From Allopusillimonas soli (GTDB lineage Bacteria > Pseudomonadota > Gammaproteobacteria > Burkholderiales > Burkholderiaceae_B): 64,000 bases of DNA. A model generated the notes under the pieces. The model was not told the origin of the DNA. It saw nothing but the letters and a program-made list of their open reading frames with translations, and ran no database searches. Within the stretch, counting starts at the first letter, position 1. Every line of letters begins with the position of its first letter. The translations under genes and the position numbers were made by a program. Shown piece after piece: positions 1 through 64,000 of the stretch. The stretch covers positions 868,001 through 932,000 of the forward strand of contig NZ_SDQC01000001.1 in NCBI RefSeq assembly GCF_004153445.1. The letters run 5' to 3'.

Positions 1-840
1 ATCCTCGCCCTCGTCGTAAAAGCGATGCGCTTCCCGATTGACCACCACACCCAATGACACGCAGTCGATCCGGGTGCAAATGCCGCCGTCATACAACGGC
101 GCACGCGCGTCGATGGCTACCATGTGCGCCTGGGTGGGGTCGCCTATCTCGTCTGCCCGATGTTCATCGAACATGTGGCGCAGCAGCGTCCCCTGGTTGT
201 AGCGTGTGCCGCGTATCAGGAAGTTGTCGGCCGGCCATTCGCCACGCTCATTGCGGCCCCAGGCCTCGCGCAGCCATTCGCGGTTGGACTCGAATCCGCC
301 GGCGGCGAGAACACAGGCACGGGCTTCGATGCGTTCTGACTCGGTGAACGCCGCCAAAAAACGACCGTCGCGAACCTCCAGCCCATGCACCGGCGAATCG
401 TAGCGTATCTCCACGCCCAGCCGTTCCGCGCTGCGATAGTAGGCATTGACCAGCGCCTTGCCGCCGCCCATGAAAAAGGCATTGGTACGCGCCACGTGCA
501 GTGCGCCGGACAAGGGCGGTTGAAAATGCACGCCGTGCTTGCGCATCCATCCTCTACAGGATGAGGATGCCCGTATCACCAGCCTGGCCAGGTGTTCATT
601 CGTCTGCCCACCGGTAACAGCCAACAGGTCGCGCCAGTATTCTTCTTCCGGATAAGCTTCGACCAGGACATCCTGGGGGGCATCATGCATGCAGCGTAGA
701 TTGCGGGTGTGCTGGGAATTGCCCCCGCGCCATGCGCGCGGCGACGCCTCCAGCAGCATCACGCTCGCACCCGCCTCGCGGGCGCAGAGCGCAGCGCACA
801 GGGCGGCATTGCCGCCGCCGATAACAAGTACATCCAACAT
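1..840 (-). CDS. tcuA: FAD-dependent tricarballylate dehydrogenase TcuA-like (C-terminus outside window)
   Basis: The gene runs off the left edge, so only the first 280 residues are visible. The N-terminus is a Rossmann FAD-binding site (VIGGGNAALCAAL, residues 6-18), followed by RGGNSQHTRNLRCMHDAP and MGGGKALVNAYYRSAERLG. From memory these match the fumarate-reductase-flavoprotein-like enzyme TcuA, which oxidises tricarballylate to cis-aconitate. GGAAG precedes the ATG. The gene lies downstream of a LysR gene on the same strand, with a perfect palindrome (957-977) between them, as expected for a regulator-controlled tcu unit. A TcuB-like electron-transfer partner and a transporter would lie outside the window. 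A related 3-oxosteroid or fumarate-reductase-type flavoprotein is the alternative. Confidence 0.82.
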   Translation of the reverse strand, partial: MLDVLVIGGGNAALCAALCAREAGASVMLLEASPRAWRGGNSQHTRNLRCMHDAPQDVLVEAYPEEEYWRDLLAVTGGQTNEHLARLVIRASSSCRGWMRKHGVHFQPPLSGALHVARTNAFFMGGGKALVNAYYRSAERLGVEIRYDSPVHGLEVRDGRFLAAFTESERIEARACVLAAGGFESNREWLREAWGRNERGEWPADNFLIRGTRYNQGTLLRHMFDEHRADEIGDPTQAHMVAIDARAPLYDGGICTRIDCVSLGVVVNREAHRFYDEGED

Positions 841-956
841 AGTGTCTTCCATATACACCGCACTGCGGACGGAACGCCGTCCCGCGCGGCAACGAGCCGA
901 TACGCTGGCAATGTATCTGGTTTGCTGTTCTCTGGCTACGATGAAAGAGACTATAG

Positions 957-977
957 GTATTCACAAATTGTGAATAC
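957..977. promoter_or_regulatory. Perfect palindrome, probable LysR operator upstream of tcuA-like gene
   Basis: Arms GTATTCACAA (957-966) and TTGTGAATAC (968-977) are a perfect 10-bp inverted repeat around one base. The core TTCACAAATTGTGAA fits the T-N11-A style of LysR boxes. It sits just after the LysR stop codon and about 117 bp before the flavoprotein start, without the T-run a terminator would need. Control by the adjacent LysR protein is inferred from position. Confidence 0.55.
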
Positions 978-979
978 GA

Positions 980-1903
980 TCATGCAACCAAGCTGGCGCC
1001 GGGCCACCTGCCCTGCGCCACCAGCTCGCGCATGACATCGCCCAGCACGATGCGCGCCGCCAATCCCGCAGGAGACAGCTGATCATCGGCCAGACTCGCT
1101 ATGAGATTGCGGCGCACCATGGTGTCGTGATCAAGAGGCAGGCGCAGAAAGTCGGCCTCTTGTGCGCGCACAACCGCGGCGCCCGGCTGTATGGTGGCCG
1201 CCACGCCAGCGTGCACGATATCCATGAGCATGGACAGCCCATCCACCTGAGCCACCACATTGGGCTCCCGGCCATAATGAAAAAATGCGGCGTCAATAAT
1301 GACGCGCAGGCCATGCGATCCGGTGGGCAGAACCAGGGGCAGATCGATGATATCGCTCAGGGATAGGCTGCCCGAAGCCGGCAAGCCGTACAGCGAGGGC
1401 CGCGCAATCACGAAGAGCTGCTCGCTCAGCACCGGGCGCACATTCCAGCCTCGCTGGCTGCCGGCATGGAACAACACTGCCAGATCCAGCTGGCGCCGGC
1501 TCAGCATATGCGCCAGATTACCCGACAGGCTTTCCACCAAATGCAGCCTGACCTCGGGATAGCGTTGCTCCATGGCGCGCAGCAGCGGCACACCCAGCAC
1601 CGAGGATGTGGTGGGGGCCATGCCGATGGTAACCTGGCCAGACAGCCTTGCCGCTCGCGCCGCGTCCGCTGCGTTGGCCGCATGCCGCAGCACCAGCTCA
1701 GCCTCCTGCCTCAAGGCGATGCCCGCCGCGGTGGGCACCACGCCCGTCGACGTGCGCTGCAGCAATCGCGTGCTAAGCTCACTCTCCAGCCGGCTGATCT
1801 GCTGGCTGAGCGCGGAAGTCACCACGCCCAGGTCCTGGGCTGCCCGACCCATGCTGCCCAACTCCACTACCCGCACAAAATAGCGCAGCTGGCGCAGTTC
1901 CAT
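980..1903 (-). CDS. LysR-family transcriptional regulator, probable TcuR-type
   Basis: The 307-residue protein has the full LysR layout. An N-terminal winged HTH starts MELRQLRYFVRVVELGSMGR, with the recognition helix near TSALSQQISRLESEL (residues 29-43), followed by a substrate-binding domain from about residue 90. It is directly upstream of the tcuA-like gene on the same strand, with a palindromic site in the gap, so it probably controls that gene in response to a tricarboxylate or related acid. It starts 13 bp after the end of the DUF4139 gene and might be partly co-transcribed with it. The ligand cannot be read from the sequence. Confidence 0.85.
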   Translation of the reverse strand: MELRQLRYFVRVVELGSMGRAAQDLGVVTSALSQQISRLESELSTRLLQRTSTGVVPTAAGIALRQEAELVLRHAANAADAARAARLSGQVTIGMAPTTSSVLGVPLLRAMEQRYPEVRLHLVESLSGNLAHMLSRRQLDLAVLFHAGSQRGWNVRPVLSEQLFVIARPSLYGLPASGSLSLSDIIDLPLVLPTGSHGLRVIIDAAFFHYGREPNVVAQVDGLSMLMDIVHAGVAATIQPGAAVVRAQEADFLRLPLDHDTMVRRNLIASLADDQLSPAGLAARIVLGDVMRELVAQGRWPGASLVA

Positions 1904-1916
1904 GGCGGCGCCTTTC

Positions 1917-4088
1917 TCAGGCCAACGTCTTGATAAAGGCGGTCATGTTCTCGACTGCCTTTTCAAGATTCGCACGCGCCCGGTTCGCATCGGTACGCAA
2001 GCCGCCAATGCGGTCTTCCTCGGTGGCAAGCATGGTGAGATAGCGTTGTGCCAGCTCGCTCTGGGCCGGGACAGCGGCGAGATTGTCTCGTATGCGCGCC
2101 TGATCCTGTGCCGCCTGCTTCAGCTCAGCCTCTGTCTTGGAAAGCGCTTCCTGCGCCCGCGCCACGGCCGAGCGTAGCTCGGCCAGATGCGCAAGCTGCT
2201 TCGCCGTTTCCGGATCGGCCGCACTGCCCGACCATTGCATCAATGTGTCGGCATCGGCATCGACCAACGAGAAGGTCTCGCTGCGCGTCTGAGACTCGAC
2301 GGCGCTCACCTTGCCTTGCCCGGCGGCCTTCAACACCAGCTTGAGCCGGTAACGGGAAGCCGTCGTGCTGTCGAGCGCGTCGGAAGAAAGTGTCCAGCCC
2401 TGCCGCCTCGGATGCTCGATGATGACGGTGCGCGGCGCGTCAGCCGCGCCGGTGACGGAATAGGTCGTCACAAGTCGGGCCACGCGCTTGATCTTCAATA
2501 CGCCGTCAGCCACGGTCACCTTGCTGACTTCCTCCTGCGGGACACTGTCGCGACGCACCGTGACCTTGGCATCTCCCGCAAAACTGACCATGCGGCTCTC
2601 GCCTTTGGGAATACCCGCAAGCTGCGCATCGCCGACATAGCCTCCCTGATCGTAGACTGTCAGTATCCCGGGAGGCAGGCTCGCCTGGGTATCGTTCTTC
2701 AGGAATAATGCCACGACGGGGTGCGTGCCTTGTTGGCCAGCCTGATAGAGGGAAACACGCTCGGCGTTGATCCGCGCGTCAACAAAAGGCGCCGTATAGG
2801 TTTTGCCTGCGGCCAGCGTCACCATCTCGGGCAGCATGTAGCTTGCACTCGTGTCGCTCTCGACCGCCACGGCCTGTTGCTGGGGGCGCGATGGCGCGAT
2901 GCTGTCTTGCGCCGTCTCGCGCTGCGCTACCCCATTGCGCAGGCCGCGCGCCGCCAGCATGGGAGCTGGAGCAGGGATGGCCTTGGCATGCATGGCAGGC
3001 ACCCCTTTCTCAGAATCCGGGCGCGGCGCCTGGGCGCTCTGCGCCTGAACCGGCACCTCGGGACGCGCGTGCCAATAACGCTTAAACAGTTGCTGCGACA
3101 GCGTGACCGGCTTACCTGACGAAAGCGTAATCTGCACATCGCGCCAATCCTCGCCCGTGGCATTTTCTATGATCGCCCAAGCCTGCAGGCGCGCATGCCC
3201 CTCGTCGTTCGCGATCAGGCGATAAGCCGTCTTCCATACAGGGGCGGGCACGACATAAGACAGGCCCACCGATCTGTCGCCCGTACCCGTCAGCCCGATG
3301 TCGAGCACACGCACCTCGTCGTTTCGTCCCCGGCCGCTGACCAGCGCGGCATGCCTGATCTTCGCGCGCATGGCTGGATCGAGGACATCCAGCGTTGCAT
3401 CGCTGCCCAGCGCCAACGCCTGAATCGCGCCATCGTCCTGCATCACAGACAGAACCGGCGCATGCGTCTCGCTTTCGTCATGGCGTCCGTCCGCAGCGCG
3501 GGCCGCGTCATCGACACCCAGGACCAGACCTTCCACGCTGCGTCCGCCTGAGCGGGCGCGTACCTTTACCCCTTGCAGATCCCTGGCCAAATCAGGCAGT
3601 GAACCCAGATCCTCGCCCGAAAAAGGCAGGCGGCGGAACGTTTCCTCGACAGGCGAGAGGCCGTCCAGACTTACGCTTCCTATCGTGCCCGCCGGATCGC
3701 GCACCACCAGGCTCTTGAGAATGTCGTTCACCTGCTCCAGCGGCACCTGCACGCGCAGCGCCTGGCCGTCGTGCAATTGCACGCTTCGGCTGATTTCCGC
3801 CAGCCCTCCCGAAGACAGGGTAATGGCGTCTATCTTGCCACCGCTGGCCGCGACAACTGTTCGGTCATGGCCGTCTTCTTGTGCCTGATCAATATCGGCT
3901 TGCTGCGCCGGCGGACTACCCGCACGCTCAGTGGAAGGTGACACAGTTGTGCCCGGGGCAGCCCCGCTGGCTTCTTGCGTCGTCGCATTCGCGCCCATAC
4001 AGGCCAATGCCAGCAGCAGCGCCGCCGCGCCGGCCGAAAGTGGCAGGGGACAGCCTCGATGCCGTCCTTGTTGAGAATTCCGCACCAT
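1917..4088 (-). CDS. DUF4139 domain-containing exported protein
   Basis: A 723-residue protein with a signal-peptide-like N-terminus (hydrophobic stretch near residues 15-35 ending in Ala residues). A beta-rich body carries the DUF4139 pattern (SYVVPAPVWKTAYRL, near 270; later AGKTYTAPFVDARINAERVSLYQAG and RQGWTLSSDA). The C-terminus, from about residue 640, is a coiled coil rich in Ala, Glu and Arg. Proteins of this kind lie in the bacterial envelope and their biochemical role is poorly defined. The middle section (about 350-420) is Pro/Ala/Gln-rich and low in complexity, probably a linker. There is no functional tie to the neighbouring tcu genes. Confidence 0.75.
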   Translation of the reverse strand: MVRNSQQGRHRGCPLPLSAGAAALLLALACMGANATTQEASGAAPGTTVSPSTERAGSPPAQQADIDQAQEDGHDRTVVAASGGKIDAITLSSGGLAEISRSVQLHDGQALRVQVPLEQVNDILKSLVVRDPAGTIGSVSLDGLSPVEETFRRLPFSGEDLGSLPDLARDLQGVKVRARSGGRSVEGLVLGVDDAARAADGRHDESETHAPVLSVMQDDGAIQALALGSDATLDVLDPAMRAKIRHAALVSGRGRNDEVRVLDIGLTGTGDRSVGLSYVVPAPVWKTAYRLIANDEGHARLQAWAIIENATGEDWRDVQITLSSGKPVTLSQQLFKRYWHARPEVPVQAQSAQAPRPDSEKGVPAMHAKAIPAPAPMLAARGLRNGVAQRETAQDSIAPSRPQQQAVAVESDTSASYMLPEMVTLAAGKTYTAPFVDARINAERVSLYQAGQQGTHPVVALFLKNDTQASLPPGILTVYDQGGYVGDAQLAGIPKGESRMVSFAGDAKVTVRRDSVPQEEVSKVTVADGVLKIKRVARLVTTYSVTGAADAPRTVIIEHPRRQGWTLSSDALDSTTASRYRLKLVLKAAGQGKVSAVESQTRSETFSLVDADADTLMQWSGSAADPETAKQLAHLAELRSAVARAQEALSKTEAELKQAAQDQARIRDNLAAVPAQSELAQRYLTMLATEEDRIGGLRTDANRARANLEKAVENMTAFIKTLA

Positions 4089-4146
4089 CGATATTTACCC
4101 CCTGTTCGCCAATCAATCTGTGTATACCATGGCGCGCGAGACGCGG

Positions 4147-4737
4147 CTAGCGCTCAGCGGCCTTGATCCATTTGGGTACGGCGGGCGGCTCATACTCTCG
4201 CAATTGGTCCAGCAGCAGCGGCACATTGTCCGCCACCACCAGCATGTCTCGATGCGCCTGCTTCATGAATTGCCGCTCGCACACGTGATCCAGAAATTGA
4301 ATCAAGGCATCATGAAAGCCCGCCACGTTGAGCACTGCGCATGGCTTCCTGTGATATCCCAGTTGCCCCCAGGTCCAGACTTCGAATATCTCCTCCAGCG
4401 TGCCGACACCACCGGGCAAGGCAATGAAACCATCCGACAGTTCCGCCATCATCGCCTTGCGCTGATGCATGGATTCGACAATATGAAGTTCCGTCAAGCC
4501 GGCATGCGCCAGCTCCTTGTCTTTAAGCGACTGCGGCAGAACGCCCGTGACCCGGCCGCCCTCGTGCAAGGCGGCATCGGCCACCACGCCCATCAGACCC
4601 ACGGAAGCGCCACCATATACAAGCTCGATGCCCGCCCGGGCGATGGCCGCACCCAGCAATCCGGCCACTTCCGTATAGGCGGGATCATTTCCACTGCTGG
4701 AACCGCAAAATACGCAAAGACGCTTGAGAACTGGCAT
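4147..4737 (-). CDS. LOG family protein (TIGR00730), nucleoside 5'-monophosphate phosphoribohydrolase
   Basis: A 196-residue Rossmann-type protein with the two LOG signatures: HQRKAMM near residues 91-97 and PGGVGTLEE at 108-116, which bind phosphate and carry the catalytic residues. The N-terminus LKRLCVFCGSSSG is also typical. Family members hydrolyse AMP or cytokinin nucleotides to base plus ribose 5-phosphate. The start MPVLKRL is chosen because AAGGAG lies about 10 bp upstream. A longer in-frame start 15 codons earlier lacks a ribosome site and conserved residues. It is a single gene, back to back with the GntR gene. Confidence 0.88.
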   Translation of the reverse strand: MPVLKRLCVFCGSSSGNDPAYTEVAGLLGAAIARAGIELVYGGASVGLMGVVADAALHEGGRVTGVLPQSLKDKELAHAGLTELHIVESMHQRKAMMAELSDGFIALPGGVGTLEEIFEVWTWGQLGYHRKPCAVLNVAGFHDALIQFLDHVCERQFMKQAHRDMLVVADNVPLLLDQLREYEPPAVPKWIKAAER

Positions 4738-4871
4738 TTGAATAACGCTCCTTGTGGCATTCGGCCATACAGGCCGTGGCATGCCGCCTACTCGATGGGA
4801 AAGGCAAAAGCATAACGCGGCCAGGGAATCAGGGGAAACCTCTATAGGCCGGCCTGCCGGAGTTGATTATC

Positions 4872-4904
4872 TTTTGATCTTTGATGTTTGATCAAAGATC
4901 AAAA
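4872..4904. promoter_or_regulatory. GntR-type operator: 14-bp perfect inverted repeat abutting the regulator start
   Basis: Arms TTTTGATCTTTGAT (4872-4885) and ATCAAAGATCAAAA (4891-4904) pair perfectly around 5 bp. The left part also reads as three tandem heptamers of the form TTTGATS, and the centre is TTTGATCAAA. The site ends two bases before the ATG of the GntR gene, leaving no room for a normal ribosome site. The natural reading is direct autoregulation, with either a leaderless mRNA or very weak initiation. Confidence 0.75.
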
Positions 4905-4906
4905 TA

Positions 4907-5605
4907 ATGGCCAACCCGGAGCTTGTCTCTCTTGAACATACCTCGGTCAATGAGGCGGTGTACCGCCGCCTGCGCGACCGCATCATGCGCGGCGACCATG
5001 CCGCCGGCGAAGTGCTGGGCATCCAGGAACTGGCCGACGCTTTCGGCACCAGCGCCATGCCGGTGCGCGAGGCATTGAGGCGCCTGGCCGCCCAGCGCGC
5101 CGTCGAGCCCATGAGAAGTCGCTCCATGCGTGTGCCCGTCATGTCGCGCGAACGACTGGAGGACATACGCCGAGCGCGCGTGCTGATCGAAGGCACCGTG
5201 ACGGCCTGGGCGGTGGAGAAGATCACGCCCGGCGAACTGGAAGCGCTACACCGCACCGCCGACGACATCGGACAGTCGCTTGCTCGGCCCGAATCGATAC
5301 TCGAAGGGCTCGAATACAACCAGCGCTTTCATTTTTCCATATACAGGGCGGCCCGCTCGGACTCGATGCTGGCCACCATCGAGAGCCTGTGGCTGCAATC
5401 CGGCCCCTACCTGCGCGCCACGCGGCAGCTGATGCACTCCGAGGAAAGACCGATGGCGGAGTTTCACGCGGCCATCGTGGATGCCATCGCGCGCCGGGAC
5501 GCACAACAAGCGCAACAGGCCATGGTGCGGGACATCTGCTGGGCATTCGACAGATTGTGGGATACATGGCCGGAACCGGAAGCCGGCGCTGCAATATCCC
5601 ATTGA
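4907..5605 (+). CDS. GntR-family regulator, FadR subfamily with FCD ligand domain
   Basis: A 232-residue protein. A winged HTH fills residues 13-75 (YRRLRDRIMRGDHAAGEVLGI, then MPVREALRRLAAQRAVE). A helical FCD domain follows from about 85 to 215 (FHFSIYRAARSDSML, EFHAAIVDAIARRDAQQAQQAM). FCD regulators bind small organic acids and control their catabolic genes. It is the first gene of a co-directional series, 23 bp before the IlvD/Edd gene, and should regulate the dehydratase, isomerase, dehydrogenase and TRAP operon. The operator touches its start codon. Confidence 0.9.
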   Translation: MANPELVSLEHTSVNEAVYRRLRDRIMRGDHAAGEVLGIQELADAFGTSAMPVREALRRLAAQRAVEPMRSRSMRVPVMSRERLEDIRRARVLIEGTVTAWAVEKITPGELEALHRTADDIGQSLARPESILEGLEYNQRFHFSIYRAARSDSMLATIESLWLQSGPYLRATRQLMHSEERPMAEFHAAIVDAIARRDAQQAQQAMVRDICWAFDRLWDTWPEPEAGAAISH

Positions 5606-5628
5606 ACCGATATAGACAGGAAACAGGC

Positions 5629-7341
5629 ATGACTCTTCATAAGCATCGTTCGCGCATGGTTACGCAGGGGCTGACCCGGGCGCCGCATCGCGCATTTCTG
5701 CGCGCCACGGGCTACGACGATGCCGCCATGCAGAAATCGGTCGTTGGCATTGTGAGCACCCAGGGCGAGAATACTCCCTGTTCCATGGGCCTCGCACCGC
5801 AGGCCGATCGGGCCCGGCTAGGCGTGGCCGCGGGCGGCGGTGTGCCGGTTTCGTTCTCGACCATCTCCGTGTCCGACGGCACATCCATGAATCATGCCGG
5901 CATGCGCATGAGCCTGCTGTCGCGCGAAACCATCGCCGACAGCGTCGAACTGGTGGTGCGCGGGCATGCCTATGACGGTCTGGTTGCTTTCGCTGGCTGC
6001 GACAAGACGCTGCCCGCCATGATGATGGCCATTGTGCGCCTGAATGTGCCCGCTGTCTTCCTGTACGGCGGGGCCACGCTGCCCGGCTTTGCCCTGGGCA
6101 GACAGGTCACCATACTGGACACCATCGAGGCCGTGGGCAGGGTGCAGCACAACGACATGACGCGTGAGGATCTTGACCGCATGGAGCGAACCTGTACGCC
6201 TTCGGCGGGCTCCTGTCCGGGTCAGTTCACCGCCAACACCATGGCGATGGTCGGCGAGGCGCTGGGGCTGTCTCCGCTGGGTTCGGCCATGATGCCCAAT
6301 GTCTACAGCGAACGGCTGGCCATCGCACAGCAGGCAGGCGCCCAGGTCATGCGCACACTGGAAACCGGCGGGCCGCTGCCTCGCGATCTCGTAACGCTTG
6401 CCAGTCTCGAGAATGCGTGCGCGGCGGTGGCCGCAACGGGCGGCTCCACCAATGCCGCGCTCCATATTCCCGCAATCGCCCACGAGGCGGGCATCCGCTT
6501 CACACTCGAGGATGTGGCGCGGGTGTTCCAGCGTACGCCGCTGATTGCGGATCTGCAGCCTGGCGGGCGCTTTCTCGCCCGTGACCTGCATCAGATCGGT
6601 GGCGTGCCGGTCGTGTTGAAATCGCTGCTCGAAGGCGGCTATGTGAACGGAGACGTTCCGACCCTGGACGGACGCGCGCTACACGAGGCATTGGCCGACG
6701 CGCCAGCGCCCGATGGAGAGGTCGTACGCAGTTGCGCACACGCCATTCACCCTTCGGGCGGCGTCACCGTACTGCAAGGCAATCTGAGCCCAGAAGGCGC
6801 ACTGCTCAAGATTGCCGGCCTGAAATCGCTGGTTTTCTCCGGGCCGGCGCGCGTGTTCGAGAATGAAGAGGCCTGCATGAAGGCCGTATCCGAACGTACG
6901 TACCGTCCCGGCGAGGTGCTGGTGATTCGCAATGAGGGCCCGAAGGGCGGCCCCGGCATGCGGGAAATGCTCAGCGTGACGGCAGCGCTGTACGGCCAGG
7001 GCATGGGCGAGAAAGTGGCCCTGCTGACGGACGGCCGGTTCTCAGGCGCCACGCGCGGTCTCTGCATAGGCTACGTGGGTCCCGAGGCGGCGGCGGGCGG
7101 CCCGATAGGCCTGCTTCGCGACGGAGACATTATTCACATAGACGCCAACCGCAATCGGCTTGATGTCGAGTTAAGCGATGAGGAACTGGCGCGCCGCCGC
7201 GCGGAACATGTGCCTGCGCCGCAGGAGCGGCTGGCTGGCGCACTGGAGAAGTACGCATTACTGGTGCGGCCGGCACACGAAGGCGCAGTCACGCACTCGG
7301 GCGCCGTCCAGTGGCCCTACGAAACACCGGAGGAGGCATGA
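5629..7341 (+). CDS. IlvD/Edd family dehydratase (dihydroxy-acid or sugar-acid dehydratase)
   Basis: A 570-residue Fe-S dehydratase. The cluster cysteines are visible in NTPCSMG (C51), GCDKTLP (C124) and SAGSCPGQ (C196). K126 in CDKTLP corresponds to the carboxylated Lys that helps bind Mg. The family removes water from 2,3-dihydroxy acids or aldonic acids to give 2-oxo acids. Because it sits with an isomerase, a DenD-like dehydrogenase and a TRAP transporter under GntR control, a sugar-acid substrate is more likely than the valine/isoleucine intermediates. AGGAAA lies before the chosen ATG. The open frame reaches back into the GntR gene, but that part does not resemble the family. Confidence 0.85.
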   Translation: MTLHKHRSRMVTQGLTRAPHRAFLRATGYDDAAMQKSVVGIVSTQGENTPCSMGLAPQADRARLGVAAGGGVPVSFSTISVSDGTSMNHAGMRMSLLSRETIADSVELVVRGHAYDGLVAFAGCDKTLPAMMMAIVRLNVPAVFLYGGATLPGFALGRQVTILDTIEAVGRVQHNDMTREDLDRMERTCTPSAGSCPGQFTANTMAMVGEALGLSPLGSAMMPNVYSERLAIAQQAGAQVMRTLETGGPLPRDLVTLASLENACAAVAATGGSTNAALHIPAIAHEAGIRFTLEDVARVFQRTPLIADLQPGGRFLARDLHQIGGVPVVLKSLLEGGYVNGDVPTLDGRALHEALADAPAPDGEVVRSCAHAIHPSGGVTVLQGNLSPEGALLKIAGLKSLVFSGPARVFENEEACMKAVSERTYRPGEVLVIRNEGPKGGPGMREMLSVTAALYGQGMGEKVALLTDGRFSGATRGLCIGYVGPEAAAGGPIGLLRDGDIIHIDANRNRLDVELSDEELARRRAEHVPAPQERLAGALEKYALLVRPAHEGAVTHSGAVQWPYETPEEA

Positions 7342-7357
7342 GCGATATGCGGCCGGA

Positions 7358-8164
7358 ATGCGGGAGCCGGATGTGAAACTGGCAGCCAACCTCACCCTGC
7401 TCTACCCGGGCCTGCCCCTGGAAGAACGGATTGCGCTCGCCGAACGCGACGGCTTCGAAGGGGTGGAGATTCTGTTTCCCTACGACATAACGCCCCGCAC
7501 ATTGCACGGCCTGCTCAAGCGACACGGCCTGACACTTGCGCTGATCAATACGCCGCCAGGCCCCGGCGGCGAGAAAGGCCTTGCGTGCCTGCCGGGGCGC
7601 GAAGAAGAATTCCGCCGCGCCATGCAGGCGGCGCTGGACATATGCCAGGAAACTGGCTGCCGCATTGTTCATGCCATGGCGGGCATGCCCGGCCGCAATG
7701 CAGACCGGCATGCATGCCGCCGGACGCTTGTCGAGAACCTGCGCCTTGCAGCGCCGCTGGCAGCGAAGGCAGGCGTGGCGCTCACACTGGAAGCACTGAA
7801 CAGGCTGGACATGCCAGGCTACTTCTATTATCTGCCCGAGCAGGCCGTCGACATCATCCGCGAAGTCGGAGAGGATGCGGTGCGCTTGCAGTTCGATCTG
7901 TATCACTGTCAGCGCGAGGGCCTGGACCTGGTTAGCACCTTGCATGCCGTGTGGCCATGGGTGCGCCATGTACAGTTTGCGCACCCACAGGGCAGGCATG
8001 AACCCGACCTGTCCGACCCGCAAGTCAAGGCAGCGCTGCGCTGGCTGGTTTGCGAAGGCTATGCCGGCTGGGTTGGCTGCGAGTATGTGCCCCGGGAAGA
8101 TGCGCGCAGCGGGCTCGCATGGCGCAGCAGCTATGACGCGCTACTGCGGAAGGAGCGGTCATGA
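7358..8164 (+). CDS. Sugar phosphate isomerase/epimerase-type TIM barrel, Hyi/OtnI-like
   Basis: A 268-residue AP-endonuclease-2-like barrel. N-terminal KLAANLTLLYPGLPLEERIALAERDGFEGVE resembles hydroxypyruvate isomerase and 2-oxo-tetronate isomerase. The likely metal ligands lie in LTLEALN, LQFDLYH, HVQFAHPQGRHEP and VGCEY. It should interconvert a 2-oxo acid and an aldehyde acid. The start is uncertain: ATG at 7358 or GTG at 7373. The GTG has GGGAG six bases upstream and places the protein start just before the conserved KLAANL. The stop overlaps the next ATG (ATGA), so the two are translationally coupled. Confidence 0.8.
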   Translation: MREPDVKLAANLTLLYPGLPLEERIALAERDGFEGVEILFPYDITPRTLHGLLKRHGLTLALINTPPGPGGEKGLACLPGREEEFRRAMQAALDICQETGCRIVHAMAGMPGRNADRHACRRTLVENLRLAAPLAAKAGVALTLEALNRLDMPGYFYYLPEQAVDIIREVGEDAVRLQFDLYHCQREGLDLVSTLHAVWPWVRHVQFAHPQGRHEPDLSDPQVKAALRWLVCEGYAGWVGCEYVPREDARSGLAWRSSYDALLRKERS

Positions 8165-9165
8165 ATGTGCTGGTGACCGGCGCCAACGGCTATATCGGAC
8201 GCGCGCTTGCCGAGCGCCTGGTCGGCCTGCGGGATCTGCCCGGCTACGGCACCATTGATTGCATAACACTGTGCGATCTGGCGTTCGCGCAGCCGCCAAC
8301 CGACGCGCGCATGCGGCTGGTCGCCGGAGACTTTGCGGACAAAGCCACGCGCGCCGCCATGCTGGATCCCACACCCGATCTCGTATTCCACTTGGCCAGC
8401 ATCGCCAGCGGCCGCGCCGAACTGGATTTCCCCCTAGGCCTGAGCGTCAATCTGGAGGCCGCGATGGGCCTGCTGGAGGCATTGCGCATACAAGGCAATG
8501 CACCCGCTTTGGTCTTCAGCAGCAGCATCGCCGTCTTCGGCGCACCGCTGCCCGGACACGTCGACGACGACACGCAACCGGCGCCCGTGCTGAGCTATGG
8601 TGCGCACAAGCAGGTCATCGAGATACTCCTGGCGGACTATACCCGCCGAGGCTACATCCGGGGCCGCGCCGTGCGCCTGCCCGGCATCGTGCCGCGCCCG
8701 CCCATGTCGAACGGCGCCTGGTCGTTGTTCACCAGCGTCCTCATCCGCTCGCTTATACAGGGCCAATCCTGCACGCTGCCGGTAAGCCCGAAGGCAACAG
8801 TATGGCTGATGTCGCTGTCCTGCTGCATCGACAATCTGCTGCATGCCGCCACACTGGCCGCTCGGCCCGCCGGCGCGCGCATCGCATGGACGCTGCCCGC
8901 GCTGCGCACATCCATAGGCGATATCGTGGCTGCCTGTGACGCCCAGACGGAAGGCGTCTCATCACAGCGGGTGCGCTACAACCCGGATGCACACATCGAA
9001 GCCCAATTCGGCCGACTGCCCCCTCTGGATGCCTCCGACGCGCTTCGGTCGGGTTTTCGCGCGGACCCGGATCTGAACACATTGATGAACCGCGCCCGCC
9101 ACGCCATGCGGGCCGAGCGCGGAACAACGCCGGCCGCCAATGCGGACAATAGACAACAAACCTGA
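8161..9165 (+). CDS. NAD-dependent epimerase/dehydratase family, DenD-like (D-erythronate dehydrogenase type)
   Basis: A 334-residue extended SDR. The nucleotide site is VTGANGYIGRALAERL (5-20), the catalytic Ser lies in VFSSSIAVFGAP, and the Tyr/Lys pair is SYGAHK. The stretch ADYTRRGYIRGRAVRLPGIV is typical of DenD, which oxidises D-erythronate to 2-oxo-D-erythronate. It overlaps the isomerase gene by 4 bp and is followed 9 bp later by a TRAP binding protein. The kinase and aldolase (OtnK, OtnC) that normally complete the erythronate route are absent here, so the exact substrate may differ. Confidence 0.82.
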   Translation: MNVLVTGANGYIGRALAERLVGLRDLPGYGTIDCITLCDLAFAQPPTDARMRLVAGDFADKATRAAMLDPTPDLVFHLASIASGRAELDFPLGLSVNLEAAMGLLEALRIQGNAPALVFSSSIAVFGAPLPGHVDDDTQPAPVLSYGAHKQVIEILLADYTRRGYIRGRAVRLPGIVPRPPMSNGAWSLFTSVLIRSLIQGQSCTLPVSPKATVWLMSLSCCIDNLLHAATLAARPAGARIAWTLPALRTSIGDIVAACDAQTEGVSSQRVRYNPDAHIEAQFGRLPPLDASDALRSGFRADPDLNTLMNRARHAMRAERGTTPAANADNRQQT

Positions 9166-9174
9166 GGAGACAAT

Positions 9175-10203
9175 ATGTACAGACAGCTTGCCGCCACTCT
9201 CATCGCCAGCGCCACGCTCGGCCTGGCCGCAACATCTCACGCCAAGAACGTTACGCTGACCGTATCCAGCTGGCTGCCCCCTACGCACGCAGTCGTCGCC
9301 GATTTTCTTGTTCCTTGGGGCAAGGAGATCAAGCAAGCCACCGATGGCCGTGTCACGCTGCGCATTCTGCCCAAGCCGGTTACCAATCCCGCAGGCCATT
9401 TCGATGCCGTACGGGACGGCCTCGTCGACATATCCTTCATCTCTCATGCCTATTATCCCGGCCGATTCGAGCTGACCAAATTTGCCGTCATGCCGTTCTC
9501 GGGAGACACGGCGGTCTCCCGTTCGGTCGCGGCCTGGGATACCTATGAGAAATACTTGCTGAAGGCGGACGAACACAAGGGCGTACGCCTGCTCGGCATG
9601 TATGCTCACGGGCCTGGTATCGTGTTTACGACCGAGAAGCCGGTGAAAACCATCGACGACTTTCAGGGACTAAAAATACGCGTTGGCGGCGGCATGGCAG
9701 CAGATGTAGCCAAGGCAGTGGGTGCAAATCCCATTGCCAAGCCAGCGCCAGAGTCTTACGAACTGCTGAGCATGGGTGTGGTCGACGGCGTATTCTTTCC
9801 GGCCGAATCCCTGGTGTCCTTCAAGCTGGATGGCGTCGTCAAGAACGCCACCGTTTTCCCGGGCGGACTCTATTCGGATACACATGCCGTCATCATGAAC
9901 CCGGATGCCTTCGACAGACTCTCGGAAGAAGACCAAAAGATACTGCTCAAGCTATCGGGCCGCCACATCGCCGAACTGGCAGGCAAGGCCTGGGACAAGC
10001 ATGATGCGGAAGGCCAGGCCGTCATGGATAGCGGAAAGATCAATGTCATCAAGGCCGACAGCGCATTTGTGCAGGCTGTGCGCGAGCGCACAAAAGGCTT
10101 CGAGAAAATCTGGCTGGATGAGGCCGCCGCCAAGGGCATAGACGGGCCGGCGGCGCTGGAATCGTTCCGCACCGAGCTGAAGAAACTGGATGCCGGAACG
10201 TGA
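9175..10203 (+). CDS. TRAP transporter substrate-binding protein DctP
   Basis: A 342-residue periplasmic receptor. Residues 1-23 form a signal peptide ending in SHA. DctP-type motifs follow: SSWLPPTHAVVADFLVPWGKEI, then LKIRVGG and YELLSMGVVDGVFFP. It captures a carboxylate for the DctQM membrane pair encoded immediately after it. GAGGAG precedes the ATG. Its location after the DenD-like gene makes the operon's sugar acid the expected ligand. The stop overlaps the GTG start of the next gene. Confidence 0.9.
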   Translation: MYRQLAATLIASATLGLAATSHAKNVTLTVSSWLPPTHAVVADFLVPWGKEIKQATDGRVTLRILPKPVTNPAGHFDAVRDGLVDISFISHAYYPGRFELTKFAVMPFSGDTAVSRSVAAWDTYEKYLLKADEHKGVRLLGMYAHGPGIVFTTEKPVKTIDDFQGLKIRVGGGMAADVAKAVGANPIAKPAPESYELLSMGVVDGVFFPAESLVSFKLDGVVKNATVFPGGLYSDTHAVIMNPDAFDRLSEEDQKILLKLSGRHIAELAGKAWDKHDAEGQAVMDSGKINVIKADSAFVQAVRERTKGFEKIWLDEAAAKGIDGPAALESFRTELKKLDAGT

Positions 10204-10697
10204 TACGCCGCCTGGATCGATTCATCACTGCCGCACTCAAGCTGATCACCGTGCTCAGCCTGTGCGGCATGAGCCTGCTCACGGTTGTCGACGCGAGCGG
10301 GCGCTATCTGCTGAATCGTCCGGTATCGGGTACGGTGGAGCTTGTAGAGCTCATGATGGTCGCCGTGATCTTCTCGAGCATCCCGCTGATGACGCGCGCA
10401 CGCGGACACATTACCGTGGACAGCTTCAGCCACTTCATGTCCCCGGGCGTGCTGCGTGCGCAAGATACTGTGGCTGCGCTGGTCGCAACCGTCGTCAGCG
10501 GCTTTCTTGCCTGGGTAACGCTGCATAAGGCGGCAAGCACGGCGAACTATGGCGACATGACCGCGCTGCTGCATATCCCCCTGGCGCCCTTTGTCTATTT
10601 CATGGCGGGTCTGCTTGCCCTTGACGCCGTATATCAATTGCTGAACGTGTTCATCGCACCGTCCAGCCCCGCACCGAGCCCATCCACCCATGACTGA
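10200..10697 (+). CDS. TRAP transporter small permease DctQ
   Basis: A 165-residue membrane protein with four predicted helices (about 12-32, 45-65, 85-107, 128-150). SGRYLLNRPVSGTVELVELMMVAVIFSSI is the usual DctQ sequence around helices 1-2. It starts with GTG overlapping the DctP stop (GTGA) and overlaps the DctM gene by 8 bp, so the three TRAP genes are coupled. It assembles with DctM in the inner membrane to form the Na+-driven importer. Confidence 0.9.
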   Translation: MIRRLDRFITAALKLITVLSLCGMSLLTVVDASGRYLLNRPVSGTVELVELMMVAVIFSSIPLMTRARGHITVDSFSHFMSPGVLRAQDTVAALVATVVSGFLAWVTLHKAASTANYGDMTALLHIPLAPFVYFMAGLLALDAVYQLLNVFIAPSSPAPSPSTHD

Positions 10698-11982
10698 ATC
10701 CCTGATCGCCCTGGGCGCCATGCTGCTGCTGATCTTCATGCGGGTACCTGTGGCATTCGCCATGGCCCTGGTGGGTTTCGTCGGATTGGGTCTGCTGCGC
10801 AACTGGAGTTCGGCCTACGCCATGGCCGGCGCAGTTGTCTACGAAAGCGGCTTCCAGTACCTGCTTTCCGTATTGCCGCTGTTCATCCTCATGGGCAACT
10901 TCGTGACGCAATCACGCATGTCCCGGGAACTCTACAACGCCGCACATGCCCTGCTGGGACATCGTCGCGGCGGCCTTGCCATGTCAACCGTGCTCGCCTG
11001 CGGTGGATTCGGCGCCATTTGCGGCTCCAGCCTTGCAACGGCCGCCACCATGGCCAAAGTGGCCTATCCGGAAATGCGGCGCCTGGGATATAGCGAGGAA
11101 CTGGCCACCGGCTCCATCGCGGCCGGTGGCACCCTCGGCATTCTGATTCCGCCGTCCATCATCATGGTCGTGTATTGCCTGCTTACCGAACAAAGCATAG
11201 GCAAGATGTTTGCGGCCGGCGTCCTGCCCGGCCTGGTCGCCATCGGCTGCTACATGCTGGCCGTCTCATGGGTGGTGCGGCGCAACCCCTCTGCGGGCCC
11301 CAAAGGCCAGCGCAGCACCTGGCCGCAGATACGGACAGCACTCGCGCGCGTATGGGCTGTGCTGGCGCTCATCGGCATGCTGATGGGCGGCATATACGCG
11401 GGCGTCTTTACGCCAGCGGAGGCCGCCGGGATCGGCGCCTTTCTCGGATTTGCATTCGCGGCCGCGCGCGGCGCGCTATCATGGCCGTCGTTCGTGGAGG
11501 TCGTGGTGGAATCGGCTAAAACCACGGGCATGATTTTCATGGTCATGATCGGCGCCCTAATGCTCGCCAACTTCATCAACTTCACTTCTCTGCCGCAGGA
11601 CCTGCTCGACGCGGTCGACCATTTCCATGTCAATCCGCTGGTCGTTATTGTGATCATGTGCCTGATCTATATCGTACTGGGCTGCGTCCTGGAAAGCATG
11701 TCCATGATCCTGCTTACCGTGCCTGTGTTCTATCCGCTGGTGCAAGCGCTGGGCTTCGACCTGATCTGGTTCGGCGTGCTCGTCGTCACGGTCACGGAAA
11801 TCAGCTTCATCACCCCTCCGTTCGGGATGAATGTCTTTGTGCTGCGCGGCGTCCTGCCCCAGGTTTCCACTCCGACGATATTTCGCGGCGTCATGCCCTT
11901 TGTCGTGGGCGACTTTGTCCGCCTGTCCATCTTGATTCTGTTTCCCGCCATCAGTCTTTATCTGCCAAGCTTCGTGCGCTAG
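10690..11982 (+). CDS. TRAP transporter large permease DctM
   Basis: A 430-residue protein with about 12 hydrophobic helices. DctM signatures include CGGFGAICGSSLATAATMAKVAYPEMRRLGY, GGTLGILIPPSIIMVVY and TEISFITPPFGMNVFVLRG. It is the transport subunit that moves the acid delivered by DctP with Na+. The preceding 8-bp overlap couples it to DctQ. It ends the GntR-controlled operon, and a short hairpin follows the stop. Confidence 0.92.
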   Translation: MTESLIALGAMLLLIFMRVPVAFAMALVGFVGLGLLRNWSSAYAMAGAVVYESGFQYLLSVLPLFILMGNFVTQSRMSRELYNAAHALLGHRRGGLAMSTVLACGGFGAICGSSLATAATMAKVAYPEMRRLGYSEELATGSIAAGGTLGILIPPSIIMVVYCLLTEQSIGKMFAAGVLPGLVAIGCYMLAVSWVVRRNPSAGPKGQRSTWPQIRTALARVWAVLALIGMLMGGIYAGVFTPAEAAGIGAFLGFAFAAARGALSWPSFVEVVVESAKTTGMIFMVMIGALMLANFINFTSLPQDLLDAVDHFHVNPLVVIVIMCLIYIVLGCVLESMSMILLTVPVFYPLVQALGFDLIWFGVLVVTVTEISFITPPFGMNVFVLRGVLPQVSTPTIFRGVMPFVVGDFVRLSILILFPAISLYLPSFVR

Positions 11983-11999
11983 CAGGCGCCAGCCGCCTG
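11983..11999 (+). terminator. Short hairpin after dctM (weak terminator candidate)
   Basis: CAGGCG and CGCCTG form a 6-bp stem with a 5-base loop directly after the DctM stop. No T-run follows, so it may only stabilise the mRNA end or support weak termination. Confidence 0.3.
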
Positions 12000-12041
12000 A
12001 TTCAGAGGCCGCTTCCCATCAGGGTGCCATGAAAGCTTTAT

Positions 12042-12072
12042 ATTTGACTAATCGGTTAAATATTGGTCAAAT
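12042..12072. promoter_or_regulatory. TetR operator region upstream of tetR
   Basis: ATTTGACTAAT (12042-12052) and ATTGGTCAAAT (12062-12072) are inverted with one mismatch. Inside, TTGACTAATCGGTTAA (12044-12059) agrees at 13 of 16 positions with the perfect palindrome core TTGACTAATTAGTCAA that precedes the downstream SDR gene. The shared site before both genes is strong evidence for one regulator, most simply the TetR protein encoded between them. Confidence 0.65.
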
Positions 12073-12127
12073 CTGACTTCTGCGGCCGCATGGCCTTGTC
12101 TACTTTGCATGTCATTGAGCGCCAACC

Positions 12128-12712
12128 ATGAGTGGAAGACCCCGGGAATTCGATCACAATACCGTCATAGACGCGGCGATGGAAGCGTTCTGGACCCACG
12201 GCTACGAAGCCACCTCGACGCAGGCGCTGGTCGAGTGCACCGGCCTGCAGCGCGGCAGCCTGTACAACGCGTTCGGCAGCAAACAGCATCTTTACCATCA
12301 GGCGCTCCTGCGCTACCACGAGCAGGGCATCCAGGCTCAGGCACGCATCCTGGACGGACCCGGTCCGCTCAAAGACAGATTGAGAAGCCTTATCCGATGG
12401 GGCCTGGCGCAGGATTTGGATCCAGCAAAACAGCGAGGCTGCATGGCCATGGCCGCCGCTCTGGAGCGCGCTGGAAAAGACCCCGAAGTCGGCCGGATCA
12501 GTCGTACGCATGCAAACTGGATGGAGCGCACCTTGTGCCATCTGTTCACCCTTGCCCAGCGCGACGGCGAGCTGCGCGGCGATCTTTCCCCTCTTCCTGC
12601 CGCGCGTGCCTTCATGGCGGGCTACTATGGCCTGCGTGCAATGGGACGGTCCGTGCACGACAAGGCGTTTCTTGACGACGCCAGCGAGGGCGTGCTGACG
12701 ATACTTCAATAA
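12128..12712 (+). CDS. TetR/AcrR family transcriptional regulator
   Basis: A 194-residue protein. N-terminal HTH: FDHNTVIDAAMEAFWTHGYEATSTQALVECTGLQRGSLYNAFGSKQHLY (about 8-57). The C-terminal domain carries QRGCMAMAAALE, as in the YezE/SACE_7040-type TetR group. Twin operators before this gene and before the SDR gene suggest it represses itself and the SDR. Regulators of this type often respond to electrophiles or quinones. That ligand class is family knowledge and is not shown here. Confidence 0.88.
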   Translation: MSGRPREFDHNTVIDAAMEAFWTHGYEATSTQALVECTGLQRGSLYNAFGSKQHLYHQALLRYHEQGIQAQARILDGPGPLKDRLRSLIRWGLAQDLDPAKQRGCMAMAAALERAGKDPEVGRISRTHANWMERTLCHLFTLAQRDGELRGDLSPLPAARAFMAGYYGLRAMGRSVHDKAFLDDASEGVLTILQ

Positions 12713-12744
12713 AAACTGCATACGCTTCACTTATTTTTTTCTCA

Positions 12745-12768
12745 ATTATTGACTAATTAGTCAATAAT
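12745..12768. promoter_or_regulatory. 24-bp perfect palindrome, TetR operator before SDR gene
   Basis: A perfect palindrome centred between 12756 and 12757, with core TTGACTAATTAGTCAA (12749-12764). It lies between the tetR stop and the SDR start, about 48 bp before the SDR ATG and downstream of an AT-rich stretch that could hold a promoter. The same core, with 3 mismatches, precedes tetR. Confidence 0.75.
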
Positions 12769-12816
12769 AAATCCAGGCCAGAATCGGCCTCCAATACGCA
12801 ACAAGGAGTTTTCAAC

Positions 12817-13557
12817 ATGCAAGCCCTGACAGGAAAAGTCGCACTGGTCACCGGCGGCAGCCGGGGCATAGGTGCCGCCATTGCCCGCTCTCTGGCGGCG
12901 CAGGGGGCCGACGTCGCCATCACCTATGCCAACTCCGGGACACTCGCCGAGGCGGTTGTCGAGGAAATCCGCGCGTCGGGGCGGCGCGCCATTGCTATCG
13001 CAGCCAACGCCGCGGATGCTGCCCAGGTGACGAAGGCCGTGGATCAAGCAGCCGGAGAACTGGGGCGCCTGGATATTCTGGTAAACAACGCCGGCAACCT
13101 GCTGCCCGGCACAATCGACCAACTTACACTGGAAGACTATGATCGCACCATGTCGGTCAACCTGCGGGCCGTGTTCGCGGCCATCATGCAGGCAGTCAGG
13201 CACCTCCCCGATGGCGGCCGCATTATTTCCATTGGCAGTTGCCTGGCCACACGGGTGGGCCGCCCTGGAATCAGTTTGTACTCGGCAAGCAAGAGCGCGC
13301 TGATCGGCTTGACCAAGGGGGTTGCGCGCGACCTTGGCGCACGGCGCATCACGGTCAATCTGGTGCAGCCCGGCCCCACCGACACCGACATGAATCCCGC
13401 CGACGGACCGAAAGCCCCCGCCGCCGTGGCAACCATGGCGCTGCCCGCCTACGCGCAGGCCAACGATATCGCATCGATGGTGCTGTATCTTGCAGGCGAA
13501 GGCGGGCGCCATATTACCGGTGCAACACTTGACGTGGATGGCGGGATCAACGCCTGA
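12817..13557 (+). CDS. SDR family oxidoreductase (classical)
   Basis: A 246-residue classical short-chain dehydrogenase. The cofactor motif is TGGSRGIG (12-19), followed by NNAG (about 91-94), a catalytic Ser in SIGS, and YSASK (Y155, K159). GGRHITGATLDVDGG closes the fold. FabG-like members reduce or oxidise a keto/hydroxy group with NAD(P)H. AAGGAG lies upstream of the ATG. It sits behind a TetR operator next to tetR, an arrangement typical of an inducible detoxifying reductase. The substrate is unknown. Confidence 0.9.
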   Translation: MQALTGKVALVTGGSRGIGAAIARSLAAQGADVAITYANSGTLAEAVVEEIRASGRRAIAIAANAADAAQVTKAVDQAAGELGRLDILVNNAGNLLPGTIDQLTLEDYDRTMSVNLRAVFAAIMQAVRHLPDGGRIISIGSCLATRVGRPGISLYSASKSALIGLTKGVARDLGARRITVNLVQPGPTDTDMNPADGPKAPAAVATMALPAYAQANDIASMVLYLAGEGGRHITGATLDVDGGINA

Positions 13558-13565
13558 CCGTATGC

Positions 13566-13597
13566 CATGGGGCCGGCGCGCCCGCACGGACCCCATG
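13566..13597 (+). terminator. GC-rich hairpin after SDR gene
   Basis: CATGGGG (13566-13572) pairs with CCCCATG (13591-13597), with extra CCG/CGG pairing inside a bulge. It lies 8 bp after the SDR stop. No T-run follows, so this is a termination or mRNA-stability candidate only. Confidence 0.35.
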
Positions 13598-13644
13598 CCC
13601 CGTACATCCGCATGTCATAACCAAATGTTAAGTGCACTCTGGCT

Positions 13645-13659
13645 TTGGTTATTGGTCAA
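13645..13659. promoter_or_regulatory. Possible TetR half-site upstream of the M81 peptidase operon
   Basis: TTGGTTATTGGTCAA contains ATTGGTCAA, also present at 12062-12070 in the tetR operator. The reverse strand reads ATTGACCAAT, one base from the ATTGACTAAT half of the SDR palindrome. It lies about 125 bp before the peptidase start, so the TetR regulon might extend to the peptide operon. The match is weaker than the other two sites. Confidence 0.35.
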
Positions 13660-13783
13660 TATTCGTCCTGCACTCATAATAAAAGAAGTAGCATTACGGC
13701 ACACCAGAGCCGGGTGCACTCCATAACAACACATACCGGGAACAGGCTTGAGTCCAAGAGCCACTTCCCTGGAGGACGACGCA

Positions 13784-15241
13784 GTGGCAATCGTATTTTG
13801 CGGGGCCTTGGGTACAGAAACCAATACTTTCTCCCCCATGCCCACCAGCATGGACAGCTTCCGCAGCCATGAATACTTCCCAGCAGGCCAATATCCCGAC
13901 AGAACCGGCTTCTATGGCGCGCCGCTCTGTATTGCACGGCAGCGCGCCGCCGAGCTGGGATGGACGATACGCGAAGGCATGATTGCCTCCGCCCCACCCA
14001 GCGGCGTTACGACCCGCGCCACGTATGAGACGCTGCGCGACGAACTGCTGCACGACCTGCGCAAAGCCATGCCTGTCGACATTGTGTTGCTGTCCCTGCA
14101 TGGCGCGATGGTGGCGGATGGCTACGACGACTGCGAAGGCGACGTCCTTGACCGGGTTCGGGAAATCGTCGGTCCCGATGCCATCATCGGTGCGGAACTG
14201 GATCTGCACGCTCATCTGACCCGCCTCATGGTGGATCGCGCCGATGTACTGGTGCTTTTCAAGGAATATCCGCATACCGACATCGTGGACCGTGCGCAAG
14301 AACTGGTCGAACTCTGTGCGCAGAAGCATGCAAAGCGGATTGATCCCGTCGCCGCTCTGGTCGATTGCGACATGATCGTGCCTATGCATACCACACGCGA
14401 TCCCGGCATGCGTTTCGTACAGCGCATGAAGTCGTTCGAGGGCAAGAACGGCATTCTTTCCGTTTCTGTTGCCCATGGCTTCGCGACCGGCGACGTGCCG
14501 GAGATGGGCACCCGCGTTCTGGTCTACAGCGACGGCAATGCGGAGAACGCGCAGAAACTGGCGCGACAATTGGCCGACGAGCTCATTGGCATGCGTGAAC
14601 AGCTTCTGGTGCCGTATCGCAGCATAGACGAGGCGTTGGACGAGGCATTGGCCGCCGACGGCGGACCCATCGTGCTGGCAGACCGCCCCGACAATCCGGG
14701 TAGCGGCGCGCCGGGCGATTCAACATTCATTCTTCGCCGCATGTTGGAGCGCGGCATCGGCAACGCCGCCCTGGGCCCCCTGTGGGATCCAGTGGCCGTT
14801 CGCATCGCTTTCGATGCACAGCCCGGCGCGCGCCTGACGATGCGCCTGGGCGGCAAGATCGGCCCCCTTTCGGGCGATCCCGTCGACGTGCGGTGCGTGG
14901 TCAAGGCCATACAACCGAAGCTGATCATGACCGGCCTTGCCGGCGCGCCCGTTCCCATGGGAGATGCCGCGCTGGTGGAAGCTGAAGGCATCGAGATCGT
15001 CCTGACGAGCCAGCGCAATCAGGCAATGAACACCGATCTTTTCACCCAGATGGGCTGCGATCTCGACACCAAGAAAATAGTGGTGGTGAAGTCAGCCCAG
15101 CACTTTCATGCGTCTTTTTCGAAGATCGCCCACCACATCATCTACGTGGGCGGCCAGGGTGTGGCAACACCGGACTGGTGGACCCTTTCCTATGAAAAGA
15201 TACGCAAACCCAAATGGCCACTGGACCGCAAGGCCGGCTAG
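13784..15241 (+). CDS. M81 family metallopeptidase, MlrC-like
   Basis: A 485-residue protein. N-terminal TETNTF (residues 11-16) and ELDLHAHLT (D140, H142, H144) are the zinc-site regions of the MlrC family, whose founder hydrolyses linearised microcystin fragments. Later family blocks are DNPGSGAPGDSTF and KSAQHFHASF. The GTG start is chosen because GGAGG lies eight bases upstream and MAIVFCGALGTETNTF matches family N-termini. A TTG 12 codons earlier is possible. It heads an operon with a peptide ABC transporter and a D-aminoacylase, which favours hydrolysis of an unusual imported peptide. Confidence 0.85.
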   Translation: MAIVFCGALGTETNTFSPMPTSMDSFRSHEYFPAGQYPDRTGFYGAPLCIARQRAAELGWTIREGMIASAPPSGVTTRATYETLRDELLHDLRKAMPVDIVLLSLHGAMVADGYDDCEGDVLDRVREIVGPDAIIGAELDLHAHLTRLMVDRADVLVLFKEYPHTDIVDRAQELVELCAQKHAKRIDPVAALVDCDMIVPMHTTRDPGMRFVQRMKSFEGKNGILSVSVAHGFATGDVPEMGTRVLVYSDGNAENAQKLARQLADELIGMREQLLVPYRSIDEALDEALAADGGPIVLADRPDNPGSGAPGDSTFILRRMLERGIGNAALGPLWDPVAVRIAFDAQPGARLTMRLGGKIGPLSGDPVDVRCVVKAIQPKLIMTGLAGAPVPMGDAALVEAEGIEIVLTSQRNQAMNTDLFTQMGCDLDTKKIVVVKSAQHFHASFSKIAHHIIYVGGQGVATPDWWTLSYEKIRKPKWPLDRKAG

Positions 15242-15289
15242 CACAACCCCAGGCAGGAACGTCAACAACTCCGACTCAAGGATCGCATT

Positions 15290-16870
15290 ATGAAAAAAAG
15301 CATTATTGCGCCGCTGGCCATCGCCATGACCATTGCCGGCTCGCTGTTGGGCGGCCACCAAGCCATGGCCGAAGGAAAAACCCTCCGCATGGTCCCCTAC
15401 GCCGACCTGAAGATACTGGACCCCATGTTCACGACTTCATACATTACACGCAACTTCGGCTATATGGTGTATGACACACTGTTCAGCATGAACGCCAAGG
15501 GCGAGCCGCAGCCCCAGATGGTCGATACCTGGAAGAAGTCCGACGACGGGAAGACCTGGACATTCACACTCAGGCCAGGCCTGAAATTCAGCGACGGTAA
15601 ACCCGTCACATCGGCCGACTGCATTGCATCGCTCGAACGCTGGCAAGCCCGAGACAATATCGGACATGCCATGACCGCGGCCGGCGGAAAATGGGCTGCC
15701 GTGGACGATAATACGTTCACGCTCACGCTGGAGCGGCCCTTCGGCCTCGTGCTCGACGGCCTGGCCAAGGCGTCCAGCTATCCTGCCTTCATCATGCCCG
15801 AGCGGCTCGCCAGCCAGCCCACCAGCAAGCCGCTCAATGAAGTCGTGGGCTCCGGACCTTATCTGTTCAAGCGTGACGAATGGGCGCCCGGCAACAAGGT
15901 TGTGTTTGTCCGCAATCCTGACTATGTGCCCCGCAAGGAAGCGCCCGATGGCCTGGCCGGCAGCCATGAATCCCATATGGATCGTGTCGAATGGGTCATT
16001 CTCCCCGATGCCAACAGTGCCATCGCCGCACTGAAAAGCAAGGAAGTGGACATGATCGAACAGGTTCCGCCCGATTTCATTGCCACGCTGCGCGAAGACA
16101 AGAATCTGACAACAGGCACGCTGAATCAACAGCAGGTCTATCTGGTCATGAACCACGCCTTGCCGCCCTTCGACAACGAAAAGGCTCGTCAGGCTGTTGC
16201 ACACGCCATCAATCAGAACGACACCACGGCGGCCATGGGCTATCCCGACGACCTGCGCGTCAAGCATTGCGACACATTCTTCATCTGCGGCAGCGCCAAT
16301 GAAACGTCAGCAGGCTCGGAATCGTTCAAGAAACCCGACCTCGATCTGGCCAAGAAGCTGCTGGCCGAGTCTGGCTACAAGGGCGAGAAGATCGCCATGA
16401 TGCTGCCAGCAGATGTGGGCTATCTGAATACCGCTACCCTGGTGGCTGCGCAGGCCATGCAAAGCATCGGCATCAAGGTGGATCTGCTGTCCATGGACTG
16501 GTCCACGCTGACCGCGCGCCGGGCCAAGAAGGTTCCGGTGAGCGAAGGTGGCTGGAACGCCTTCGTATCGGCGGCTGCGCAGTTCAATGTGGACTCCCCG
16601 ATTACCAACACTTACCTCGGCGCAGCCTGCGGTAACTCGCTGCCCGGCTGGCCCTGCGACGAGAAGCTGGACCAACTGCGCAGCAAATGGATTGCAGCCA
16701 CGGATTCCGCCGAAAGAAAGAAGCTGCTGGATGCCTTCCAGGTCGAGGCTTACCGCACCATTCCGAATCTGCCCATCGGGCAATATTCCACGGTGTACTC
16801 AACCCAGAAAAGCATCAAAAACACCGACAAGCTGTGGGGCTTGCCTAACGTGTGGGTGCTTGATCGCTGA
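15290..16870 (+). CDS. ABC transporter substrate-binding protein, peptide/DppA family (SBP_bac_5)
   Basis: A 526-residue periplasmic receptor with a signal peptide (hydrophobic core about 6-22, cleavage near AMA). Family-5 motifs include LDPMFTTSYITRNFGYMVYDTLF and WTFTLRPGLKFSDGKPVTSADC. It binds oligopeptides or similar solutes and delivers them to the permease pair that follows. AGGA precedes the ATG. The gap after the MlrC gene is only 48 bp. The pocket residues do not reveal the ligand, but D-residue or cyclic peptides fit the neighbours. Confidence 0.92.
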   Translation: MKKSIIAPLAIAMTIAGSLLGGHQAMAEGKTLRMVPYADLKILDPMFTTSYITRNFGYMVYDTLFSMNAKGEPQPQMVDTWKKSDDGKTWTFTLRPGLKFSDGKPVTSADCIASLERWQARDNIGHAMTAAGGKWAAVDDNTFTLTLERPFGLVLDGLAKASSYPAFIMPERLASQPTSKPLNEVVGSGPYLFKRDEWAPGNKVVFVRNPDYVPRKEAPDGLAGSHESHMDRVEWVILPDANSAIAALKSKEVDMIEQVPPDFIATLREDKNLTTGTLNQQQVYLVMNHALPPFDNEKARQAVAHAINQNDTTAAMGYPDDLRVKHCDTFFICGSANETSAGSESFKKPDLDLAKKLLAESGYKGEKIAMMLPADVGYLNTATLVAAQAMQSIGIKVDLLSMDWSTLTARRAKKVPVSEGGWNAFVSAAAQFNVDSPITNTYLGAACGNSLPGWPCDEKLDQLRSKWIAATDSAERKKLLDAFQVEAYRTIPNLPIGQYSTVYSTQKSIKNTDKLWGLPNVWVLDR

Positions 16871-16900
16871 CTGGACAATAGCTGACATTACGGAACAGGC

Positions 16901-17836
16901 ATGGAGTATCTGATCAAGCGCGTATTAGCGGTCATACCGGTGGTCGCAGTGGTTGCGGTGGTGGTCTTCATGCTGATCCATTTGTCGCCCGGCGATCCCG
17001 CCGCATTGATCGCCGGCGACTATGCAACCACCGACGATATCGCGCGGCTGCGCGAAGCGCTGGGGCTTAACGAGCCGCTGTGGCGCCAGTTCATCATCTG
17101 GGCTACCAAGCTACTGCATGGCGATCTGGGCACGTCCATCTATACCCAGGCGCCGGTTACGCATTTGCTGGCACAGCGCCTGGGCCCCACTGTGTCCATC
17201 GCTTTTCTGACCACACTCATCTCGGTGGTGGTGGCCATACCCCTTGGGGTGCTGGCCGCCTATCGGGCCGGTAGCTGGATAGACCGCATTGTCATGATAT
17301 TTGCCGTCCTGGCTTTTTCCGTGCCGGTCTTCCTGGTTGGCTATATGTTCATCTACGGTTTTGCCGTCAAGCTGCAATGGTTTCCCGCACAAGGCTATGT
17401 GAACCTATCGGAGGGCGTCATCCCGTGGCTGCATAGTCTTGCGCTACCCTGTATCAATCTCGCCCTGGTGTATATCGCACTGCTTACGCGCATGACCCGC
17501 GCGACCGTGCTCGATGTGCTGCATGAAGACTACATCCGCACCGCACGCGCCAAGGGGCTGGCCGTACTTCCTGTTTTGCGCCACGCACTGATGAATGCCG
17601 CCATTCCCATCGCAACCACGGTAGGCGTTGGCATTGCGCTGATGATAGGCGGCGTGGTGGTAACCGAAACCGTTTTTGCCATTCCCGGCGTTGGCCGTCT
17701 GGTCATCGATGCGGTGCTGCACCACGATTATCCGGTTATCCAGGGCGTGCTGCTGGTGTCCGCCGCGACCTATGTCGCCATCAATCTGCTGATCGATCTG
17801 AGCTACGGCCTGTTCGATCCTCGCATACGCTACTGA
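16901..17836 (+). CDS. Peptide ABC transporter permease, DppB-type
   Basis: A 311-residue membrane protein with about six helices. N-terminal MEYLIKRVLAVIPVVAVVAVVVF and the EAA loop (DYIRTARAKGLAVLPVLRHALMNAAIP) are typical of DppB/OppB. The end GLFDPRIRY is also standard for the family. It forms the inner-membrane channel with the next gene product. GGAACAGGC lies before the ATG. Confidence 0.93.
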   Translation: MEYLIKRVLAVIPVVAVVAVVVFMLIHLSPGDPAALIAGDYATTDDIARLREALGLNEPLWRQFIIWATKLLHGDLGTSIYTQAPVTHLLAQRLGPTVSIAFLTTLISVVVAIPLGVLAAYRAGSWIDRIVMIFAVLAFSVPVFLVGYMFIYGFAVKLQWFPAQGYVNLSEGVIPWLHSLALPCINLALVYIALLTRMTRATVLDVLHEDYIRTARAKGLAVLPVLRHALMNAAIPIATTVGVGIALMIGGVVVTETVFAIPGVGRLVIDAVLHHDYPVIQGVLLVSAATYVAINLLIDLSYGLFDPRIRY

Positions 17837-17855
17837 GACAGGGAGAAGACAAGCC

Positions 17856-18746
17856 ATGCAGGAAAGCGCCGCGATATCCCTGGACCGCAATGCCGATGAC
17901 GAACGGCGCCGACGCGCATTGCGCTGGCGCTCGCTGCGCAAGTACCCCATGCTCTATCTGGGCGGCGCACTGCTGGTGTTCGTCACGCTGATCTCCCTGC
18001 TTGCGCCCTGGATTGCAACGCATGACATCATTGCCATCAATCCGCTGTCCAGGCTCAAGCCGCCTTCCGCTACGCACTATTTCGGCACAGACGCGCTGGG
18101 ACGCGATGTATTCAGCCGCGCTGTCTGGGGCGGCCGCGTCTCGCTGGTGGTTGCGCTGTCGGTGGCAGCCCTCTCGACTGTGTGCGGCGTGCTTCTTGGA
18201 CTTGCAGCGGGTTTCATACGCTGGGCCGACGCCATCATCATGCGCATCATGGACGGCATGATGGCGATTCCCGATATCTTGCTTGCCATTGCGCTGGTGG
18301 CCATTGTCCGCCCCAGCCTCACCACGGTCATCGTTGCGATCACAGTGCCTCAAGTACCGCGCATGGTCCGGCTGGTGCGTTCGCTTGCCCTGACGCTGCG
18401 CGAACAGCTTTTCGTAGAGGCCGCGCATGCCATAGGCACGCGGCTGCCGGTCATTCTCTGGCGCCATGTACTGCCCAATACGCTGGCGCCAGTGGTCGTG
18501 CAGGCAACATTCATCGCTGCATCCGCCGTGCTCACTGAAGCGGTGCTGTCATTCCTGGGTGTGGGCGTGCCCGCCCAGATCCCCAGCTGGGGCAATATGA
18601 TCTCCGATGGGCGCAATGTGGTGGCGCTCGCCCCGCACATCATTCTTTTCCCCGGCCTGCTGTTGGCATTGACCGTGCTGTCCATCAACTCCCTGGGCGA
18701 TGGTCTTCGCGACCTGCTTGATCCGCGCCTGGCCAACCAACTGTAG
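17856..18746 (+). CDS. Peptide ABC transporter permease, DppC-type
   Basis: A 296-residue partner permease. It has a cytoplasmic N-terminus rich in Arg, a first helix near residue 30, [24 protein letters not shown] (the DppC signature) and an EAA loop ([23 protein letters not shown]). It ends [20 protein letters not shown] precedes the ATG. The fused ATPase gene starts 8 bp after its stop, with the ribosome site overlapping the stop codon. Confidence 0.93.
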
Positions 18747-18753
18747 GACTGTC

Positions 18754-20817
18754 GTGGCGAAACCCATGTCATCATCGGACCAAAGCGGCGCACCGCTGCT
18801 GGAAATCGACAATCTCTCCACCTATTTCGATACCCTTGCCGGGACAGTAAGATCCGTTAATGGCGTGTCCTACAGCGTCAGCGCCGGCGAAACCCTTGGT
18901 GTGGTCGGCGAGTCTGGCTGCGGGAAAAGCGTCACCGCGCTTTCCGTCATGCGTCTTGTGCCCACACCGCCCGGACGCTATGCTGGCGGCGAAGTGCGCT
19001 ACAGGGGCACAAACCTGCTGGCGCTGTCGGAGAAGCAAATGCGGACCATACGGGGCAACCGCATCTCCATGATCTTTCAGGAGCCCATGACCTCGCTGAA
19101 TCCGGTGCTGACCATAGGGCGCCAGATTGCTGAAACTATCATGCTGCACCAAAAGGTCGGACGCAGCGAAGCGCATGCACGCGTGCTCGAGATGTTGGAG
19201 CTGGTGCAGATTGCCGAACCTGAGCGCCGCATTGACGAATATCCTCACCAACTGTCCGGCGGCATGCGGCAGCGGGTCATGATAGCCCTTGCTCTTGCCT
19301 GCAATCCCGACGTGCTGATAGCCGATGAGCCGACCACGGCATTGGACGTGACCATACAGGCCCAGATATTGGATTTGCTGCGCAATTTGCAGCAAAAGCT
19401 CGGCATGGGCGTCATCATAATCACGCATGATCTGGGCGTGGTCGCCGAATGCTGCGACCGTGTCGTGGTGATGTACGCGGGGCGCAAGGTGGAGGAGGCA
19501 TCCGTTGCCGAGCTGTTCGCCCGCCCTGCACACCCCTATACACGCGCATTGCTGGCCGCCATGCCCTCCATGAACACGGGCGCCGAGCGCCTGGAGGAAA
19601 TCCCCGGCCTGGTACCCGCTCTGCACGACCTGGGGCCCGGCTGCAGCTTCGCGCCGCGATGCAAGTTCGCCACCGAACGCTGCCGCACCGAGGTACCGCC
19701 GCTGGCCGGACAGGGGCCGGGGCACATCGCGGCCTGTTTTGAAGCGGACCGCGTGATTGCGGCAGGCCGCGCGGATACCGCGGGCCATGTCGAATCTCTT
19801 TCCGATGAGCTTGCCGATGGGCTGGCGCCGCTGCCCGCCCCTTTGCTGGAGGTCACGGCGCTCACAAAACACTATCCGGGATCCCGCGTCTGGTTCGGCA
19901 GGAATCGCCCGGATGTGCAGGCCGTGGATGGCATCTCGTTCAGCGTCGGCCGTGGCGAAACGCTATCCCTGGTGGGAGAGTCGGGCTGCGGCAAGTCGAC
20001 AACGGGAAAATCCATACTGCGCCTGATAGAACCCACTTCCGGTTCAATACGGCTTGATGGCGAAGAAATCATGAACCTGGGCGCGGAGCAGATGCGTGAG
20101 CGCCGCCGCGACATGCAGATCATCTTTCAGGACCCCTATGCATCGCTGAATCCGCGCATGACAGCCGGGCAGATCGTCATGGAGCCCATGAGCAACTTTC
20201 CCAGCGCCGATACCCGCAATGTGCGCGGGCGCCGGGAACGCCTGGAATGGCTGTTCTCCAAGGTAGGGCTAAGACCGGAATCCATGAAGAAGTACCCTCA
20301 TGAATTTTCCGGCGGGCAACGCCAGCGCCTCGGCATTGCGCGAGCCCTGGCATTGCAGCCCAAGATCATCGTCTGCGACGAGCCGGTGTCCGCATTGGAC
20401 GTATCCGTTCAAGCGCAAGTGATCAACCTGCTGACAGACCTGCAGCGCGATCTGGGTGTCGCCTATCTGTTCGTGGCTCACGATCTGACCGTGGTACGCC
20501 ATATCAGCCACCGCGTCGCGGTAATGTATCTGGGACACATCATGGAAATCGCGGATCGTGACACCCTTTTTTCCAGTCCCAGGCATCCCTATACCGAGAT
20601 CCTGCTTTCCGCTGTACCCAAGGCCGAGCCAGGCACGCCCATGACCCGCCGGCTGCTTCAGGGGGATCCGCCAAGTCCGGCACGCCCTCCCTCGGGCTGC
20701 CGGTTTCATACCCGCTGTCCGCTTGCAACAGACATCTGCAGGGCGCAACGGCCTGAGCTGACACCGCGAAACACAGCCGGCGCGGCGCCACAACTTGTGG
20801 CCTGCCACATGCGCTGA
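18754..20817 (+). CDS. Fused dipeptide ABC transporter ATP-binding protein (DppD-DppF in one chain)
   Basis: A 687-residue chain with two complete ABC ATPase units. Unit 1 has Walker A GESGCGKS (52-59), signature LSGGM and Walker [12 protein letters not shown]. Unit 2 has Walker A GESGCGKS (about 409-416), signature FSGGQ and [11 protein letters not shown]. Each ends in the Cys-containing oligopeptide C-terminal domain ([15 protein letters not shown] and [15 protein letters not shown]). It powers the DppBC permease. The GTG start is preferred because AGGA precedes it. A fusion replaces the usual two genes, as in several proteobacteria. Confidence 0.93.
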
Positions 20818-20853
20818 CCAAGCCGGCCATATCGAAGTATCAAAAGGACTGCC

Positions 20854-22332
20854 ATGCAGCAAACGACTTCTCCCGTCATATATGATCTGATCGTGCGCAA
20901 TGGAACCGTTATCGACGGCAGCAAGCGCCCCCGGTTCGACGCCGACGTCGCTGTCCTCGATGGACGCATCGCCGCCGTGGGCGATCTCGGCGCCTGCCGC
21001 GCACGCGATACGATCGATGCAAAAGGCATGATCGTATCCCCAGGGTTCATCGATTCGCATACCCACGACGATCTTGCGTTGCTTTTGCAGCCGGACATGA
21101 CATTCAAGGTTACGCAGGGCGTTACCACCGTGATTACCGGCAACTGCGGCATCAGCATCGCGCCCCTGAAGGCCGACACGCCCATGCCCGCGCCCCTGAA
21201 TCTACTTGACGGTGAACAGCACCTGCGCTTCGAACGTTTTTCCGACTATATACAAGCATTGAAAAACACCCCGGCCGCGGTCAATGTCGCGGCAATGGTG
21301 GGCCATTCGACGCTACGCGTGCGCGCCATGGAAACACTAGGCCGCGAAGCCAACGCACATGAAATAGCCATCATGCGGGACATGCTGTCCGAAGCCCTGG
21401 ACGCCGGCGCCATCGGCATGTCCACCGGCACGTACTACCCGCCTGCCGCGGCAGCCTCCACCGAGGAGATCATTGATGTCGGCCGCCCGCTGAGCAGTGC
21501 AGGCGGCCTATATGCAACGCATATGCGCAATGAATCCGACGGTACGATGGACTCGCTGGAGGAAACGTTCCGCATCGGCCGCGAACTGGACATCCAGGTG
21601 GTTATCTCCCATCACAAGCTGCAGCATCCGCAAAACTTCGGCAAATCCGCCATCACGCTGCCCCGCATCCGCGCCGCCATGCAGTGCCAATGCGTTGCGT
21701 TGGACTGCTATCCCTACAACGCCAGCTCCACCATGCTGCATATTGATGAGCAACGCCTCGCCGGCCGTGTCATGATTGCCTCCAGTGCCAGCCATCCCGA
21801 TTGCGCAGGGCGCGATCTCGATGATATCGCGGCACAATGGCAAGTCTCCAAGCTCGAGGCCGCGCGCCGCCTGCAACCTGCCAGCGCCATCTATTTCAGC
21901 ATGGACGAGGGCGACGTGCGCAACATTCTGGCCTTCGAGGACACCATGATAGGATCGGATGGCATCCCCACCGGAGAAAAACCCCACCCACGCCTGTGGG
22001 GCACTTTTCCTCGGGTTCTTGGCCACTATTGCCGGGAAGTCGGCCTGTTCCCGCTTGAAACGGCAATCTGGAAAATGACTGGCCTGACCGCACGCAATTT
22101 CGGCCTGCAAGACAGAGGACAGCTAAAACCGGGCTTTCATGCCGACATTGTGCTATTCGATGCCGATACCGTTTCCGACCAGGCCACCTACCACGACTCG
22201 ACCCGTCCCGCACAAGGCATCCACACGGTGATCGTGAACGGCATGCCCACCTGGCGCGAAGGCAAGCATCTCGGTGCCCGCAACGGCAAGGTCGTCGCGC
22301 GCGGCGCGCGGGAGCAGCCAGCGCAGCATTAA
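20854..22332 (+). CDS. D-aminoacylase / N-acyl-D-amino-acid deacylase family amidohydrolase
   Basis: A 492-residue amidohydrolase. The N-terminal metal site GFIDSHTHDD (H69, H71) and ITGNCGIS (C98) are hallmarks of D-aminoacylases, where the Cys is a metal ligand. GMSTGTYYPP, ATHMRNESDG and DGIPTGEKPHPRLWGTFPRVLG complete the family pattern. It hydrolyses N-acyl-D-amino acids or the like in the cytoplasm. As last gene of the M81 peptidase and ABC operon it suggests that the imported compound contains D residues or N-acyl groups. AAAAGGA precedes the ATG. Confidence 0.88.
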   Translation: MQQTTSPVIYDLIVRNGTVIDGSKRPRFDADVAVLDGRIAAVGDLGACRARDTIDAKGMIVSPGFIDSHTHDDLALLLQPDMTFKVTQGVTTVITGNCGISIAPLKADTPMPAPLNLLDGEQHLRFERFSDYIQALKNTPAAVNVAAMVGHSTLRVRAMETLGREANAHEIAIMRDMLSEALDAGAIGMSTGTYYPPAAAASTEEIIDVGRPLSSAGGLYATHMRNESDGTMDSLEETFRIGRELDIQVVISHHKLQHPQNFGKSAITLPRIRAAMQCQCVALDCYPYNASSTMLHIDEQRLAGRVMIASSASHPDCAGRDLDDIAAQWQVSKLEAARRLQPASAIYFSMDEGDVRNILAFEDTMIGSDGIPTGEKPHPRLWGTFPRVLGHYCREVGLFPLETAIWKMTGLTARNFGLQDRGQLKPGFHADIVLFDADTVSDQATYHDSTRPAQGIHTVIVNGMPTWREGKHLGARNGKVVARGAREQPAQH

Positions 22333-22337
22333 TCGCA

Positions 22338-22357
22338 GCTGCCCGTGAAACGGCAGC
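22338..22357. terminator. Hairpin between convergent genes
   Basis: GCTGCC and GGCAGC form a 6-bp stem, extended by GT/AC pairing past a bulged C, between the stops of the D-aminoacylase and oxidoreductase genes. Being symmetric it could serve both strands. It lacks a T-run. Confidence 0.4.
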
Positions 22358-22388
22358 GGCAGCGGCAGGCCATTTGAGGCCCGACCCG

Positions 22389-25300
22389 TCATGCGACGCG
22401 ATCAAGCCGGCCAGCTGTCCTGTATGCCGCCAGCAACCGCTCGCGCCTCGCCTGCGCCGCCTGGATGGCGCGCTCCTTCACATGCCCAAAGCCGCGTATG
22501 GCATCAGGCAGCGTGGCCAACTCAATGGCCGTGTCCAGATTATCCTCGGAAAGGCTTTCCACAAATTCATCCAGCATTGCGAAATACGCTTCGACCAGTT
22601 GCCGCTCCTGGCGGCGTTCCGCCGTCCAGCCGAAGATATCCAGCGGGGTGCCGCGCAACCCCTTCAGCCGGGCAAGCACCGCGAATGCCTTCATCATCCA
22701 GGGCCCGTACTTCTTCTTGACGAGTTCGCCGCTGTCGTTCTTGCCGGCTAACAGCGGCGGCGCCAGGTGCACATGCAGTGCATAGTCCCTTCCAGGTTCG
22801 CCCTCGAATGCATCACGCAGCTTCTCCATAAAAGCCGGATCGGTGTACAGGCGCGCCACCTCATATTCGTCCTTGTATGCCATCAGCTTGCCGAGATTTC
22901 TCGCCACCGCCATGGACAGGCGTTGCGAAGATTTCGAAGCCAGTGCGCCCTCAGCCTGCCGGATGCGTTCGACCGCATCCCCGTACCGCTTGGCATAAGC
23001 GGCATCCTGATAGCCCGCCAGGAAGGACGACTGCCGCGCCACCAGCGCGTCCAATGTCTCCGGCAGCGCGATGACCTGGGCTTTGCCACGCGTGTCCGGC
23101 AGTACGTTCATCACGGCCTCCACACCATGATGCGCCACCGCCCTGCCCCATTCGAAGGCCTCCTTGTTTTCCTCAACCTTCACGCCATTGAGCGCTATCG
23201 CCCGCAGCAGGTTTGCATGCGCAAGCGGAATCCACCCTTTCTGCCAAGCAAAGCCCAACATCAAGGGGTTGGCATAGATGGCATCGCCCTGTATGGCCAG
23301 TGCCAATGCATTGGCATCAAGAAAAGCGCAGCCCTCGCCCAGCGCTTCCAGGAACCGCTGGTGCGTTCCCCTGGCCGGAAATCGCCAGTCGGCATCCTGG
23401 ATGAAAGCGGCGGTGGGAACTGGCGCGCTGTTGATGGCGGCGTATGTCGTGCCCTTGAGCACCTTTGACATCACTTCTGCACCGGCTGTCACAATGGCGT
23501 CGCAACCAATGATAAGCGCCGCCTCGCCCGTGGCTATGCGCGTGGCGTGGATGTCCTGCGGCGACGCCGCAATCTGCACATGGCTCAGGACCGCCCCGCC
23601 TTTCTGCGCCAGCCCCGCCATGTCCAGCACGGTAACCCCCTTGTTTTCCAGATGCGCCGCCATGCCCAGCAAACCGCCGATGGTGACGACACCCGTGCCG
23701 CCTATTCCCGTTATCAATATGCTATAGGTTCGCGCGATGGCTGGCAGCACGGGAGAAGGAAGCGCTTGAAGCAGCCCTGTATCGACCTGGGTCCGGTCGC
23801 GGGAAGGTTTTTTCATCTGAGCGCCCTCCGCCGTCACAAAGCTGGGGCAGAAGCCATTGACGCAGGAGAAGTCCTTGTTGCAAGACGACTGGTTGATGCG
23901 GCGTTTCGTACCCATGAGCGTCTCGAGCGGCTCGACGGACAGACAATTGGACTTGGTGGAACAGTCGCCGCAGCCCTCGCACACCGCATCGTTGATGAAC
24001 ACCCTGCGGGCGGGATCCGGATAGGCGCCGCGTTTGCGGCGCCGGCGCTTTTCCGTGGCACAGGTCTGGTCATAGACAAGCACCGTCGTTCCCTCAACCT
24101 CGCGCAGTTCGCGCTGTACCCGATCCAGCTCGTCGCGATGGTAGACCGGCGCATTGCCCGCAAGCCGCATTCCTTGATACTTCTCGGGTTCGTCCGTGAC
24201 CACGACAATCCGGCGCGCGCCTTCGGCGTGCACCTGGGCAATGACGTCGGTGACCTTCAGCACGCCATCGACAGGCTGGCCCCCCGTCATGGCGACTGCA
24301 TCGTTGTAGAGAATCTTGTAGGTTATGTTCGCATTGGCCGCAATGGATGCGCGTATGGCCAGCAGCCCGGAATGGAAGTACGTGCCGTCGCCAATATTGA
24401 CGAATACATGCTTCTCGGACGTGAAATGCTGCTGCCCTATCCATGCCGCGCCTTCGCCGCCCATATGGCTGAATGTCTCCGTCTTGCGATCCATCCAGAT
24501 CGCCATGTAATGGCAACCTATGCCGGCCATTGCACGCGAACCATCAGGCACCCGCGTAGAGGTGTTATGGGGACAGCCGGAACAGAACCAGGGCTTGCGG
24601 TCAACTTGTGGGAGGCGTTCCGGTTCGCCCTCCTTGGCTTCGATAATCGCAATCCGCGCCGCAATCCTTGCCCGCAACGCGACGGACAGATTTGCCTTGT
24701 CCAGCCGCCGGGCAATAGCGCCGGCGATCAGCGCGGGCGACAGCTCGCCCTTGGCTGGCAGGAGCCACTGCCCGCGCGGTACGGACCATTCTCCCCCTGC
24801 GTTGTCTTTTTCATCGAATTTTCCGTATACCTTGGGACGCAGCGCGTCAGGCCAGTTGTACAGTTCTTCCTTGAGCGCATATTCCAGAATCTGTCGCTTT
24901 TCCTCAATGACCAGAACCTCTTCAAGGCCCGAAGCAAACTCCTGCGCATCCTGTGCGTTCAGGGGCCAGACGCAGCCGACTTTCATGAGGCGGATGCCCG
25001 CCTGGGCACAGGCTGCCTCATCCAGGCCCAGGTCCGCCAAGGCTTGACGCGTGTCCAGATAGGCCTTGCCCGCTGTCATGATGCCGAAGCGCGGTGCCGG
25101 CGTATCGATCACGATACGGTTGAGCCTGTTGGCGCGCACATAGGCAAGCGCCGCATACCACTTGTAGTCCACCAGACGCGCCTCCTGGTCGAGGGGCGGA
25201 TCGGGCCAGCGAATATTGACGCCGCCATCAGGCATCGCGAAATCATCAGGAATGCGCACCTGCACGCGATCGGGGTCGATGTCGACCGAGGCCGTGGACT

Positions 25301-25949
25301 CCACCACTTCGGTCACACATTTCATGGCCACCCACACGCCGGCATAACGGCTCATGGCCCAACCATGCAGGCCGTAGTCGAGGTATTCCTGCACACTGGC
25401 CGGATACAGCACGGGAATGCCCGCTGCAATCAGGTCGTGCTCGGACTGATGTGCCACCGTTGAAGACTTGGCGCCATGGTCGTCGCCGGTCAATACAAGC
25501 ACGCCACCATGCGCCGCGGTGCCTGCCGCATTGGCGTGCTTGAATACATCCATGCTTCGATCGACGCCCGGACCCTTGCCGTACCACATCCCGAACACGC
25601 CATCGCGCGTGGCGTCGGGGTACAAGGTGACCTGCTGCGTGCCCCACACCGAGGTGGCGGCAAGATCCTCGTTGAGGCCCGGCTGAAACACGATATCGCT
25701 GTCCCGAAGGTAATCTCTGGCCTTCCACAGCGCCTGGTCCAGCGCCCCAAGCGGCGAGCCTCGATAGCCCGAAATAAAGCCGCCCGTGTTCAGGCCGGCG
25801 GCGCGATCGCGCACCTTCTGAAGCATTGGCAGGCGAACCAGCGCCTGCGTTCCGCTCATGTAGGCGCGGCCGCGCTCAAGTGTGTATTTATCGTCGAGGC
25901 TTACGTCCGCAAGCGCCTTGCGCGCCGTCTCGTCAAGGGGAGCATTCAT
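22389..25949 (-). CDS. Indolepyruvate ferredoxin oxidoreductase family, fused alpha-gamma protein
   Basis: A 1186-residue single-chain 2-oxoacid:ferredoxin oxidoreductase. It has a pyrimidine domain, then a TPP domain (CSGCPHNTSTRVPDG, GIGCHYMAIW, NIGDGTYFHSG), an Fe-S cysteine region (VCEGCGDCSTKSNC, CNKDFSCVNGFC) and a C-terminal gamma-type domain (ITGIGGTGVVTIGGLLGMAAHLE). Relatives oxidatively decarboxylate indolepyruvate or other arylpyruvates to acyl-CoA in amino-acid breakdown. AAAGGAG precedes the ATG. It is a stand-alone gene divergent from a LysR regulator 106 bp away. Confidence 0.92.
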   Translation of the reverse strand: MNAPLDETARKALADVSLDDKYTLERGRAYMSGTQALVRLPMLQKVRDRAAGLNTGGFISGYRGSPLGALDQALWKARDYLRDSDIVFQPGLNEDLAATSVWGTQQVTLYPDATRDGVFGMWYGKGPGVDRSMDVFKHANAAGTAAHGGVLVLTGDDHGAKSSTVAHQSEHDLIAAGIPVLYPASVQEYLDYGLHGWAMSRYAGVWVAMKCVTEVVESTASVDIDPDRVQVRIPDDFAMPDGGVNIRWPDPPLDQEARLVDYKWYAALAYVRANRLNRIVIDTPAPRFGIMTAGKAYLDTRQALADLGLDEAACAQAGIRLMKVGCVWPLNAQDAQEFASGLEEVLVIEEKRQILEYALKEELYNWPDALRPKVYGKFDEKDNAGGEWSVPRGQWLLPAKGELSPALIAGAIARRLDKANLSVALRARIAARIAIIEAKEGEPERLPQVDRKPWFCSGCPHNTSTRVPDGSRAMAGIGCHYMAIWMDRKTETFSHMGGEGAAWIGQQHFTSEKHVFVNIGDGTYFHSGLLAIRASIAANANITYKILYNDAVAMTGGQPVDGVLKVTDVIAQVHAEGARRIVVVTDEPEKYQGMRLAGNAPVYHRDELDRVQRELREVEGTTVLVYDQTCATEKRRRRKRGAYPDPARRVFINDAVCEGCGDCSTKSNCLSVEPLETLMGTKRRINQSSCNKDFSCVNGFCPSFVTAEGAQMKKPSRDRTQVDTGLLQALPSPVLPAIARTYSILITGIGGTGVVTIGGLLGMAAHLENKGVTVLDMAGLAQKGGAVLSHVQIAASPQDIHATRIATGEAALIIGCDAIVTAGAEVMSKVLKGTTYAAINSAPVPTAAFIQDADWRFPARGTHQRFLEALGEGCAFLDANALALAIQGDAIYANPLMLGFAWQKGWIPLAHANLLRAIALNGVKVEENKEAFEWGRAVAHHGVEAVMNVLPDTRGKAQVIALPETLDALVARQSSFLAGYQDAAYAKRYGDAVERIRQAEGALASKSSQRLSMAVARNLGKLMAYKDEYEVARLYTDPAFMEKLRDAFEGEPGRDYALHVHLAPPLLAGKNDSGELVKKKYGPWMMKAFAVLARLKGLRGTPLDIFGWTAERRQERQLVEAYFAMLDEFVESLSEDNLDTAIELATLPDAIRGFGHVKERAIQAAQARRERLLAAYRTAGRLDRVA

Positions 25950-26055
25950 CCTCGGTCTCCTTTGATCACTCTCGTCCTGATTATTGCGGCCAGTGTAGGA
26001 GCTTGCCGCGTTATCGTAAAATCATGGTTTCAGCTATCTGGTATCAAAAAAACAG

Positions 26056-27000
26056 ATGAAGAACGAAGTCACGCTAAGGCAATTCCGTTACTTTATCGCC
26101 GCCGCCAGGACGGGGCAGTTTTCGTCTGCGGCAATAGCCGAGAATGTCTCGCAGTCGGCTATTACCAGCGCCGTGCAAAGCCTGGAACGCCAGCTGAAGG
26201 CGCGGCTCTTCGAGCGCCTTCCGCACGGCGTGGCTCTCACGCCCGAAGGGCAGGCTTTCTTCAACCATGCGCGCCATGTCATGGATTCGGTTCAGGATGC
26301 CATGCGGCAGGCCAGCCTGCTTCCGCAGGCGGCGCGCGGCACCATACGTATCGCGGCTACCTATACCGTACTGGGCTATTTTCTGCCCGAGCTGCTCAGC
26401 CGATTCAAGCGAAGCTATCCGCACGTTGAAATAGATCTCGTCGACATGGACCGCGTGGCGCTGGAATCGGCGCTGAAAGACAAGTCCATCGAGCTTGGCA
26501 TAGGCCTGCTGTCGAATATCGCAGCCCTGGACAGCTATGGCCACCGTCTGCTGGTGCGCTCCCGCCGCCGTCTATGGGCTGGCATCGGCCACCCCGCCGC
26601 GCGGCACCCCACAGTCACCCTGGCCGAAGCAGCCAGGCACGCGCATATTCTGCTGACTGTGGACGATGCGGATGCCGCCGCCGCAAGGCATTTCTCGAGC
26701 ACGCCCGCAAGACTGAAAGTCGCACTGCGCACAGGATCGCTCGAGGCTGTGCGCGGGCTGGTCGCGCACGGATTCGGCGTGACGATTCTGTCGGATCTGG
26801 TCTATCGCCCCTGGTCGCTGGAAGGCAAGAAAATCATGGCCATACCGATCTCCGATTCCGTCGCTCCGATGGATGTGGGCCTGCTGTGGCCCAAGCGCCG
26901 CGCCCCCTCCGGATTGGCGGATGTATTCCGCCAGTTTTTGGTGGACGCTTGCGAAGGCATGGGAGAAGGCCCCGCATCCATGGCAGCAGGGCGCCGCTAG
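26056..27000 (+). CDS. LysR-family transcriptional regulator
   Basis: A 314-residue LysR protein: HTH at about 6-65 (LRQFRYFIAAARTGQFSSAAIAENVSQSAITSAVQSLERQL) and an effector domain from about 92 (GTIRIAATYTVLGYFLPELL). It is divergent from the oxidoreductase gene and its 3' end overlaps the convergent amidohydrolase gene by 4 bp. Control of the oxidoreductase is the likeliest role by position. No clean ribosome site is visible before the ATG. Confidence 0.87.
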   Translation: MKNEVTLRQFRYFIAAARTGQFSSAAIAENVSQSAITSAVQSLERQLKARLFERLPHGVALTPEGQAFFNHARHVMDSVQDAMRQASLLPQAARGTIRIAATYTVLGYFLPELLSRFKRSYPHVEIDLVDMDRVALESALKDKSIELGIGLLSNIAALDSYGHRLLVRSRRRLWAGIGHPAARHPTVTLAEAARHAHILLTVDDADAAAARHFSSTPARLKVALRTGSLEAVRGLVAHGFGVTILSDLVYRPWSLEGKKIMAIPISDSVAPMDVGLLWPKRRAPSGLADVFRQFLVDACEGMGEGPASMAAGRR

Positions 27001-27884
27001 AAACCGTAGAGCCGCGCCGGGTTTTCCACCAGCACCTTTTTGCGCAACGCCTCCTGCGGCATCCAGCGGGCAAGCAGATTGCACAGCATGCCATCATCCG
27101 GCACTTTCTCCGGATCGTAATAATTGATGTGGGGCCAGTCTGTTCCCCAGACGATCCGCTCACTGTTTGCGGACAGCAATGCCTGCGCAAAGGGATCCAC
27201 ATCATCATAAGGCGGCCCCATTGCGGTATTGCGGTCGGCGCCGGATATCTTCACCCATACCGCACCGTCAGCAAGCTGCCGGCACAGAAACACAAATCCG
27301 GGGTCGGTCACACCGCGGCTTGTGCTCATGCGGCCCATATGGTCCACGACCAAGGGCAGTTTGAGCGCTTTCAGCGCTGGCATCAGCTCAGGCAGATCTG
27401 GCGCATGTATCCATACTTGCGCATGAAGGCCGCGCGCAGCAAGACGCGGCGCGAGCGCCTGCAATACATCCAGCCCGACGCCATTCCGGTACACCGCTCG
27501 CCCTTCCAGCCGATAAAGGTTCACCCGCACGCCGCGTACTCCTGCCTGTGCATATCGATCGAGTTCGTTATCGGACATGGCGACGTGCGGCACAATAACC
27601 GCGCGCAATCGCTGCCCATGATGCTCAAGCGCATCCAGCACAATGCTGTTGTCCGTGCCGGATGCACTGCCTGTAACCAGGACACCGCGATCCATACCCA
27701 AGCGGTCGAGATGCCTGATGAATGCAGCAACCGGATAAGCATCCGGCGTATAGCTCCGATCGCCGGCGAGTGGAAACCGATCGAATGGACCGAATATATG
27801 CGCGTGCGAATTACAGCTGCCGGCTGGCATGTGGAAGCCCACCGGCTGGATCTCGCTGCGTACAGGAAGACAGGGTTTGGTCAT
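26997..27884 (-). CDS. Amidohydrolase family protein, 2-pyrone-4,6-dicarboxylate lactonase (LigI)-like
   Basis: A 295-residue TIM-barrel hydrolase. N-terminal CNSHAHIFGPFDRFPLAGDRSYTP, VVDHMGRM and IVWGTDWPH are the LigI/PDC-hydrolase motifs. Such enzymes open lactones of dicarboxylic acids and often need no metal. It lies 7 bp after a Bug receptor gene on the same strand, so receptor and hydrolase probably handle one lactone or dicarboxylate. GAGGAG precedes the ATG. D-galactarolactone isomerases are close relatives, so the exact substrate is open. Confidence 0.82.
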   Translation of the reverse strand: MTKPCLPVRSEIQPVGFHMPAGSCNSHAHIFGPFDRFPLAGDRSYTPDAYPVAAFIRHLDRLGMDRGVLVTGSASGTDNSIVLDALEHHGQRLRAVIVPHVAMSDNELDRYAQAGVRGVRVNLYRLEGRAVYRNGVGLDVLQALAPRLAARGLHAQVWIHAPDLPELMPALKALKLPLVVDHMGRMSTSRGVTDPGFVFLCRQLADGAVWVKISGADRNTAMGPPYDDVDPFAQALLSANSERIVWGTDWPHINYYDPEKVPDDGMLCNLLARWMPQEALRKKVLVENPARLYGF

Positions 27885-27891
27885 GATCTCC

Positions 27892-28860
27892 TCAGTCGGC
27901 AGTCAGCTTGCCTTGCGCATCCAGTGTCCTGGCCCTCTCGAGTTGCGCCTGGAGTATGTGCTGGAAATCCTCCGGCGCCGAGGGCATGGCTGTACTGCCT
28001 GAATTGGTCATACGCTGCTGAACCGCATCTGTTTGAAGCGCCTTGTTCAATACCGAATTCAATTGAGCAATGACGGCCTTGGGCGTCTTCGCCGGAGCCA
28101 GGAGGCCGGCCTGCGTCATCGCGGTGAAGCCTTTCACGCCAGCTTCTGCAAGCGTCGGCACGTCTGGAAGAAAACGGTCGCGTTTGGCCGACAGCACCGC
28201 GATTGCATGCAGCTTTCCCGCCTTGATATTGGCATAAGAGCCCGTAACTTGGTCGATGATGGCGTCTACCTGCTGTCCCAGCAGCGCCGTGACGGCCGGT
28301 GCCGAGCCCTTGTAGGGCACTGCCGTAAATTTGCAGCCTGCCGCATCTTCAAGACCGAGCAACGCAATATGATTGGTTGTCCCCAGCCCAGCGTGGCCCA
28401 TGGTGACAGAGCCTTCCTTTTTGTGCGCCTGTTCAAGCAGTTCACGCATGGTCTTGAAGCGCCCTTGCGGATTGACGACCACCACGAGAGAAGCCGCGGC
28501 AATCTCGCCCACGGAAGTGAAATCCTTGAGCGTGTAGTCAGTCGACGTCATGAAGGGTGCGACCGTGATGGCATTGGGTGTGGTTACCAACAAAGTATGT
28601 CCGTCCGGCTTGGCCCTGGCCACCAGCGCCGCGCCGATCACGCCGCCTGCACCGGGCTTGTTTTCAACCACAACGGTAGTGCCCAGAAGATCCTGAAGCT
28701 CAGGCGCAATCGCCCGCGCCACGGTATCGAGATTGCCGCCCGGCGAAAAAGGTACCACCATGGTGACAGGCCCGCCGTCCTTCAGGCTTGCCGCCACAGC
28801 CGGCAAGCCATGCAATGCCGGAATCATCGCCGCAGCCAGGCAGAATCTTCTTCTATTCAT
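27892..28860 (-). CDS. Tripartite tricarboxylate transporter substrate-binding protein (Bug family)
   Basis: A 322-residue periplasmic receptor. The signal sequence starts MNRRRFCLAAAMIPALHG. Bug motifs follow: VPFSPGGNLDTVARAIAPELQ, VVENKPGAGGVIGAALVARAKPDGHTLL and LPDVPTLAEAGVKGF. The start is set at the ATG with AAGGAG upstream. A longer frame upstream lacks a signal peptide. It is followed by the LigI-like hydrolase, so a dicarboxylate or lactone ligand is plausible. No TctA or TctB permease is nearby. Confidence 0.9.
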   Translation of the reverse strand: MNRRRFCLAAAMIPALHGLPAVAASLKDGGPVTMVVPFSPGGNLDTVARAIAPELQDLLGTTVVVENKPGAGGVIGAALVARAKPDGHTLLVTTPNAITVAPFMTSTDYTLKDFTSVGEIAAASLVVVVNPQGRFKTMRELLEQAHKKEGSVTMGHAGLGTTNHIALLGLEDAAGCKFTAVPYKGSAPAVTALLGQQVDAIIDQVTGSYANIKAGKLHAIAVLSAKRDRFLPDVPTLAEAGVKGFTAMTQAGLLAPAKTPKAVIAQLNSVLNKALQTDAVQQRMTNSGSTAMPSAPEDFQHILQAQLERARTLDAQGKLTAD

Positions 28861-29041
28861 AATTTGCTCCTTTTTATTGATGCAGCCACTTGATGACTGT
28901 TCTGCTGGCGCCCCAATAAAGCGCAGGGCAGGCTCGCATAGGCGCAGCCACCATTGCGCTGCCAGGCATGAGACGAGAAAAGAGCACTCAGCATAAGGAA
29001 GACGAGACCTTCCGGGTAGTGGCCTGCTCCTCAAGGCGTGT

Positions 29042-30388
29042 TCAGGAGTTGTGAAGGGCCTGCGGTCTCTCTGGGTCTGCGGAACTGCCGTCGCCGGCCT
29101 GCGGCACCGGCCCTCGCCTATACCGGCGTGCCAGCCATGCGCCTGCCAGCGCCCAAATCAACGCAATGCCTGCACCTAGGCACAACGCAATGCCTGGCTG
29201 GTCGGTCAAAAGATCAACACCCCGTTTCAACCACCCACTCAGGGCATCGCTGCCGCGGTACACGACCGTGTCGTTGAAATTCTTGGCCTTGTATTTTTGC
29301 TCCGCAGGCACAACGGTATAGAGCATTTCGCGCCCCGGCCTGACAAGCGCGTACTCGCCCGCACGGCGGCCCACCATGACCATCGCCAACACGGCAAAAA
29401 ACGGAGACAGCGCCAGCCACAAAAACCCAATGGCCACCAACACGGGCACCGCTGTCAACAACACGCCCACCCCCAGGCGCTGCGCTATCCGGCCGGTAAA
29501 GAAAACTTGCGTGAGAATGGCCAAGGTTTGCACCACGGCATCGATGTATCCGAACACCTGGGTTTGGCGCGCCGGATCCGGGAACCGCTCGGCAATAATG
29601 CGCGCCTGCTCGAAGTAAAGAAAGGTGTTGACGCTGGCTAACAGCACCACGAAAAAGGCAATGCCCAGCATATAAGGTGAGCGGACAACCTCAAAAAACC
29701 CCGCGAAGGGGTTGCCGCCAAGGGGACGATGGCGCTGTGCGTCATCTGGCTCCATCGCGCCGGCTTGCGGATGCCTGTCACGCCAGCGATGCAGGTATAG
29801 CGATGCGCTGCCGCTACCCGCCAGCAACACGGCAGACAGAAACAGCAGGCCGCCATGCCCCAGCGGCGTCACCAGCGCCGCGCCCAGCAAAGGCCCAGCC
29901 AGGCCGCCCAGACTGGCGCCGCCGGCAATCATGGCAAACAGCCTGCGTGCCGCATCTCCGGAAAAGATATCCGCCAACACACTCCATGCCAATGAAATGG
30001 CCATCAGATTGAAAACCGAAAGCCATATGTAGAAAACTCGGCCAACCCAAACATTGCCGGGCATCAAGGAAAGAACGATCGCAAAGCCAAGCAGATTAAG
30101 TGTAAAAAAGCCGTAGACCCACGGCAGGATGTGGCCGCGCGCCACGGCGGACGCCAGCCATCCAAACAGCGGCATCGCCACCAGGGTGGCCAGGAAAGTA
30201 CCCGTGAAGAGCCACTGCAGGTTCTCCACGCCACCGGCCAGCCCCATTGTTTCCCGAACAGGGCGCAGCATGAAATAGGCGGTGAACAAGAGGAAGAACA
30301 TCGCTAGCCCGCTCGCCACCGCCGGCCCCTCGCCCCGCTTGAAATTAAACAGGCGGTTCAGCGCACCAACTGCGTGTCTGTCTTCCAT
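29042..30388 (-). CDS. MFS transporter related to NTP/NDP exchange transporters
   Basis: A 448-residue protein with about 12 membrane helices. The N-terminal region FFLLFTAYFMLRPVRETMGLAGG and later EYALVRPGREMLYTVVPAEQKYKAKNFNDTVVYRGSDAL resemble the MFS-like group allied to Tlc/Npt nucleotide carriers found in many free-living proteobacteria. What these proteins move is not established. The start MEDRHAVG is chosen because translation further upstream runs back into the aldo/keto reductase gene and looks non-coding. It lies 11 bp after that gene and is probably in its operon. Confidence 0.8.
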   Translation of the reverse strand: MEDRHAVGALNRLFNFKRGEGPAVASGLAMFFLLFTAYFMLRPVRETMGLAGGVENLQWLFTGTFLATLVAMPLFGWLASAVARGHILPWVYGFFTLNLLGFAIVLSLMPGNVWVGRVFYIWLSVFNLMAISLAWSVLADIFSGDAARRLFAMIAGGASLGGLAGPLLGAALVTPLGHGGLLFLSAVLLAGSGSASLYLHRWRDRHPQAGAMEPDDAQRHRPLGGNPFAGFFEVVRSPYMLGIAFFVVLLASVNTFLYFEQARIIAERFPDPARQTQVFGYIDAVVQTLAILTQVFFTGRIAQRLGVGVLLTAVPVLVAIGFLWLALSPFFAVLAMVMVGRRAGEYALVRPGREMLYTVVPAEQKYKAKNFNDTVVYRGSDALSGWLKRGVDLLTDQPGIALCLGAGIALIWALAGAWLARRYRRGPVPQAGDGSSADPERPQALHNS

Positions 30389-30399
30389 GGGTGAGATGC

Positions 30400-31320
30400 T
30401 CACTGGAACATCGCGCGCAGGGAGCGCCTCTGCTCCGGCGTCAACATCGGCCCCACTCCGGCTTTCAGATTGTCGCTTTGCCGGTCGGGCCGGCTGGTCG
30501 CTGGAATAACCACCGTCACGGCGGGATGGCTCAGTGCAAAGCGCAGAAACGCCTGTGCCCAGGAGCTGATACCGACCTCCGCGGCCCATGGCGGCAAGGG
30601 CTTGCCTGCCGCATACCGGAAGAGCCTGCCGTCGTCAAAAGCGCGATTGACAATGACTGCCACGCCGAGATCGCGCGCCATGGGAAACAGCCGCCGCTCC
30701 GCGTGCGTAGAAATAACTGAATAATTGATCTGGAGAAAGTCCGGCCTGGCCTCCCGAACCGCATCTGTCAATGCATCCTGCGCGCTGTCCGTGTAATGAG
30801 TGAGCCCAGAATACCGTACCTTGCCTGACGCCTTGAGCTCGACGATGCTGGCCATCTGGGCTTTCCAGTCGATGAGGTTATGCACCTGCAGCAACTCCAC
30901 CCTGTCCGTCCGCAATCGCTGAAGAGACTGTTGAAACTGGGCCAGCCCACGCTCATGGCCATGCGCGCCAATCTTGGTACAAAGGAAGGCGCGCTCCCGC
31001 AAGCCAAGCTCAGCCAGCAGGCTCCCAAGCACCGCCTCAGACTGCCCATAGCTGGGCGCGGTATCGATGACCGACGCGCCCGCGGCAAAAAAACGGCGCA
31101 ACACCTCGCGCAGCGGCGCTCGGTGTGCTTCCGATGCGCTCACATTGAAACTGTCTGAGGTGCCCATGCCAATTACCGGCAATGGCTGGCCGGAAGAAGG
31201 AATGCGGCGCACCTGAGATACCGTTGCCGCATCCGCGGTCTGGCGTCCCCCCCTGAAGGCACATTCCAATGTAAGTGCGGACATGCCTGCGAGAAAATTT
31301 CGCCGTGTGGACATTTGCAC
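30400..31320 (-). CDS. Aldo/keto reductase with Tat-like leader
   Basis: A 306-residue AKR barrel. The N-terminus STRRNFLAGMSALTL is a twin-arginine-type leader, unusual for a mostly cytoplasmic family. Barrel motifs include GMGTSDSF, the catalytic Asp/Tyr region ASVIDTAPSYGQSEAVLG, LLQVHN and GKVRYSGLTHY. It should reduce or oxidise carbonyl compounds with NADPH, here perhaps after export as a folded protein. It sits 11 bp before the MFS gene. Two possible ATGs lie two codons apart. Confidence 0.85.
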   Translation of the reverse strand: MQMSTRRNFLAGMSALTLECAFRGGRQTADAATVSQVRRIPSSGQPLPVIGMGTSDSFNVSASEAHRAPLREVLRRFFAAGASVIDTAPSYGQSEAVLGSLLAELGLRERAFLCTKIGAHGHERGLAQFQQSLQRLRTDRVELLQVHNLIDWKAQMASIVELKASGKVRYSGLTHYTDSAQDALTDAVREARPDFLQINYSVISTHAERRLFPMARDLGVAVIVNRAFDDGRLFRYAAGKPLPPWAAEVGISSWAQAFLRFALSHPAVTVVIPATSRPDRQSDNLKAGVGPMLTPEQRRSLRAMFQ

Positions 31321-31417
31321 ACCCCCGTCCGGAATAATCTGCCAGTTGCCGGCAAGGCCTCTAGCTGTTCAGTATATTGTCAGCACCGAGTCTCGGCAAA
31401 GCATTATTGCAACTGCG

Positions 31418-31470
31418 TGAGTCATCGCCGCCTTTGCGGCGCAGGACGGTTTGCGCTAGAGTTGAGTCAT
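31418..31470 (+). promoter_or_regulatory. Direct repeats and hairpin in the leader of the XRE gene
   Basis: TGAGTCAT occurs at 31418-31425 and 31463-31470, 45 bp apart (start to start). Between them CGCCGC and GCGGCG (31426-31441) form a 6-bp stem with a CTTT loop. The block lies in the 170-bp gap between the divergent reductase and XRE genes, just before the XRE ribosome site. It could be an operator for XRE autoregulation. Confidence 0.35.
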
Positions 31471-31490
31471 TCCTCGAAGGAGTTTCCGAC

Positions 31491-31790
31491 ATGATCACCG
31501 GAGCCCAATGCTGCGCCGCACGCGCCCTTGTCGAAGTCACAATAGCCAAGCTGGCCAGGCGGTCGGGCGTGGACGCGCGCACCATAGAAAGTTTCGAACA
31601 GAAAGCCGACGAACCAGACAGCGGCACGATACAGTTACTGCAGAGTACGCTGGAGGATCTGGGCGCGGTTTTCATTCCTGAAAATGGCGGCGGTGCGGGT
31701 GTGCGGCTACGGTTCAGCCGCTCGGAGACCAAGCAGATAGGCCGGCTCGAAAATGAAGGCGGCATGCCGGGCAGCAATACCGTCCCATAG
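31491..31790 (+). CDS. Small XRE-type helix-turn-helix protein
   Basis: A 99-residue protein. Residues 1-60 match the XRE pattern ITGAQCCAARALVEVTIAKLARRSGVDARTIESFEQ, followed by LLQSTLEDLGAVFIPENGGGAGVRL, typical of short single-domain regulators. GAAGGAG before the chosen ATG fixes the start, and a longer frame 38 codons upstream is not conserved-looking. It is monocistronic, divergent from the reductase operon and convergent with the TonB receptor gene. Its targets are unknown. Confidence 0.85.
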   Translation: MITGAQCCAARALVEVTIAKLARRSGVDARTIESFEQKADEPDSGTIQLLQSTLEDLGAVFIPENGGGAGVRLRFSRSETKQIGRLENEGGMPGSNTVP

Positions 31791-31867
31791 CCCCCCGCCC
31801 CGACGGCATCTCGGCCCCGCGCCACGCTGAAGCATGGCCATCGAACTCAGCGCGATGGCCATTACCG

Positions 31868-33856
31868 CTAGAAATCCAGCGACAATCCCGCGTAATACCT
31901 GCGGCCATCAAGCGTCTTGCCAAAAAGCTCGCTGTCCACTTGTTTATCGAACACATTGTAGACAGCCAGGAAACCGGTAATGTGCTTGCTGAATTTGTAA
32001 GTGGTGCCCACATCGACCAGGGTGTATGAGGGAATGCGGTCTTCGCCACCGTCTATGGTATCGCTCTTGTATTTCATCTTGCCCCAGACGTTCTGCCTGC
32101 CGCCGGCCTGCCAGTCGAGGCCCAGATTGAACATATGGCGCGGCGTGTTGTTCAGCGGCTTGCCTTCATCCTGGCCGCTGGTTATTTCACTGTCGGAGTA
32201 GGTGTAGTTGGTAATCAGCCTTACTGCGCCCAGCGGCATGCTGAAGCTGGCCTCTACGCCCTGCAATATGGCCGAGTCCAGGTTTGTGTACTGCTGGATG
32301 CTGTACCGGGTTTCGCTATTGTATGTGCATGAGGGGGGAGCGCCCGCCGGCGTACTGCACAGATACTGCTTTCCAATCTTGTCCTTGAACCGGGTGTGAT
32401 ACGCCATGATTCCGAAGTTGACGTCCTGGGGCGAGGACCATGCGAACCCGAGCTCATAGTTGGTGCTGCTTTCGGGCTCCAGGTCAGGATTGCCCATGTC
32501 CCACGAACGCCCCCTCCCCGCCTGCTCCACAATATTGTCATCCGCCTGCTTCAAGGTCGGTGTTTTATAGCCACCGCTCACGCCACCCTTCAGAACCAGA
32601 TTGTCATCCCAGTGATACACGCCATAAAGACGCGGCGTCAGATGGGTGCCGTAGTGCTCGTTCTTGTCGAATCTCAGGCCGGCGGTCAAGGCGAAATCGT
32701 CCGTGAGGTTGTACTCATCCTCGATGAACAGGGCCGTCTGCCAGCGCGTCAGGTTAAGCGACTTTGACCCTGGAAATCTGCTTTCGTCGTGATCTGTCTC
32801 CTCAGTCTTGTACTCCGCCCCCACCGATATCATGTGGGCATCGAGCGGGATAAGCGTCTTGGTGTTCAGCACCGTGGATTTGTAGGTGGAGTCGTAGCTT
32901 CCGTTTTCGATCTTGACGTCCTCAGTCAAGACATACGTCTTGGTGTTGATGTTCCTGCCCCATTTCCAATCGTGCGTGAGGCCATAGACGGTGCGCTCGT
33001 TGTCCATGTCACTGGGGCCGCCGGTCTTCTCCGTGCGCTGGTTGTCCGTCGTTGTCAGGCCTGCTTCAAGTTGAAGGCTGTGGCTTTCATTCAGCACCCA
33101 GTCCAAGCGCGCATTGTTATTCACAATGCGCTGTTGTGGATAGCCGGCCTCGAATTCGTCTTCGCGCCGCTGATACCGCGAACCGTATAGGGTGAGGCCC
33201 AGCCTGTCCTGAACAAGCGGACCACTCAGATAATATCTACCCTGATACGCGTTGCCTGATTCCGAATGCTGCTGCAGCGTCGCATCCAACGTGACATTGC
33301 CTATCCATTCGTCCGTCACTTTCTTTGTGATGACATTGATTACACCGCCCAAGGCACTTGAGCCGTAAAGCGAGGACATGGGGCCCCGTATGACTTCTAT
33401 GCGCTCAATCGCCGACAAGGGTGGCAGCCAGTTCACCTGAGCACCACCGCCAAACCCGTTGTAATAGGCCTCCGAGGAAGCGCCCAGGGGCTTGCCGTCC
33501 ACCAGGAAAAGCACATATTGCTCGCCCATGCCGCGGATTGTTATCTGGGTGCTCTCCAACTTCCCGCCGGCGCCGCCCTCCACCGAAACACCTGGAATAT
33601 CCTGCAGGGCGTCGGTGATATTGCGGTAAGCCTTGCCCTCCAGTTCTTCCCTGGGAATTACAGTAATTGTGGCAGGCGCATCGGCGATCATCTGCTCGAA
33701 TCCGGAGGCTGTCACGACCACATTGGACAATGTGGGTACGTCAGTCTGCTGCTGTGCATGAACCGGCATAGTCAGGCCGGCAAGCATTGCGGCGCCAATA
33801 TAGGCGCAGGAGGCTCGGGCCCGCGAACGTTCTCGGCCTGGTCGGCGATCAATCAT
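31868..33856 (-). CDS. TonB-dependent outer-membrane receptor (catecholate siderophore, CirA/PfeA-like)
   Basis: A 662-residue receptor. A signal peptide ends near residue 34 (VHAQ). A plug domain follows at about 45-165 (VVVTASGFEQMIADAPATITVI, ALQDIPGVSVEGG, RIEVIRGPMSSLYGSSALGGVINVITKK). A 22-strand barrel then ends in the C-terminal Phe of GLSLDF. Such receptors import ferric siderophores or other metal complexes with TonB energy. A two-component system lies immediately upstream on the same strand, as in pfeA-pfeRS of Pseudomonas. I see no convincing Fur box in the 155-bp promoter region. Confidence 0.9.
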   Translation of the reverse strand: MIDRRPGRERSRARASCAYIGAAMLAGLTMPVHAQQQTDVPTLSNVVVTASGFEQMIADAPATITVIPREELEGKAYRNITDALQDIPGVSVEGGAGGKLESTQITIRGMGEQYVLFLVDGKPLGASSEAYYNGFGGGAQVNWLPPLSAIERIEVIRGPMSSLYGSSALGGVINVITKKVTDEWIGNVTLDATLQQHSESGNAYQGRYYLSGPLVQDRLGLTLYGSRYQRREDEFEAGYPQQRIVNNNARLDWVLNESHSLQLEAGLTTTDNQRTEKTGGPSDMDNERTVYGLTHDWKWGRNINTKTYVLTEDVKIENGSYDSTYKSTVLNTKTLIPLDAHMISVGAEYKTEETDHDESRFPGSKSLNLTRWQTALFIEDEYNLTDDFALTAGLRFDKNEHYGTHLTPRLYGVYHWDDNLVLKGGVSGGYKTPTLKQADDNIVEQAGRGRSWDMGNPDLEPESSTNYELGFAWSSPQDVNFGIMAYHTRFKDKIGKQYLCSTPAGAPPSCTYNSETRYSIQQYTNLDSAILQGVEASFSMPLGAVRLITNYTYSDSEITSGQDEGKPLNNTPRHMFNLGLDWQAGGRQNVWGKMKYKSDTIDGGEDRIPSYTLVDVGTTYKFSKHITGFLAVYNVFDKQVDSELFGKTLDGRRYYAGLSLDF

Positions 33857-34011
33857 TTTTCCCCTCTTGCGGCAAGCTTGCTTGCCTTTACATCAATCGA
33901 AAATGGAAATACGAATCAGTTTTATTAATTGAATCGGATTGTATCGATGGATGCTGACCACAGTCTGACGAAGACCTTCGATCGAAAAGGAGAACGGAAT
34001 GGCGTCAGGAA

Positions 34012-35328
34012 TCAGCCGGCCCGGCGAAAAGCCAGCCGCATGATGCAAGGGTCAGAGGAGACAAAGTGCGCGTCGCCGCCCGCGTTGCGCAGCGTACTTC
34101 GAATGATAGCGAGGCCCAGCCCAGATCCGGAGCTGGCTTCGCGGCCTTTCCTGAACCGTTGGAACATGATTTCCTGGGTTTCGAGATGCACCCCCGCCCC
34201 TTCATCCTGGATATCCAGCGTGGGCGCGTCTTGCTGCGCCTTCGACAGAATCATTCGCACCGTTCCGGCACCGTGATACAGCGCGTTCTCAAGTACGTTG
34301 CGTATCGCCTCGCGCAGCAAATCGGGGCTACCTCGAACCATGACATCCTGATCCAACCGCACCACGATGCTGCGTCCATGCGCTTCGAACAGCGGAATCA
34401 TCGTAGCCGCCGCCTCGCGCGCGACACGCGCAAGACTAGTGCGGGCATCGCTCGGCACGGTGCCAGCCTGGACTCGATCCTGCTGTGCCAAGGCCAGCAG
34501 TTGATTGACCAGTTTGTGTATCAGCCCAAACTCCCGATTGATGGCGGGCCAGTCGGCGGCACCCTCCAGGCGGCACTTTTGCAGCCGAAGATCCAGCACG
34601 GCAAGCGGCGTTCGCAATGCGTGTGCCGCATCATCGGCAATGCGCTGTTCATAGGCATAGGCCTGCGCCAGCCGATCGAGCCCCTCATTGGCTGCGCGCG
34701 CAAGCGGCAGGACTTCTCCCGGCAGCTTGCGCAGCGGTATGCGTCGTTCGGGGTCATGGGGACCAATGCCTTCGGCAAGCCGCGCAGCCTTTCTTATGGG
34801 CCGCAGTGTCCATTGCATCAGGACAAACAGCAAGCCCGTAGCCAGCAAACAGAAAGGGACAAGGAGCAGCAGACCGCGCATGGCACGCATGCGAAGCAGG
34901 TCGCCAATCAGCTTGCGCTCCATGCTGTCTTCCTTGGCCACCATGAGAATTGAACCATCGGACAGGGTGACTGGCACATTGATGATACGGCCGCTGTTCA
35001 CCGGAGCGCGGAACAGGCTGAGCTCCTCCTCGAGCGTGCCTCTGCGCAGCTTTCGCGGGCGCTCCAGATTCGCGGAATGCCATAGCGCCTTGCCATCAGC
35101 TGTATACAAAGTGTAGGACAGCTCACCGCCCGCATAATGCTTGGGCAGCTTGCTGAAATCGCTTTGCGCGTCCATGCCAGCACCGATTTCCTGGGCCTGA
35201 ATGAACATGACGCAGCGCCGCAGCTCATCGCGCGTATCGTACAGATACAGCGCCAAGACGCCAAAACCCAGCATGAGAACGGCCAATAGCGATATCAGCA
35301 CCCGGCAGCGAAGACTGCGATCACACAT
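34012..35328 (-). CDS. Two-component sensor histidine kinase
   Basis: A 438-residue kinase. TM1 is at about 10-30 and TM2 at 152-172, enclosing a periplasmic sensor of about 120 residues. A HAMP-like linker precedes the H-box DDAAHALRTPL (H236). The N-box VLENALYHG and G-boxes DEGAG and GSGLGLAI are present. It overlaps the response regulator gene by 8 bp. The start MCDRSL is chosen for that coupling, because the longer frame lies inside the regulator gene. The adjacent receptor suggests it senses a ferric siderophore or metal. Confidence 0.88.
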   Translation of the reverse strand: MCDRSLRCRVLISLLAVLMLGFGVLALYLYDTRDELRRCVMFIQAQEIGAGMDAQSDFSKLPKHYAGGELSYTLYTADGKALWHSANLERPRKLRRGTLEEELSLFRAPVNSGRIINVPVTLSDGSILMVAKEDSMERKLIGDLLRMRAMRGLLLLVPFCLLATGLLFVLMQWTLRPIRKAARLAEGIGPHDPERRIPLRKLPGEVLPLARAANEGLDRLAQAYAYEQRIADDAAHALRTPLAVLDLRLQKCRLEGAADWPAINREFGLIHKLVNQLLALAQQDRVQAGTVPSDARTSLARVAREAAATMIPLFEAHGRSIVVRLDQDVMVRGSPDLLREAIRNVLENALYHGAGTVRMILSKAQQDAPTLDIQDEGAGVHLETQEIMFQRFRKGREASSGSGLGLAIIRSTLRNAGGDAHFVSSDPCIMRLAFRRAG

Positions 35329-36004
35329 TGTGATCCGCCGCGACAAGCCGGTAGCCAACACCGCGCACCGTATCGATGCGCACCGTCGAGCCGGCCGCCT
35401 CAAGCTTGCGCCGCAATCGCGACACCAAGGCCTCAATGGCGTTCAGGGTTACCGCTTCGCAGGAGCCATAAATACGCTCCTCAAGATGATCCTTGATGGC
35501 AATGCGCGGCGCCGTACGAAGCATTTCCTCAAGCAGCATGGTTTCCCGGCGCGCCAGCTCAAGCATCCGGCCATCGACCGTCGCGTGGCGAAACTGTGGC
35601 TCAAAAGAGAGATTACCCTGCCTTAGTGTGACAAAGGCTCGCCCAGTCCGCCTCAGTACGGCCTTTATGCGCGCTTCGAGCTCAGCGATATCCACGGGCT
35701 TGAGCACATAGTCGTCCGCGCCCGCATTCAGACTGTCGAGCTTGCTCTGCAGGGCATCGCGAGCGGTCAGCACAATGCATGGCGGGATATGGAGGCCGCC
35801 CACGCGGCGGGCGGTAAGTATCTGGCCGCCGTCCATATCGGGCAGACCCAGATCGAGAATGAGGGCGTCATACCTGACCGCCTTCAAGCAAGCCAGCGCC
35901 TGGCAGCCGGTCTCGGCAAAATCGACCTCAAAACCGCAGCGCTGCAGGTGATTGCCCAACAGCCACCTGAGCTGGTCGTGATCCTCAACGATCAGGAGTT
36001 TCAT
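35321..36004 (-). CDS. OmpR/PhoB-family response regulator
   Basis: A 227-residue regulator. The receiver domain occupies 1-118, with acidic residues E7/D8, the phosphoacceptor D51 (LILDLGLPDMDG) and K103 (LKPVDI). A winged-helix DNA-binding domain follows (about 130-225, NAIEALVSRLRRKLEAAG, RGVGYRL). It is QseB/BasR-like. It is the first gene of the pair with the kinase, and the TonB receptor gene follows. An 8-bp inverted repeat lies 43 bp upstream. Confidence 0.9.
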   Translation of the reverse strand: MKLLIVEDHDQLRWLLGNHLQRCGFEVDFAETGCQALACLKAVRYDALILDLGLPDMDGGQILTARRVGGLHIPPCIVLTARDALQSKLDSLNAGADDYVLKPVDIAELEARIKAVLRRTGRAFVTLRQGNLSFEPQFRHATVDGRMLELARRETMLLEEMLRTAPRIAIKDHLEERIYGSCEAVTLNAIEALVSRLRRKLEAAGSTVRIDTVRGVGYRLVAADHNV

Positions 36005-36046
36005 CGCGCGATAGCCGTCAGATTACGATCAGGGAATGCTGGCATT

Positions 36047-36072
36047 ATATCAATTGATAATATTATTGATAT
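36047..36072. promoter_or_regulatory. Inverted repeat upstream of the response regulator gene
   Basis: ATATCAAT (36047-36054) and ATTGATAT (36065-36072) are a perfect inverted repeat around 10 AT-rich bases. An overlapping 19-base window starting GATAAT matches the Fur consensus at only about 12 of 19 positions, so Fur control is possible but weak. Binding by the response regulator itself is an equal option. Confidence 0.4.
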
Positions 36073-36261
36073 TCGTTCGCATTACGTGTAAATCCTTATT
36101 CTTCCGCCGCGCCGGTTCTGGCGTTGGATGACACCCTGCTAACGCCCTATTTCTGATTCATGCGCGGCATGTCCCCGCCACCGGGCGCGAAACCGGAATT
36201 TCCTCGGGGCGTGCAAGTATGATTCAATCCACTCACATCCCTACACGCAGAGGCCCATGCC

Positions 36262-37047
36262 ATGGCAGACCAGTGGAAGCAACATGCACAATTGACAGTA
36301 AGCAAACATGGCGTGGCGACACTAGCCATCCGCAATGCAAAAAGCCTGAACATTCTTGGCACACCTGTTGTGACGGCGCTGACGGCCGCACTGCATGCCG
36401 TGGCCGCCCAGGGCGACATACGGGTATTGATCCTGCGCGGCGAGGGAGACAAAGCCTTTGTAGCCGGGGCCGACATCAAGGAAATGGCGGCGCTGGACCA
36501 GCAGAGCGCAACTGCATTCATAGAGCGTCTGCGACTGCTGTGTGAATCCTGCCGCCAACTGCCCATGCCAGTCATCGCGCGCATACCCGGCTGGTGCTTG
36601 GGCGCAGGCCTGGAGCTGGCTATCGCCTGCGATCTGCGCATCGCGGCGGATACTGCGCATTTTGGCATGCCTGAGGTCAAGGTCGGCATTCCCTCAGTGA
36701 TCCACGCTGCCCTGCTTCCGCGCCTCATCGGCAAGGCCCGGGCCAACTGGATGTTGTTGACTGGCGAAATTATCGACGCGCCACAGGCCGAATCGTTTGG
36801 CCTGGTCGATCGCGTCGTTCCGGTGGCGGAACTGGACGTCGAGATAGACCGCATAAGCACCATGCTGGCAGGCCTGGGCCCCAAGGCGCTGGCGCAGCAA
36901 AAGCGCATGATGCGTGAATGGGAGGACGAGCCTCTGCAGACATCCATCGACAACAGCGTGCGCGAATTTGGCGCGGCGTTCAATACCGGCGAACCTCAGA
37001 AGTATATGGCCGATTTTGTGCGAAACAAGGAAGACAAAGCCAAATAA
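36262..37047 (+). CDS. Enoyl-CoA hydratase/isomerase family protein
   Basis: A 261-residue crotonase-fold protein. The oxyanion-hole loop is AGADIKEM (69-76). The two acid/base glutamates of the hydratase family are present: E118 (GAGLELAIACD) and E138 (FGMPEVKVGIPS). It should hydrate 2-enoyl-CoA thioesters. The region GIPSVIHAALLPRLIG is typical of a Burkholderiales subgroup. It stands alone, convergent with the truncated flavin oxidoreductase. No strong ribosome site precedes the ATG. Confidence 0.88.
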   Translation: MADQWKQHAQLTVSKHGVATLAIRNAKSLNILGTPVVTALTAALHAVAAQGDIRVLILRGEGDKAFVAGADIKEMAALDQQSATAFIERLRLLCESCRQLPMPVIARIPGWCLGAGLELAIACDLRIAADTAHFGMPEVKVGIPSVIHAALLPRLIGKARANWMLLTGEIIDAPQAESFGLVDRVVPVAELDVEIDRISTMLAGLGPKALAQQKRMMREWEDEPLQTSIDNSVREFGAAFNTGEPQKYMADFVRNKEDKAK

Positions 37048-37082
37048 AGAAGCGGAGTGCCGCACGTTTCTCCGCGGCACCC

Positions 37083-37799
37083 TCAGCGCTGGCCGAAATG
37101 CTGGTCAATGAACAGATCCTTCAACGCTCGGGGCTGCGAACGCCAATACTGCTTTGGCGCAACAACCTGAGCGCCCAGCGTCGCGGCGGCATGCCATGGC
37201 CACCTGGGATCATAAAGCAAGGCCCGGGCCATTGCGATGGCATCTGCCTTCCCTTCCGCCACAATGGCTTCAGCCTGGCCGGCATCCGTAATGAGCCCGA
37301 CAGCGATCGTGATCATGCCGGTTTCAGTCTTGATTCTCTCGGCAAACCCTAGCTGGTATCCCGGGCCCAGTTCTATCTTCTGCAGGGGCGATACACCGCC
37401 GCTGGAAACATGAATGGCGGCGCAACCATGCCTCTTCAACGTCTTTGCCAAGGCGATCGTGCTGGATACATCCCAGCCGCCATCAACCCAGTCCGAGGCC
37501 GAAACACGCACCCATACCGGCATTTCGCGAGGCACGGCGGCGCGCACGGCGTCAAAGACCTCTACCGGAAAGCGCATCCGGTTTTCCAGGCTTCCGCCAT
37601 ACTCGTCGGCACGACTATTGGCCAGAGGCGAAAGAAACTGATGGAGCAAGTAACCATGCGCCATATGAATTTCGATGCCGTCCAGCCCCAGTCGCACAGC
37701 GCGTATTGCTGCCTCGACAAACTGCGCCCTTACCTGCGCAAGCCCCGCTTCATCAAGTGCTGACGGCGACTCCTCCCCCTGAGCCCAGAGAACGCTCAC
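37083..37799 (-). pseudogene. 5'-truncated NADH:flavin oxidoreductase (old yellow enzyme, YqjM-like)
   Basis: The frame encodes only the C-terminal 238 residues of a protein normally about 370 long. It begins near SALDEAGL and contains EIHMAHGYLLHQFLSPLANSRADEYGGS (H45 and H48 are the substrate-binding histidines) and the C-terminal FMN phosphate region. The first 130-145 residues, with the catalytic Cys/Tyr loop and most of the FMN pocket, are missing, and the upstream in-frame sequence reaches a stop at 37845-37847 without resembling them. The only start is a GTG overlapping the previous gene's stop (GTGA). It is probably a deletion remnant and inactive. Confidence 0.75.
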
Positions 37800-38893
37800 T
37801 GCAACTGCCGGTAGCTCGGCGGCACCATGAACAAGGCGTCGCGATCAGTTTCCGACAATATGTGCAGGTGTTGCTCAAAACCAAGCATGCCGTCCATATC
37901 CGTATCAGGCGGCGTCTGCTTTCCCAGGGATCCGGCGCGTCGCACTACCATGCTTTGATAGAGCGTGACATAGGCGTCGGGTACCGCCGACACTCGTCCG
38001 GCGGGGGTATCCGGAGGGCATGAAGGCATGCCATTAAGCAGCGTCAAAATCTCATCCGGTATCCGCTGCCTGGAAACATAAGAAACGAACTCCATGGCAA
38101 TCGCTGCATCCGGCGTACCGCCGGGCAAGTATTCAATCTCCCGATAACCCAGGGCATCATGCCCGCCAATGCGCTTGGACGGGAGCTGTTTAACAGTACG
38201 TTGAGGCGTGTAATTGCATCGCGCCGGGTCGTCGGCAATGGACGCCGCAATCTCGTCAGGCTCAGGTGCTCCAGCCAGCCTGACCCATGTTTTCTCGCGC
38301 GTATCCAGCACCAGATATTCGCCCACATCAGGCTTGTAGATTACCGCACTCGCATCATCAAGGTCATCGACACGCAGCCAGCGATCCCATACCGCAATAC
38401 GCCTGAGCCTGGGCCTGTTCAGTTCCGCCTGCCGCAGATTATCTTCGGCTTGCTGAGCCAAAGCTTCCGCCTTCCTTGCACCGTCTTCACGCTCCTTGCG
38501 CACCGCACCCATGGCCATGTCAAACACCATTCCAGCCACCGGATTTACCTGGCTCAACAAGCTTCCGGCTTCACCACTGATCATGTCCAGAATCCTCGCC
38601 CCCGCATCTGCGCCGCGCAACGCTCGCAGTGCGGTCTCGCGCTTGACCGCCGCCTCTGCGCGCCGCTGCGCAAGCGAAGCGGTATGCGAAAACTCGTCCA
38701 AGGCCCGGGCGTAATGGCGTTCGAAGGAGTCGGGACCGTCGGGCAACTGACCGGCAGGCACGACCAGATCAAGGGCATCGTACTGAAATCGTGCCGGTGC
38801 TTCAGCAGGCTGTTGCCCCGCCAACTGTGCTGCAGCGGGCGCGGCTCCCACAAGAAAATATAAGCAGAGAATGCGCAACGATCCATAATACAT
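37796..38893 (-). CDS. Hypothetical exported protein
   Basis: A 365-residue protein I do not recognise. A signal peptide covers about residues 1-22 (ILCLYFLVGAAPAAAQ). Residues 50-150 are helical and charged around a hydrophobic patch (LLSQVNPVAGMVFDMAMGAV). The C-terminal half is mixed and contains three Cys residues. AGGAG lies 7 bp before the chosen ATG, six codons inside the longest frame. Its 3' end is fused by overlap to the truncated old-yellow-enzyme frame, so it may have arrived with the rearrangement that removed that enzyme's 5' end. Its far C-terminus (VPPSYRQLQ) could itself be affected. Confidence 0.6.
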   Translation of the reverse strand: MYYGSLRILCLYFLVGAAPAAAQLAGQQPAEAPARFQYDALDLVVPAGQLPDGPDSFERHYARALDEFSHTASLAQRRAEAAVKRETALRALRGADAGARILDMISGEAGSLLSQVNPVAGMVFDMAMGAVRKEREDGARKAEALAQQAEDNLRQAELNRPRLRRIAVWDRWLRVDDLDDASAVIYKPDVGEYLVLDTREKTWVRLAGAPEPDEIAASIADDPARCNYTPQRTVKQLPSKRIGGHDALGYREIEYLPGGTPDAAIAMEFVSYVSRQRIPDEILTLLNGMPSCPPDTPAGRVSAVPDAYVTLYQSMVVRRAGSLGKQTPPDTDMDGMLGFEQHLHILSETDRDALFMVPPSYRQLQ

Positions 38894-38950
38894 AACGTAT
38901 CTCCTAGGCAACTTCGCTCAACGTACAAATGGCTCGGTTACACAATACCT

Positions 38951-39955
38951 TTAGCATTCCTGCGCATGGCCGCAAAGGCGCTTTAGGATCCGGGAAAACT
39001 TCTCTTCTGCATCCATTGGCGTATGGCGTACACGCCTTATCAGACTCAGCGGCGGCAACTCCCAATCCATCTTCCAGGGGAGAATGCCCACTGCCCCGCG
39101 CCGCATCATATCTCGCGCAATGTCCTCGGGCACCACTGAAATCACATTATCGTTCTTGCTTAGCACGCCGTGCATCACGTCAATGGCATAAGTCTCGATG
39201 ATAGGAAGCGGCACGGGCACCTGCGCCTGAGTGAAAAGCTCGGCCATCTTGGCGCCAACCGGCGTCTCAGGCGACGGCAGTATCCAGTTGATTGCCGCCA
39301 GCGCGCGCCAGTCAAGCCTGCGCCCTTTCAGGCGCTTGATCAAATCCAAGTGCCCTATCAGCACCGGACGTTGTGTATAGAGCACTTCATGCCACAGTTT
39401 GTCACGGCCGGCGACAGCTGAGGCACGCCCCAGGACGCAATCCAACTCGTGGTTGCATAGCGCCTGCACGAGCTGATCGGTGGTCGCCTGCTTGATGGCG
39501 ATGACAATGTTATGGCGTTCATAGAGCTGCGTTACGGCCTCAGTAAGCAGCGTACCTGATATATATGGTACCGCGCCGATCAGTAAGCGTGCACTACGCC
39601 CCTTTCGCACCGCCTCCATTTCACAGGCCCAATGGTGCAGTTCGTGAAGCATGTGATTGGCCTTCAGCATGGCCAGCCTACCCATCTCGGTTGGCGCCAA
39701 TCCACGCCCTGAACGAACGAATAGCGGTGCACCAAAAAGAGATTCGATTTCAGCAAGCGTCTTGGTGACAGCGGGCTGCGTAATGCCTGCCTCCCGAGCC
39801 ACCTGCGTCAGCGATCCGTGCTGCCCGACACGTTTGAGCATCTCGAGATGACGCATTTTCATCCTGGAAATAATTCTTGCCGCCGCATGCTCCGCTGAGC
39901 CGTCTTGCCCCAGCGGGCTTGGTTCTGAATGGCGGGCTTCCATCTCGTTTGCCAT
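38951..39955 (-). CDS. LysR-family transcriptional regulator
   Basis: A 334-residue LysR protein with an N-terminal extension of about 30 residues before the HTH (MKMRHLEMLKRVGQHGSLTQVAREAGITQPAVTKTLAEIE). The effector domain follows from about 120 (RLLIGAVPYISGTLL), resembling GbpR/PcaQ-type regulators. It is divergent from the gamma-glutamyltransferase operon across 107 bp that holds an ATAAC-N6-GTTAT site, so it likely controls that operon. Confidence 0.87.
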   Translation of the reverse strand: MANEMEARHSEPSPLGQDGSAEHAAARIISRMKMRHLEMLKRVGQHGSLTQVAREAGITQPAVTKTLAEIESLFGAPLFVRSGRGLAPTEMGRLAMLKANHMLHELHHWACEMEAVRKGRSARLLIGAVPYISGTLLTEAVTQLYERHNIVIAIKQATTDQLVQALCNHELDCVLGRASAVAGRDKLWHEVLYTQRPVLIGHLDLIKRLKGRRLDWRALAAINWILPSPETPVGAKMAELFTQAQVPVPLPIIETYAIDVMHGVLSKNDNVISVVPEDIARDMMRRGAVGILPWKMDWELPPLSLIRRVRHTPMDAEEKFSRILKRLCGHAQEC

Positions 39956-39968
39956 TTTCGCCCTTGAG

Positions 39969-39984
39969 ATAACTAAGTGGTTAT
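39969..39984. promoter_or_regulatory. LysR-box-like inverted repeat between divergent genes
   Basis: ATAAC (39969-39973) and GTTAT (39980-39984) are inverted around 6 bp in the AT-rich gap between the LysR and gamma-glutamyltransferase genes. A second GGTTAT lies at 40011-40016. This is the usual spacing for a LysR activator site. Confidence 0.4.
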
Positions 39985-40062
39985 GGATTTATCATTATTT
40001 AATCAATCATGGTTATTTTAAGTGGATATACTTTTTAAATCCTTCGCAAGCTGGATTCCCCC

Positions 40063-41898
40063 ATGACCGAGTTCACGACAAGACCCGAGATACAAGGTAC
40101 TTTTGGCGTTGTATCGTCCACGCACTGGCTGGCGTCGCAAGTCGCAATGAGCGTACTGGAACGGGGCGGCAATGCCTTTGATGCAGCTGCCGCGGGCGGA
40201 TTCATGCTCCAAATTGTCGAGCCTCATCTGAATGGCCCAGGCGGCGAAGCGCCTATCATGATATGGAGCGAGGCGGAGCAACGCATGCGCGTCATTTGCG
40301 GGCAAGGCACCGCTCCCGCACTCGCAACGCCTGATTTTTTCCAGCGCCAAGGTCTGGAAATGGTCCCCGGCATAGGCCTTCTGCCGGCAACGGTACCGGG
40401 CGCGTTCGGGGGATGGCTCACCATGCTGAGAGACTACGGCACATGGGAGCTGGAAGATGTACTGCGCCCCGCCATCGAATATGCCAACAATGGCTTTCAC
40501 TTGGTGCCCCGTATCGTGCAAGCGATCCTCGCCGTGGAAAGCCTCTTTCGCAATGACTGGACCTCCTCGGCGGAAATCTGGCTGCCTGGTGGCCGCGTGC
40601 CAAAGCCCAACGCGCTATTTCGCAATCCCGCCGTCGGCGCCATGTATGCGCGCATTTTGAAAGAAGCATCAAGCCAGGGCACGGATCGCACGGCGCGCAT
40701 TGATGCCGCTTTATCTCTTTGGTACCAAGGCTTCGTGGCAAAGTCCATAGACGGTTTCTATCGCAATGAATCCGTGATCGATTGCACAGGAGAGCGGCAC
40801 CGCGGCTTGCTCCGGCTATCGGATATGGCGGACTGGAAAGCAAGCTACGAGGAACCGGTAACTATCGAGTACGGCCGATACACCGTTGCAAAATGCGGGC
40901 CGTGGTCGCAAGGCCCTGTTTTCCTGCAACAGCTGGCAATGCTGCAACATACAGACATCGCCACCCACGCGGCAGACTCGGCTCGATTCGTACATTGCAT
41001 TGCCGAGGTTGCCAAGCTCGCAATGGCTGACCGCCTGGCGTGGTATGGCGACCCTTCCCACACGGACGTTCCCCTGGATGCCCTGCTGTCCGAAGCCTAC
41101 GCGAAAGCCCGCGTACAGACGTTGACGCCTCAGGCGTCAAAGACGCTGCAGCCGGGAAAACCGTTAGGCCGGGAGCCGCGGCTTCCGGACCTGGAGGTAT
41201 CCCGGCGTGCATTGGCGCGCGCGGATGCGCGGTTCGGCATTGGCGAGCCCACTTTCGCCGAATTGCCTCCTGTGGACTCCTGGCTGGATAACGAAATCTT
41301 TGTCGGGGACACCTGCCACATAGATGTAATCGACCAGTTTGGGAACATGGTTTCCGCCACACCGTCCGGCGGGTGGCTATCCTCCAGTCCCGCCGTTCCA
41401 GGCCTTGGCTTTTCCGTCAACACACGCTTGCAGATGACCTGGCTTGACGAGGGGGTGCCGGGGCGCCTTCAAGCCGGCAAGCGGCCCAACACCACGCTGT
41501 CGCCAAGTATGGCACTTCGCGACGGGAAACCTTATATGGCGTTCGGCACCCCTGGCGGCGACCAGCAGGACCAATGGACGCTGGCCTTCTTTATACGGCA
41601 CGCCGTATTGGGTATGAACTTGCAACAGGCGATTGACGCGCCTGCCTGGCACGTCGAGCATTATCCTGCTTCATTCTGGCCCCGAACCCTGAAAACAAAT
41701 CGCCTTGTCGTTGAATCGCGCTTCGCTTCCGACGAACTGGACAGGCTTGCCGCGGCAGGCCACGACGTCACGGTGGGCGGTCCATGGTCTGAAGGAAGGA
41801 TAAGCGCTTGCACCCGCCAACACGACAAGGCTGGGCGCCTTGTGCTTCGTGCCGGCGCCAATCCGCGCGGCATGCAGGGCTACGCTGTAGGGCGCTGA
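40063..41898 (+). CDS. Gamma-glutamyltransferase family protein (Ntn hydrolase)
   Basis: A 611-residue Ntn-type precursor. The N-terminal block is GVVSSTHWLASQVAMSVLERGGNAFDAAAA. The predicted self-cleavage site is GD/TCHIDVIDQFGNMVSATPSGG, with nucleophile Thr417 (usually TTH, here TCH). FGTPGGDQQDQWTL is a conserved C-terminal block. No signal peptide is visible, so it is probably cytoplasmic, unlike E. coli Ggt. It may hydrolyse gamma-glutamyl or similar amides such as those on acylase substrates. It heads an operon with a Bug receptor and a GAF protein. Confidence 0.88.
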   Translation: MTEFTTRPEIQGTFGVVSSTHWLASQVAMSVLERGGNAFDAAAAGGFMLQIVEPHLNGPGGEAPIMIWSEAEQRMRVICGQGTAPALATPDFFQRQGLEMVPGIGLLPATVPGAFGGWLTMLRDYGTWELEDVLRPAIEYANNGFHLVPRIVQAILAVESLFRNDWTSSAEIWLPGGRVPKPNALFRNPAVGAMYARILKEASSQGTDRTARIDAALSLWYQGFVAKSIDGFYRNESVIDCTGERHRGLLRLSDMADWKASYEEPVTIEYGRYTVAKCGPWSQGPVFLQQLAMLQHTDIATHAADSARFVHCIAEVAKLAMADRLAWYGDPSHTDVPLDALLSEAYAKARVQTLTPQASKTLQPGKPLGREPRLPDLEVSRRALARADARFGIGEPTFAELPPVDSWLDNEIFVGDTCHIDVIDQFGNMVSATPSGGWLSSSPAVPGLGFSVNTRLQMTWLDEGVPGRLQAGKRPNTTLSPSMALRDGKPYMAFGTPGGDQQDQWTLAFFIRHAVLGMNLQQAIDAPAWHVEHYPASFWPRTLKTNRLVVESRFASDELDRLAAAGHDVTVGGPWSEGRISACTRQHDKAGRLVLRAGANPRGMQGYAVGR

Positions 41899-41976
41899 AC
41901 ATCGCAAGCCTGCGGCTGCTGACAACTTATACACCAGACAATCACAAGCAATAACCAACCAATCAGGAGACCCAAC

Positions 41977-42951
41977 ATGTTATTTAATATGCGCAAAGCT
42001 GCCAATGCGGCCATCGTAGCGCTGCTTGCCGCCTATTCCTCGGTGGCCTGCGCCGCGTGGCCCGATAAACCGGTAACACTGATTGTGCCCTGGGCCCCCG
42101 GCGGCTCCACCGATATTCTTGCGCGCGTCTTATCCGAGCACCTGGGCAAAAGCTTGGGGCAACCCTTTGTGGTGGAAAATCGCCCAGGCGCATCCGGCAA
42201 TGTAGGCTCCAATATCGTCGCGAAGGCCAAGCCCGACGGATACACATTGCTGGTGGGCTCCATGAGCACGCACACTATGAACCAGGCACTCTACTCGAAC
42301 ATGCCTTTTGACGGCGTGAAAGACTTCACCCCTATCGCCAAGCTTGCTCTTGTCACCAACACCATGGTGATCAATCCTTCCGTACCTGCGAACAATGTCG
42401 CGGAGTTCATCGCCTATGCAAAGGCCAGGCCCGGTGACATCGCGTATGCCTCGGCCGGCCCAGGATCGACCAATCACCTGAGTGCCGCCATGTTCGAGAA
42501 AGCTACCGGCATCAAGATGCTGCATGTCCCCTACAGAGGCGGCGCCCCCGCCGCGCTCGATACCGTAGGCAACCGGACTCAGTTGCTGTTTACCGCGGGT
42601 ACTCAATCCCTGCCTTTTGTAAAGCAAAACAAGCTGAAATTATTGGCCGTTACGGAGGCGCAGCGCGCACCCACGCTGCCCGACGTGCCAACGGTAGGCG
42701 AAACCGTGCCCGGATATGAACTGGCGGTTTGGTATGGCGCCTTTGGCCCCGCGGGATTGCCGCCGGATATCGTGAACCGGCTGAATACGGAAATCAACAA
42801 GGCGCTGAAAGATCCCGATGTCGTTCAAAAGATGGAAGGCATGGCAGTACAGGTTCTTGACAGTACGCCCGAGCAGTTTGCCCAGGATCTGGCCCGCGAT
42901 GCCAAGAAATATGACGAGATTGTGCGCGATCTGGGCATACGGATCGAATAA
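41977..42951 (+). CDS. Tripartite tricarboxylate transporter substrate-binding protein (Bug family)
   Basis: A 324-residue receptor. The signal peptide covers about 1-27 (ending CAA). Motifs are LIVPWAPGGSTDILARVLSEHLG, VVENRPGASGNVGSNIVAKAKPDGYTLL and LPDVPTVGETVPGYEL. CAGGAGA precedes the ATG. It lies 78 bp after the gamma-glutamyltransferase gene and 9 bp before a GAF gene on the same strand. The ligand may be a gamma-glutamyl compound or related carboxylate. No permease genes are adjacent. Confidence 0.9.
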   Translation: MLFNMRKAANAAIVALLAAYSSVACAAWPDKPVTLIVPWAPGGSTDILARVLSEHLGKSLGQPFVVENRPGASGNVGSNIVAKAKPDGYTLLVGSMSTHTMNQALYSNMPFDGVKDFTPIAKLALVTNTMVINPSVPANNVAEFIAYAKARPGDIAYASAGPGSTNHLSAAMFEKATGIKMLHVPYRGGAPAALDTVGNRTQLLFTAGTQSLPFVKQNKLKLLAVTEAQRAPTLPDVPTVGETVPGYELAVWYGAFGPAGLPPDIVNRLNTEINKALKDPDVVQKMEGMAVQVLDSTPEQFAQDLARDAKKYDEIVRDLGIRIE

Positions 42952-42960
42952 GGCTGGCAG

Positions 42961-43473
42961 ATGTTTGACAGTAGTACAAGTATTGCGCGCATCCCTTTGA
43001 GGAATCTGGACGAAGTCACGCGCGCTTGCGCCAACGGCGATTCGCATGCATTGTTCTCCGCCATCGACGGCTGTCTGCGCGAAGTCCTGAAACAGTCGCT
43101 TTGCACGGTGAATCGCTACGAAGCCAGGGATGAGCGATTGACGAGACTGTACAGCTCGGATCCATCGTCGTATCCCGTTGGAAACAGCAAGGACAAGGCA
43201 GGTACGGCCTGGGGACGCCATGTGCTACACGAACGCCGGCTGTTCATTGGACAAGGAGTGGATGACATCCGGCAGTCTTTCGATGATCACACCACCATCA
43301 ATGCCTTGGGCCTGCGATCCGTGATCAACGTCCCTATCGTGGCAAGGCATGCCTGCCTGGGAACGCTGAATCTACTGATGCGATCTGAAAAAGTCGATTC
43401 CGGAATGATCCAGTGGGCGCAACTGGCGGGGCTGCTGATTACACCGGGATTTTTGTTTGATGCATTGCCGTAG
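42961..43473 (+). CDS. GAF-domain protein
   Basis: A 170-residue protein consisting of essentially one GAF-type sensor domain (CTVNRYEARDERLTRLYSSDPSSYPVGNSKDKAGTAWGRHVL, then INALGLRSVINVPIVARHACLGTLNLLMRS). No output domain is attached. It lies 9 bp after the Bug receptor and ends the operon. Single GAF proteins of this type follow Bug or amidase genes in some Burkholderiales and may sense the substrate. The role is unknown. Confidence 0.78.
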   Translation: MFDSSTSIARIPLRNLDEVTRACANGDSHALFSAIDGCLREVLKQSLCTVNRYEARDERLTRLYSSDPSSYPVGNSKDKAGTAWGRHVLHERRLFIGQGVDDIRQSFDDHTTINALGLRSVINVPIVARHACLGTLNLLMRSEKVDSGMIQWAQLAGLLITPGFLFDALP

Positions 43474-43553
43474 GGTGGCGCCGCAGCAATACCACCCTTC
43501 GACAATGCATCTCAGAGATCATGCTCATGTTCTTTATGCCCCTATCGCCTGGG

Positions 43554-44522
43554 CTAATCCACCTTGGCACCAGACTGCTTTACGATTTCTCCCCAGGTTT
43601 CATATTCACGTTTTAAAAGGTCGGCGAATTCTTCGGGACTGGAAGGACGCGGCAGAGCACCCACAGATTCGAGCTTTGCAGCGACTTCCGGGTCCTGCAA
43701 GATTGATTGCAAGGCCGCGTTGATTACCTTGACATATGCGTCGGGCGTGCCGGCTGGAAGTACCATGCCCAACCATGCCGCGACATTGAAGTCTTTAACG
43801 CCAAGTTCAGCCAGCGTTGGCACGTCGGGATAAAGCTTAAGCCGTTCAGACACTGTGACGCCGAGCAGCTTGAGGCGGCCTGATTCGATAAAGGGCTTGG
43901 TTACGGTAACCGTTTCTATTCCGACATCAACGTTGCCAGCAGCCATATCCGTCATGGCTCTTGCGCTCCCTTTATACGGAATATGCGTCAGCTCAATACC
44001 CGTTTCGCGTTGGAGAAGTTCCATGCCCAGATGAGACAAAGTCCCGCTACCCGACGATGTGTGGTTCAGTTTCCCTGGATGTTGCTTTGCATACGCGACG
44101 AAACTTTTGAAATCACTGAAAGGAGCATCAGCACGGGCAACCAACACAAGCGGGAAGTCGATAAGGGTGCCGATAGGTTGAAAGTCTTTTAGCGTATCGT
44201 AGCCAACGGATTTATACAGATGTGGATTGGTGACGTAGGCTGCGGTGGCCGAAAGCACCATGGTATAGCCGTCAGGTTTTTCCTTGGCGAGCTGCGCCAG
44301 GGCAAGGCTGGCTCCCTGCCCTGGCTTGTTTTCAACGACAAATGGCTGCCCCAGCCTTTGCGAAAGCTTCTCCGCCACCAAGCGGCCCACTATATCGGTG
44401 GCCTGGCCGGGCGGATATCCGATTATCATCGTTACAGGTTTTTCTGGATAGGCTGTCCAGGCCTGCGCTGTGGCCGCTACTGCAAGAATACCGGCACCCA
44501 CCCATTTATTGAATTTCCCCAT
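43554..44522 (-). CDS. Tripartite tricarboxylate transporter substrate-binding protein (Bug family)
   Basis: A 322-residue receptor with a signal peptide (hydrophobic part about 8-21, ending AQA). VTMIIGYPPGQATDIVGRLVAEKLSQRLG, VVENKPGQGASLALAQLAKEKPDGYTMVL and YPDVPTLAELGVKDF are the Bug motifs. AGGAG lies upstream. It follows the CoA-transferase gene by 49 bp on the same strand, suggesting that the captured acid is then activated by CoA transfer. Confidence 0.9.
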   Translation of the reverse strand: MGKFNKWVGAGILAVAATAQAWTAYPEKPVTMIIGYPPGQATDIVGRLVAEKLSQRLGQPFVVENKPGQGASLALAQLAKEKPDGYTMVLSATAAYVTNPHLYKSVGYDTLKDFQPIGTLIDFPLVLVARADAPFSDFKSFVAYAKQHPGKLNHTSSGSGTLSHLGMELLQRETGIELTHIPYKGSARAMTDMAAGNVDVGIETVTVTKPFIESGRLKLLGVTVSERLKLYPDVPTLAELGVKDFNVAAWLGMVLPAGTPDAYVKVINAALQSILQDPEVAAKLESVGALPRPSSPEEFADLLKREYETWGEIVKQSGAKVD

Positions 44523-44571
44523 TTCATTGTCTCCTAGTGGTTTCTTGTCTATAGCCGAAGAATTGGCAACG

Positions 44572-45792
44572 TCAGATCACGCCGGACTCCCTCAATGATG
44601 TGATTTCCTCTTGACTGAGTCCCAGCGATGCGAAGACCTCATCGTTGTGTTGCCCGATATATGGGCCTGCATGGCGCACTGCGCCAGGCGAGTTGCTAAA
44701 AACTGGAGCGACATTCTGCATGCGCACGGTTCCCAGTTCATCATCGGGTACCGCTACGAGGGCCTGGCGAGCGGCAAAGTGCGGATCCTGAAAAATATCA
44801 GCAATGTCGTAAATGGGGCTGAATCCAACTTCATGTTCATCCAGAATGTCACAGAGCGACGCTATCGAATGCTTGGATATTTCGTCACGGATAATTTCAT
44901 CAATCTCCTGGCGGTGTGCCACCCGCATGGGATTGGTCAAGAACCGCTCATCGGCGATCAGTTCTGAACGCCCCAATGCTCGACAGAGTCGCTCGAAAAT
45001 GCTTTGTGTTGAAGCGGCAATGGACGCCCACTTGCCATCGCGTGTTCTGTAGATATTTCCGGGCGCGGCATACTGGCTAAAACTGCCGGAACGCTGGCGA
45101 ACTATGCCTAGCTGATCGTACTCAATAGGCAGGAACTCCATGATTCGAAACATGGACTCCATCAGGGAGCAATCAATCTCTTCCCCTTTTAGGGCTCCGT
45201 TTGCATGGCGCTGATACAGCGCTGCCAGAATACCCACAGCACCAAACAAGCCTGCCACAGCGTCAGCAATGGGAAAACCGAGATGCAAGGGCGGCCCATC
45301 CGCCTCGCCGCAGATATTCGTGAAGCCCGTCATTGCCTCAAAAACCCGGGCAAAACCTGGCCGATGACTATATGGCCCTGTTTGGCCAAAACCCGTTACC
45401 CTAAGAATCGTCAGTTCGGGATTTATGTCATGGATCCAGGCTTTAGTGATACCCCAGCTGTCCAGTTTTCCCGGCCGAAAATTCTCCACCAGAACATCGT
45501 ATCGAGGCAGCAGCTTTGCAAGCAGATCAAGGCCTTCTTGGCGGTGAAAATCTATGGTGACGCCACGCTTGTTCCGATTGGTCACCTTCCACCATAAGGG
45601 CACACCGTCCTTGTACGGCGGCAGGCCGCGTAGCGAATCCCCCTGGCCCGGCTGTTCCACCTTCAGCACTTCCGCGCCGAGGTCGCCCAGCAAGGTGGCA
45701 GCAAACGGCCCCGCATAAACGGTGGACATATCAAGCACGCGCAGCCCATTCAGGGGACCGGCAAATGTGGATGGATCGCCATTTTCAGACAT
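44572..45792 (-). CDS. Class III CoA-transferase (CaiB/BaiF family)
   Basis: A 406-residue CoA-transferase. The N-terminal block is GLRVLDMSTVYAGPFAATLLGDLGAEVLKVEQP. The catalytic Asp is D165 in GEADGPPLH. GRGEEIDCSLMES-like sequence (ALKGEEIDCSLMES) and RHAGPYIGQHNDEV are conserved. It moves CoA between carboxylic acids. It forms an operon with a Bug receptor and is divergent from a LysR gene 85 bp away, making a compact uptake, activation and regulation unit. The substrate acid is unknown. Confidence 0.9.
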   Translation of the reverse strand: MSENGDPSTFAGPLNGLRVLDMSTVYAGPFAATLLGDLGAEVLKVEQPGQGDSLRGLPPYKDGVPLWWKVTNRNKRGVTIDFHRQEGLDLLAKLLPRYDVLVENFRPGKLDSWGITKAWIHDINPELTILRVTGFGQTGPYSHRPGFARVFEAMTGFTNICGEADGPPLHLGFPIADAVAGLFGAVGILAALYQRHANGALKGEEIDCSLMESMFRIMEFLPIEYDQLGIVRQRSGSFSQYAAPGNIYRTRDGKWASIAASTQSIFERLCRALGRSELIADERFLTNPMRVAHRQEIDEIIRDEISKHSIASLCDILDEHEVGFSPIYDIADIFQDPHFAARQALVAVPDDELGTVRMQNVAPVFSNSPGAVRHAGPYIGQHNDEVFASLGLSQEEITSLRESGVI

Positions 45793-45877
45793 TTATATTG
45801 CTTCAATGAAATAATAGTCATGCTGAGTATAGGTATGGAATCAGCCTACGAGAACCCGCATATCCTGGATTTCAGAC

Positions 45878-46819
45878 ATGCATGATTTAGATAGCCCGCT
45901 TCTGGACCTAAAGAATGTTCGCTGCTTTGTTGCTGCCGCAGAGCACGGCAGTCTCAGCGGTGCAGCCAGTTCCCTGGGCATGGCGCAATCAGCGCTTAGC
46001 CGGCAGGTATCGCAGCTAGAATCACTGCTGGATTGCCGCTTGTTTCATCGCACTGGGCGCGGTGTGTCTCTTACGGAGATCGGGCATGCAATCCTGCCGC
46101 GAGCGCAGCTCATGCTGCAAACAGCCAGCCAGTTGGTGGATGACGTCTCGGCTCAGCGCAGCCGGCCGGCCGGCAATGTGACGATCGGCGTACTTCCAGG
46201 CTTGTCTCGCCCGCTTATAGGCAGGGTCTTGCGACGCATGCTGGTCACGTATCCAGACATTCGGCTGAAAGCAGTCGAGGCCTATAGCGGCGAAGTGGAA
46301 AATATGCTGGCAGAGGGCCGCGCGGATATAGGCATTTTCAATCGATACAGACCCACGCAACGCGATGTACACGATGCAATTCTGCATGCGCCTATATATC
46401 TGGTGGGTAGATCTGGCCGCTTCGATTCAGACAGGAAATCACTGAAGTTGGCAGCGATAGCCCGCCTGCCGCTCGTGCTGCCAGCTCGGCCTAATGGCAT
46501 GAGATCTTATCTTGATGAAGCATGCAACCGTCGCGGCTTGCGTCTGAATGTGGTGCTTGAGGCGACCAGCGGCACGTTAATAAGGGAAGCGATAGTAAAT
46601 TGCGATGCCTACAGCCTCCTGCCTTACCATGCCGTGGCCGAGGAAATTCGATCCGGCATACTTGCCATGACACCCATCACAAACCCTGTCATCCAACAGA
46701 CGGCATTTGTAGACACAACCCGTAAGCACCCTCTCTCAAACGCGTCAAAAGCAGTGTTCAAGATCGTAATTGAAGAAATGCGCGCTCTCGACGCCCTAGT
46801 ACGCCAGGCCGTCGACTAA
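45878..46819 (+). CDS. LysR-family transcriptional regulator
   Basis: A 313-residue LysR protein: HTH LKNVRCFVAAAEHGSLSGAASSLGMAQSALSRQVSQLESLL (about 10-50), effector domain from about 98 (GNVTIGVLPGLSRPLIGRVL), of the Nac/TcuR-like group. It is divergent from the CoA-transferase and Bug genes and so probably regulates them. A small hairpin (AGCCC/GGGCT, 46867-46880) lies downstream of its stop. Confidence 0.87.
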   Translation: MHDLDSPLLDLKNVRCFVAAAEHGSLSGAASSLGMAQSALSRQVSQLESLLDCRLFHRTGRGVSLTEIGHAILPRAQLMLQTASQLVDDVSAQRSRPAGNVTIGVLPGLSRPLIGRVLRRMLVTYPDIRLKAVEAYSGEVENMLAEGRADIGIFNRYRPTQRDVHDAILHAPIYLVGRSGRFDSDRKSLKLAAIARLPLVLPARPNGMRSYLDEACNRRGLRLNVVLEATSGTLIREAIVNCDAYSLLPYHAVAEEIRSGILAMTPITNPVIQQTAFVDTTRKHPLSNASKAVFKIVIEEMRALDALVRQAVD

Positions 46820-46953
46820 GCGCGCACCACAAAGGTCTGGATAAGGAGGGGCTTAAAAATATCCACAGCCCGCCCGGGCTTCCGTTGAACTATAACTTGA
46901 ACAGTTGTAAATCCACGGCAGACACCCCGGGGCAGGCAAGGCTATTACTTGGA

Positions 46954-47553
46954 TTACTGCCCCTCCTCCATTTTGGTGATCTTCGTGCCTTTCAGCGACA
47001 CGCCCGCCGCAAGGCCAGCGTTGGTCATGACGAACGCCACCACGGGCTTGGTGAGGGTATCCGAATCGATCAAACCATTGGCACCGATCTTTGCGACGGC
47101 CACAGTGGCGCCGGCGCCAACCGTCCAACCTTCTTCACTGTTCCGGAAATCGTCCAGCGCTTCCTGTGTCATGAACAGCAACACCATTGCCCGGGACTGC
47201 ACCCCAGCCTGAAGGCCTATTGATCCGCTCGCCGTGGTGTAGTAGCCCTGGTTCTGGCCATTGACCCTCAGTACGCCATCTCCATGCTCCAGGCCCACGA
47301 CGAGGCCACCGCTCATTATCTTCGGGAAGATCAGCACGCCCTTGGCCTTCGCCACCGCCGACTTCGCATCCGGGGAGGCCTCGTAAAGACGATTCAGCAC
47401 ATTATCAGCACGCGAGTCAATCGTGGCGTGCTTTTCAGCTATTGTCTTCTCTCCTCCTTGTGGAAACGTCGTTGTACATCCCGAAAATGCCAACGTGGCC
47501 ACACCGAGGGCAACCGCGGCAATCAATTTTCGGGATTTCATTTGTTCATGCAT
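46954..47553 (-). CDS. SYLF/Ysc84-domain lipoprotein
   Basis: A 199-residue protein. The N-terminus MKSRKLIAAVALGVATLAFSGC ends in a lipobox (LAFSGC), so it is a predicted lipoprotein. The body is a SYLF domain (AKGVLIFPKIMSGGLVVGLEHGDGVLRV, GSIGLQAGVQSRAMVLLFMTQEALDDF, VGAGATVAVAKIGANG), a family that binds lipids. The start is set by GGAG six bases before the ATG. A longer frame by 20 codons lacks this. It is monocistronic and unrelated to the transport operons beside it. Confidence 0.88.
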   Translation of the reverse strand: MHEQMKSRKLIAAVALGVATLAFSGCTTTFPQGGEKTIAEKHATIDSRADNVLNRLYEASPDAKSAVAKAKGVLIFPKIMSGGLVVGLEHGDGVLRVNGQNQGYYTTASGSIGLQAGVQSRAMVLLFMTQEALDDFRNSEEGWTVGAGATVAVAKIGANGLIDSDTLTKPVVAFVMTNAGLAAGVSLKGTKITKMEEGQ

Positions 47554-47676
47554 CGTATTCTCCATGAGATGGTCGGGAATAACATAATTGCTTTGTATTA
47601 CAGATGCTAGCAATCAGATGCTATCAAGTTTCCGGCCACTCGCGCCACCCCGGCTGCTGCCGACTGGAGAAAACGA

Positions 47677-48963
47677 CTATCGAAACCACAGCGACAAGCC
47701 TGGCAGAAAAGCTATGATGATCACGGCTGCCACCAAGGCCAGGCATAGAGGCCAAATTCTGGCGGCAATCTTCAGATAAGGCACGCCGCTCACTGCCGAA
47801 GCCGCGAATAGATTGATGCCCACAGGAGGAGTGATATAGCCGATCGTGAGCGTGCACACCACAAAAACGCCAAAATGCACCATGTCTACGCCCATGGAAT
47901 GGGCGATAGGCATGAGAATGGGCATCAGAATAATGATGGACGCCATGGTTTCCATGAAGCAGCCAAACACAATCAAGAGCAGCATGATCATCAGCATGGT
48001 GCCTACCATTCCCATGTGAGCTGATATCATGTATTGCGCAATCGCATCAGGCACGCGCAATACCGACATGACCTCGCCGAATAGGATCGAAAACGCGATG
48101 ATCGGTCCGATGAGGCCCGTAATGATGCCGCTGCGGAAGAACAACCTAGGCACTTCACTCCATCGGACAGCCCTGGTGATGAATATTTCCACTATCAGGC
48201 AGTAAGCAACCGCCACTGCGGCCGATTCGGTTGGCGTGAATATGCCCGAATAAATTCCCCCCAAGATAATCGCCGGCGCCAGCAGGCCATACCGGGCTGC
48301 CCAAGCCTTTTTCGCAAGCTTGCTGCCCGAGAACGGCGTCTTGCTCTGTGCGCCCCATTTCATGTATCGGCAAGATATGTAATTCGCTACGCACAGGCAC
48401 AAGGCCATCAGGACGCCTGGGAAGATGCCGGCCAAGAACAGATCGCCAACGGAGGTGGAAGTTACAACGCCATATATGATGAATATCAAGCTGGGCGGAA
48501 CAATAATGCCAAGACAGCCTCCAGCCGCGGAGAGCGCGGCGGCATACGGCCGCTCATACCCCTTTTCAAGCAGCGATGGAATCATGATCTTGCCAATTGC
48601 CGCAGTATCGGCGGAATTGGATCCGCTGGTGCCAGCGAAGAAAAAGCATCCGCCGATGGTAGACATTCCCAGTCCGCCGTACATCCATCCCAGCAAAGAT
48701 TCCCCGAGATCCGTCAATGCCCTTGCCACCCGGCCGCTCGAAATGATGTCGCCGGTCAGAATAAACAAAGGCATGGCAAGCAATGCCCAGTTATCGATGG
48801 CTGTAAATGGTACTTGGCCAATGATTTCTATTGAGTACACGCCCACTGTCACGACCATTGCCAGGGACCCCAATCCTAATACCAGAAACAAGGGCGCGCC
48901 GATAATCAAGTGGATCACCATCAGCATGGCGATCAAGGAAACGCATGCCGTATCGCTAAACAC
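47677..48963 (-). CDS. TRAP transporter large permease DctM (second system)
   Basis: A 428-residue, roughly 12-helix protein. GGCFFFAGTSGSNSADTAAIGKIMIPSLLEKGYERPYAAALSAAGGCLGIIVPPSLIFIIYG and TIGYITPPVGINLFAASAVSG are DctM blocks. GTG at 48963 is preferred as start: GGAGG lies 8 bp before it and it overlaps the DctQ stop by 8 bp. ATG at 48978 is an alternative. It is the transport subunit of the TRAP set within the DapA/IclR operon. Confidence 0.9.
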   Translation of the reverse strand: MFSDTACVSLIAMLMVIHLIIGAPLFLVLGLGSLAMVVTVGVYSIEIIGQVPFTAIDNWALLAMPLFILTGDIISSGRVARALTDLGESLLGWMYGGLGMSTIGGCFFFAGTSGSNSADTAAIGKIMIPSLLEKGYERPYAAALSAAGGCLGIIVPPSLIFIIYGVVTSTSVGDLFLAGIFPGVLMALCLCVANYISCRYMKWGAQSKTPFSGSKLAKKAWAARYGLLAPAIILGGIYSGIFTPTESAAVAVAYCLIVEIFITRAVRWSEVPRLFFRSGIITGLIGPIIAFSILFGEVMSVLRVPDAIAQYMISAHMGMVGTMLMIMLLLIVFGCFMETMASIIILMPILMPIAHSMGVDMVHFGVFVVCTLTIGYITPPVGINLFAASAVSGVPYLKIAARIWPLCLALVAAVIIIAFLPGLSLWFR

Positions 48964-49477
48964 TTTGAGCCCCTCCATCCAGGGCAACCACGCCAGTCGC
49001 CCTATATTCCCTGATCATGATCAGCGACCGCTGTATCACCCTATAGCCCAGCAGCAGGAAGCCAACCGGTAAGGCGGCCTGTGCAAACGCCATATTCAAA
49101 TCCAGGCCTGTCATGAGCGTGTCGTTCTCGATCTGGAGTTTCATCACCTGTACCGAGTAATACACGGTCAAGGCCACCAGGATCAAATTCAGCAAATCAA
49201 AGTACAGATACAGCCAGAACCTGCCCTTGTCTGACAATGTGCTGGGCAATAGATCGACGCGAATGTGGTTTCTGTGCTTCGATATATGGGCGGTGGATAC
49301 ATATACCAGGAACACAAACGCATATCTCGCCGTCATTTCACCCCATTCGCTTGAATCACCAAAGGCATATCGGCGCGCAACCTCGACCAGAATAATGAGC
49401 ACCAGATACATATAGCAGGCAACTATCAGCCATTCCTCCAGCCTGGCATCCAAGGCTTTCCAGATCCGACTTAGCAT
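48956..49477 (-). CDS. TRAP transporter small permease DctQ (second system)
   Basis: A 173-residue protein with four helices. LSRIWKALDARLEEWLIVACYMYLVLIILVEVARRY is the usual N-terminus. The ATG with GGGAG upstream is chosen over a start eight codons earlier. It lies 69 bp after the DctP gene and overlaps DctM by 8 bp. It pairs with DctM in the inner membrane. Confidence 0.88.
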   Translation of the reverse strand: MLSRIWKALDARLEEWLIVACYMYLVLIILVEVARRYAFGDSSEWGEMTARYAFVFLVYVSTAHISKHRNHIRVDLLPSTLSDKGRFWLYLYFDLLNLILVALTVYYSVQVMKLQIENDTLMTGLDLNMAFAQAALPVGFLLLGYRVIQRSLIMIREYRATGVVALDGGAQSV

Positions 49478-49546
49478 GTTTTCTCCCTTTTTCACCGGCA
49501 ACGGCGAATAGTCGCATAGAGGCTACATAGACAGAGTGTCTTTGAT

Positions 49547-50620
49547 TCAGACCGCTGACTGCTTGACGTAGGCCAGGATCTGCTCATACAAATCCACGCC
49601 ATAACGGTTCTTCCAGGAATCCCATTCAGACCGCTGATGCCCAATGGCGTCCACCCACTGAGCGTGCTCGTCCTCGGTCAAATCAGTGACCTGAATGCCC
49701 GCCGCCTCCCAATCCTTCCACATGCGCTCGTCGGCCTTATCTTGTTCTCGCTTCTGATATTCCCAGCATTCCGCGGCCGCCCTGTCGATGGCATGCTGAA
49801 CAGCTTCAGGGAGTTTTTCATACCATTTGCGCGAAACCATGGCGACATGGGCATTGAAGCTCAGCTTCGTGCGGCTCGCATGTCCCACGACCTCATGAAT
49901 GCGATTCGCCGTCAACGGCCCCAATCCGACATTCAACGCATCCACTGCGCCTTGCTGCATCGCCTGATAGGTTTCCGCCCAGTTCACGGATACAGGACTC
50001 GCAGGCGTGAGGCTGAAGGTCTGCTGTTCCACCTTGGAGTTGGTTACCCTCAGCTTGATGCCCTTTAAATCGCTCAGCAAGCGAATCGGCCGGTTGGACC
50101 GCTTGCTGGTACAGAGCACCCGAAAACCCGTGTTCGTCCACATGCCCGGAAGGATCTTCAGGCCCTTCTTCAAAGGATCTGTGCCAAACCTCGAGGCCTC
50201 AAACTCCTTGCTGGATAAAAACCGATTGAAAACCGATGTGGAAGGAAACAGATATGGCAGATCAAGCAGGTTGTACACTTCGGCGTAAGGTGTGAAATTC
50301 TGCATTGACACATGGCAAGCCTGCACCGCGCCATACTGGACCTTTTGCGGCAATTCCGTCTGGCCTCCCAGTTTGCCTCCTTCGTGCACATCCACCAGTA
50401 GTGCGCCGTCGCTGTATTTTTCGGCAAGCTCCTTGAACAGATCGATTCCGGTCACCACATACTGTTCGCTCGCACTTGTGAATGTATGAGCAAATAGCAT
50501 TTTGTGGCGTGATGCTGCACTCGCTTTCCCGATAACAGCGACGCCCAAGGAAGCTGCTCCTGCCAGACATAGGCTGCTGCGCAGAAAACCACGCCGGCTG
50601 GTAAGGTTTGTTTCTTTCAT
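49547..50620 (-). CDS. TRAP transporter substrate-binding protein DctP (second system)
   Basis: A 357-residue receptor with a twin-arginine-like leader (SRRGFLRSSLCLAGAASLGVAVIG). Motifs: LFAHTFTSASEQYVVTGIDLFKELAEKYS, LKGIKLRVTNSKVEQQTF and ETYQAMQQGAVDALNVG. AGGAG precedes the ATG. It belongs to the operon cupin, DapA-family lyase, IclR, DctP, DctQ, DctM, so its ligand is probably the acid cleaved by the lyase. Confidence 0.9.
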   Translation of the reverse strand: MKETNLTSRRGFLRSSLCLAGAASLGVAVIGKASAASRHKMLFAHTFTSASEQYVVTGIDLFKELAEKYSDGALLVDVHEGGKLGGQTELPQKVQYGAVQACHVSMQNFTPYAEVYNLLDLPYLFPSTSVFNRFLSSKEFEASRFGTDPLKKGLKILPGMWTNTGFRVLCTSKRSNRPIRLLSDLKGIKLRVTNSKVEQQTFSLTPASPVSVNWAETYQAMQQGAVDALNVGLGPLTANRIHEVVGHASRTKLSFNAHVAMVSRKWYEKLPEAVQHAIDRAAAECWEYQKREQDKADERMWKDWEAAGIQVTDLTEDEHAQWVDAIGHQRSEWDSWKNRYGVDLYEQILAYVKQSAV

Positions 50621-50665
50621 GTCTGTGTCTCCTGTTTATTATGGACAAACAATCAGTTTCGCTCG

Positions 50666-51430
50666 TTACTTAAATCGTCGATAAATGCTTCCTATATCGC
50701 TGGCCGCGCGCCTAAGCAAACTGGCATATTCCAAGGCCTTGTCCAGCTCCAGCCTGGCCCTTGGGGCATGCACCGCAACCGCTCCTATGATCTTCCTGTT
50801 TTTTCCAAACACCGGCACTGCAACGGATATCAGCCCCAATAAATAGCCTTCGTCGTCGGTGGCTATTCCCGCACTGCGTATGGCGGTCAATTCCTTTGCC
50901 AGTCGGGCTGCATCGGTAATCGTCTTTTCCGTATAGGGCGTGAGCGGAAGCCTTTTCAACAAAGTGCGCCGCTGATCCGCCGGCATATAACTCATGAAAA
51001 GCTTTCCGCTTGATGTACAGTGCAGAGGCACTCGAGAGCCCGACTCCAAATGCAGGCGCAGCGGCCATTTCGCCTCCACCCGGTCCACATACACCACGTC
51101 AGTCGCATCCAGCGTGGTGAAATTGCATGTTTCTCCTATCTCGTCGACCAGCAGCTTCAGGATCGTATGCCGCTCGTTATGCAGGACGCTGTGCGTATTT
51201 ACCTCCCTGGCCAGCGCAATCAGCCTGTCGCCGGCGGAATAGCTTTTCCCTCCGGGCTCCAACATCAGCGCCCTGGCGTGCACCAGTGTCCTCACCACCC
51301 GATAAAGGGTTGAACGCGGCAGACCGGTCAAATCCTCTATTTGTCTGATGCTAAGCGGTTTGTCGGAAGCCGCTACCGCTTCCAGCACCAGAAATCCGTT
51401 CAGCGTGGATGATCGTCCATCGTCAGACAC
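50666..51430 (-). CDS. IclR-family transcriptional regulator
   Basis: A 254-residue IclR protein: winged HTH at about 8-70 (LNGFLVLEAVAASDKPLSIRQIEDLTGLPRSTLYRVVRTLV), effector domain with CTSSGKLFMSYMPADQRRTLL. The GTG start is chosen because it overlaps the lyase stop by 8 bp and GGAAGAG precedes it. It lies inside the operon between the lyase and the TRAP genes. A candidate operator with CAGTACG arms lies at 52956-52981, upstream of the operon. Confidence 0.88.
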   Translation of the reverse strand: MSDDGRSSTLNGFLVLEAVAASDKPLSIRQIEDLTGLPRSTLYRVVRTLVHARALMLEPGGKSYSAGDRLIALAREVNTHSVLHNERHTILKLLVDEIGETCNFTTLDATDVVYVDRVEAKWPLRLHLESGSRVPLHCTSSGKLFMSYMPADQRRTLLKRLPLTPYTEKTITDAARLAKELTAIRSAGIATDDEGYLLGLISVAVPVFGKNRKIIGAVAVHAPRARLELDKALEYASLLRRAASDIGSIYRRFK

Positions 51431-52325
51431 AGCACTCTTCCAGTTGATCCACAATCGTGTGCAAACGGCGTTTAGCCGCATCAGTCAGCGGTTGCAGCGG
51501 GGCTCTCACCTCACCAAATACAAGCGCTGATCGCCTTGAAATTTCCTTGATGCACTGCGGCACCCCGTATTGCTTGAAGAAATAGAACAAGGGTTGAAGC
51601 ATCTTGTACTGTTCCGAGGATTCGGCGCTCCATGGATCCCGCACAAGCGCCTGGTAGAGAGCGACCAGCGGCTGCGCTATGGCAGGATGCATCATGACTT
51701 CCCAGCCCTGGGCGCCAAGCCGGAACCCATCCAGAGCCTGGTAATGGAAACCACAGTACAAGGTATAGCGATCGCCGCACAGCATGCGTATATCGCGCAA
51801 GCGGAAAACGTCGTTGGATGCGTCTTTTATAGACAGGATGCTGCCTATCGAAGACATTGCCAGAATGCGATCGGGTGTGAAATCAAAACCGGTAGGCAAG
51901 GTCAGGTTATAAAGCCTGATTGGCACATCGCAAGCCTGCGCCACCGCATCAAAATGCCGGTAGGCTGCCTCGAAGGAAACAGGGAAGTATTGCTGCATTT
52001 CCAGCATGAGACTCGTAGCCCCATGATCCTTGGCCTGCCTGGCCGCCTCGGTTGCCTGAAGCGTCGATAACCCACCTATGCCCACATTGATCTTCACTTT
52101 TCCCGACGCGGTTTTCGCCACCGTATCCAACACCGTCAATCGCTCCTGCTCCGTCATGTAGGGGCCTTCGCAAGTGCTAGCCAGGCAAGTCACGCCAACC
52201 ACGCCATGCGCAATCATCTGCGCCGTATATTCGGCCAACACGCCTGTATCAATACCGCCTGACTCGTTGAATGGCGTCGCCAGATAGCAGTAGAGCCCGC
52301 CCGAGTCTTTTTCCGCTTTGGACAT
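51423..52325 (-). CDS. DapA/NanA-family lyase (dihydrodipicolinate synthase superfamily)
   Basis: A 300-residue TIM barrel. The Schiff-base Lys is K167 (SIKDAS) and the conserved Tyr is Y139 (YNLTLPTGFDF). GVTCLASTCEGPYMTEQER replaces the usual GTTGE loop (STCEG), so the pocket differs from true DapA. The superfamily cleaves or forms bonds between pyruvate and aldehydes. With the TRAP transporter and cupin beside it, it probably cleaves a 2-keto acid derived from an imported sugar acid. It overlaps the IclR gene by 8 bp. Confidence 0.87.
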   Translation of the reverse strand: MSKAEKDSGGLYCYLATPFNESGGIDTGVLAEYTAQMIAHGVVGVTCLASTCEGPYMTEQERLTVLDTVAKTASGKVKINVGIGGLSTLQATEAARQAKDHGATSLMLEMQQYFPVSFEAAYRHFDAVAQACDVPIRLYNLTLPTGFDFTPDRILAMSSIGSILSIKDASNDVFRLRDIRMLCGDRYTLYCGFHYQALDGFRLGAQGWEVMMHPAIAQPLVALYQALVRDPWSAESSEQYKMLQPLFYFFKQYGVPQCIKEISRRSALVFGEVRAPLQPLTDAAKRRLHTIVDQLEECCV

Positions 52326-52368
52326 GGAGGTACCTCTCGAATAAAGGCACTAAGAAAGCACGGAACAA

Positions 52369-52806
52369 TCAGGCAGATTCCGGCGCCGGGAAACGGTCCA
52401 GATCGGAACCGATCTCTACCGTCATGCCACTTTCGGTGAAGGTTCTGGTGACATTCTGGTCACGCAGCACACCGTAAATCACCATCACCAGCGCTGGCTC
52501 GTCGCCTATGTTGCTGAACTCGTGGGGCACATCGCCCGAAATGAACGTCGAGTCATATGGCTCACAGTCCCGCTGTTTATCGCCGATCTTGATCCTCACC
52601 TTGCCTTTCAATACAGTTACCTGCTCCTCGGCATTCGGATGACTATGATTCGGAACGGCCGCGCCCACGGGCAATTCCGTCAAGCCCGAATGAATTCTCG
52701 TCGATCCCTGTTTGGCGGTCGCCACCGGATGATTGACTATCCCCACACCGCGACTGACAGACGGCAACTCCTTGTATGCCAGGAAATGAATTTGCTTCCC
52801 CACCAC
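52369..52806 (-). CDS. Cupin-domain protein
   Basis: A protein of about 145 residues with a single cupin fold. The metal motif is NHSHPNAEEQVTVLKGKVRI (two His, Glu) and DVPHEFSN (His). Small cupins of this type act as isomerases, lyases or dioxygenases on acids. AAAGGAG lies 5 bp before GTG at 52806, and an adjacent GTG at 52803 is equally possible. An upstream ATG at 52824 lies inside the ribosome-site region and is unlikely. It is the first gene of the TRAP/lyase operon. Confidence 0.8.
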   Translation of the reverse strand: MVGKQIHFLAYKELPSVSRGVGIVNHPVATAKQGSTRIHSGLTELPVGAAVPNHSHPNAEEQVTVLKGKVRIKIGDKQRDCEPYDSTFISGDVPHEFSNIGDEPALVMVIYGVLRDQNVTRTFTESGMTVEIGSDLDRFPAPESA

Positions 52807-53125
52807 TGAATCTCCTTTGCTCATGGACAAGTTCACTACAACCAGTACGTTTTTAGTTTGTCATCGCAGCAATATTGTGATCAAGATTCAATCATCCTTT
52901 TTCAGCATAAAAATCCCATTATTGGGAAAAATATGGATGGAAAATGGTGTTTTTACAGTACGAACGTGAAATTGCGTACTGCAATGCATGGCGGAGTACC
53001 GGAGCACGGACTGCAAGCCTCATCGAGACGGATGTCATTGGCGGCCACAGTTCAACCGGCCTTTGACTAATACTTTCCCGCGCAGTGAAATAGTCAAGAT
53101 ATTCCGAACCGAGAAGGAGATCGCC
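52807..53125. other. 319-bp gap between divergent cupin and VOC genes
   Basis: No gene is visible here. The region is AT-richer than its surroundings and should hold promoters for both flanking transcripts. It contains two inverted repeats: TCCCA-TTAT-TGGGA, and the CAGTACG pair listed separately. Confidence 0.6.
52956..52981. promoter_or_regulatory. Inverted repeat CAGTACG/CGTACTG, possible IclR operator
   Basis: CAGTACG (52956-52962) and CGTACTG (52975-52981) pair perfectly around 12 bp in the gap upstream of the cupin operon. This is the only long symmetric site in the gap, so it is the best candidate for the operon's IclR protein. Confidence 0.4.
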
Positions 53126-53587
53126 ATGAATGATCCATTTCGCCGCCCGGCCCTGGGCTCGGCCGTGTTTTACAGAGATCCGTCAGCGGCAATCGACTGG
53201 CTGAGCGAGGCGTTTGGCTTTGAAAGCAGCATGATCATCAAGGATCAAGACGGCAAGCTGGTCCACGCTGAAATGCAGTATGGGGACGGCTACATCATGG
53301 TCGGAGCCGAATGGGCCGATTTCACAGCAAGCCCGTCTTCTGTTGACGGTAAGAATACGCAGTCGATACACGTGCGTATGCATGATGCTATCGACGAGCA
53401 TTGTGAACAGGCCAGGAAAGCGGGGGCCGTCATCCTGAAGGAACCCTCGGACGAGTTCTATGGCGACCGCACCTATCGGGCTCGAGATCCGGAAGGCCAT
53501 GTGTGGACCTTCGGCCAGACTGTGCGTCACGTGTCGCGTGAGGAGGCCGAGCTGGCCAGCGGTCTTACGATTGAGGGCTGGCATTGA
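53126..53587 (+). CDS. VOC/glyoxalase-family protein
   Basis: A 153-residue vicinal-oxygen-chelate fold protein: VFYRDPSAAIDWLSEAFGFESSMIIKDQDGKLVHAEMQYGDGYIMVGAEW in the first half and EQARKAGAVILKEPSDEFYGDRTYRARDPEGHVWTFGQ in the second. The latter is the bleomycin-resistance/PhnB-like ending. GAAGGAG fixes the ATG. It is monocistronic. Substrate binding or dioxygenase-like roles are possible and none is indicated by the context. Confidence 0.85.
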   Translation: MNDPFRRPALGSAVFYRDPSAAIDWLSEAFGFESSMIIKDQDGKLVHAEMQYGDGYIMVGAEWADFTASPSSVDGKNTQSIHVRMHDAIDEHCEQARKAGAVILKEPSDEFYGDRTYRARDPEGHVWTFGQTVRHVSREEAELASGLTIEGWH

Positions 53588-53792
53588 TGGGGTGACCGCC
53601 AGCATTGGCCTCCCAGATCCTGCTGGAGCCAGTAACATGCAGGTTTGCGGATGATGCCGGATGAGTCACTGCTGACCGCTGGAACCGTCATTTGTGTTTG
53701 GTACATTCAACGCACTTGCAAATGCACCCATGCTTGCAAATGTGGATAGCGCGCTGGCAGACCAGTTACGCCAAAATGAAACCAATGACGAT

Positions 53793-54623
53793 TCAAGCCA
53801 CCTGTTGAGCTTTGGCCTCCTGAATTACCGCCTCTATCCTTCGAACCATTTGAACAAGCCTCGGCCCGATCTCCTGCTCTAGTTGATTAGGCAATAGCGA
53901 ATAAATCGGAACAGCGCAATTGAAAGCAATTTGTTCATTATCAAAAATCGGCGCCATACACACACCCACAGAATGTGCATCTGGAACAAAATCACTGTGC
54001 CGCGTGCAAAAACGACGCATCTTGTATTGCTCCATTGACTGTCCAATCTGGCGTTCATATTTCGCCCATAGATCGGGCGTTTTTACCTTGATCTGGTTAA
54101 GCAGGGCATTCCTCTCCATTTCCGGCAAACTGGCCAGGTATGCACGCCCCATGGACGAAACCAAAATCGGAAAGCTCTGGCCAACATCCGGCTTAGCACG
54201 CAGAATGCTATTCGAGCGTTCAGACTCTATATAGATCATATTGAGCCTGTCTCTGATTCCGATCGATACCCAGCCCTTCGCATAGTTGGCCAATTCGCGC
54301 ATATAAGGCCTGGCGATCTGTCGAATACGCAAGTTGGCCAACAGGGGATAACCTATGGATAACACAGCGGATCCAAGACGGTACTTGCGCGACACCTTAT
54401 CCTGTTTCAGATAACCCAGGCAGGTCAACGTATAAGTAAGGCGGGATACGGTCGGTTTTGGCAGACCACTGCGATCCGACAATTCCTTGTTTCCAAACTC
54501 GGGATTGAATGGAGAGAAGCATCGTAAAAGGTCAAGACCGCGAGCCAAAGTTGTCGCAAATTGGCGATCGTCTTCATATAAATATCGATCACGCGGTGCC
54601 GGGTCGGTATACAAGTCGCTCAT
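53793..54623 (-). CDS. IclR-family transcriptional regulator
   Basis: A 276-residue IclR protein: HTH at about 22-85 (FATTLARGLDLLRCFSPFNPEFGNKELSDRSGLPKPTVSRLTYTL), effector domain including RAKPDVGQSFPILVSSMGRAYLASLPEMERN. It resembles PcaU/PobR-type activators of aromatic-acid genes. It is divergent from the Bug, PrpD and SDR operon across 167 bp with an inverted repeat (54714-54737). It is the likely regulator of this side, and perhaps of the convergent CoA and sulfur operon too. Confidence 0.87.
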   Translation of the reverse strand: MSDLYTDPAPRDRYLYEDDRQFATTLARGLDLLRCFSPFNPEFGNKELSDRSGLPKPTVSRLTYTLTCLGYLKQDKVSRKYRLGSAVLSIGYPLLANLRIRQIARPYMRELANYAKGWVSIGIRDRLNMIYIESERSNSILRAKPDVGQSFPILVSSMGRAYLASLPEMERNALLNQIKVKTPDLWAKYERQIGQSMEQYKMRRFCTRHSDFVPDAHSVGVCMAPIFDNEQIAFNCAVPIYSLLPNQLEQEIGPRLVQMVRRIEAVIQEAKAQQVA

Positions 54624-54713
54624 TCGATGCCCCTAATTGAGGAGTAGTCGGCCGTTTCGATATGACAAACAGAATAAGGCAACAAAGCAGATGCAGCGGT
54701 TTTCATTTCGCAT

Positions 54714-54737
54714 AGCGATCCAACTTTCTGGATTGCT
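54714..54737. promoter_or_regulatory. Inverted repeat between iclR and Bug genes
   Basis: AGCGATCCA (54714-54722) and TGGATTGCT (54729-54737) are inverted with one mismatch around 6 bp. It lies 91-77 bp from the divergent start codons, a fitting place for an IclR operator. Confidence 0.45.
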
Positions 54738-54790
54738 CCGTATCCGTACATAGAATCCGGCAATCGGCATCCGTAAAAGCGGAGTGAAAA

Positions 54791-55786
54791 ATGACGTTTG
54801 CACAAGATACCAAAAATAAGGGGCTTCGGCTCTGCTATGCCATCATTATGGCCGCAATGGCCATAATTTCGGAACCAGCCTGTGCGCAAGATTACCCTTC
54901 AAGACCAATACGCATGCTTGTGGGCGCTTCTCCGGGCGGGACAACAGATATTGTCGCGCGCTTGGTGGCGCATGAGCTCGAAAAAAGGCTGAATCAGCCT
55001 GTTGCCGTAGAGAATCGTCCGGGAGCAGGCGGCAACCTGGCACTCAATGCGGTTGTGGGAGCTGCACCTGACGGCTATACATTGGGAATGGCCTATTCGG
55101 GGCTTGCCATCAATCCGGCGGTCATGAAAAAAATGCCTTTCGACACGCTGAATGACCTTGCGCCTGTGTCGCTGGTCGCAACGGTGGATATGTTTCTGCT
55201 GGTGAACCCTTCACTCGGCGTAGACACAGTTCAGGATTTGGTCGACGCAGCCAAGACTCATCCGGAAAAGATCACACTTGCGGCCAATGCCCTGGGATCG
55301 GTGTCTCACCTGTCCGCTGCATTGCTCAAGCTACGTACCGGCATGGAAAGCCCCATTGCCGTTTATAAAGGCAGCGCACCAGCCTTAATCGACCTGATGG
55401 CTGGGAATATTTCAGCTATGTTCGATACCGTGCCAGGTGCACTAAATTATGTAAAGCAGGGTAGGCTCAAAGTTATCGCATCTGGTGGAGCACACCGGCT
55501 ATCCATCGCCCCCGACGTGCCTACTTTGGAGGAGTCGGGCCTGGAAGATTTCAGAATAGGATCCTGGTACGGTCTGGTCGCGCCTGCCGGCACACCCGCC
55601 GAGGTAACCAATACGTTGAGTTCCGTAATCATCGATGTGCTATCTGCGCCACAGATCAAGCAGCAGCTTATGGAGCAAATGCTGAATCCGAAAGGAACGA
55701 CGCCTGCTGAATTCAAATCCTTCATCTCTACCGAAATGAAGCAATGGGAAAAAGTGGCGAAGGATGCACATATAACCATCAGGTAA
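54791..55786 (+). CDS. Tripartite tricarboxylate transporter substrate-binding protein (Bug family)
   Basis: A 331-residue receptor with a signal peptide ending near residue 33 (ACAQ). Motifs: RMLVGASPGGTTDIVARLVAHELEKRLN, VAVENRPGAGGNLALNAVVGAAPDGYTLG and APDVPTLEESGLEDF. GGAG precedes the ATG. It heads the operon with MmgE/PrpD and SDR genes and probably captures the acid handled by the surrounding enzymes. Confidence 0.9.
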   Translation: MTFAQDTKNKGLRLCYAIIMAAMAIISEPACAQDYPSRPIRMLVGASPGGTTDIVARLVAHELEKRLNQPVAVENRPGAGGNLALNAVVGAAPDGYTLGMAYSGLAINPAVMKKMPFDTLNDLAPVSLVATVDMFLLVNPSLGVDTVQDLVDAAKTHPEKITLAANALGSVSHLSAALLKLRTGMESPIAVYKGSAPALIDLMAGNISAMFDTVPGALNYVKQGRLKVIASGGAHRLSIAPDVPTLEESGLEDFRIGSWYGLVAPAGTPAEVTNTLSSVIIDVLSAPQIKQQLMEQMLNPKGTTPAEFKSFISTEMKQWEKVAKDAHITIR

Positions 55787-55807
55787 TACCGCGGGAGCCC
55801 TATTTTC

Positions 55808-57208
55808 ATGTCCTCCACCTGCTCGCCTAGCCACGCCGATGCCGGCCTGTCTTCCTTGCTCGCGCATCATGTTGATCGTACTCAATACGAAATGCTGCCA
55901 CCAGAAGCAATCTCCGCGGCCAAGTCACTTATCCTTGACACAGTGTCCACGGCATGGGCTGGAGCCGAGGCTGTCGGTATTGATTCGGCGTATCACGCAT
56001 TGGCGAGCGCTCAGGGCTATAGCGTGGCGAACTGTGCCCCTCCATGTCGGATATGGGGCAGGCCTGCGCATGCGCCAGTTCTGGATGCAGCGTTCATAAA
56101 TAGCGCTTCAGCGGCCGCACTAGATTTTGACGCGTTGCATCTCGACGCCGTCATGCATTCATCAATCATGACACTGCCAGCTCTTGTCGCAGTGTCCCAA
56201 CAGCATCAACTTGGCGGCAAGGCACTTTTGACAGCCATTGTGCTGGCCGATGACTTGAATTGCCGCCTGGGCGTTTCTGCTCAGGGCCACAATGGATGGT
56301 TCTTTACTTCGGTCTTCGGCATATTTGGCACTGCCGCTGCCAGCGCAAAGTTGCTTGGATGCAACCAAGCCGAAATTACGCATGCGTTGGGTATTGCATT
56401 GTTTCAAACTGGAGGCACCCAACAGGCTATGCTTGAGAAGAGCTTAGCGAAACGTTTCATGGCCGCCTTTGCCGCTCGCAACGGCCTCTTCTCCGCGATG
56501 CTGGCCAAGTCAGGCATAACGGGGCCCACTATGCCGTTTGAAGGAAAATTTGGGCTTTCCAATTTATATCAGGAATGCGACCCCGACACTGTGCTGCGTC
56601 AGCTCGGCTTACGCTACGAGAACTGTGCAATCCATATTAAGAAATATCCATGTTGCGGATGCTCTCATGCGGTGATCGAGGCCACGCTTTCTCTGATGAA
56701 GAAGCACAATATCAAAGCTGATGATGTAGCATCTGCACAAGTCGACATATCGGAATTCATGAATCGGATGATAGGCGGTGAGTTCGATCAGAATGCCAAA
56801 GACCCGCAGGTCATGGCTCAATTCAATGCCAAATATGCCGTGGCGTGCGCGCTTCTGCGCGGGCAATTCAAACTTGAGGATCTCGACCCGAAAAGAGTGC
56901 TGGATCCGCGCATACGAGACATCACCCGCCGGGTCAAAATAAAGATTGATCCAAATAATCACGGCGAACTGGCTCCTGCAACATTGACGTTTGGCCTTCG
57001 CTCCGGTAGAGCAGTCAGCGAACGCATAGATTCTTTCCCTGGCTCAACCTGCGCTACGATCAGTCGAAGCGTGCTGGAGAGTAAGGCCGACGACTGCTTT
57101 CGACAGGGCTTCAGCCCGCTCAGTAAAGCCCAGATAGATGGCCTTGTCGAAAAGATCGATAACATTGAGGCAGTCGGCAATATGGCGGACTTCTTCACAG
57201 AACTTTAA
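55808..57208 (+). CDS. MmgE/PrpD family protein
   Basis: A 466-residue MmgE/PrpD protein (SLILDTVSTAWAGAEAVGIDSAYHAL, then FINSASAAALDFDALHLDAVMHSSIMTLPALVAVSQQ and HIKKYPCCGCSHAVIEATLSL). The family includes 2-methylcitrate dehydratase, aconitate decarboxylase and various isomerases acting on polycarboxylates. It lies 21 bp after the Bug gene and 16 bp before the SDR. The substrate cannot be read from the sequence, but a branched or unsaturated di/tricarboxylate is expected. Confidence 0.88.
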   Translation: MSSTCSPSHADAGLSSLLAHHVDRTQYEMLPPEAISAAKSLILDTVSTAWAGAEAVGIDSAYHALASAQGYSVANCAPPCRIWGRPAHAPVLDAAFINSASAAALDFDALHLDAVMHSSIMTLPALVAVSQQHQLGGKALLTAIVLADDLNCRLGVSAQGHNGWFFTSVFGIFGTAAASAKLLGCNQAEITHALGIALFQTGGTQQAMLEKSLAKRFMAAFAARNGLFSAMLAKSGITGPTMPFEGKFGLSNLYQECDPDTVLRQLGLRYENCAIHIKKYPCCGCSHAVIEATLSLMKKHNIKADDVASAQVDISEFMNRMIGGEFDQNAKDPQVMAQFNAKYAVACALLRGQFKLEDLDPKRVLDPRIRDITRRVKIKIDPNNHGELAPATLTFGLRSGRAVSERIDSFPGSTCATISRSVLESKADDCFRQGFSPLSKAQIDGLVEKIDNIEAVGNMADFFTEL

Positions 57209-57224
57209 TCTCCAGGAGAGAACC

Positions 57225-57989
57225 ATGCCATGCACAGCGCTGGAAGGCAAAGTAGTCTGGGTATCGGGAGCAACTGGGGCCTTAGGCGCAGAAATATGCC
57301 GTCAATTGGCCGCAGCCGGTGCCTCTCCGGTGGCTTCGAGTAGATCAGAGGACAAACTCTCTGCATTGCAAACCGACATCCAGCCCATCGGCGAGATCAG
57401 CATAATTCCCGTGGACATAAAACAAGAAGCAACAATCAGAGCCGTCGCGGATGAAATTGTACTCAGGCATGGCCGCATCGACGCTCTGGTCAATTCGACA
57501 TCCATCTCACTATTTGCGGACTTCCTGGATCTCGACGACGAGGCCTGGCGCGACATACTGGACAGCAAGCTCATGGCTTACGTTCGAACGTGCCGTGCCG
57601 TCATCCCACATATGATTGAGCAAGGCGGGGGCAGCATCATCAATATTTCGGGACGAAGCGCACGCCAGCCCCTTCCCACCCATCTGCCTGGAGGTTGCGC
57701 CAACGCGGCGGTTAACCTCCTGACCAAGGGTTTGGCTGATCGCTATTACAACGACAACATACGCGTGAATTGCGTGGCGCCCGGTCCGATAGAATCAAAA
57801 CGGTTTTCGACCATAAAATCAAGCCATGAAAAAAACGAAAGTGCCACAGGAGCTAGGCCTGTTCTCACACGCGACATCGGCCAGCCCCTGGATATCGCGG
57901 ACGCCGTGTTGTGGCTGCTGTCAGACAGATCCAAGCACCTGACAGGAACCGTAATTCCGGTGGATGGGGGTAGTACCGTCTGTGTATGA
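57225..57989 (+). CDS. Atypical SDR family protein lacking the YxxxK pair
   Basis: A 254-residue SDR. The cofactor site is SGATGALG (14-21). Ser142 is in place (IINISGRSARQP), but where YxxxK should be, the sequence reads THLPGGCANAAVNLL, without Tyr or Lys, and NNAG is replaced by NSTS. The end HLTGTVIPVDGGS is normal. Such SDRs either use another residue or have lost dehydrogenase activity. AGGAGAG fixes the ATG, 16 bp after the PrpD-family gene. It ends this operon. Confidence 0.85.
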   Translation: MPCTALEGKVVWVSGATGALGAEICRQLAAAGASPVASSRSEDKLSALQTDIQPIGEISIIPVDIKQEATIRAVADEIVLRHGRIDALVNSTSISLFADFLDLDDEAWRDILDSKLMAYVRTCRAVIPHMIEQGGGSIINISGRSARQPLPTHLPGGCANAAVNLLTKGLADRYYNDNIRVNCVAPGPIESKRFSTIKSSHEKNESATGARPVLTRDIGQPLDIADAVLWLLSDRSKHLTGTVIPVDGGSTVCV

Positions 57990-58045
57990 AGAATGCCTCC
58001 GCCTGTTCTCATTCACTGGGGTGACGATTGTATGGCCGTCCCGAT

Positions 58046-58534
58046 TTACTCGCACGTCAAGGGTATGCGAAGATCATCTTGGTAGCTCAGCAGACCCTCG
58101 CAGGTCTCTGAGTAATCAAACGATTGTACTTCGCCTATACAAAGCACATGGCTGCCTTGAACTATCTGCTGAGTCACGATCACCTCAAAGTTGGCGGCCG
58201 CGTTTTCGACTAAAGGAACCTCAAGTGAGGGCCCTCTCGTCCACTGAAAACGATCTGCATTGCAATCTTTCGCGCACTGGGCCCAAAGGTCGCGATGATC
58301 CGCCGCCATCACACTCAGGCCACAATGTGCACCGATCGGTATTCTAGGCCGGCCATCAATGCCTTGAGCCGCACACCACATGACCAGTTTGGGTGTCAGG
58401 GAAAGCGAGTTGAACGCGCTGGCCATCACAAATTGCGGCCCCAATTCATGGTCCTCATATCCGACAAGCACCAACCCACCCGCTAAGCGATGCTGAGGCG
58501 ATTGAGCGCGCAATGGCAATAAGGTGCTGTTCAT
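58046..58534 (-). CDS. Flavin reductase-like domain protein (second copy)
   Basis: A 162-residue HpaC-type split-barrel protein: MASAFNSLSLTPKLVMWCAAQ, GAHCGLSVMAADHRDLWAQCAKDC, GSHVLCIGEVQSFDYSE. It should supply reduced FMN or FAD to an oxygenase. The ATG overlaps the CoA-ligase stop (ATGA) with GGAGAAG upstream. The longer open frame is an artefact from inside the ligase gene. It is the last gene of the leftward operon and pairs functionally with the oxygenase-like gene four kb upstream. The FMN-binding pattern is weaker than in the other copy. Confidence 0.72.
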   Translation of the reverse strand: MNSTLLPLRAQSPQHRLAGGLVLVGYEDHELGPQFVMASAFNSLSLTPKLVMWCAAQGIDGRPRIPIGAHCGLSVMAADHRDLWAQCAKDCNADRFQWTRGPSLEVPLVENAAANFEVIVTQQIVQGSHVLCIGEVQSFDYSETCEGLLSYQDDLRIPLTCE

Positions 58535-59931
58535 GACTTCTCCAATACAACAAGCCTCGATTTTTTCTCGGTGCGGCCAAGTGCCCCGACGGAGGCGAAC
58601 TCTATATTGGCGCTTACTGTCAGCTCTTGGCGTAACGCCTGTTCGATCTTCGCTTTCAGTTCCGCATTCGCATCCGATGCCTCTACCCTGACCTGCAAGG
58701 GAGGAATGACTGCCGGCCCCGGCCTTGGAAGCACGATCTGCATCACGCCGCTTACCCGAGGTGCAAATCTTCCGATGATGGACTGCACCGCCGAGGGAAA
58801 CACATTGACTCCTCTGACGATCAGCATGTCGTCGCTGCGCCCGACTATATCCATACGAAAACCAGTACGCCCACAGGCACATTCCGATGTACGAACTTTG
58901 ATGATGTCGCCGGTTCGGTATCTGAACAAGGGGCATGCCTGCCTATCCAGATGCGTAAATACATACTCGCCCTGGGCGCCGTCACTCATCTCCATTACGT
59001 TGCCTGTGTCCGGATCGATCAGTTCGATAAGTGCAAGGTCAGGCGTGAGCTGATGCTTGCCATCGCGAAGCCTGCAGTGGGCGAACGAGTTTGGATGCGC
59101 ATCCGATGTTGAGGCAAAGTCGTATACATAGGGCGTGCCCCATGCCTCTTCCATGCGTTTCTGGAAGGCAGGTTGCTCAAAGCCAGACTCGCCACCACCA
59201 CAGATAATACGAAGCCCGAGCTCCTGGGACGGGATTCCCAAAACATCCTGGCAACGTTCCGCCAAAGCTGCCGCAAACGACGGTGTGCCCACCCACACTG
59301 TTGCCTTCAACTGCTGCATCAGTATAAGCATCCCTTCCACGCGCCGCTCCGCTCCGGCCGGGATGTTTACCGCTCCCAGTCTTTCCACCGCTGCGCACAA
59401 CGGAATACCCGCGTTGAACATACTCAAGGCAAAACCATTGACAACCCTGTCGCCGGGGCGAACGCCAAATCCCCACAGCGCTCGAGCCAGACTTTCCGAG
59501 CGCCTGAGCGTATCGTGAGCCGTATACCCTTGAAACACGGACTTACCTGTCGTGCCGGAAGTGGCCGTTATACGAACAATCTGCTCCATCAATGCTGCCT
59601 GATGCAGGCCAAACGGCGGATATGTCTCCTGACTATCACGCAACTCCGCCTTTGTGGTGAACGGCACGCATCTAATGTCTTCTATGGAATGGTAGGAACT
59701 CAGGCTGAACCCAGCCGACTGGAACCTTTCCTTGTAAAATTCGGAATGGCTGGCAAGGTAAGCGATCTGCTGCCGCAGCTTGAATGTCTGCAGCATCCGG
59801 ATTTGTTCCGGCGGCATGGTTTCCCGTCCCATATTCCAGAAGGGACGATTAATGTCGCCGAGACTTTCCATGATCTCAGGCGGCCATGATGAGGAAGACT
59901 CAGTTGGCAAGGAATAATCATGATCAAACAT
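58531..59931 (-). CDS. Phenylacetate-CoA ligase family protein (PaaK-like)
   Basis: A 466-residue adenylate-forming enzyme. The nucleotide loop is TSGTTGK (124-130), ICGGGESG follows, then FRYRTGDI, GRSDDMLIVRGVNVFP and the C-terminal catalytic-Lys region GALGRTEKKSRL. PaaK relatives activate aryl or other carboxylic acids to CoA thioesters. It lies 17 bp after the flavin reductase gene and overlaps the second reductase by 4 bp. It is the only CoA-forming enzyme in this operon, so it should make the CoA substrate for the acyl-CoA-dehydrogenase homologues. Confidence 0.9.
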   Translation of the reverse strand: MFDHDYSLPTESSSSWPPEIMESLGDINRPFWNMGRETMPPEQIRMLQTFKLRQQIAYLASHSEFYKERFQSAGFSLSSYHSIEDIRCVPFTTKAELRDSQETYPPFGLHQAALMEQIVRITATSGTTGKSVFQGYTAHDTLRRSESLARALWGFGVRPGDRVVNGFALSMFNAGIPLCAAVERLGAVNIPAGAERRVEGMLILMQQLKATVWVGTPSFAAALAERCQDVLGIPSQELGLRIICGGGESGFEQPAFQKRMEEAWGTPYVYDFASTSDAHPNSFAHCRLRDGKHQLTPDLALIELIDPDTGNVMEMSDGAQGEYVFTHLDRQACPLFRYRTGDIIKVRTSECACGRTGFRMDIVGRSDDMLIVRGVNVFPSAVQSIIGRFAPRVSGVMQIVLPRPGPAVIPPLQVRVEASDANAELKAKIEQALRQELTVSANIEFASVGALGRTEKKSRLVVLEKS

Positions 59932-59948
59932 ATATCGCCTTCACCTAC

Positions 59949-60425
59949 TCAATGAAACTGGGCAAATCGCCCAGCAAAATAGAGCAATGGCGCACCATCC
60001 GCCAGTTCGCTCTCGACTACGTCACCAATAAACATGACATGGTCACCGACTTCGGTAGTATCGGTTCGCCGGCAAACGTACCAGGCGATAGCTCCATGGA
60101 TTTTTGGCAGGCTCTGTGATCCTGCTGCGACATAGTCAATACCTTCGTAGCGATCAGCCAACGACGATGCAAACTGCCTAGCCACCGAAATCTGATTACT
60201 GGCAAGCACGTTGACAGAGAAATAGCTTGCCTCCTCAAACACCGCGCGCGTTCTCGATTCAACGCCCAGGCTCCAAGCGAGGCGAACTGGGTCAGAGCCA
60301 ACGGGTGTAACCGAGTTTGCGGTCAAGCCCACCAGCTTGCCATCCTCTCCGCGCGCGCTGATGATGGCAACACCGGTCGGGTACCGCCCCAGCGCATTCC
60401 GAAATTCTCTTGAACTTGAGCTCAT
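59949..60425 (-). CDS. Flavin reductase-like domain protein (HpaC-like)
   Basis: A 158-residue FMN/FAD reductase: REFRNALGRYPTGVAIISARGEDGKLVGLTANSVTPVGSDPVRLAWSLGVESRT is the standard N-terminal half, followed by YFSVNVLASNQISVARQFAS and GDHVMFIGDVV. These enzymes use NAD(P)H to make free reduced flavin for two-component monooxygenases. It starts 20 bp after the oxygenase-like gene, so the two are the obvious reductase and oxygenase pair. Confidence 0.87.
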   Translation of the reverse strand: MSSSSREFRNALGRYPTGVAIISARGEDGKLVGLTANSVTPVGSDPVRLAWSLGVESRTRAVFEEASYFSVNVLASNQISVARQFASSLADRYEGIDYVAAGSQSLPKIHGAIAWYVCRRTDTTEVGDHVMFIGDVVESELADGAPLLYFAGRFAQFH

Positions 60426-60445
60426 ATGAAACCCGGCTCGGAAAG

Positions 60446-61612
60446 TTACAGGCGAGCAGTAGTGTCGTATGGCTCACCCAGATGAAACTTACCCAATGTA
60501 GCGGCCGTCTTGTCCAAGTTCTCGTGCAGCGTGTGAATACGCAAATCGCGGAACAGGCGGGACATGGGGGAATCAGCCCAGAATGCGCTCGATCCGATGA
60601 TCTGCGCGCCTTTATCCATGGTAATCACTGCGTTTTCAATAGCCCGGTGCTTCGCACACATGGAAAATAGCTCTGCCGCCTCGCGATCACTGTTCTTCCA
60701 CATCCAGGCAGCACGGTAAATGAGCCATCTCACTGAATCCGTCCCCACTCGGATCTCGCCCATGCGCAGCTGTGTATATGAATCACTGGCCGTACCGCGC
60801 TTTGGCAGGTACTCGCGAAGCAAGTCAAAAATTGCCTCCGCCCCTCCCAGGTACTGGGCAGCAAAGCTCAAGTGAAATCGCGCCTGCCAACGCTCGCGTG
60901 GGTACAGTCCTAAGTCGCCTAAAACATTGCTGTTATCGACAAAACAGTTGTCCAGCTTCAGGGATGGGCTGTGCGCTCCTCTCATGCCAATCGGATTCCA
61001 CGAACCTTCGACGACGGAGAATCCCTTTGCATTCTGCGGAACCAGAACGCCAAGGTGTCCCTCGTTGCCCGGCATGCCCGCCACACCGGCGAATATTAGG
61101 TTGTAGTCCACGTCAGCGCCCAGGGTGGCGTAGTTTTTCATACCATTGAGTATGTAGCCATTCTCGGCGGGCTGCGCTGCGGTAATAAGGTTGTAGGCGC
61201 CACGGGATGTACGGCCAGGCTCGCTCCCGGTCGCGTTAAGAAGGCTGCCCCGTTCGAGCACTGGCTTCAATACGCGCTCGCGCTGCTCATCGGTGCCGAC
61301 CTGGTCCACGTAATGCGCTCCATGACAATGGATATGAAAACACTGCGCCGTGGACAAATCGCCACGTGCCGTCTGTTCCACTGCCAGCAAATAAAGTAGA
61401 GGATCCTCACCCGCTGTGCCGCTTCCCATTCCACCCATTCGTTCAGAAATGGTAATCCCATTCAACCCTGCATCAAAGAAGGCGCGCATGTTCTCGCTGG
61501 GAGTACTCGCTTCAGCGTCATATCTGGCAGCGTTCGGTTTGAACACTGTTCTGCTTAGCTCCCCTACCGTTTCGTAAACTTGCCTTTGTTGTTTAGTGAG
61601 TTCGAAATTCAT
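60446..61612 (-). CDS. Acyl-CoA dehydrogenase-fold protein, DszC-like flavin monooxygenase candidate
   Basis: A 388-residue protein with the acyl-CoA dehydrogenase fold (ATGSEPGRTSRG at 127-138, GMRGAHSPSLKLDNCFV). The C-terminus is not the usual IxEGTxEI motif. It reads RIHTLHENLDKTAATLGKFHLG (from 358), close to the RTHTLHDPV ending of group D monooxygenases such as DszC, and HIHCHGAH (93-100) supplies further His residues. An oxygenase role with the adjacent flavin reductase is therefore more likely than dehydrogenation. The ATG at 61612 has AGGAACC upstream. The substrate may be the CoA ester made by the PaaK-like ligase. Confidence 0.8.
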   Translation of the reverse strand: MNFELTKQQRQVYETVGELSRTVFKPNAARYDAEASTPSENMRAFFDAGLNGITISERMGGMGSGTAGEDPLLYLLAVEQTARGDLSTAQCFHIHCHGAHYVDQVGTDEQRERVLKPVLERGSLLNATGSEPGRTSRGAYNLITAAQPAENGYILNGMKNYATLGADVDYNLIFAGVAGMPGNEGHLGVLVPQNAKGFSVVEGSWNPIGMRGAHSPSLKLDNCFVDNSNVLGDLGLYPRERWQARFHLSFAAQYLGGAEAIFDLLREYLPKRGTASDSYTQLRMGEIRVGTDSVRWLIYRAAWMWKNSDREAAELFSMCAKHRAIENAVITMDKGAQIIGSSAFWADSPMSRLFRDLRIHTLHENLDKTAATLGKFHLGEPYDTTARL

Positions 61613-61725
61613 ATGGTTCCTGCCGTTCCGTAAGTTGGATATGATGCAATGGCTACACACGCAATCATCCTATCAATCCCCGACCCAATATCGATCAAGA
61701 TAGTGAAACTCGATCCAGTATTTCG

Positions 61726-63324
61726 CTATGTTGACCAAGAAAGAAATGCATCCGCGGATAAGTCCTCACTTAGGCGCTGCTCCCATTCGAGATATCTAGC
61801 CATTTCTTCAAGGCTCGAGTCATAAGGTGGGACGACTACATCTGGCGTGCGAACAAAGCCATCCGGCCATCCGGAGTCAACAGTGAATTTTTGTTTCCAT
61901 GTATTGATCCCACCTTCAAGTACACGCACAGATGAATATCCCAGGCGCCTCAGATTTGCAGCTGCATAGACAGAATGAACGCCCGTTCGGCAGGTCAGAA
62001 TGACGGGCGTATCCAACGCTGTAAGATACTGGCCGAGATGGTATTCAAGCCAGCCATAGGGAATCCAGATTGCGCCCGGGACCCTGGCCGTCTCATAGGA
62101 CTTGCTGGTATCCACATGCACAATCAGGGGCTCGGGTTTCATGCTCTGCAACGCATCCGCACTCACATGTACCGAGTTCTCCCTGGCTTGACGCAGGCCG
62201 AGAGGCGTCGACCGATCACGCCCCGACCCTATCGGATATCCGGCTTCCTTCCATACCTGCAGGCCGCCCCTCAAAACCCGAACATCCTGCCATCCCAGCT
62301 TGCGAAACCAGAATGCTGTCAGAAATGCGCGCCCGGTATCATCGTCTACGAATATCAGGATTGCACGCCGTGCCGGCATATAGTCATCTATCCGCTGCAT
62401 GGCCAGGCCTCCCGGAAGCACCTGCGCGCCGCGGATATGTGCAGTCTCGTACTGATCTACCTGTCGCACATCGTAGACATAGATGTTTCTGGCACGTGCA
62501 TCTCGCTCCTTGATCAGCCCAGCGAGTTCATCCGGTTCGATTTCGGTAACGCCCGCCGACCGAGCCAAGGCCATGGCTGATTGCCTTCCAACCTGCACAC
62601 TTTCGGGTGTAGGAGATAAAATTCCCTGCGGCGAGCCACGTTCTAGTCTGAATCCCGCCAGCTGCCAGCCCATCGTACCGTTTTCGAGTGCGTACACATT
62701 GTCGAGGCCAAGCTCTCTTAGACCCTGACAAGCAATAATGCCCCGAGTTCGTCCGGCGCAATGCACCACAATGGGCAATCGAGCCTCCTTCAGATCATGA
62801 GCCACCGACACCAGATCCACACCAAACGCGCCACGTGCATTAGGAATGCGCTTGTCCGCATACTCGACGGGCGTGCGTATATCACAGATTATGCAATCCC
62901 TGCCTTCATCCAACCATGTTTTCAATGTCTCGGCAGATACTTGCGGCACACGCAGGGTCTCATGTACGTACTCTCCGAAAATCTTTCCAGCCACATTGGA
63001 TCCGGAGGTAACTTCCCTACCTTTGCTCAACCACGCAACAAGGCCACCTTCAAGAACATGGACGTTTTCATAGCCCACTCGATGCAATGCATCAGCTGCC
63101 AACTCCGCCCGCCTGCTGGTGCCATCGTCATAAAGAACGACAAAAGTTCGAGTATCAGGCACCAATTCTCCGATACGAAGTTCCAACATCCGTCGTGGAA
63201 GGAAACACGCGCCGAGAATATGTCCTGAGTTGGCTTCAGCCAGCTCACGCACATCGAACAAGGCCCACTCCGTATCACTCTCGCGCAGCCTGTCAAACGC
63301 TGGAAAGGAAATGATGCTCGTCAT
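61726..63324 (-). CDS. Four-domain rhodanese (sulfurtransferase) protein
   Basis: A 532-residue protein of four tandem rhodanese domains (about 1-105, 120-230, 260-365, 385-480). The active-loop residue alternates: D66 (YDDGTSRR), C189 (HCAGRTRG), D327 (VDDDTGRA), C445 (TCRTGVHS). Domains 2 and 4 can therefore carry a persulfide, while 1 and 3 should be structural or binding units. The CDVR/DVR-type entry motifs are present in each. It lies 2 bp after an acyl-CoA-dehydrogenase homologue, its ribosome site overlapping that stop. It implies that sulfide or persulfide is released by the pathway. Confidence 0.9.
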   Translation of the reverse strand: MTSIISFPAFDRLRESDTEWALFDVRELAEANSGHILGACFLPRRMLELRIGELVPDTRTFVVLYDDGTSRRAELAADALHRVGYENVHVLEGGLVAWLSKGREVTSGSNVAGKIFGEYVHETLRVPQVSAETLKTWLDEGRDCIICDIRTPVEYADKRIPNARGAFGVDLVSVAHDLKEARLPIVVHCAGRTRGIIACQGLRELGLDNVYALENGTMGWQLAGFRLERGSPQGILSPTPESVQVGRQSAMALARSAGVTEIEPDELAGLIKERDARARNIYVYDVRQVDQYETAHIRGAQVLPGGLAMQRIDDYMPARRAILIFVDDDTGRAFLTAFWFRKLGWQDVRVLRGGLQVWKEAGYPIGSGRDRSTPLGLRQARENSVHVSADALQSMKPEPLIVHVDTSKSYETARVPGAIWIPYGWLEYHLGQYLTALDTPVILTCRTGVHSVYAAANLRRLGYSSVRVLEGGINTWKQKFTVDSGWPDGFVRTPDVVVPPYDSSLEEMARYLEWEQRLSEDLSADAFLSWST

Positions 63325-63326
63325 GG

Positions 63327-64000
63327 CTATCCTTGCGCTCCACTAATACCCATGAACTCTTTACCTAGCAGTTCTCGAATGACCGTAATTTTCATCACGT
63401 TGATAGTTCCGCCCGTGAATGTAAGCGCGATCACATCGCGATAACGGCGTTCTATGTCAAGGTCCTTCAGGTATCCGGCGGCACCATGCATCTGCAGACA
63501 ATCGTAAACGGCCTGCACAGACGAGGTGATGCCGCTCCATTTGGCCATGCCTGCCTCACGTGCCGCATTCTCATTACGCGTGTTCATCCACAACCCCTTG
63601 TATGCCATCAAGCGGCAGCTTTCTATTCGGGTGTAATGCTCGATAAGCGGAAAGCTGATGGCCTGGAACAGGCCTATGGGCTGGCCATACACCTTTTTCT
63701 TCTTCACATAATCGATGGTGTCATCCAGAACCTGCTGCGCAGTCCCCAGTGCATTCAATGCACTTAGGCAACGGCTCACATTCCAGCGAGCATACAAGGT
63801 GGCCTTTCCCTCCCCTTTTCCGCCCAGCACATCTCCAATCGGAATACGCACGTTGTCAAAGTTCACAACACCAAGCTGGTGCGACCGTGTTCCCATCTCA
63901 GGCATTTCTTCCGATGATATGCCGGGCAGATCCGCCGGTACTCTCAGAAAGCTGATGCGCTCCTTACCGTCTTCTTGCCTGACCTTGGCAGTCACGCCCA
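63327..64000 (-). CDS. Acyl-CoA dehydrogenase homologue without catalytic Glu (N-terminus outside window)
   Basis: Only the C-terminal 223 residues are visible, the gene running off the right edge. Domain 2-3 features are clear (HQLGVVNFDNVRIPIGDVLG, KKVYGQPIGLFQAISFPLIEHYTRIESCRLMAYKG, CLQMHGAAGYLKDLDIERRYRDV). The usual EGT is GGT here (TFTGGTINVMK), and the alternative base position of isovaleryl-CoA dehydrogenase is not Glu (NVSRCLS). From memory, the same Glu-to-Gly change occurs in 3-sulfinopropionyl-CoA desulfinase of Advenella. Desulfination or another non-dehydrogenase reaction is thus possible. It is coupled to the rhodanese gene by a 2-bp gap. Confidence 0.8.
   Translation of the reverse strand, partial: GVTAKVRQEDGKERISFLRVPADLPGISSEEMPEMGTRSHQLGVVNFDNVRIPIGDVLGGKGEGKATLYARWNVSRCLSALNALGTAQQVLDDTIDYVKKKKVYGQPIGLFQAISFPLIEHYTRIESCRLMAYKGLWMNTRNENAAREAGMAKWSGITSSVQAVYDCLQMHGAAGYLKDLDIERRYRDVIALTFTGGTINVMKITVIRELLGKEFMGISGAQG

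Follow-up and report, generated by a model that had tools for sequence, protein, structure and literature searches.

Which acid does a compact six-gene operon of Allopusillimonas soli act on, and does that acid contain sulfur? Degradation routes are known for few organosulfur acids, and an earlier note on this DNA had proposed that the operon serves the CoA-dependent degradation of an organosulfur or heteroaromatic acid. The operon lies at the end of the window, i.e., the whole 64-kb stretch of DNA that was analysed, together with the following genes:

53126-53587: glyoxalase/dioxygenase-superfamily gene of unassigned role, adjoining the IclR gene
53793..54623, minus strand: IclR-family regulator, 75% identical in Candidimonas
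54791..55786, plus strand: TctC-type solute receptor
55808..57208, plus strand: MmgE/PrpD family protein, with homologues in the Candidimonas, Burkholderiales MAG, Variovorax, and Sneathiella clusters
57222..57989, plus strand: SDR oxidoreductase, convergent with the operon, with homologues in the same four clusters
58046..58534, minus strand: flavin reductase 2, divergent (PF01613, 60.5 bits against a cut-off of 27), overlapping the ligase gene by 4 bp
58531..59931, minus strand: PaaK-like acyl-CoA ligase
59949..60425, minus strand: flavin reductase 1 (PF01613, 125.5 bits)
60446..61612, minus strand: DszC-like flavin monooxygenase, by its motifs a candidate for group D, SfnB/MsuC-type
61726..63324, minus strand: four-domain rhodanese, PA2603-like
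63327..64000, minus strand: 3' part of ACAD1, a Glu-less acyl-CoA-dehydrogenase (ACAD) homologue with ACAD domains above the Pfam cut-off

The coordinates bear out a single leftward operon with mostly short gaps or overlaps, as first described and in the same gene order: all six genes lie on the minus strand, and the spacings from ACAD1 onwards are 2, 113, 20, and 17 bp, followed by the 4-bp overlap. The complete ACAD1 gene runs from 63327 to 64484 in window-equivalent coordinates (L003:7328-8485), 484 bases beyond the window end. The cluster extends past the operon on both sides, and the IclR-family gene is probably its regulator. The accompanying MmgE/PrpD, SDR, AcnX, TctC, and IclR genes had gone unmentioned in the earlier note. 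Rfam gave zero matches at gathering score within the window.

Four other lineages carry the gene set too, partly rearranged: Candidimonas, a Burkholderiales MAG, Variovorax plasmids, and Sneathiella. A Pseudolabrys MAG, whose locus is truncated by the contig end, adds a partial fifth case with two of the genes visible; because of this recurrence, the grouping goes beyond chance. With the window's own lineage, this makes five among the beta- and alphaproteobacteria, plus the partial sixth. Every one of the five full clusters includes MmgE/PrpD and SDR genes, and some also have AcnX, TctC, and IclR genes. Of 399 genomes sampled from the window's order, at least 2 have an ACAD1-family member and at least 2 the DszC-like protein, and these are the same two genomes, both counts being lower bounds because the searches scored the best few candidates per genome; the two proteins also co-occur in the same two plasmid records. 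The cluster is rare and patchily distributed, and its spread was probably horizontal. Among the open-licence papers searched, we found none on a set of rhodanese, ACAD, flavin reductase, MmgE, and CoA ligase. Strains with the operon include Candidimonas nitroreducens SC-089, Variovorax SRS16 and PBL-E5, and Sneathiella chungangensis, and since these named strains share it in conserved form, the substrate question is open to experiment.

The activation of an acid to its CoA thioester, part of the original proposal, finds its counterpart in the ligase, which matches phenylacetate-CoA ligase (4r1l, 4.9e-59) and 2-hydroxyisobutyryl-CoA synthetase (6hdw, 3.3e-56); with 214.2 against the PaaK model TIGR02155 (cut-off 646.3), it is classed as PaaK-like and not as PaaK. 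The first of these matches would suit a CoA-dependent pathway that oxidizes an aromatic or heteroaromatic acid of the thiophene- or furan-carboxylate type, as would flavin reductase 1, which is of the p-hydroxyphenylacetate-hydroxylase type, the regulator, whose nearest model is PcaR/PcaU/PobR (112.2 bits, below the cut-off of 284.75), and the glyoxalase/dioxygenase-superfamily gene beside it. Even so, we regard an aromatic substrate as quite improbable: a ring-cleavage gene is neither annotated in the Variovorax stretch nor, the gene at 53126-53587 aside, present among the genes matched or scanned at the other loci, the ligase misses the PaaK equivalog cut-off, and the similarly scoring 2-hydroxyisobutyryl-CoA synthetase works on an aliphatic acid. 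The heteroaromatic substrate originally suggested thus has little in its favour.

The combination of a ligase, a rhodanese, and flavin enzymes is also known in thiocarboxylate biosynthesis, and the operon would resemble a route to a sulfur-containing metabolite in which an acid activated by the ligase would receive sulfur brought in by the rhodanese and be tailored by the flavin enzymes; the TctC receptors, IclR regulator, and MmgE/PrpD, AcnX, and SDR genes look catabolic, however, and we consider biosynthesis very improbable. Aliphatic (poly)carboxylates are suggested as substrates by the MmgE/PrpD, AcnX, and SDR genes. The MmgE/PrpD protein scores under the cut-offs of both PrpD equivalog models (40.8 of 950 and 31.4 of 575) and is assigned at family level only, not as the 2-methylcitrate dehydratase PrpD, while the AcnX large part stays under the cut-off of the LhpI equivalog (220.2 of 700), so that this AcnX family member possibly has a substrate other than cis-3-hydroxyproline. 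These genes and the TctC receptors would also fit the catabolism of a sulfur-free branched dicarboxylate or hydroxy acid, in which the DszC-like protein would hydroxylate carbon, ACAD1 would dehydrogenate or reduce its substrate by means of an unconventional base, and the rhodanese would have an accessory role (e.g., in Fe-S supply for AcnX or sulfur stress). A precedent is the pairing of an ACAD with an MmgE/PrpD protein, proposed as methylsuccinate isomerase, in branched dicarboxylate use by Pseudomonas, where the itaconate/methylsuccinate operon PA0878-PA0886 likewise brings together ACAD, CoA activation, and MmgE/PrpD; rhodanese, monooxygenase, and flavin reductase, all present here, do not appear among the functions that the excerpted text gives for its genes (PMC9875883).

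The four-domain rhodanese is the strongest evidence for a sulfur role. It has four PF00581 stretches, finds its best PDB match in 1yt8, the PA2603 structure, with 6.1e-70 over residues 18-526, retains the domain 2 Cys in all eight sequences compared, and is kept in all five clusters with a full view. A CDO-type thiol dioxygenase lies within ~6 kb at 24 of 40 rhodanese loci, several of which are shortened by contig ends, compared with none of 20 control stretches, taken from 20 of these genomes that offered a contig of sufficient length. The 40 loci are the 41 places found by scoring the best few candidates per genome, minus the operon itself, and comprise 39 relatives (32-38% identical) and the copy of the operon in genome G002, whose contig matches one from a named Burkholderiales MAG without difference over 13,000 bases; counting any sulfur oxygenase gave 27 matches, one being the DszC-like gene of that copy. 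Among the four annotated rhodanese loci on plasmids other than those of Variovorax, three have an adjoining cysteine dioxygenase (two belong to one species), and the remaining one adjoins SfnB and two LLM flavin oxidoreductases. The pairing of thiol dioxygenase and four-domain rhodanese is described for Pseudomonas (3mdo-tst/PA2603; PMC12947264, in excerpt), and Advenella has a mercaptosuccinate dioxygenase with cystathionine beta-lyase and rhodanese (PMC5373536, in excerpt). The operon has a rhodanese of the same family as these modules, but where they have a thiol dioxygenase it carries a flavin monooxygenase and ACAD1. Relatives of thiol dioxygenase, LLM, and cystathionine-beta-lyase proteins were found neither in the whole window nor in the stretches L003, L006, and L010-L013, and the usual partner of the rhodanese is therefore missing here.

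This missing partner would be in line with a sulfur-free substrate, and 16 of the 40 rhodanese loci (one being the G002 copy) also have no CDO-type neighbour, some having CaiB-, PrpD-, TctC-, or ACAD-like neighbours (named by eye). Several of the 15 CDO-less loci inspected have ordinary-looking catabolic surroundings, and in one of the 15 no rhodanese ORF was located. We nevertheless judge sulfur-free catabolism unlikely in view of the rhodanese conserved in every fully visible cluster, its link to thiol dioxygenases elsewhere, and the company kept by relatives of the DszC-like protein: those with 35-40% identity adjoin TauD, or taurine-ABC and LLM-type genes, in two of the three plasmids examined.

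The DszC-like protein itself can be read in two ways. The C-terminal motif TLH[DE] occurs in all six orthologues, in 10 of 11 proteins from the SfnB search, and in one of seven other relatives, compared with none of 28 rows comprising own-genome ACADs (0/17), ACAD1-family proteins, and desulfinase-search rows, while the dehydrogenase FAD-adenine motif FGxxIxxxQ, present in 14 of the 17 own ACADs, is found in none of the orthologues (0/6) or the SfnB set (0/11). TLH[DE] and DP[YF]...G[ED]-type motifs, the lack of FGxxIxxxQ, and a reductase gene nearby are shared with the group D monooxygenases DszC, SfnB, MsuC, and Dms1-3, of which Dms1-3 oxidize DMS and DMSO and MsuC oxidizes methanesulfinate (PMC13352529, in excerpt). 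The protein differs from these in being clustered alongside a CoA ligase and an ACAD and in its higher global similarity to ACADs, in whole-length profile scores (133-160 bits versus 98-117 bits for the SfnB set) as well as in hhalign (1.5e-36 versus 1.2e-27). Scores far below the curated cut-offs (66.1 of 850 for DszC, NF043015; 83.5 of 430.9 for SfnB, TIGR04022) indicate that it is neither DszC nor SfnB itself. In an unrooted tree, it falls outside a 31-row dehydrogenase-side group (100/100). Foldseek placed dehydrogenases on top, with the first flavin monooxygenase at rank 10 and DszC at rank 17, a ranking that can't tell monooxygenase from dehydrogenase because the structure model (72.8) has low confidence at the C-terminus, the site of the TLH[DE] motif. 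The motifs make an ordinary dehydrogenase less likely, though whole-length score and fold are compatible with one. A flavin reductase gene is near the DszC-like gene in five of six loci and directly adjacent in three; both reductases of Variovorax are ~9 kb away, that of Sneathiella is a 27% match at ~3 kb, and the Burkholderiales MAG stretch yielded none. The SfnB/MsuC-type motifs and the rhodanese neighbourhoods together uphold the organosulfur setting of the earlier note.

ACAD1 is the second unusual flavoprotein. The replacement of EGT by GGT is real, with Gly-Gly at the MCAD Glu376 position in all six family members, and Ser or Thr occupies the IVD Glu254 position in all six, so that the catalytic Glu of functional acyl-CoA dehydrogenases is absent from both known base positions, in support of the Glu-less reading of the earlier note; a base may lie at an unconventional position. 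The FAD motif FGxxIxxxQ is retained throughout (6/6). The AlphaFold model, from three sequences, was unusable (mean pLDDT 38.4). To our knowledge, only one ACAD-type desulfinase family has been described, and its structure reportedly has no Glu or Asp at either ACAD base position. The 3-sulfinopropionyl-CoA desulfinases (AcdDPN7 of Advenella, AcdA of Variovorax) share with ACAD1 the ACAD fold with FAD motif, and the family match L016 is likewise base-less at both positions (Gln/Gly, compared with Ser or Thr/Gly-Gly in ACAD1). Membership in this family, to which the first reading had appealed, was rejected, and the desulfinase is retained as an analogy: ACAD1 scores 168.5 bits against the model NF042439 (curated cut-off 600), all six family members have Met or Ile in the column of L016 Arg85, which presumably corresponds to the essential desulfinase Arg84, and ACAD1 forms its own clade apart from the desulfinase in a 52-row tree. 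Nine rows with truncated or overlong ACAD matches, some of them close to the usual length, were kept out of that tree; six proteins already listed by name entered it without their second copy, and six exact duplicates were removed. With one true desulfinase sampled, forcing ACAD1 and L016 together gave p 0.032 in the AU test (p 0.027 with two below-cut-off rows added to L016), by which a common clade would be weakly rejected. The usual explanation for GGT is that the Glu sits at the isovaleryl/long-chain position and not at 376 (PMC11659651, in excerpt); own-genome ACADs with Gly or Ala at 376 (e.g., L026 and L028) keep that Glu, and ACAD1 lacks it in 6/6.

On balance, we lean towards a CoA-dependent catabolic route for an aliphatic carboxylic acid that contains sulfur and may be a chiral or branched polycarboxylate. 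In the pathway that we infer, including its substrate, step order, and individual reactions, the acid would be taken up via TctC-type receptors, its stereochemistry and hydroxyl or keto groups would be tuned by the MmgE/PrpD, AcnX, and SDR enzymes, and the PaaK-like ligase would form the CoA thioester. The DszC-like monooxygenase, with reduced flavin from the flavin reductases, would then oxygenate the sulfur. ACAD1, a dehydrogenase scaffold that binds FAD but lacks a catalytic base, would break the C-S bond much as a desulfinase does, in a redox-neutral step, and the rhodanese would take care of the released sulfite or sulfane sulfur. TctC genes also lie near the desulfinase (PMC5373536, in excerpt), whereas the desulfinase systems differ in using SucCD or a CoA transferase for CoA activation (PMC6370202, PMC5373536, both in excerpt) and in their CDO-type thiol dioxygenase, which was not found at this operon.

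More tentatively, ACAD1 and its Variovorax paralogue could represent a second, independent recruitment of the ACAD scaffold to redox-neutral C-S cleavage, in an undescribed pathway that would handle the carbon-sulfur compound as a CoA thioester and in which a group D flavin monooxygenase, not a thiol dioxygenase, would oxygenate it. The clade-specific residues His152, His202, Gln203, and Trp234 would then form a different sulfur-binding site in place of the desulfinase arginine. This natural set of base-less ACADs provides material for studying the switch of the scaffold from dehydrogenation to other chemistry.

The six genes at window positions 58046-64000, which encode an acyl-CoA-dehydrogenase (ACAD) homologue without the catalytic Glu (ACAD1), a four-domain rhodanese, a DszC-like protein, a flavin reductase, a PaaK-like ligase and a second flavin reductase, are all present, as an earlier note had described. 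They form a minus-strand series spaced by 2, 113, 20 and 17 bp, the last two genes overlapping by 4 bp. The window corresponds to G000:C10:868001-932000. The full first gene and the flanking features are as follows, two of the entries lying on L003, the stretch that carries ACAD1 beyond the window end:

L003:7328-8485, minus strand, the complete ACAD1 gene (385 aa), which the window end cuts
L003:8751-11382, divergent from ACAD1 and beyond it, a TctC gene and AcnX in two parts
53793-57989, SDR, MmgE/PrpD and TctC genes (plus strand, convergent with the operon) and an IclR gene

From 0.61 over the initial 40 kb, GC content drops to 0.52-0.54 at the end of the window that holds the cluster (44000-64000), in line with, and suggestive of, acquisition of this region from elsewhere. 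A separate leftward set at 47677-52836, with TRAP transporter genes, an IclR regulator, a dihydrodipicolinate-synthase-like lyase and a cupin (named by eye except for the cupin), resembles a further cluster for the catabolism of an acid.

Among 399 genomes of the window's order, the DszC-like protein (E ≤ 1e-60) and the ACAD1-family profile (E ≤ 1e-85) were each detected in two, the window's own genome and G002, as was the query protein P0001 (E ≤ 1e-105) among 300 genomes, the best few candidates per genome being scored in these counts; G237, the only further representative of the genus that was sampled, had neither the DszC-like protein nor the ACAD1 family. Both the DszC-like protein and ACAD1 exceeded 60% identity in the same two of 72,556 plasmid records, Variovorax SRS16 and PBL-E5, and a scan of the genome contig collection gave 51 pattern matches that reduced to four loci, in Candidimonas nitroreducens (83%), a Burkholderiales MAG (70%), Sneathiella chungangensis (65%) and a Pseudolabrys MAG (64%). 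Since contig 85 of G002 is identical to the Burkholderiales MAG locus across the 13,000 bases compared, the two were counted once, giving six lineages in total with the Variovorax plasmids taken as one.

The four foreign clusters in full view all contain an ACAD1 orthologue (66-81%), the rhodanese (36-58%), the ligase (54-70%), MmgE/PrpD (39-56%) and the SDR (42-63%). Of the cluster genes, the Pseudolabrys contig shows only the DszC-like gene and an adjoining flavin reductase before it ends, with a LysR gene and others, including an ordinary ACAD, upstream of the DszC-like gene. Candidimonas and Variovorax have two flavin reductases each, those of Variovorax at a distance of about 9 kb from the DszC-like gene; the Sneathiella match is weak (27%) and about 3 kb away, and the Burkholderiales MAG stretch yielded none. 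Of the six loci, counting that of the window, three carry AcnX and four carry IclR and TctC. A TAXI-TRAP transporter adjoins the Sneathiella cluster genes, and genes for family III CoA-transferases are situated close to the clusters of Candidimonas and Sneathiella and within the Variovorax stretch. Variovorax also encodes a second Glu-less ACAD (46% to ACAD1), found in the plasmid collection in the two Variovorax records only; it precedes a ligase, the rhodanese and the DszC-like gene, the ACAD-ligase-rhodanese set lying at L006:7808-11895 on SRS16 plasmid 4. The order of the six genes is kept in Candidimonas and changed in Sneathiella and Variovorax, and the linkage has therefore outlasted rearrangement.

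The strongest indication of a sulfur role for the operon comes from the neighbourhoods of its rhodanese. The protein is of the 1yt8 type (E 6.1e-70), which we take to be PA2603, and a catalytic-loop Cys is present in domain 2 of all eight sequences compared and in domain 4 of four. Such rhodaneses (E ≤ 1e-60) occur at 41 places in 37 of the 399 genomes of the order, and the 40 outside our operon were surveyed for about 6 kb per side where the contig permits. A cysteine-dioxygenase (CDO)-type gene was nearby at 24 of 40 loci, and relatives of one or more of thiol dioxygenase, SfnB/DszC, LLM and TauD at 27 (one being the G002 copy of the operon itself), versus 0/20 control stretches from the same genomes. 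The other 16 loci have no CDO link, and among the 15 of them that were inspected some sit beside genes of general catabolism. The picture agrees in the four annotated non-Variovorax plasmid loci, with cysteine dioxygenase in three (two from one species) and SfnB with two LLM oxidoreductases in one. A second four-domain rhodanese of the window's genome (L127, G000:C12:306813-308315) is accompanied by a cystathionine beta-lyase and by a CDO relative, an arrangement like that published for a mercaptosuccinate dioxygenase cluster (PMC5373536). The window and the other cluster loci gave no relative of CDO, LLM or cystathionine beta-lyase; the sole match of that search was a TauD relative at L003:15700-16524, 49% to the TauD beside an Azospirillum four-domain rhodanese. 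Its gene, of TauD-type dioxygenase kind (L003:15679-16569), is located about 4 kb beyond AcnX and diverges from a LysR-like gene. Two loci, L112 (G046:C25) and L126 (G203:C5), have the rhodanese without a thiol dioxygenase near TctC-, CaiB- or MmgE/PrpD-like genes (partly named by eye), and may represent additional organosulfur clusters that are not yet described.

Long-chain, isovaleryl- and benzylmalonyl-CoA dehydrogenases carry their Glu on another helix. A GGT is by itself ordinary, as Gly or Ala is described at the EGT site of these enzymes (PMC11659651). The replacement reported for ACAD1 is real, with GG[TA] in six of six family members, and the second position, Glu in the own-genome ACADs L026 and L028, aligns with Ser or Thr in all six, so that both bases are missing. 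L016, a 3-sulfinopropionyl-CoA desulfinase above the family cut-off, has likewise lost both, with Gln and Gly in their place. The structure of AcdDPN7 reportedly shows Gln246, Gly366 and an essential Arg84, which correspond to L016 residues 249, 370/371 and 85. Each of the six ACAD1-family rows has Met or Ile in the Arg column. The desulfinase kinship proposed earlier was too specific: on the desulfinase model ACAD1 reaches 168.5 bits (cut-off 600), its best model, acryloyl-CoA reductase, is also far under its cut-off (226 of 640), and in a 52-row tree the family forms its own clade (100/100, stem 0.97), apart from L016. Constraining ACAD1 and L016 together was weakly rejected (AU p 0.032). 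His152, Gln203 and Trp234 are among the residues that every family member shares and that none of the 22 own-genome ACADs and desulfinase-search rows has; His202, also invariant, appears in one of the 22. The His152 column, presumably next to the flavin, holds an aromatic residue in 16 of 17 own ACADs.

The DszC-like protein, with a predicted ACAD fold, is read from its motifs as a probable group D flavin monooxygenase, neither DszC nor SfnB itself. The FAD motif FGxxIxxxQ, present in 14 of 17 own ACADs and all six ACAD1-family rows, is absent from its six orthologues and from 11 SfnB-search proteins. TLH[DE] near the C-terminus occurs in 6/6 orthologues and 10/11 SfnB-search proteins, in none of 28 own-genome ACAD, ACAD1-family and desulfinase-search rows and in one of seven other relatives, and a DP[YF]...G[ED]-type motif in 6/6, 7/11 and 0/17 own ACADs. 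Whole-length profile scores nearer ACADs count against a monooxygenase; the TLH[DE] region aligns to methanesulfinate monooxygenase 6u76, with ordinary ACADs slightly higher in the same search, and an unrooted tree places the protein outside the dehydrogenase-side group and says nothing beyond that. Group D enzymes Dms1-3 and MsuC are described as oxidising thioether and sulfinate sulfur (PMC13352529), and others as hydroxylating carbon (XiaF, PMC5481743).

The earlier interpretation is partly right: its sulfur side is stronger than was visible from the sequence alone, and its heteroaromatic acid finds little support; no clear ring-cleavage gene was met in the clusters, with part of the foreign-locus ORFs classified. 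A glyoxalase/dioxygenase-superfamily gene (PF00903, 53126-53587) near the cluster's IclR gene leaves a little room for a ring substrate. The substrate favoured here is an aliphatic polycarboxylic organosulfur acid, on the grounds that the accessory enzymes resemble those of branched dicarboxylate metabolism and that no ring-cleavage gene was clearly seen. An MmgE/PrpD relative next to an ACAD has been proposed to act as methylsuccinate isomerase (PMC9875883), and AcnX described as cis-3-hydroxyproline dehydratase (PMC5144071). Among the matches listed, no description of the gene set was found in the open-licence literature. Judging from families, such an acid would be taken up by TctC (TTT) or TAXI-TRAP, converted by MmgE/PrpD as isomerase or hydro-lyase, by AcnX as hydro-lyase and by the SDR, and ligated to CoA; S-oxygenation and C-S cleavage by ACAD1 may follow, with the rhodanese handling the sulfur. 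One sulfite-oxidase-type gene (PF03404) lies elsewhere in the window's genome.
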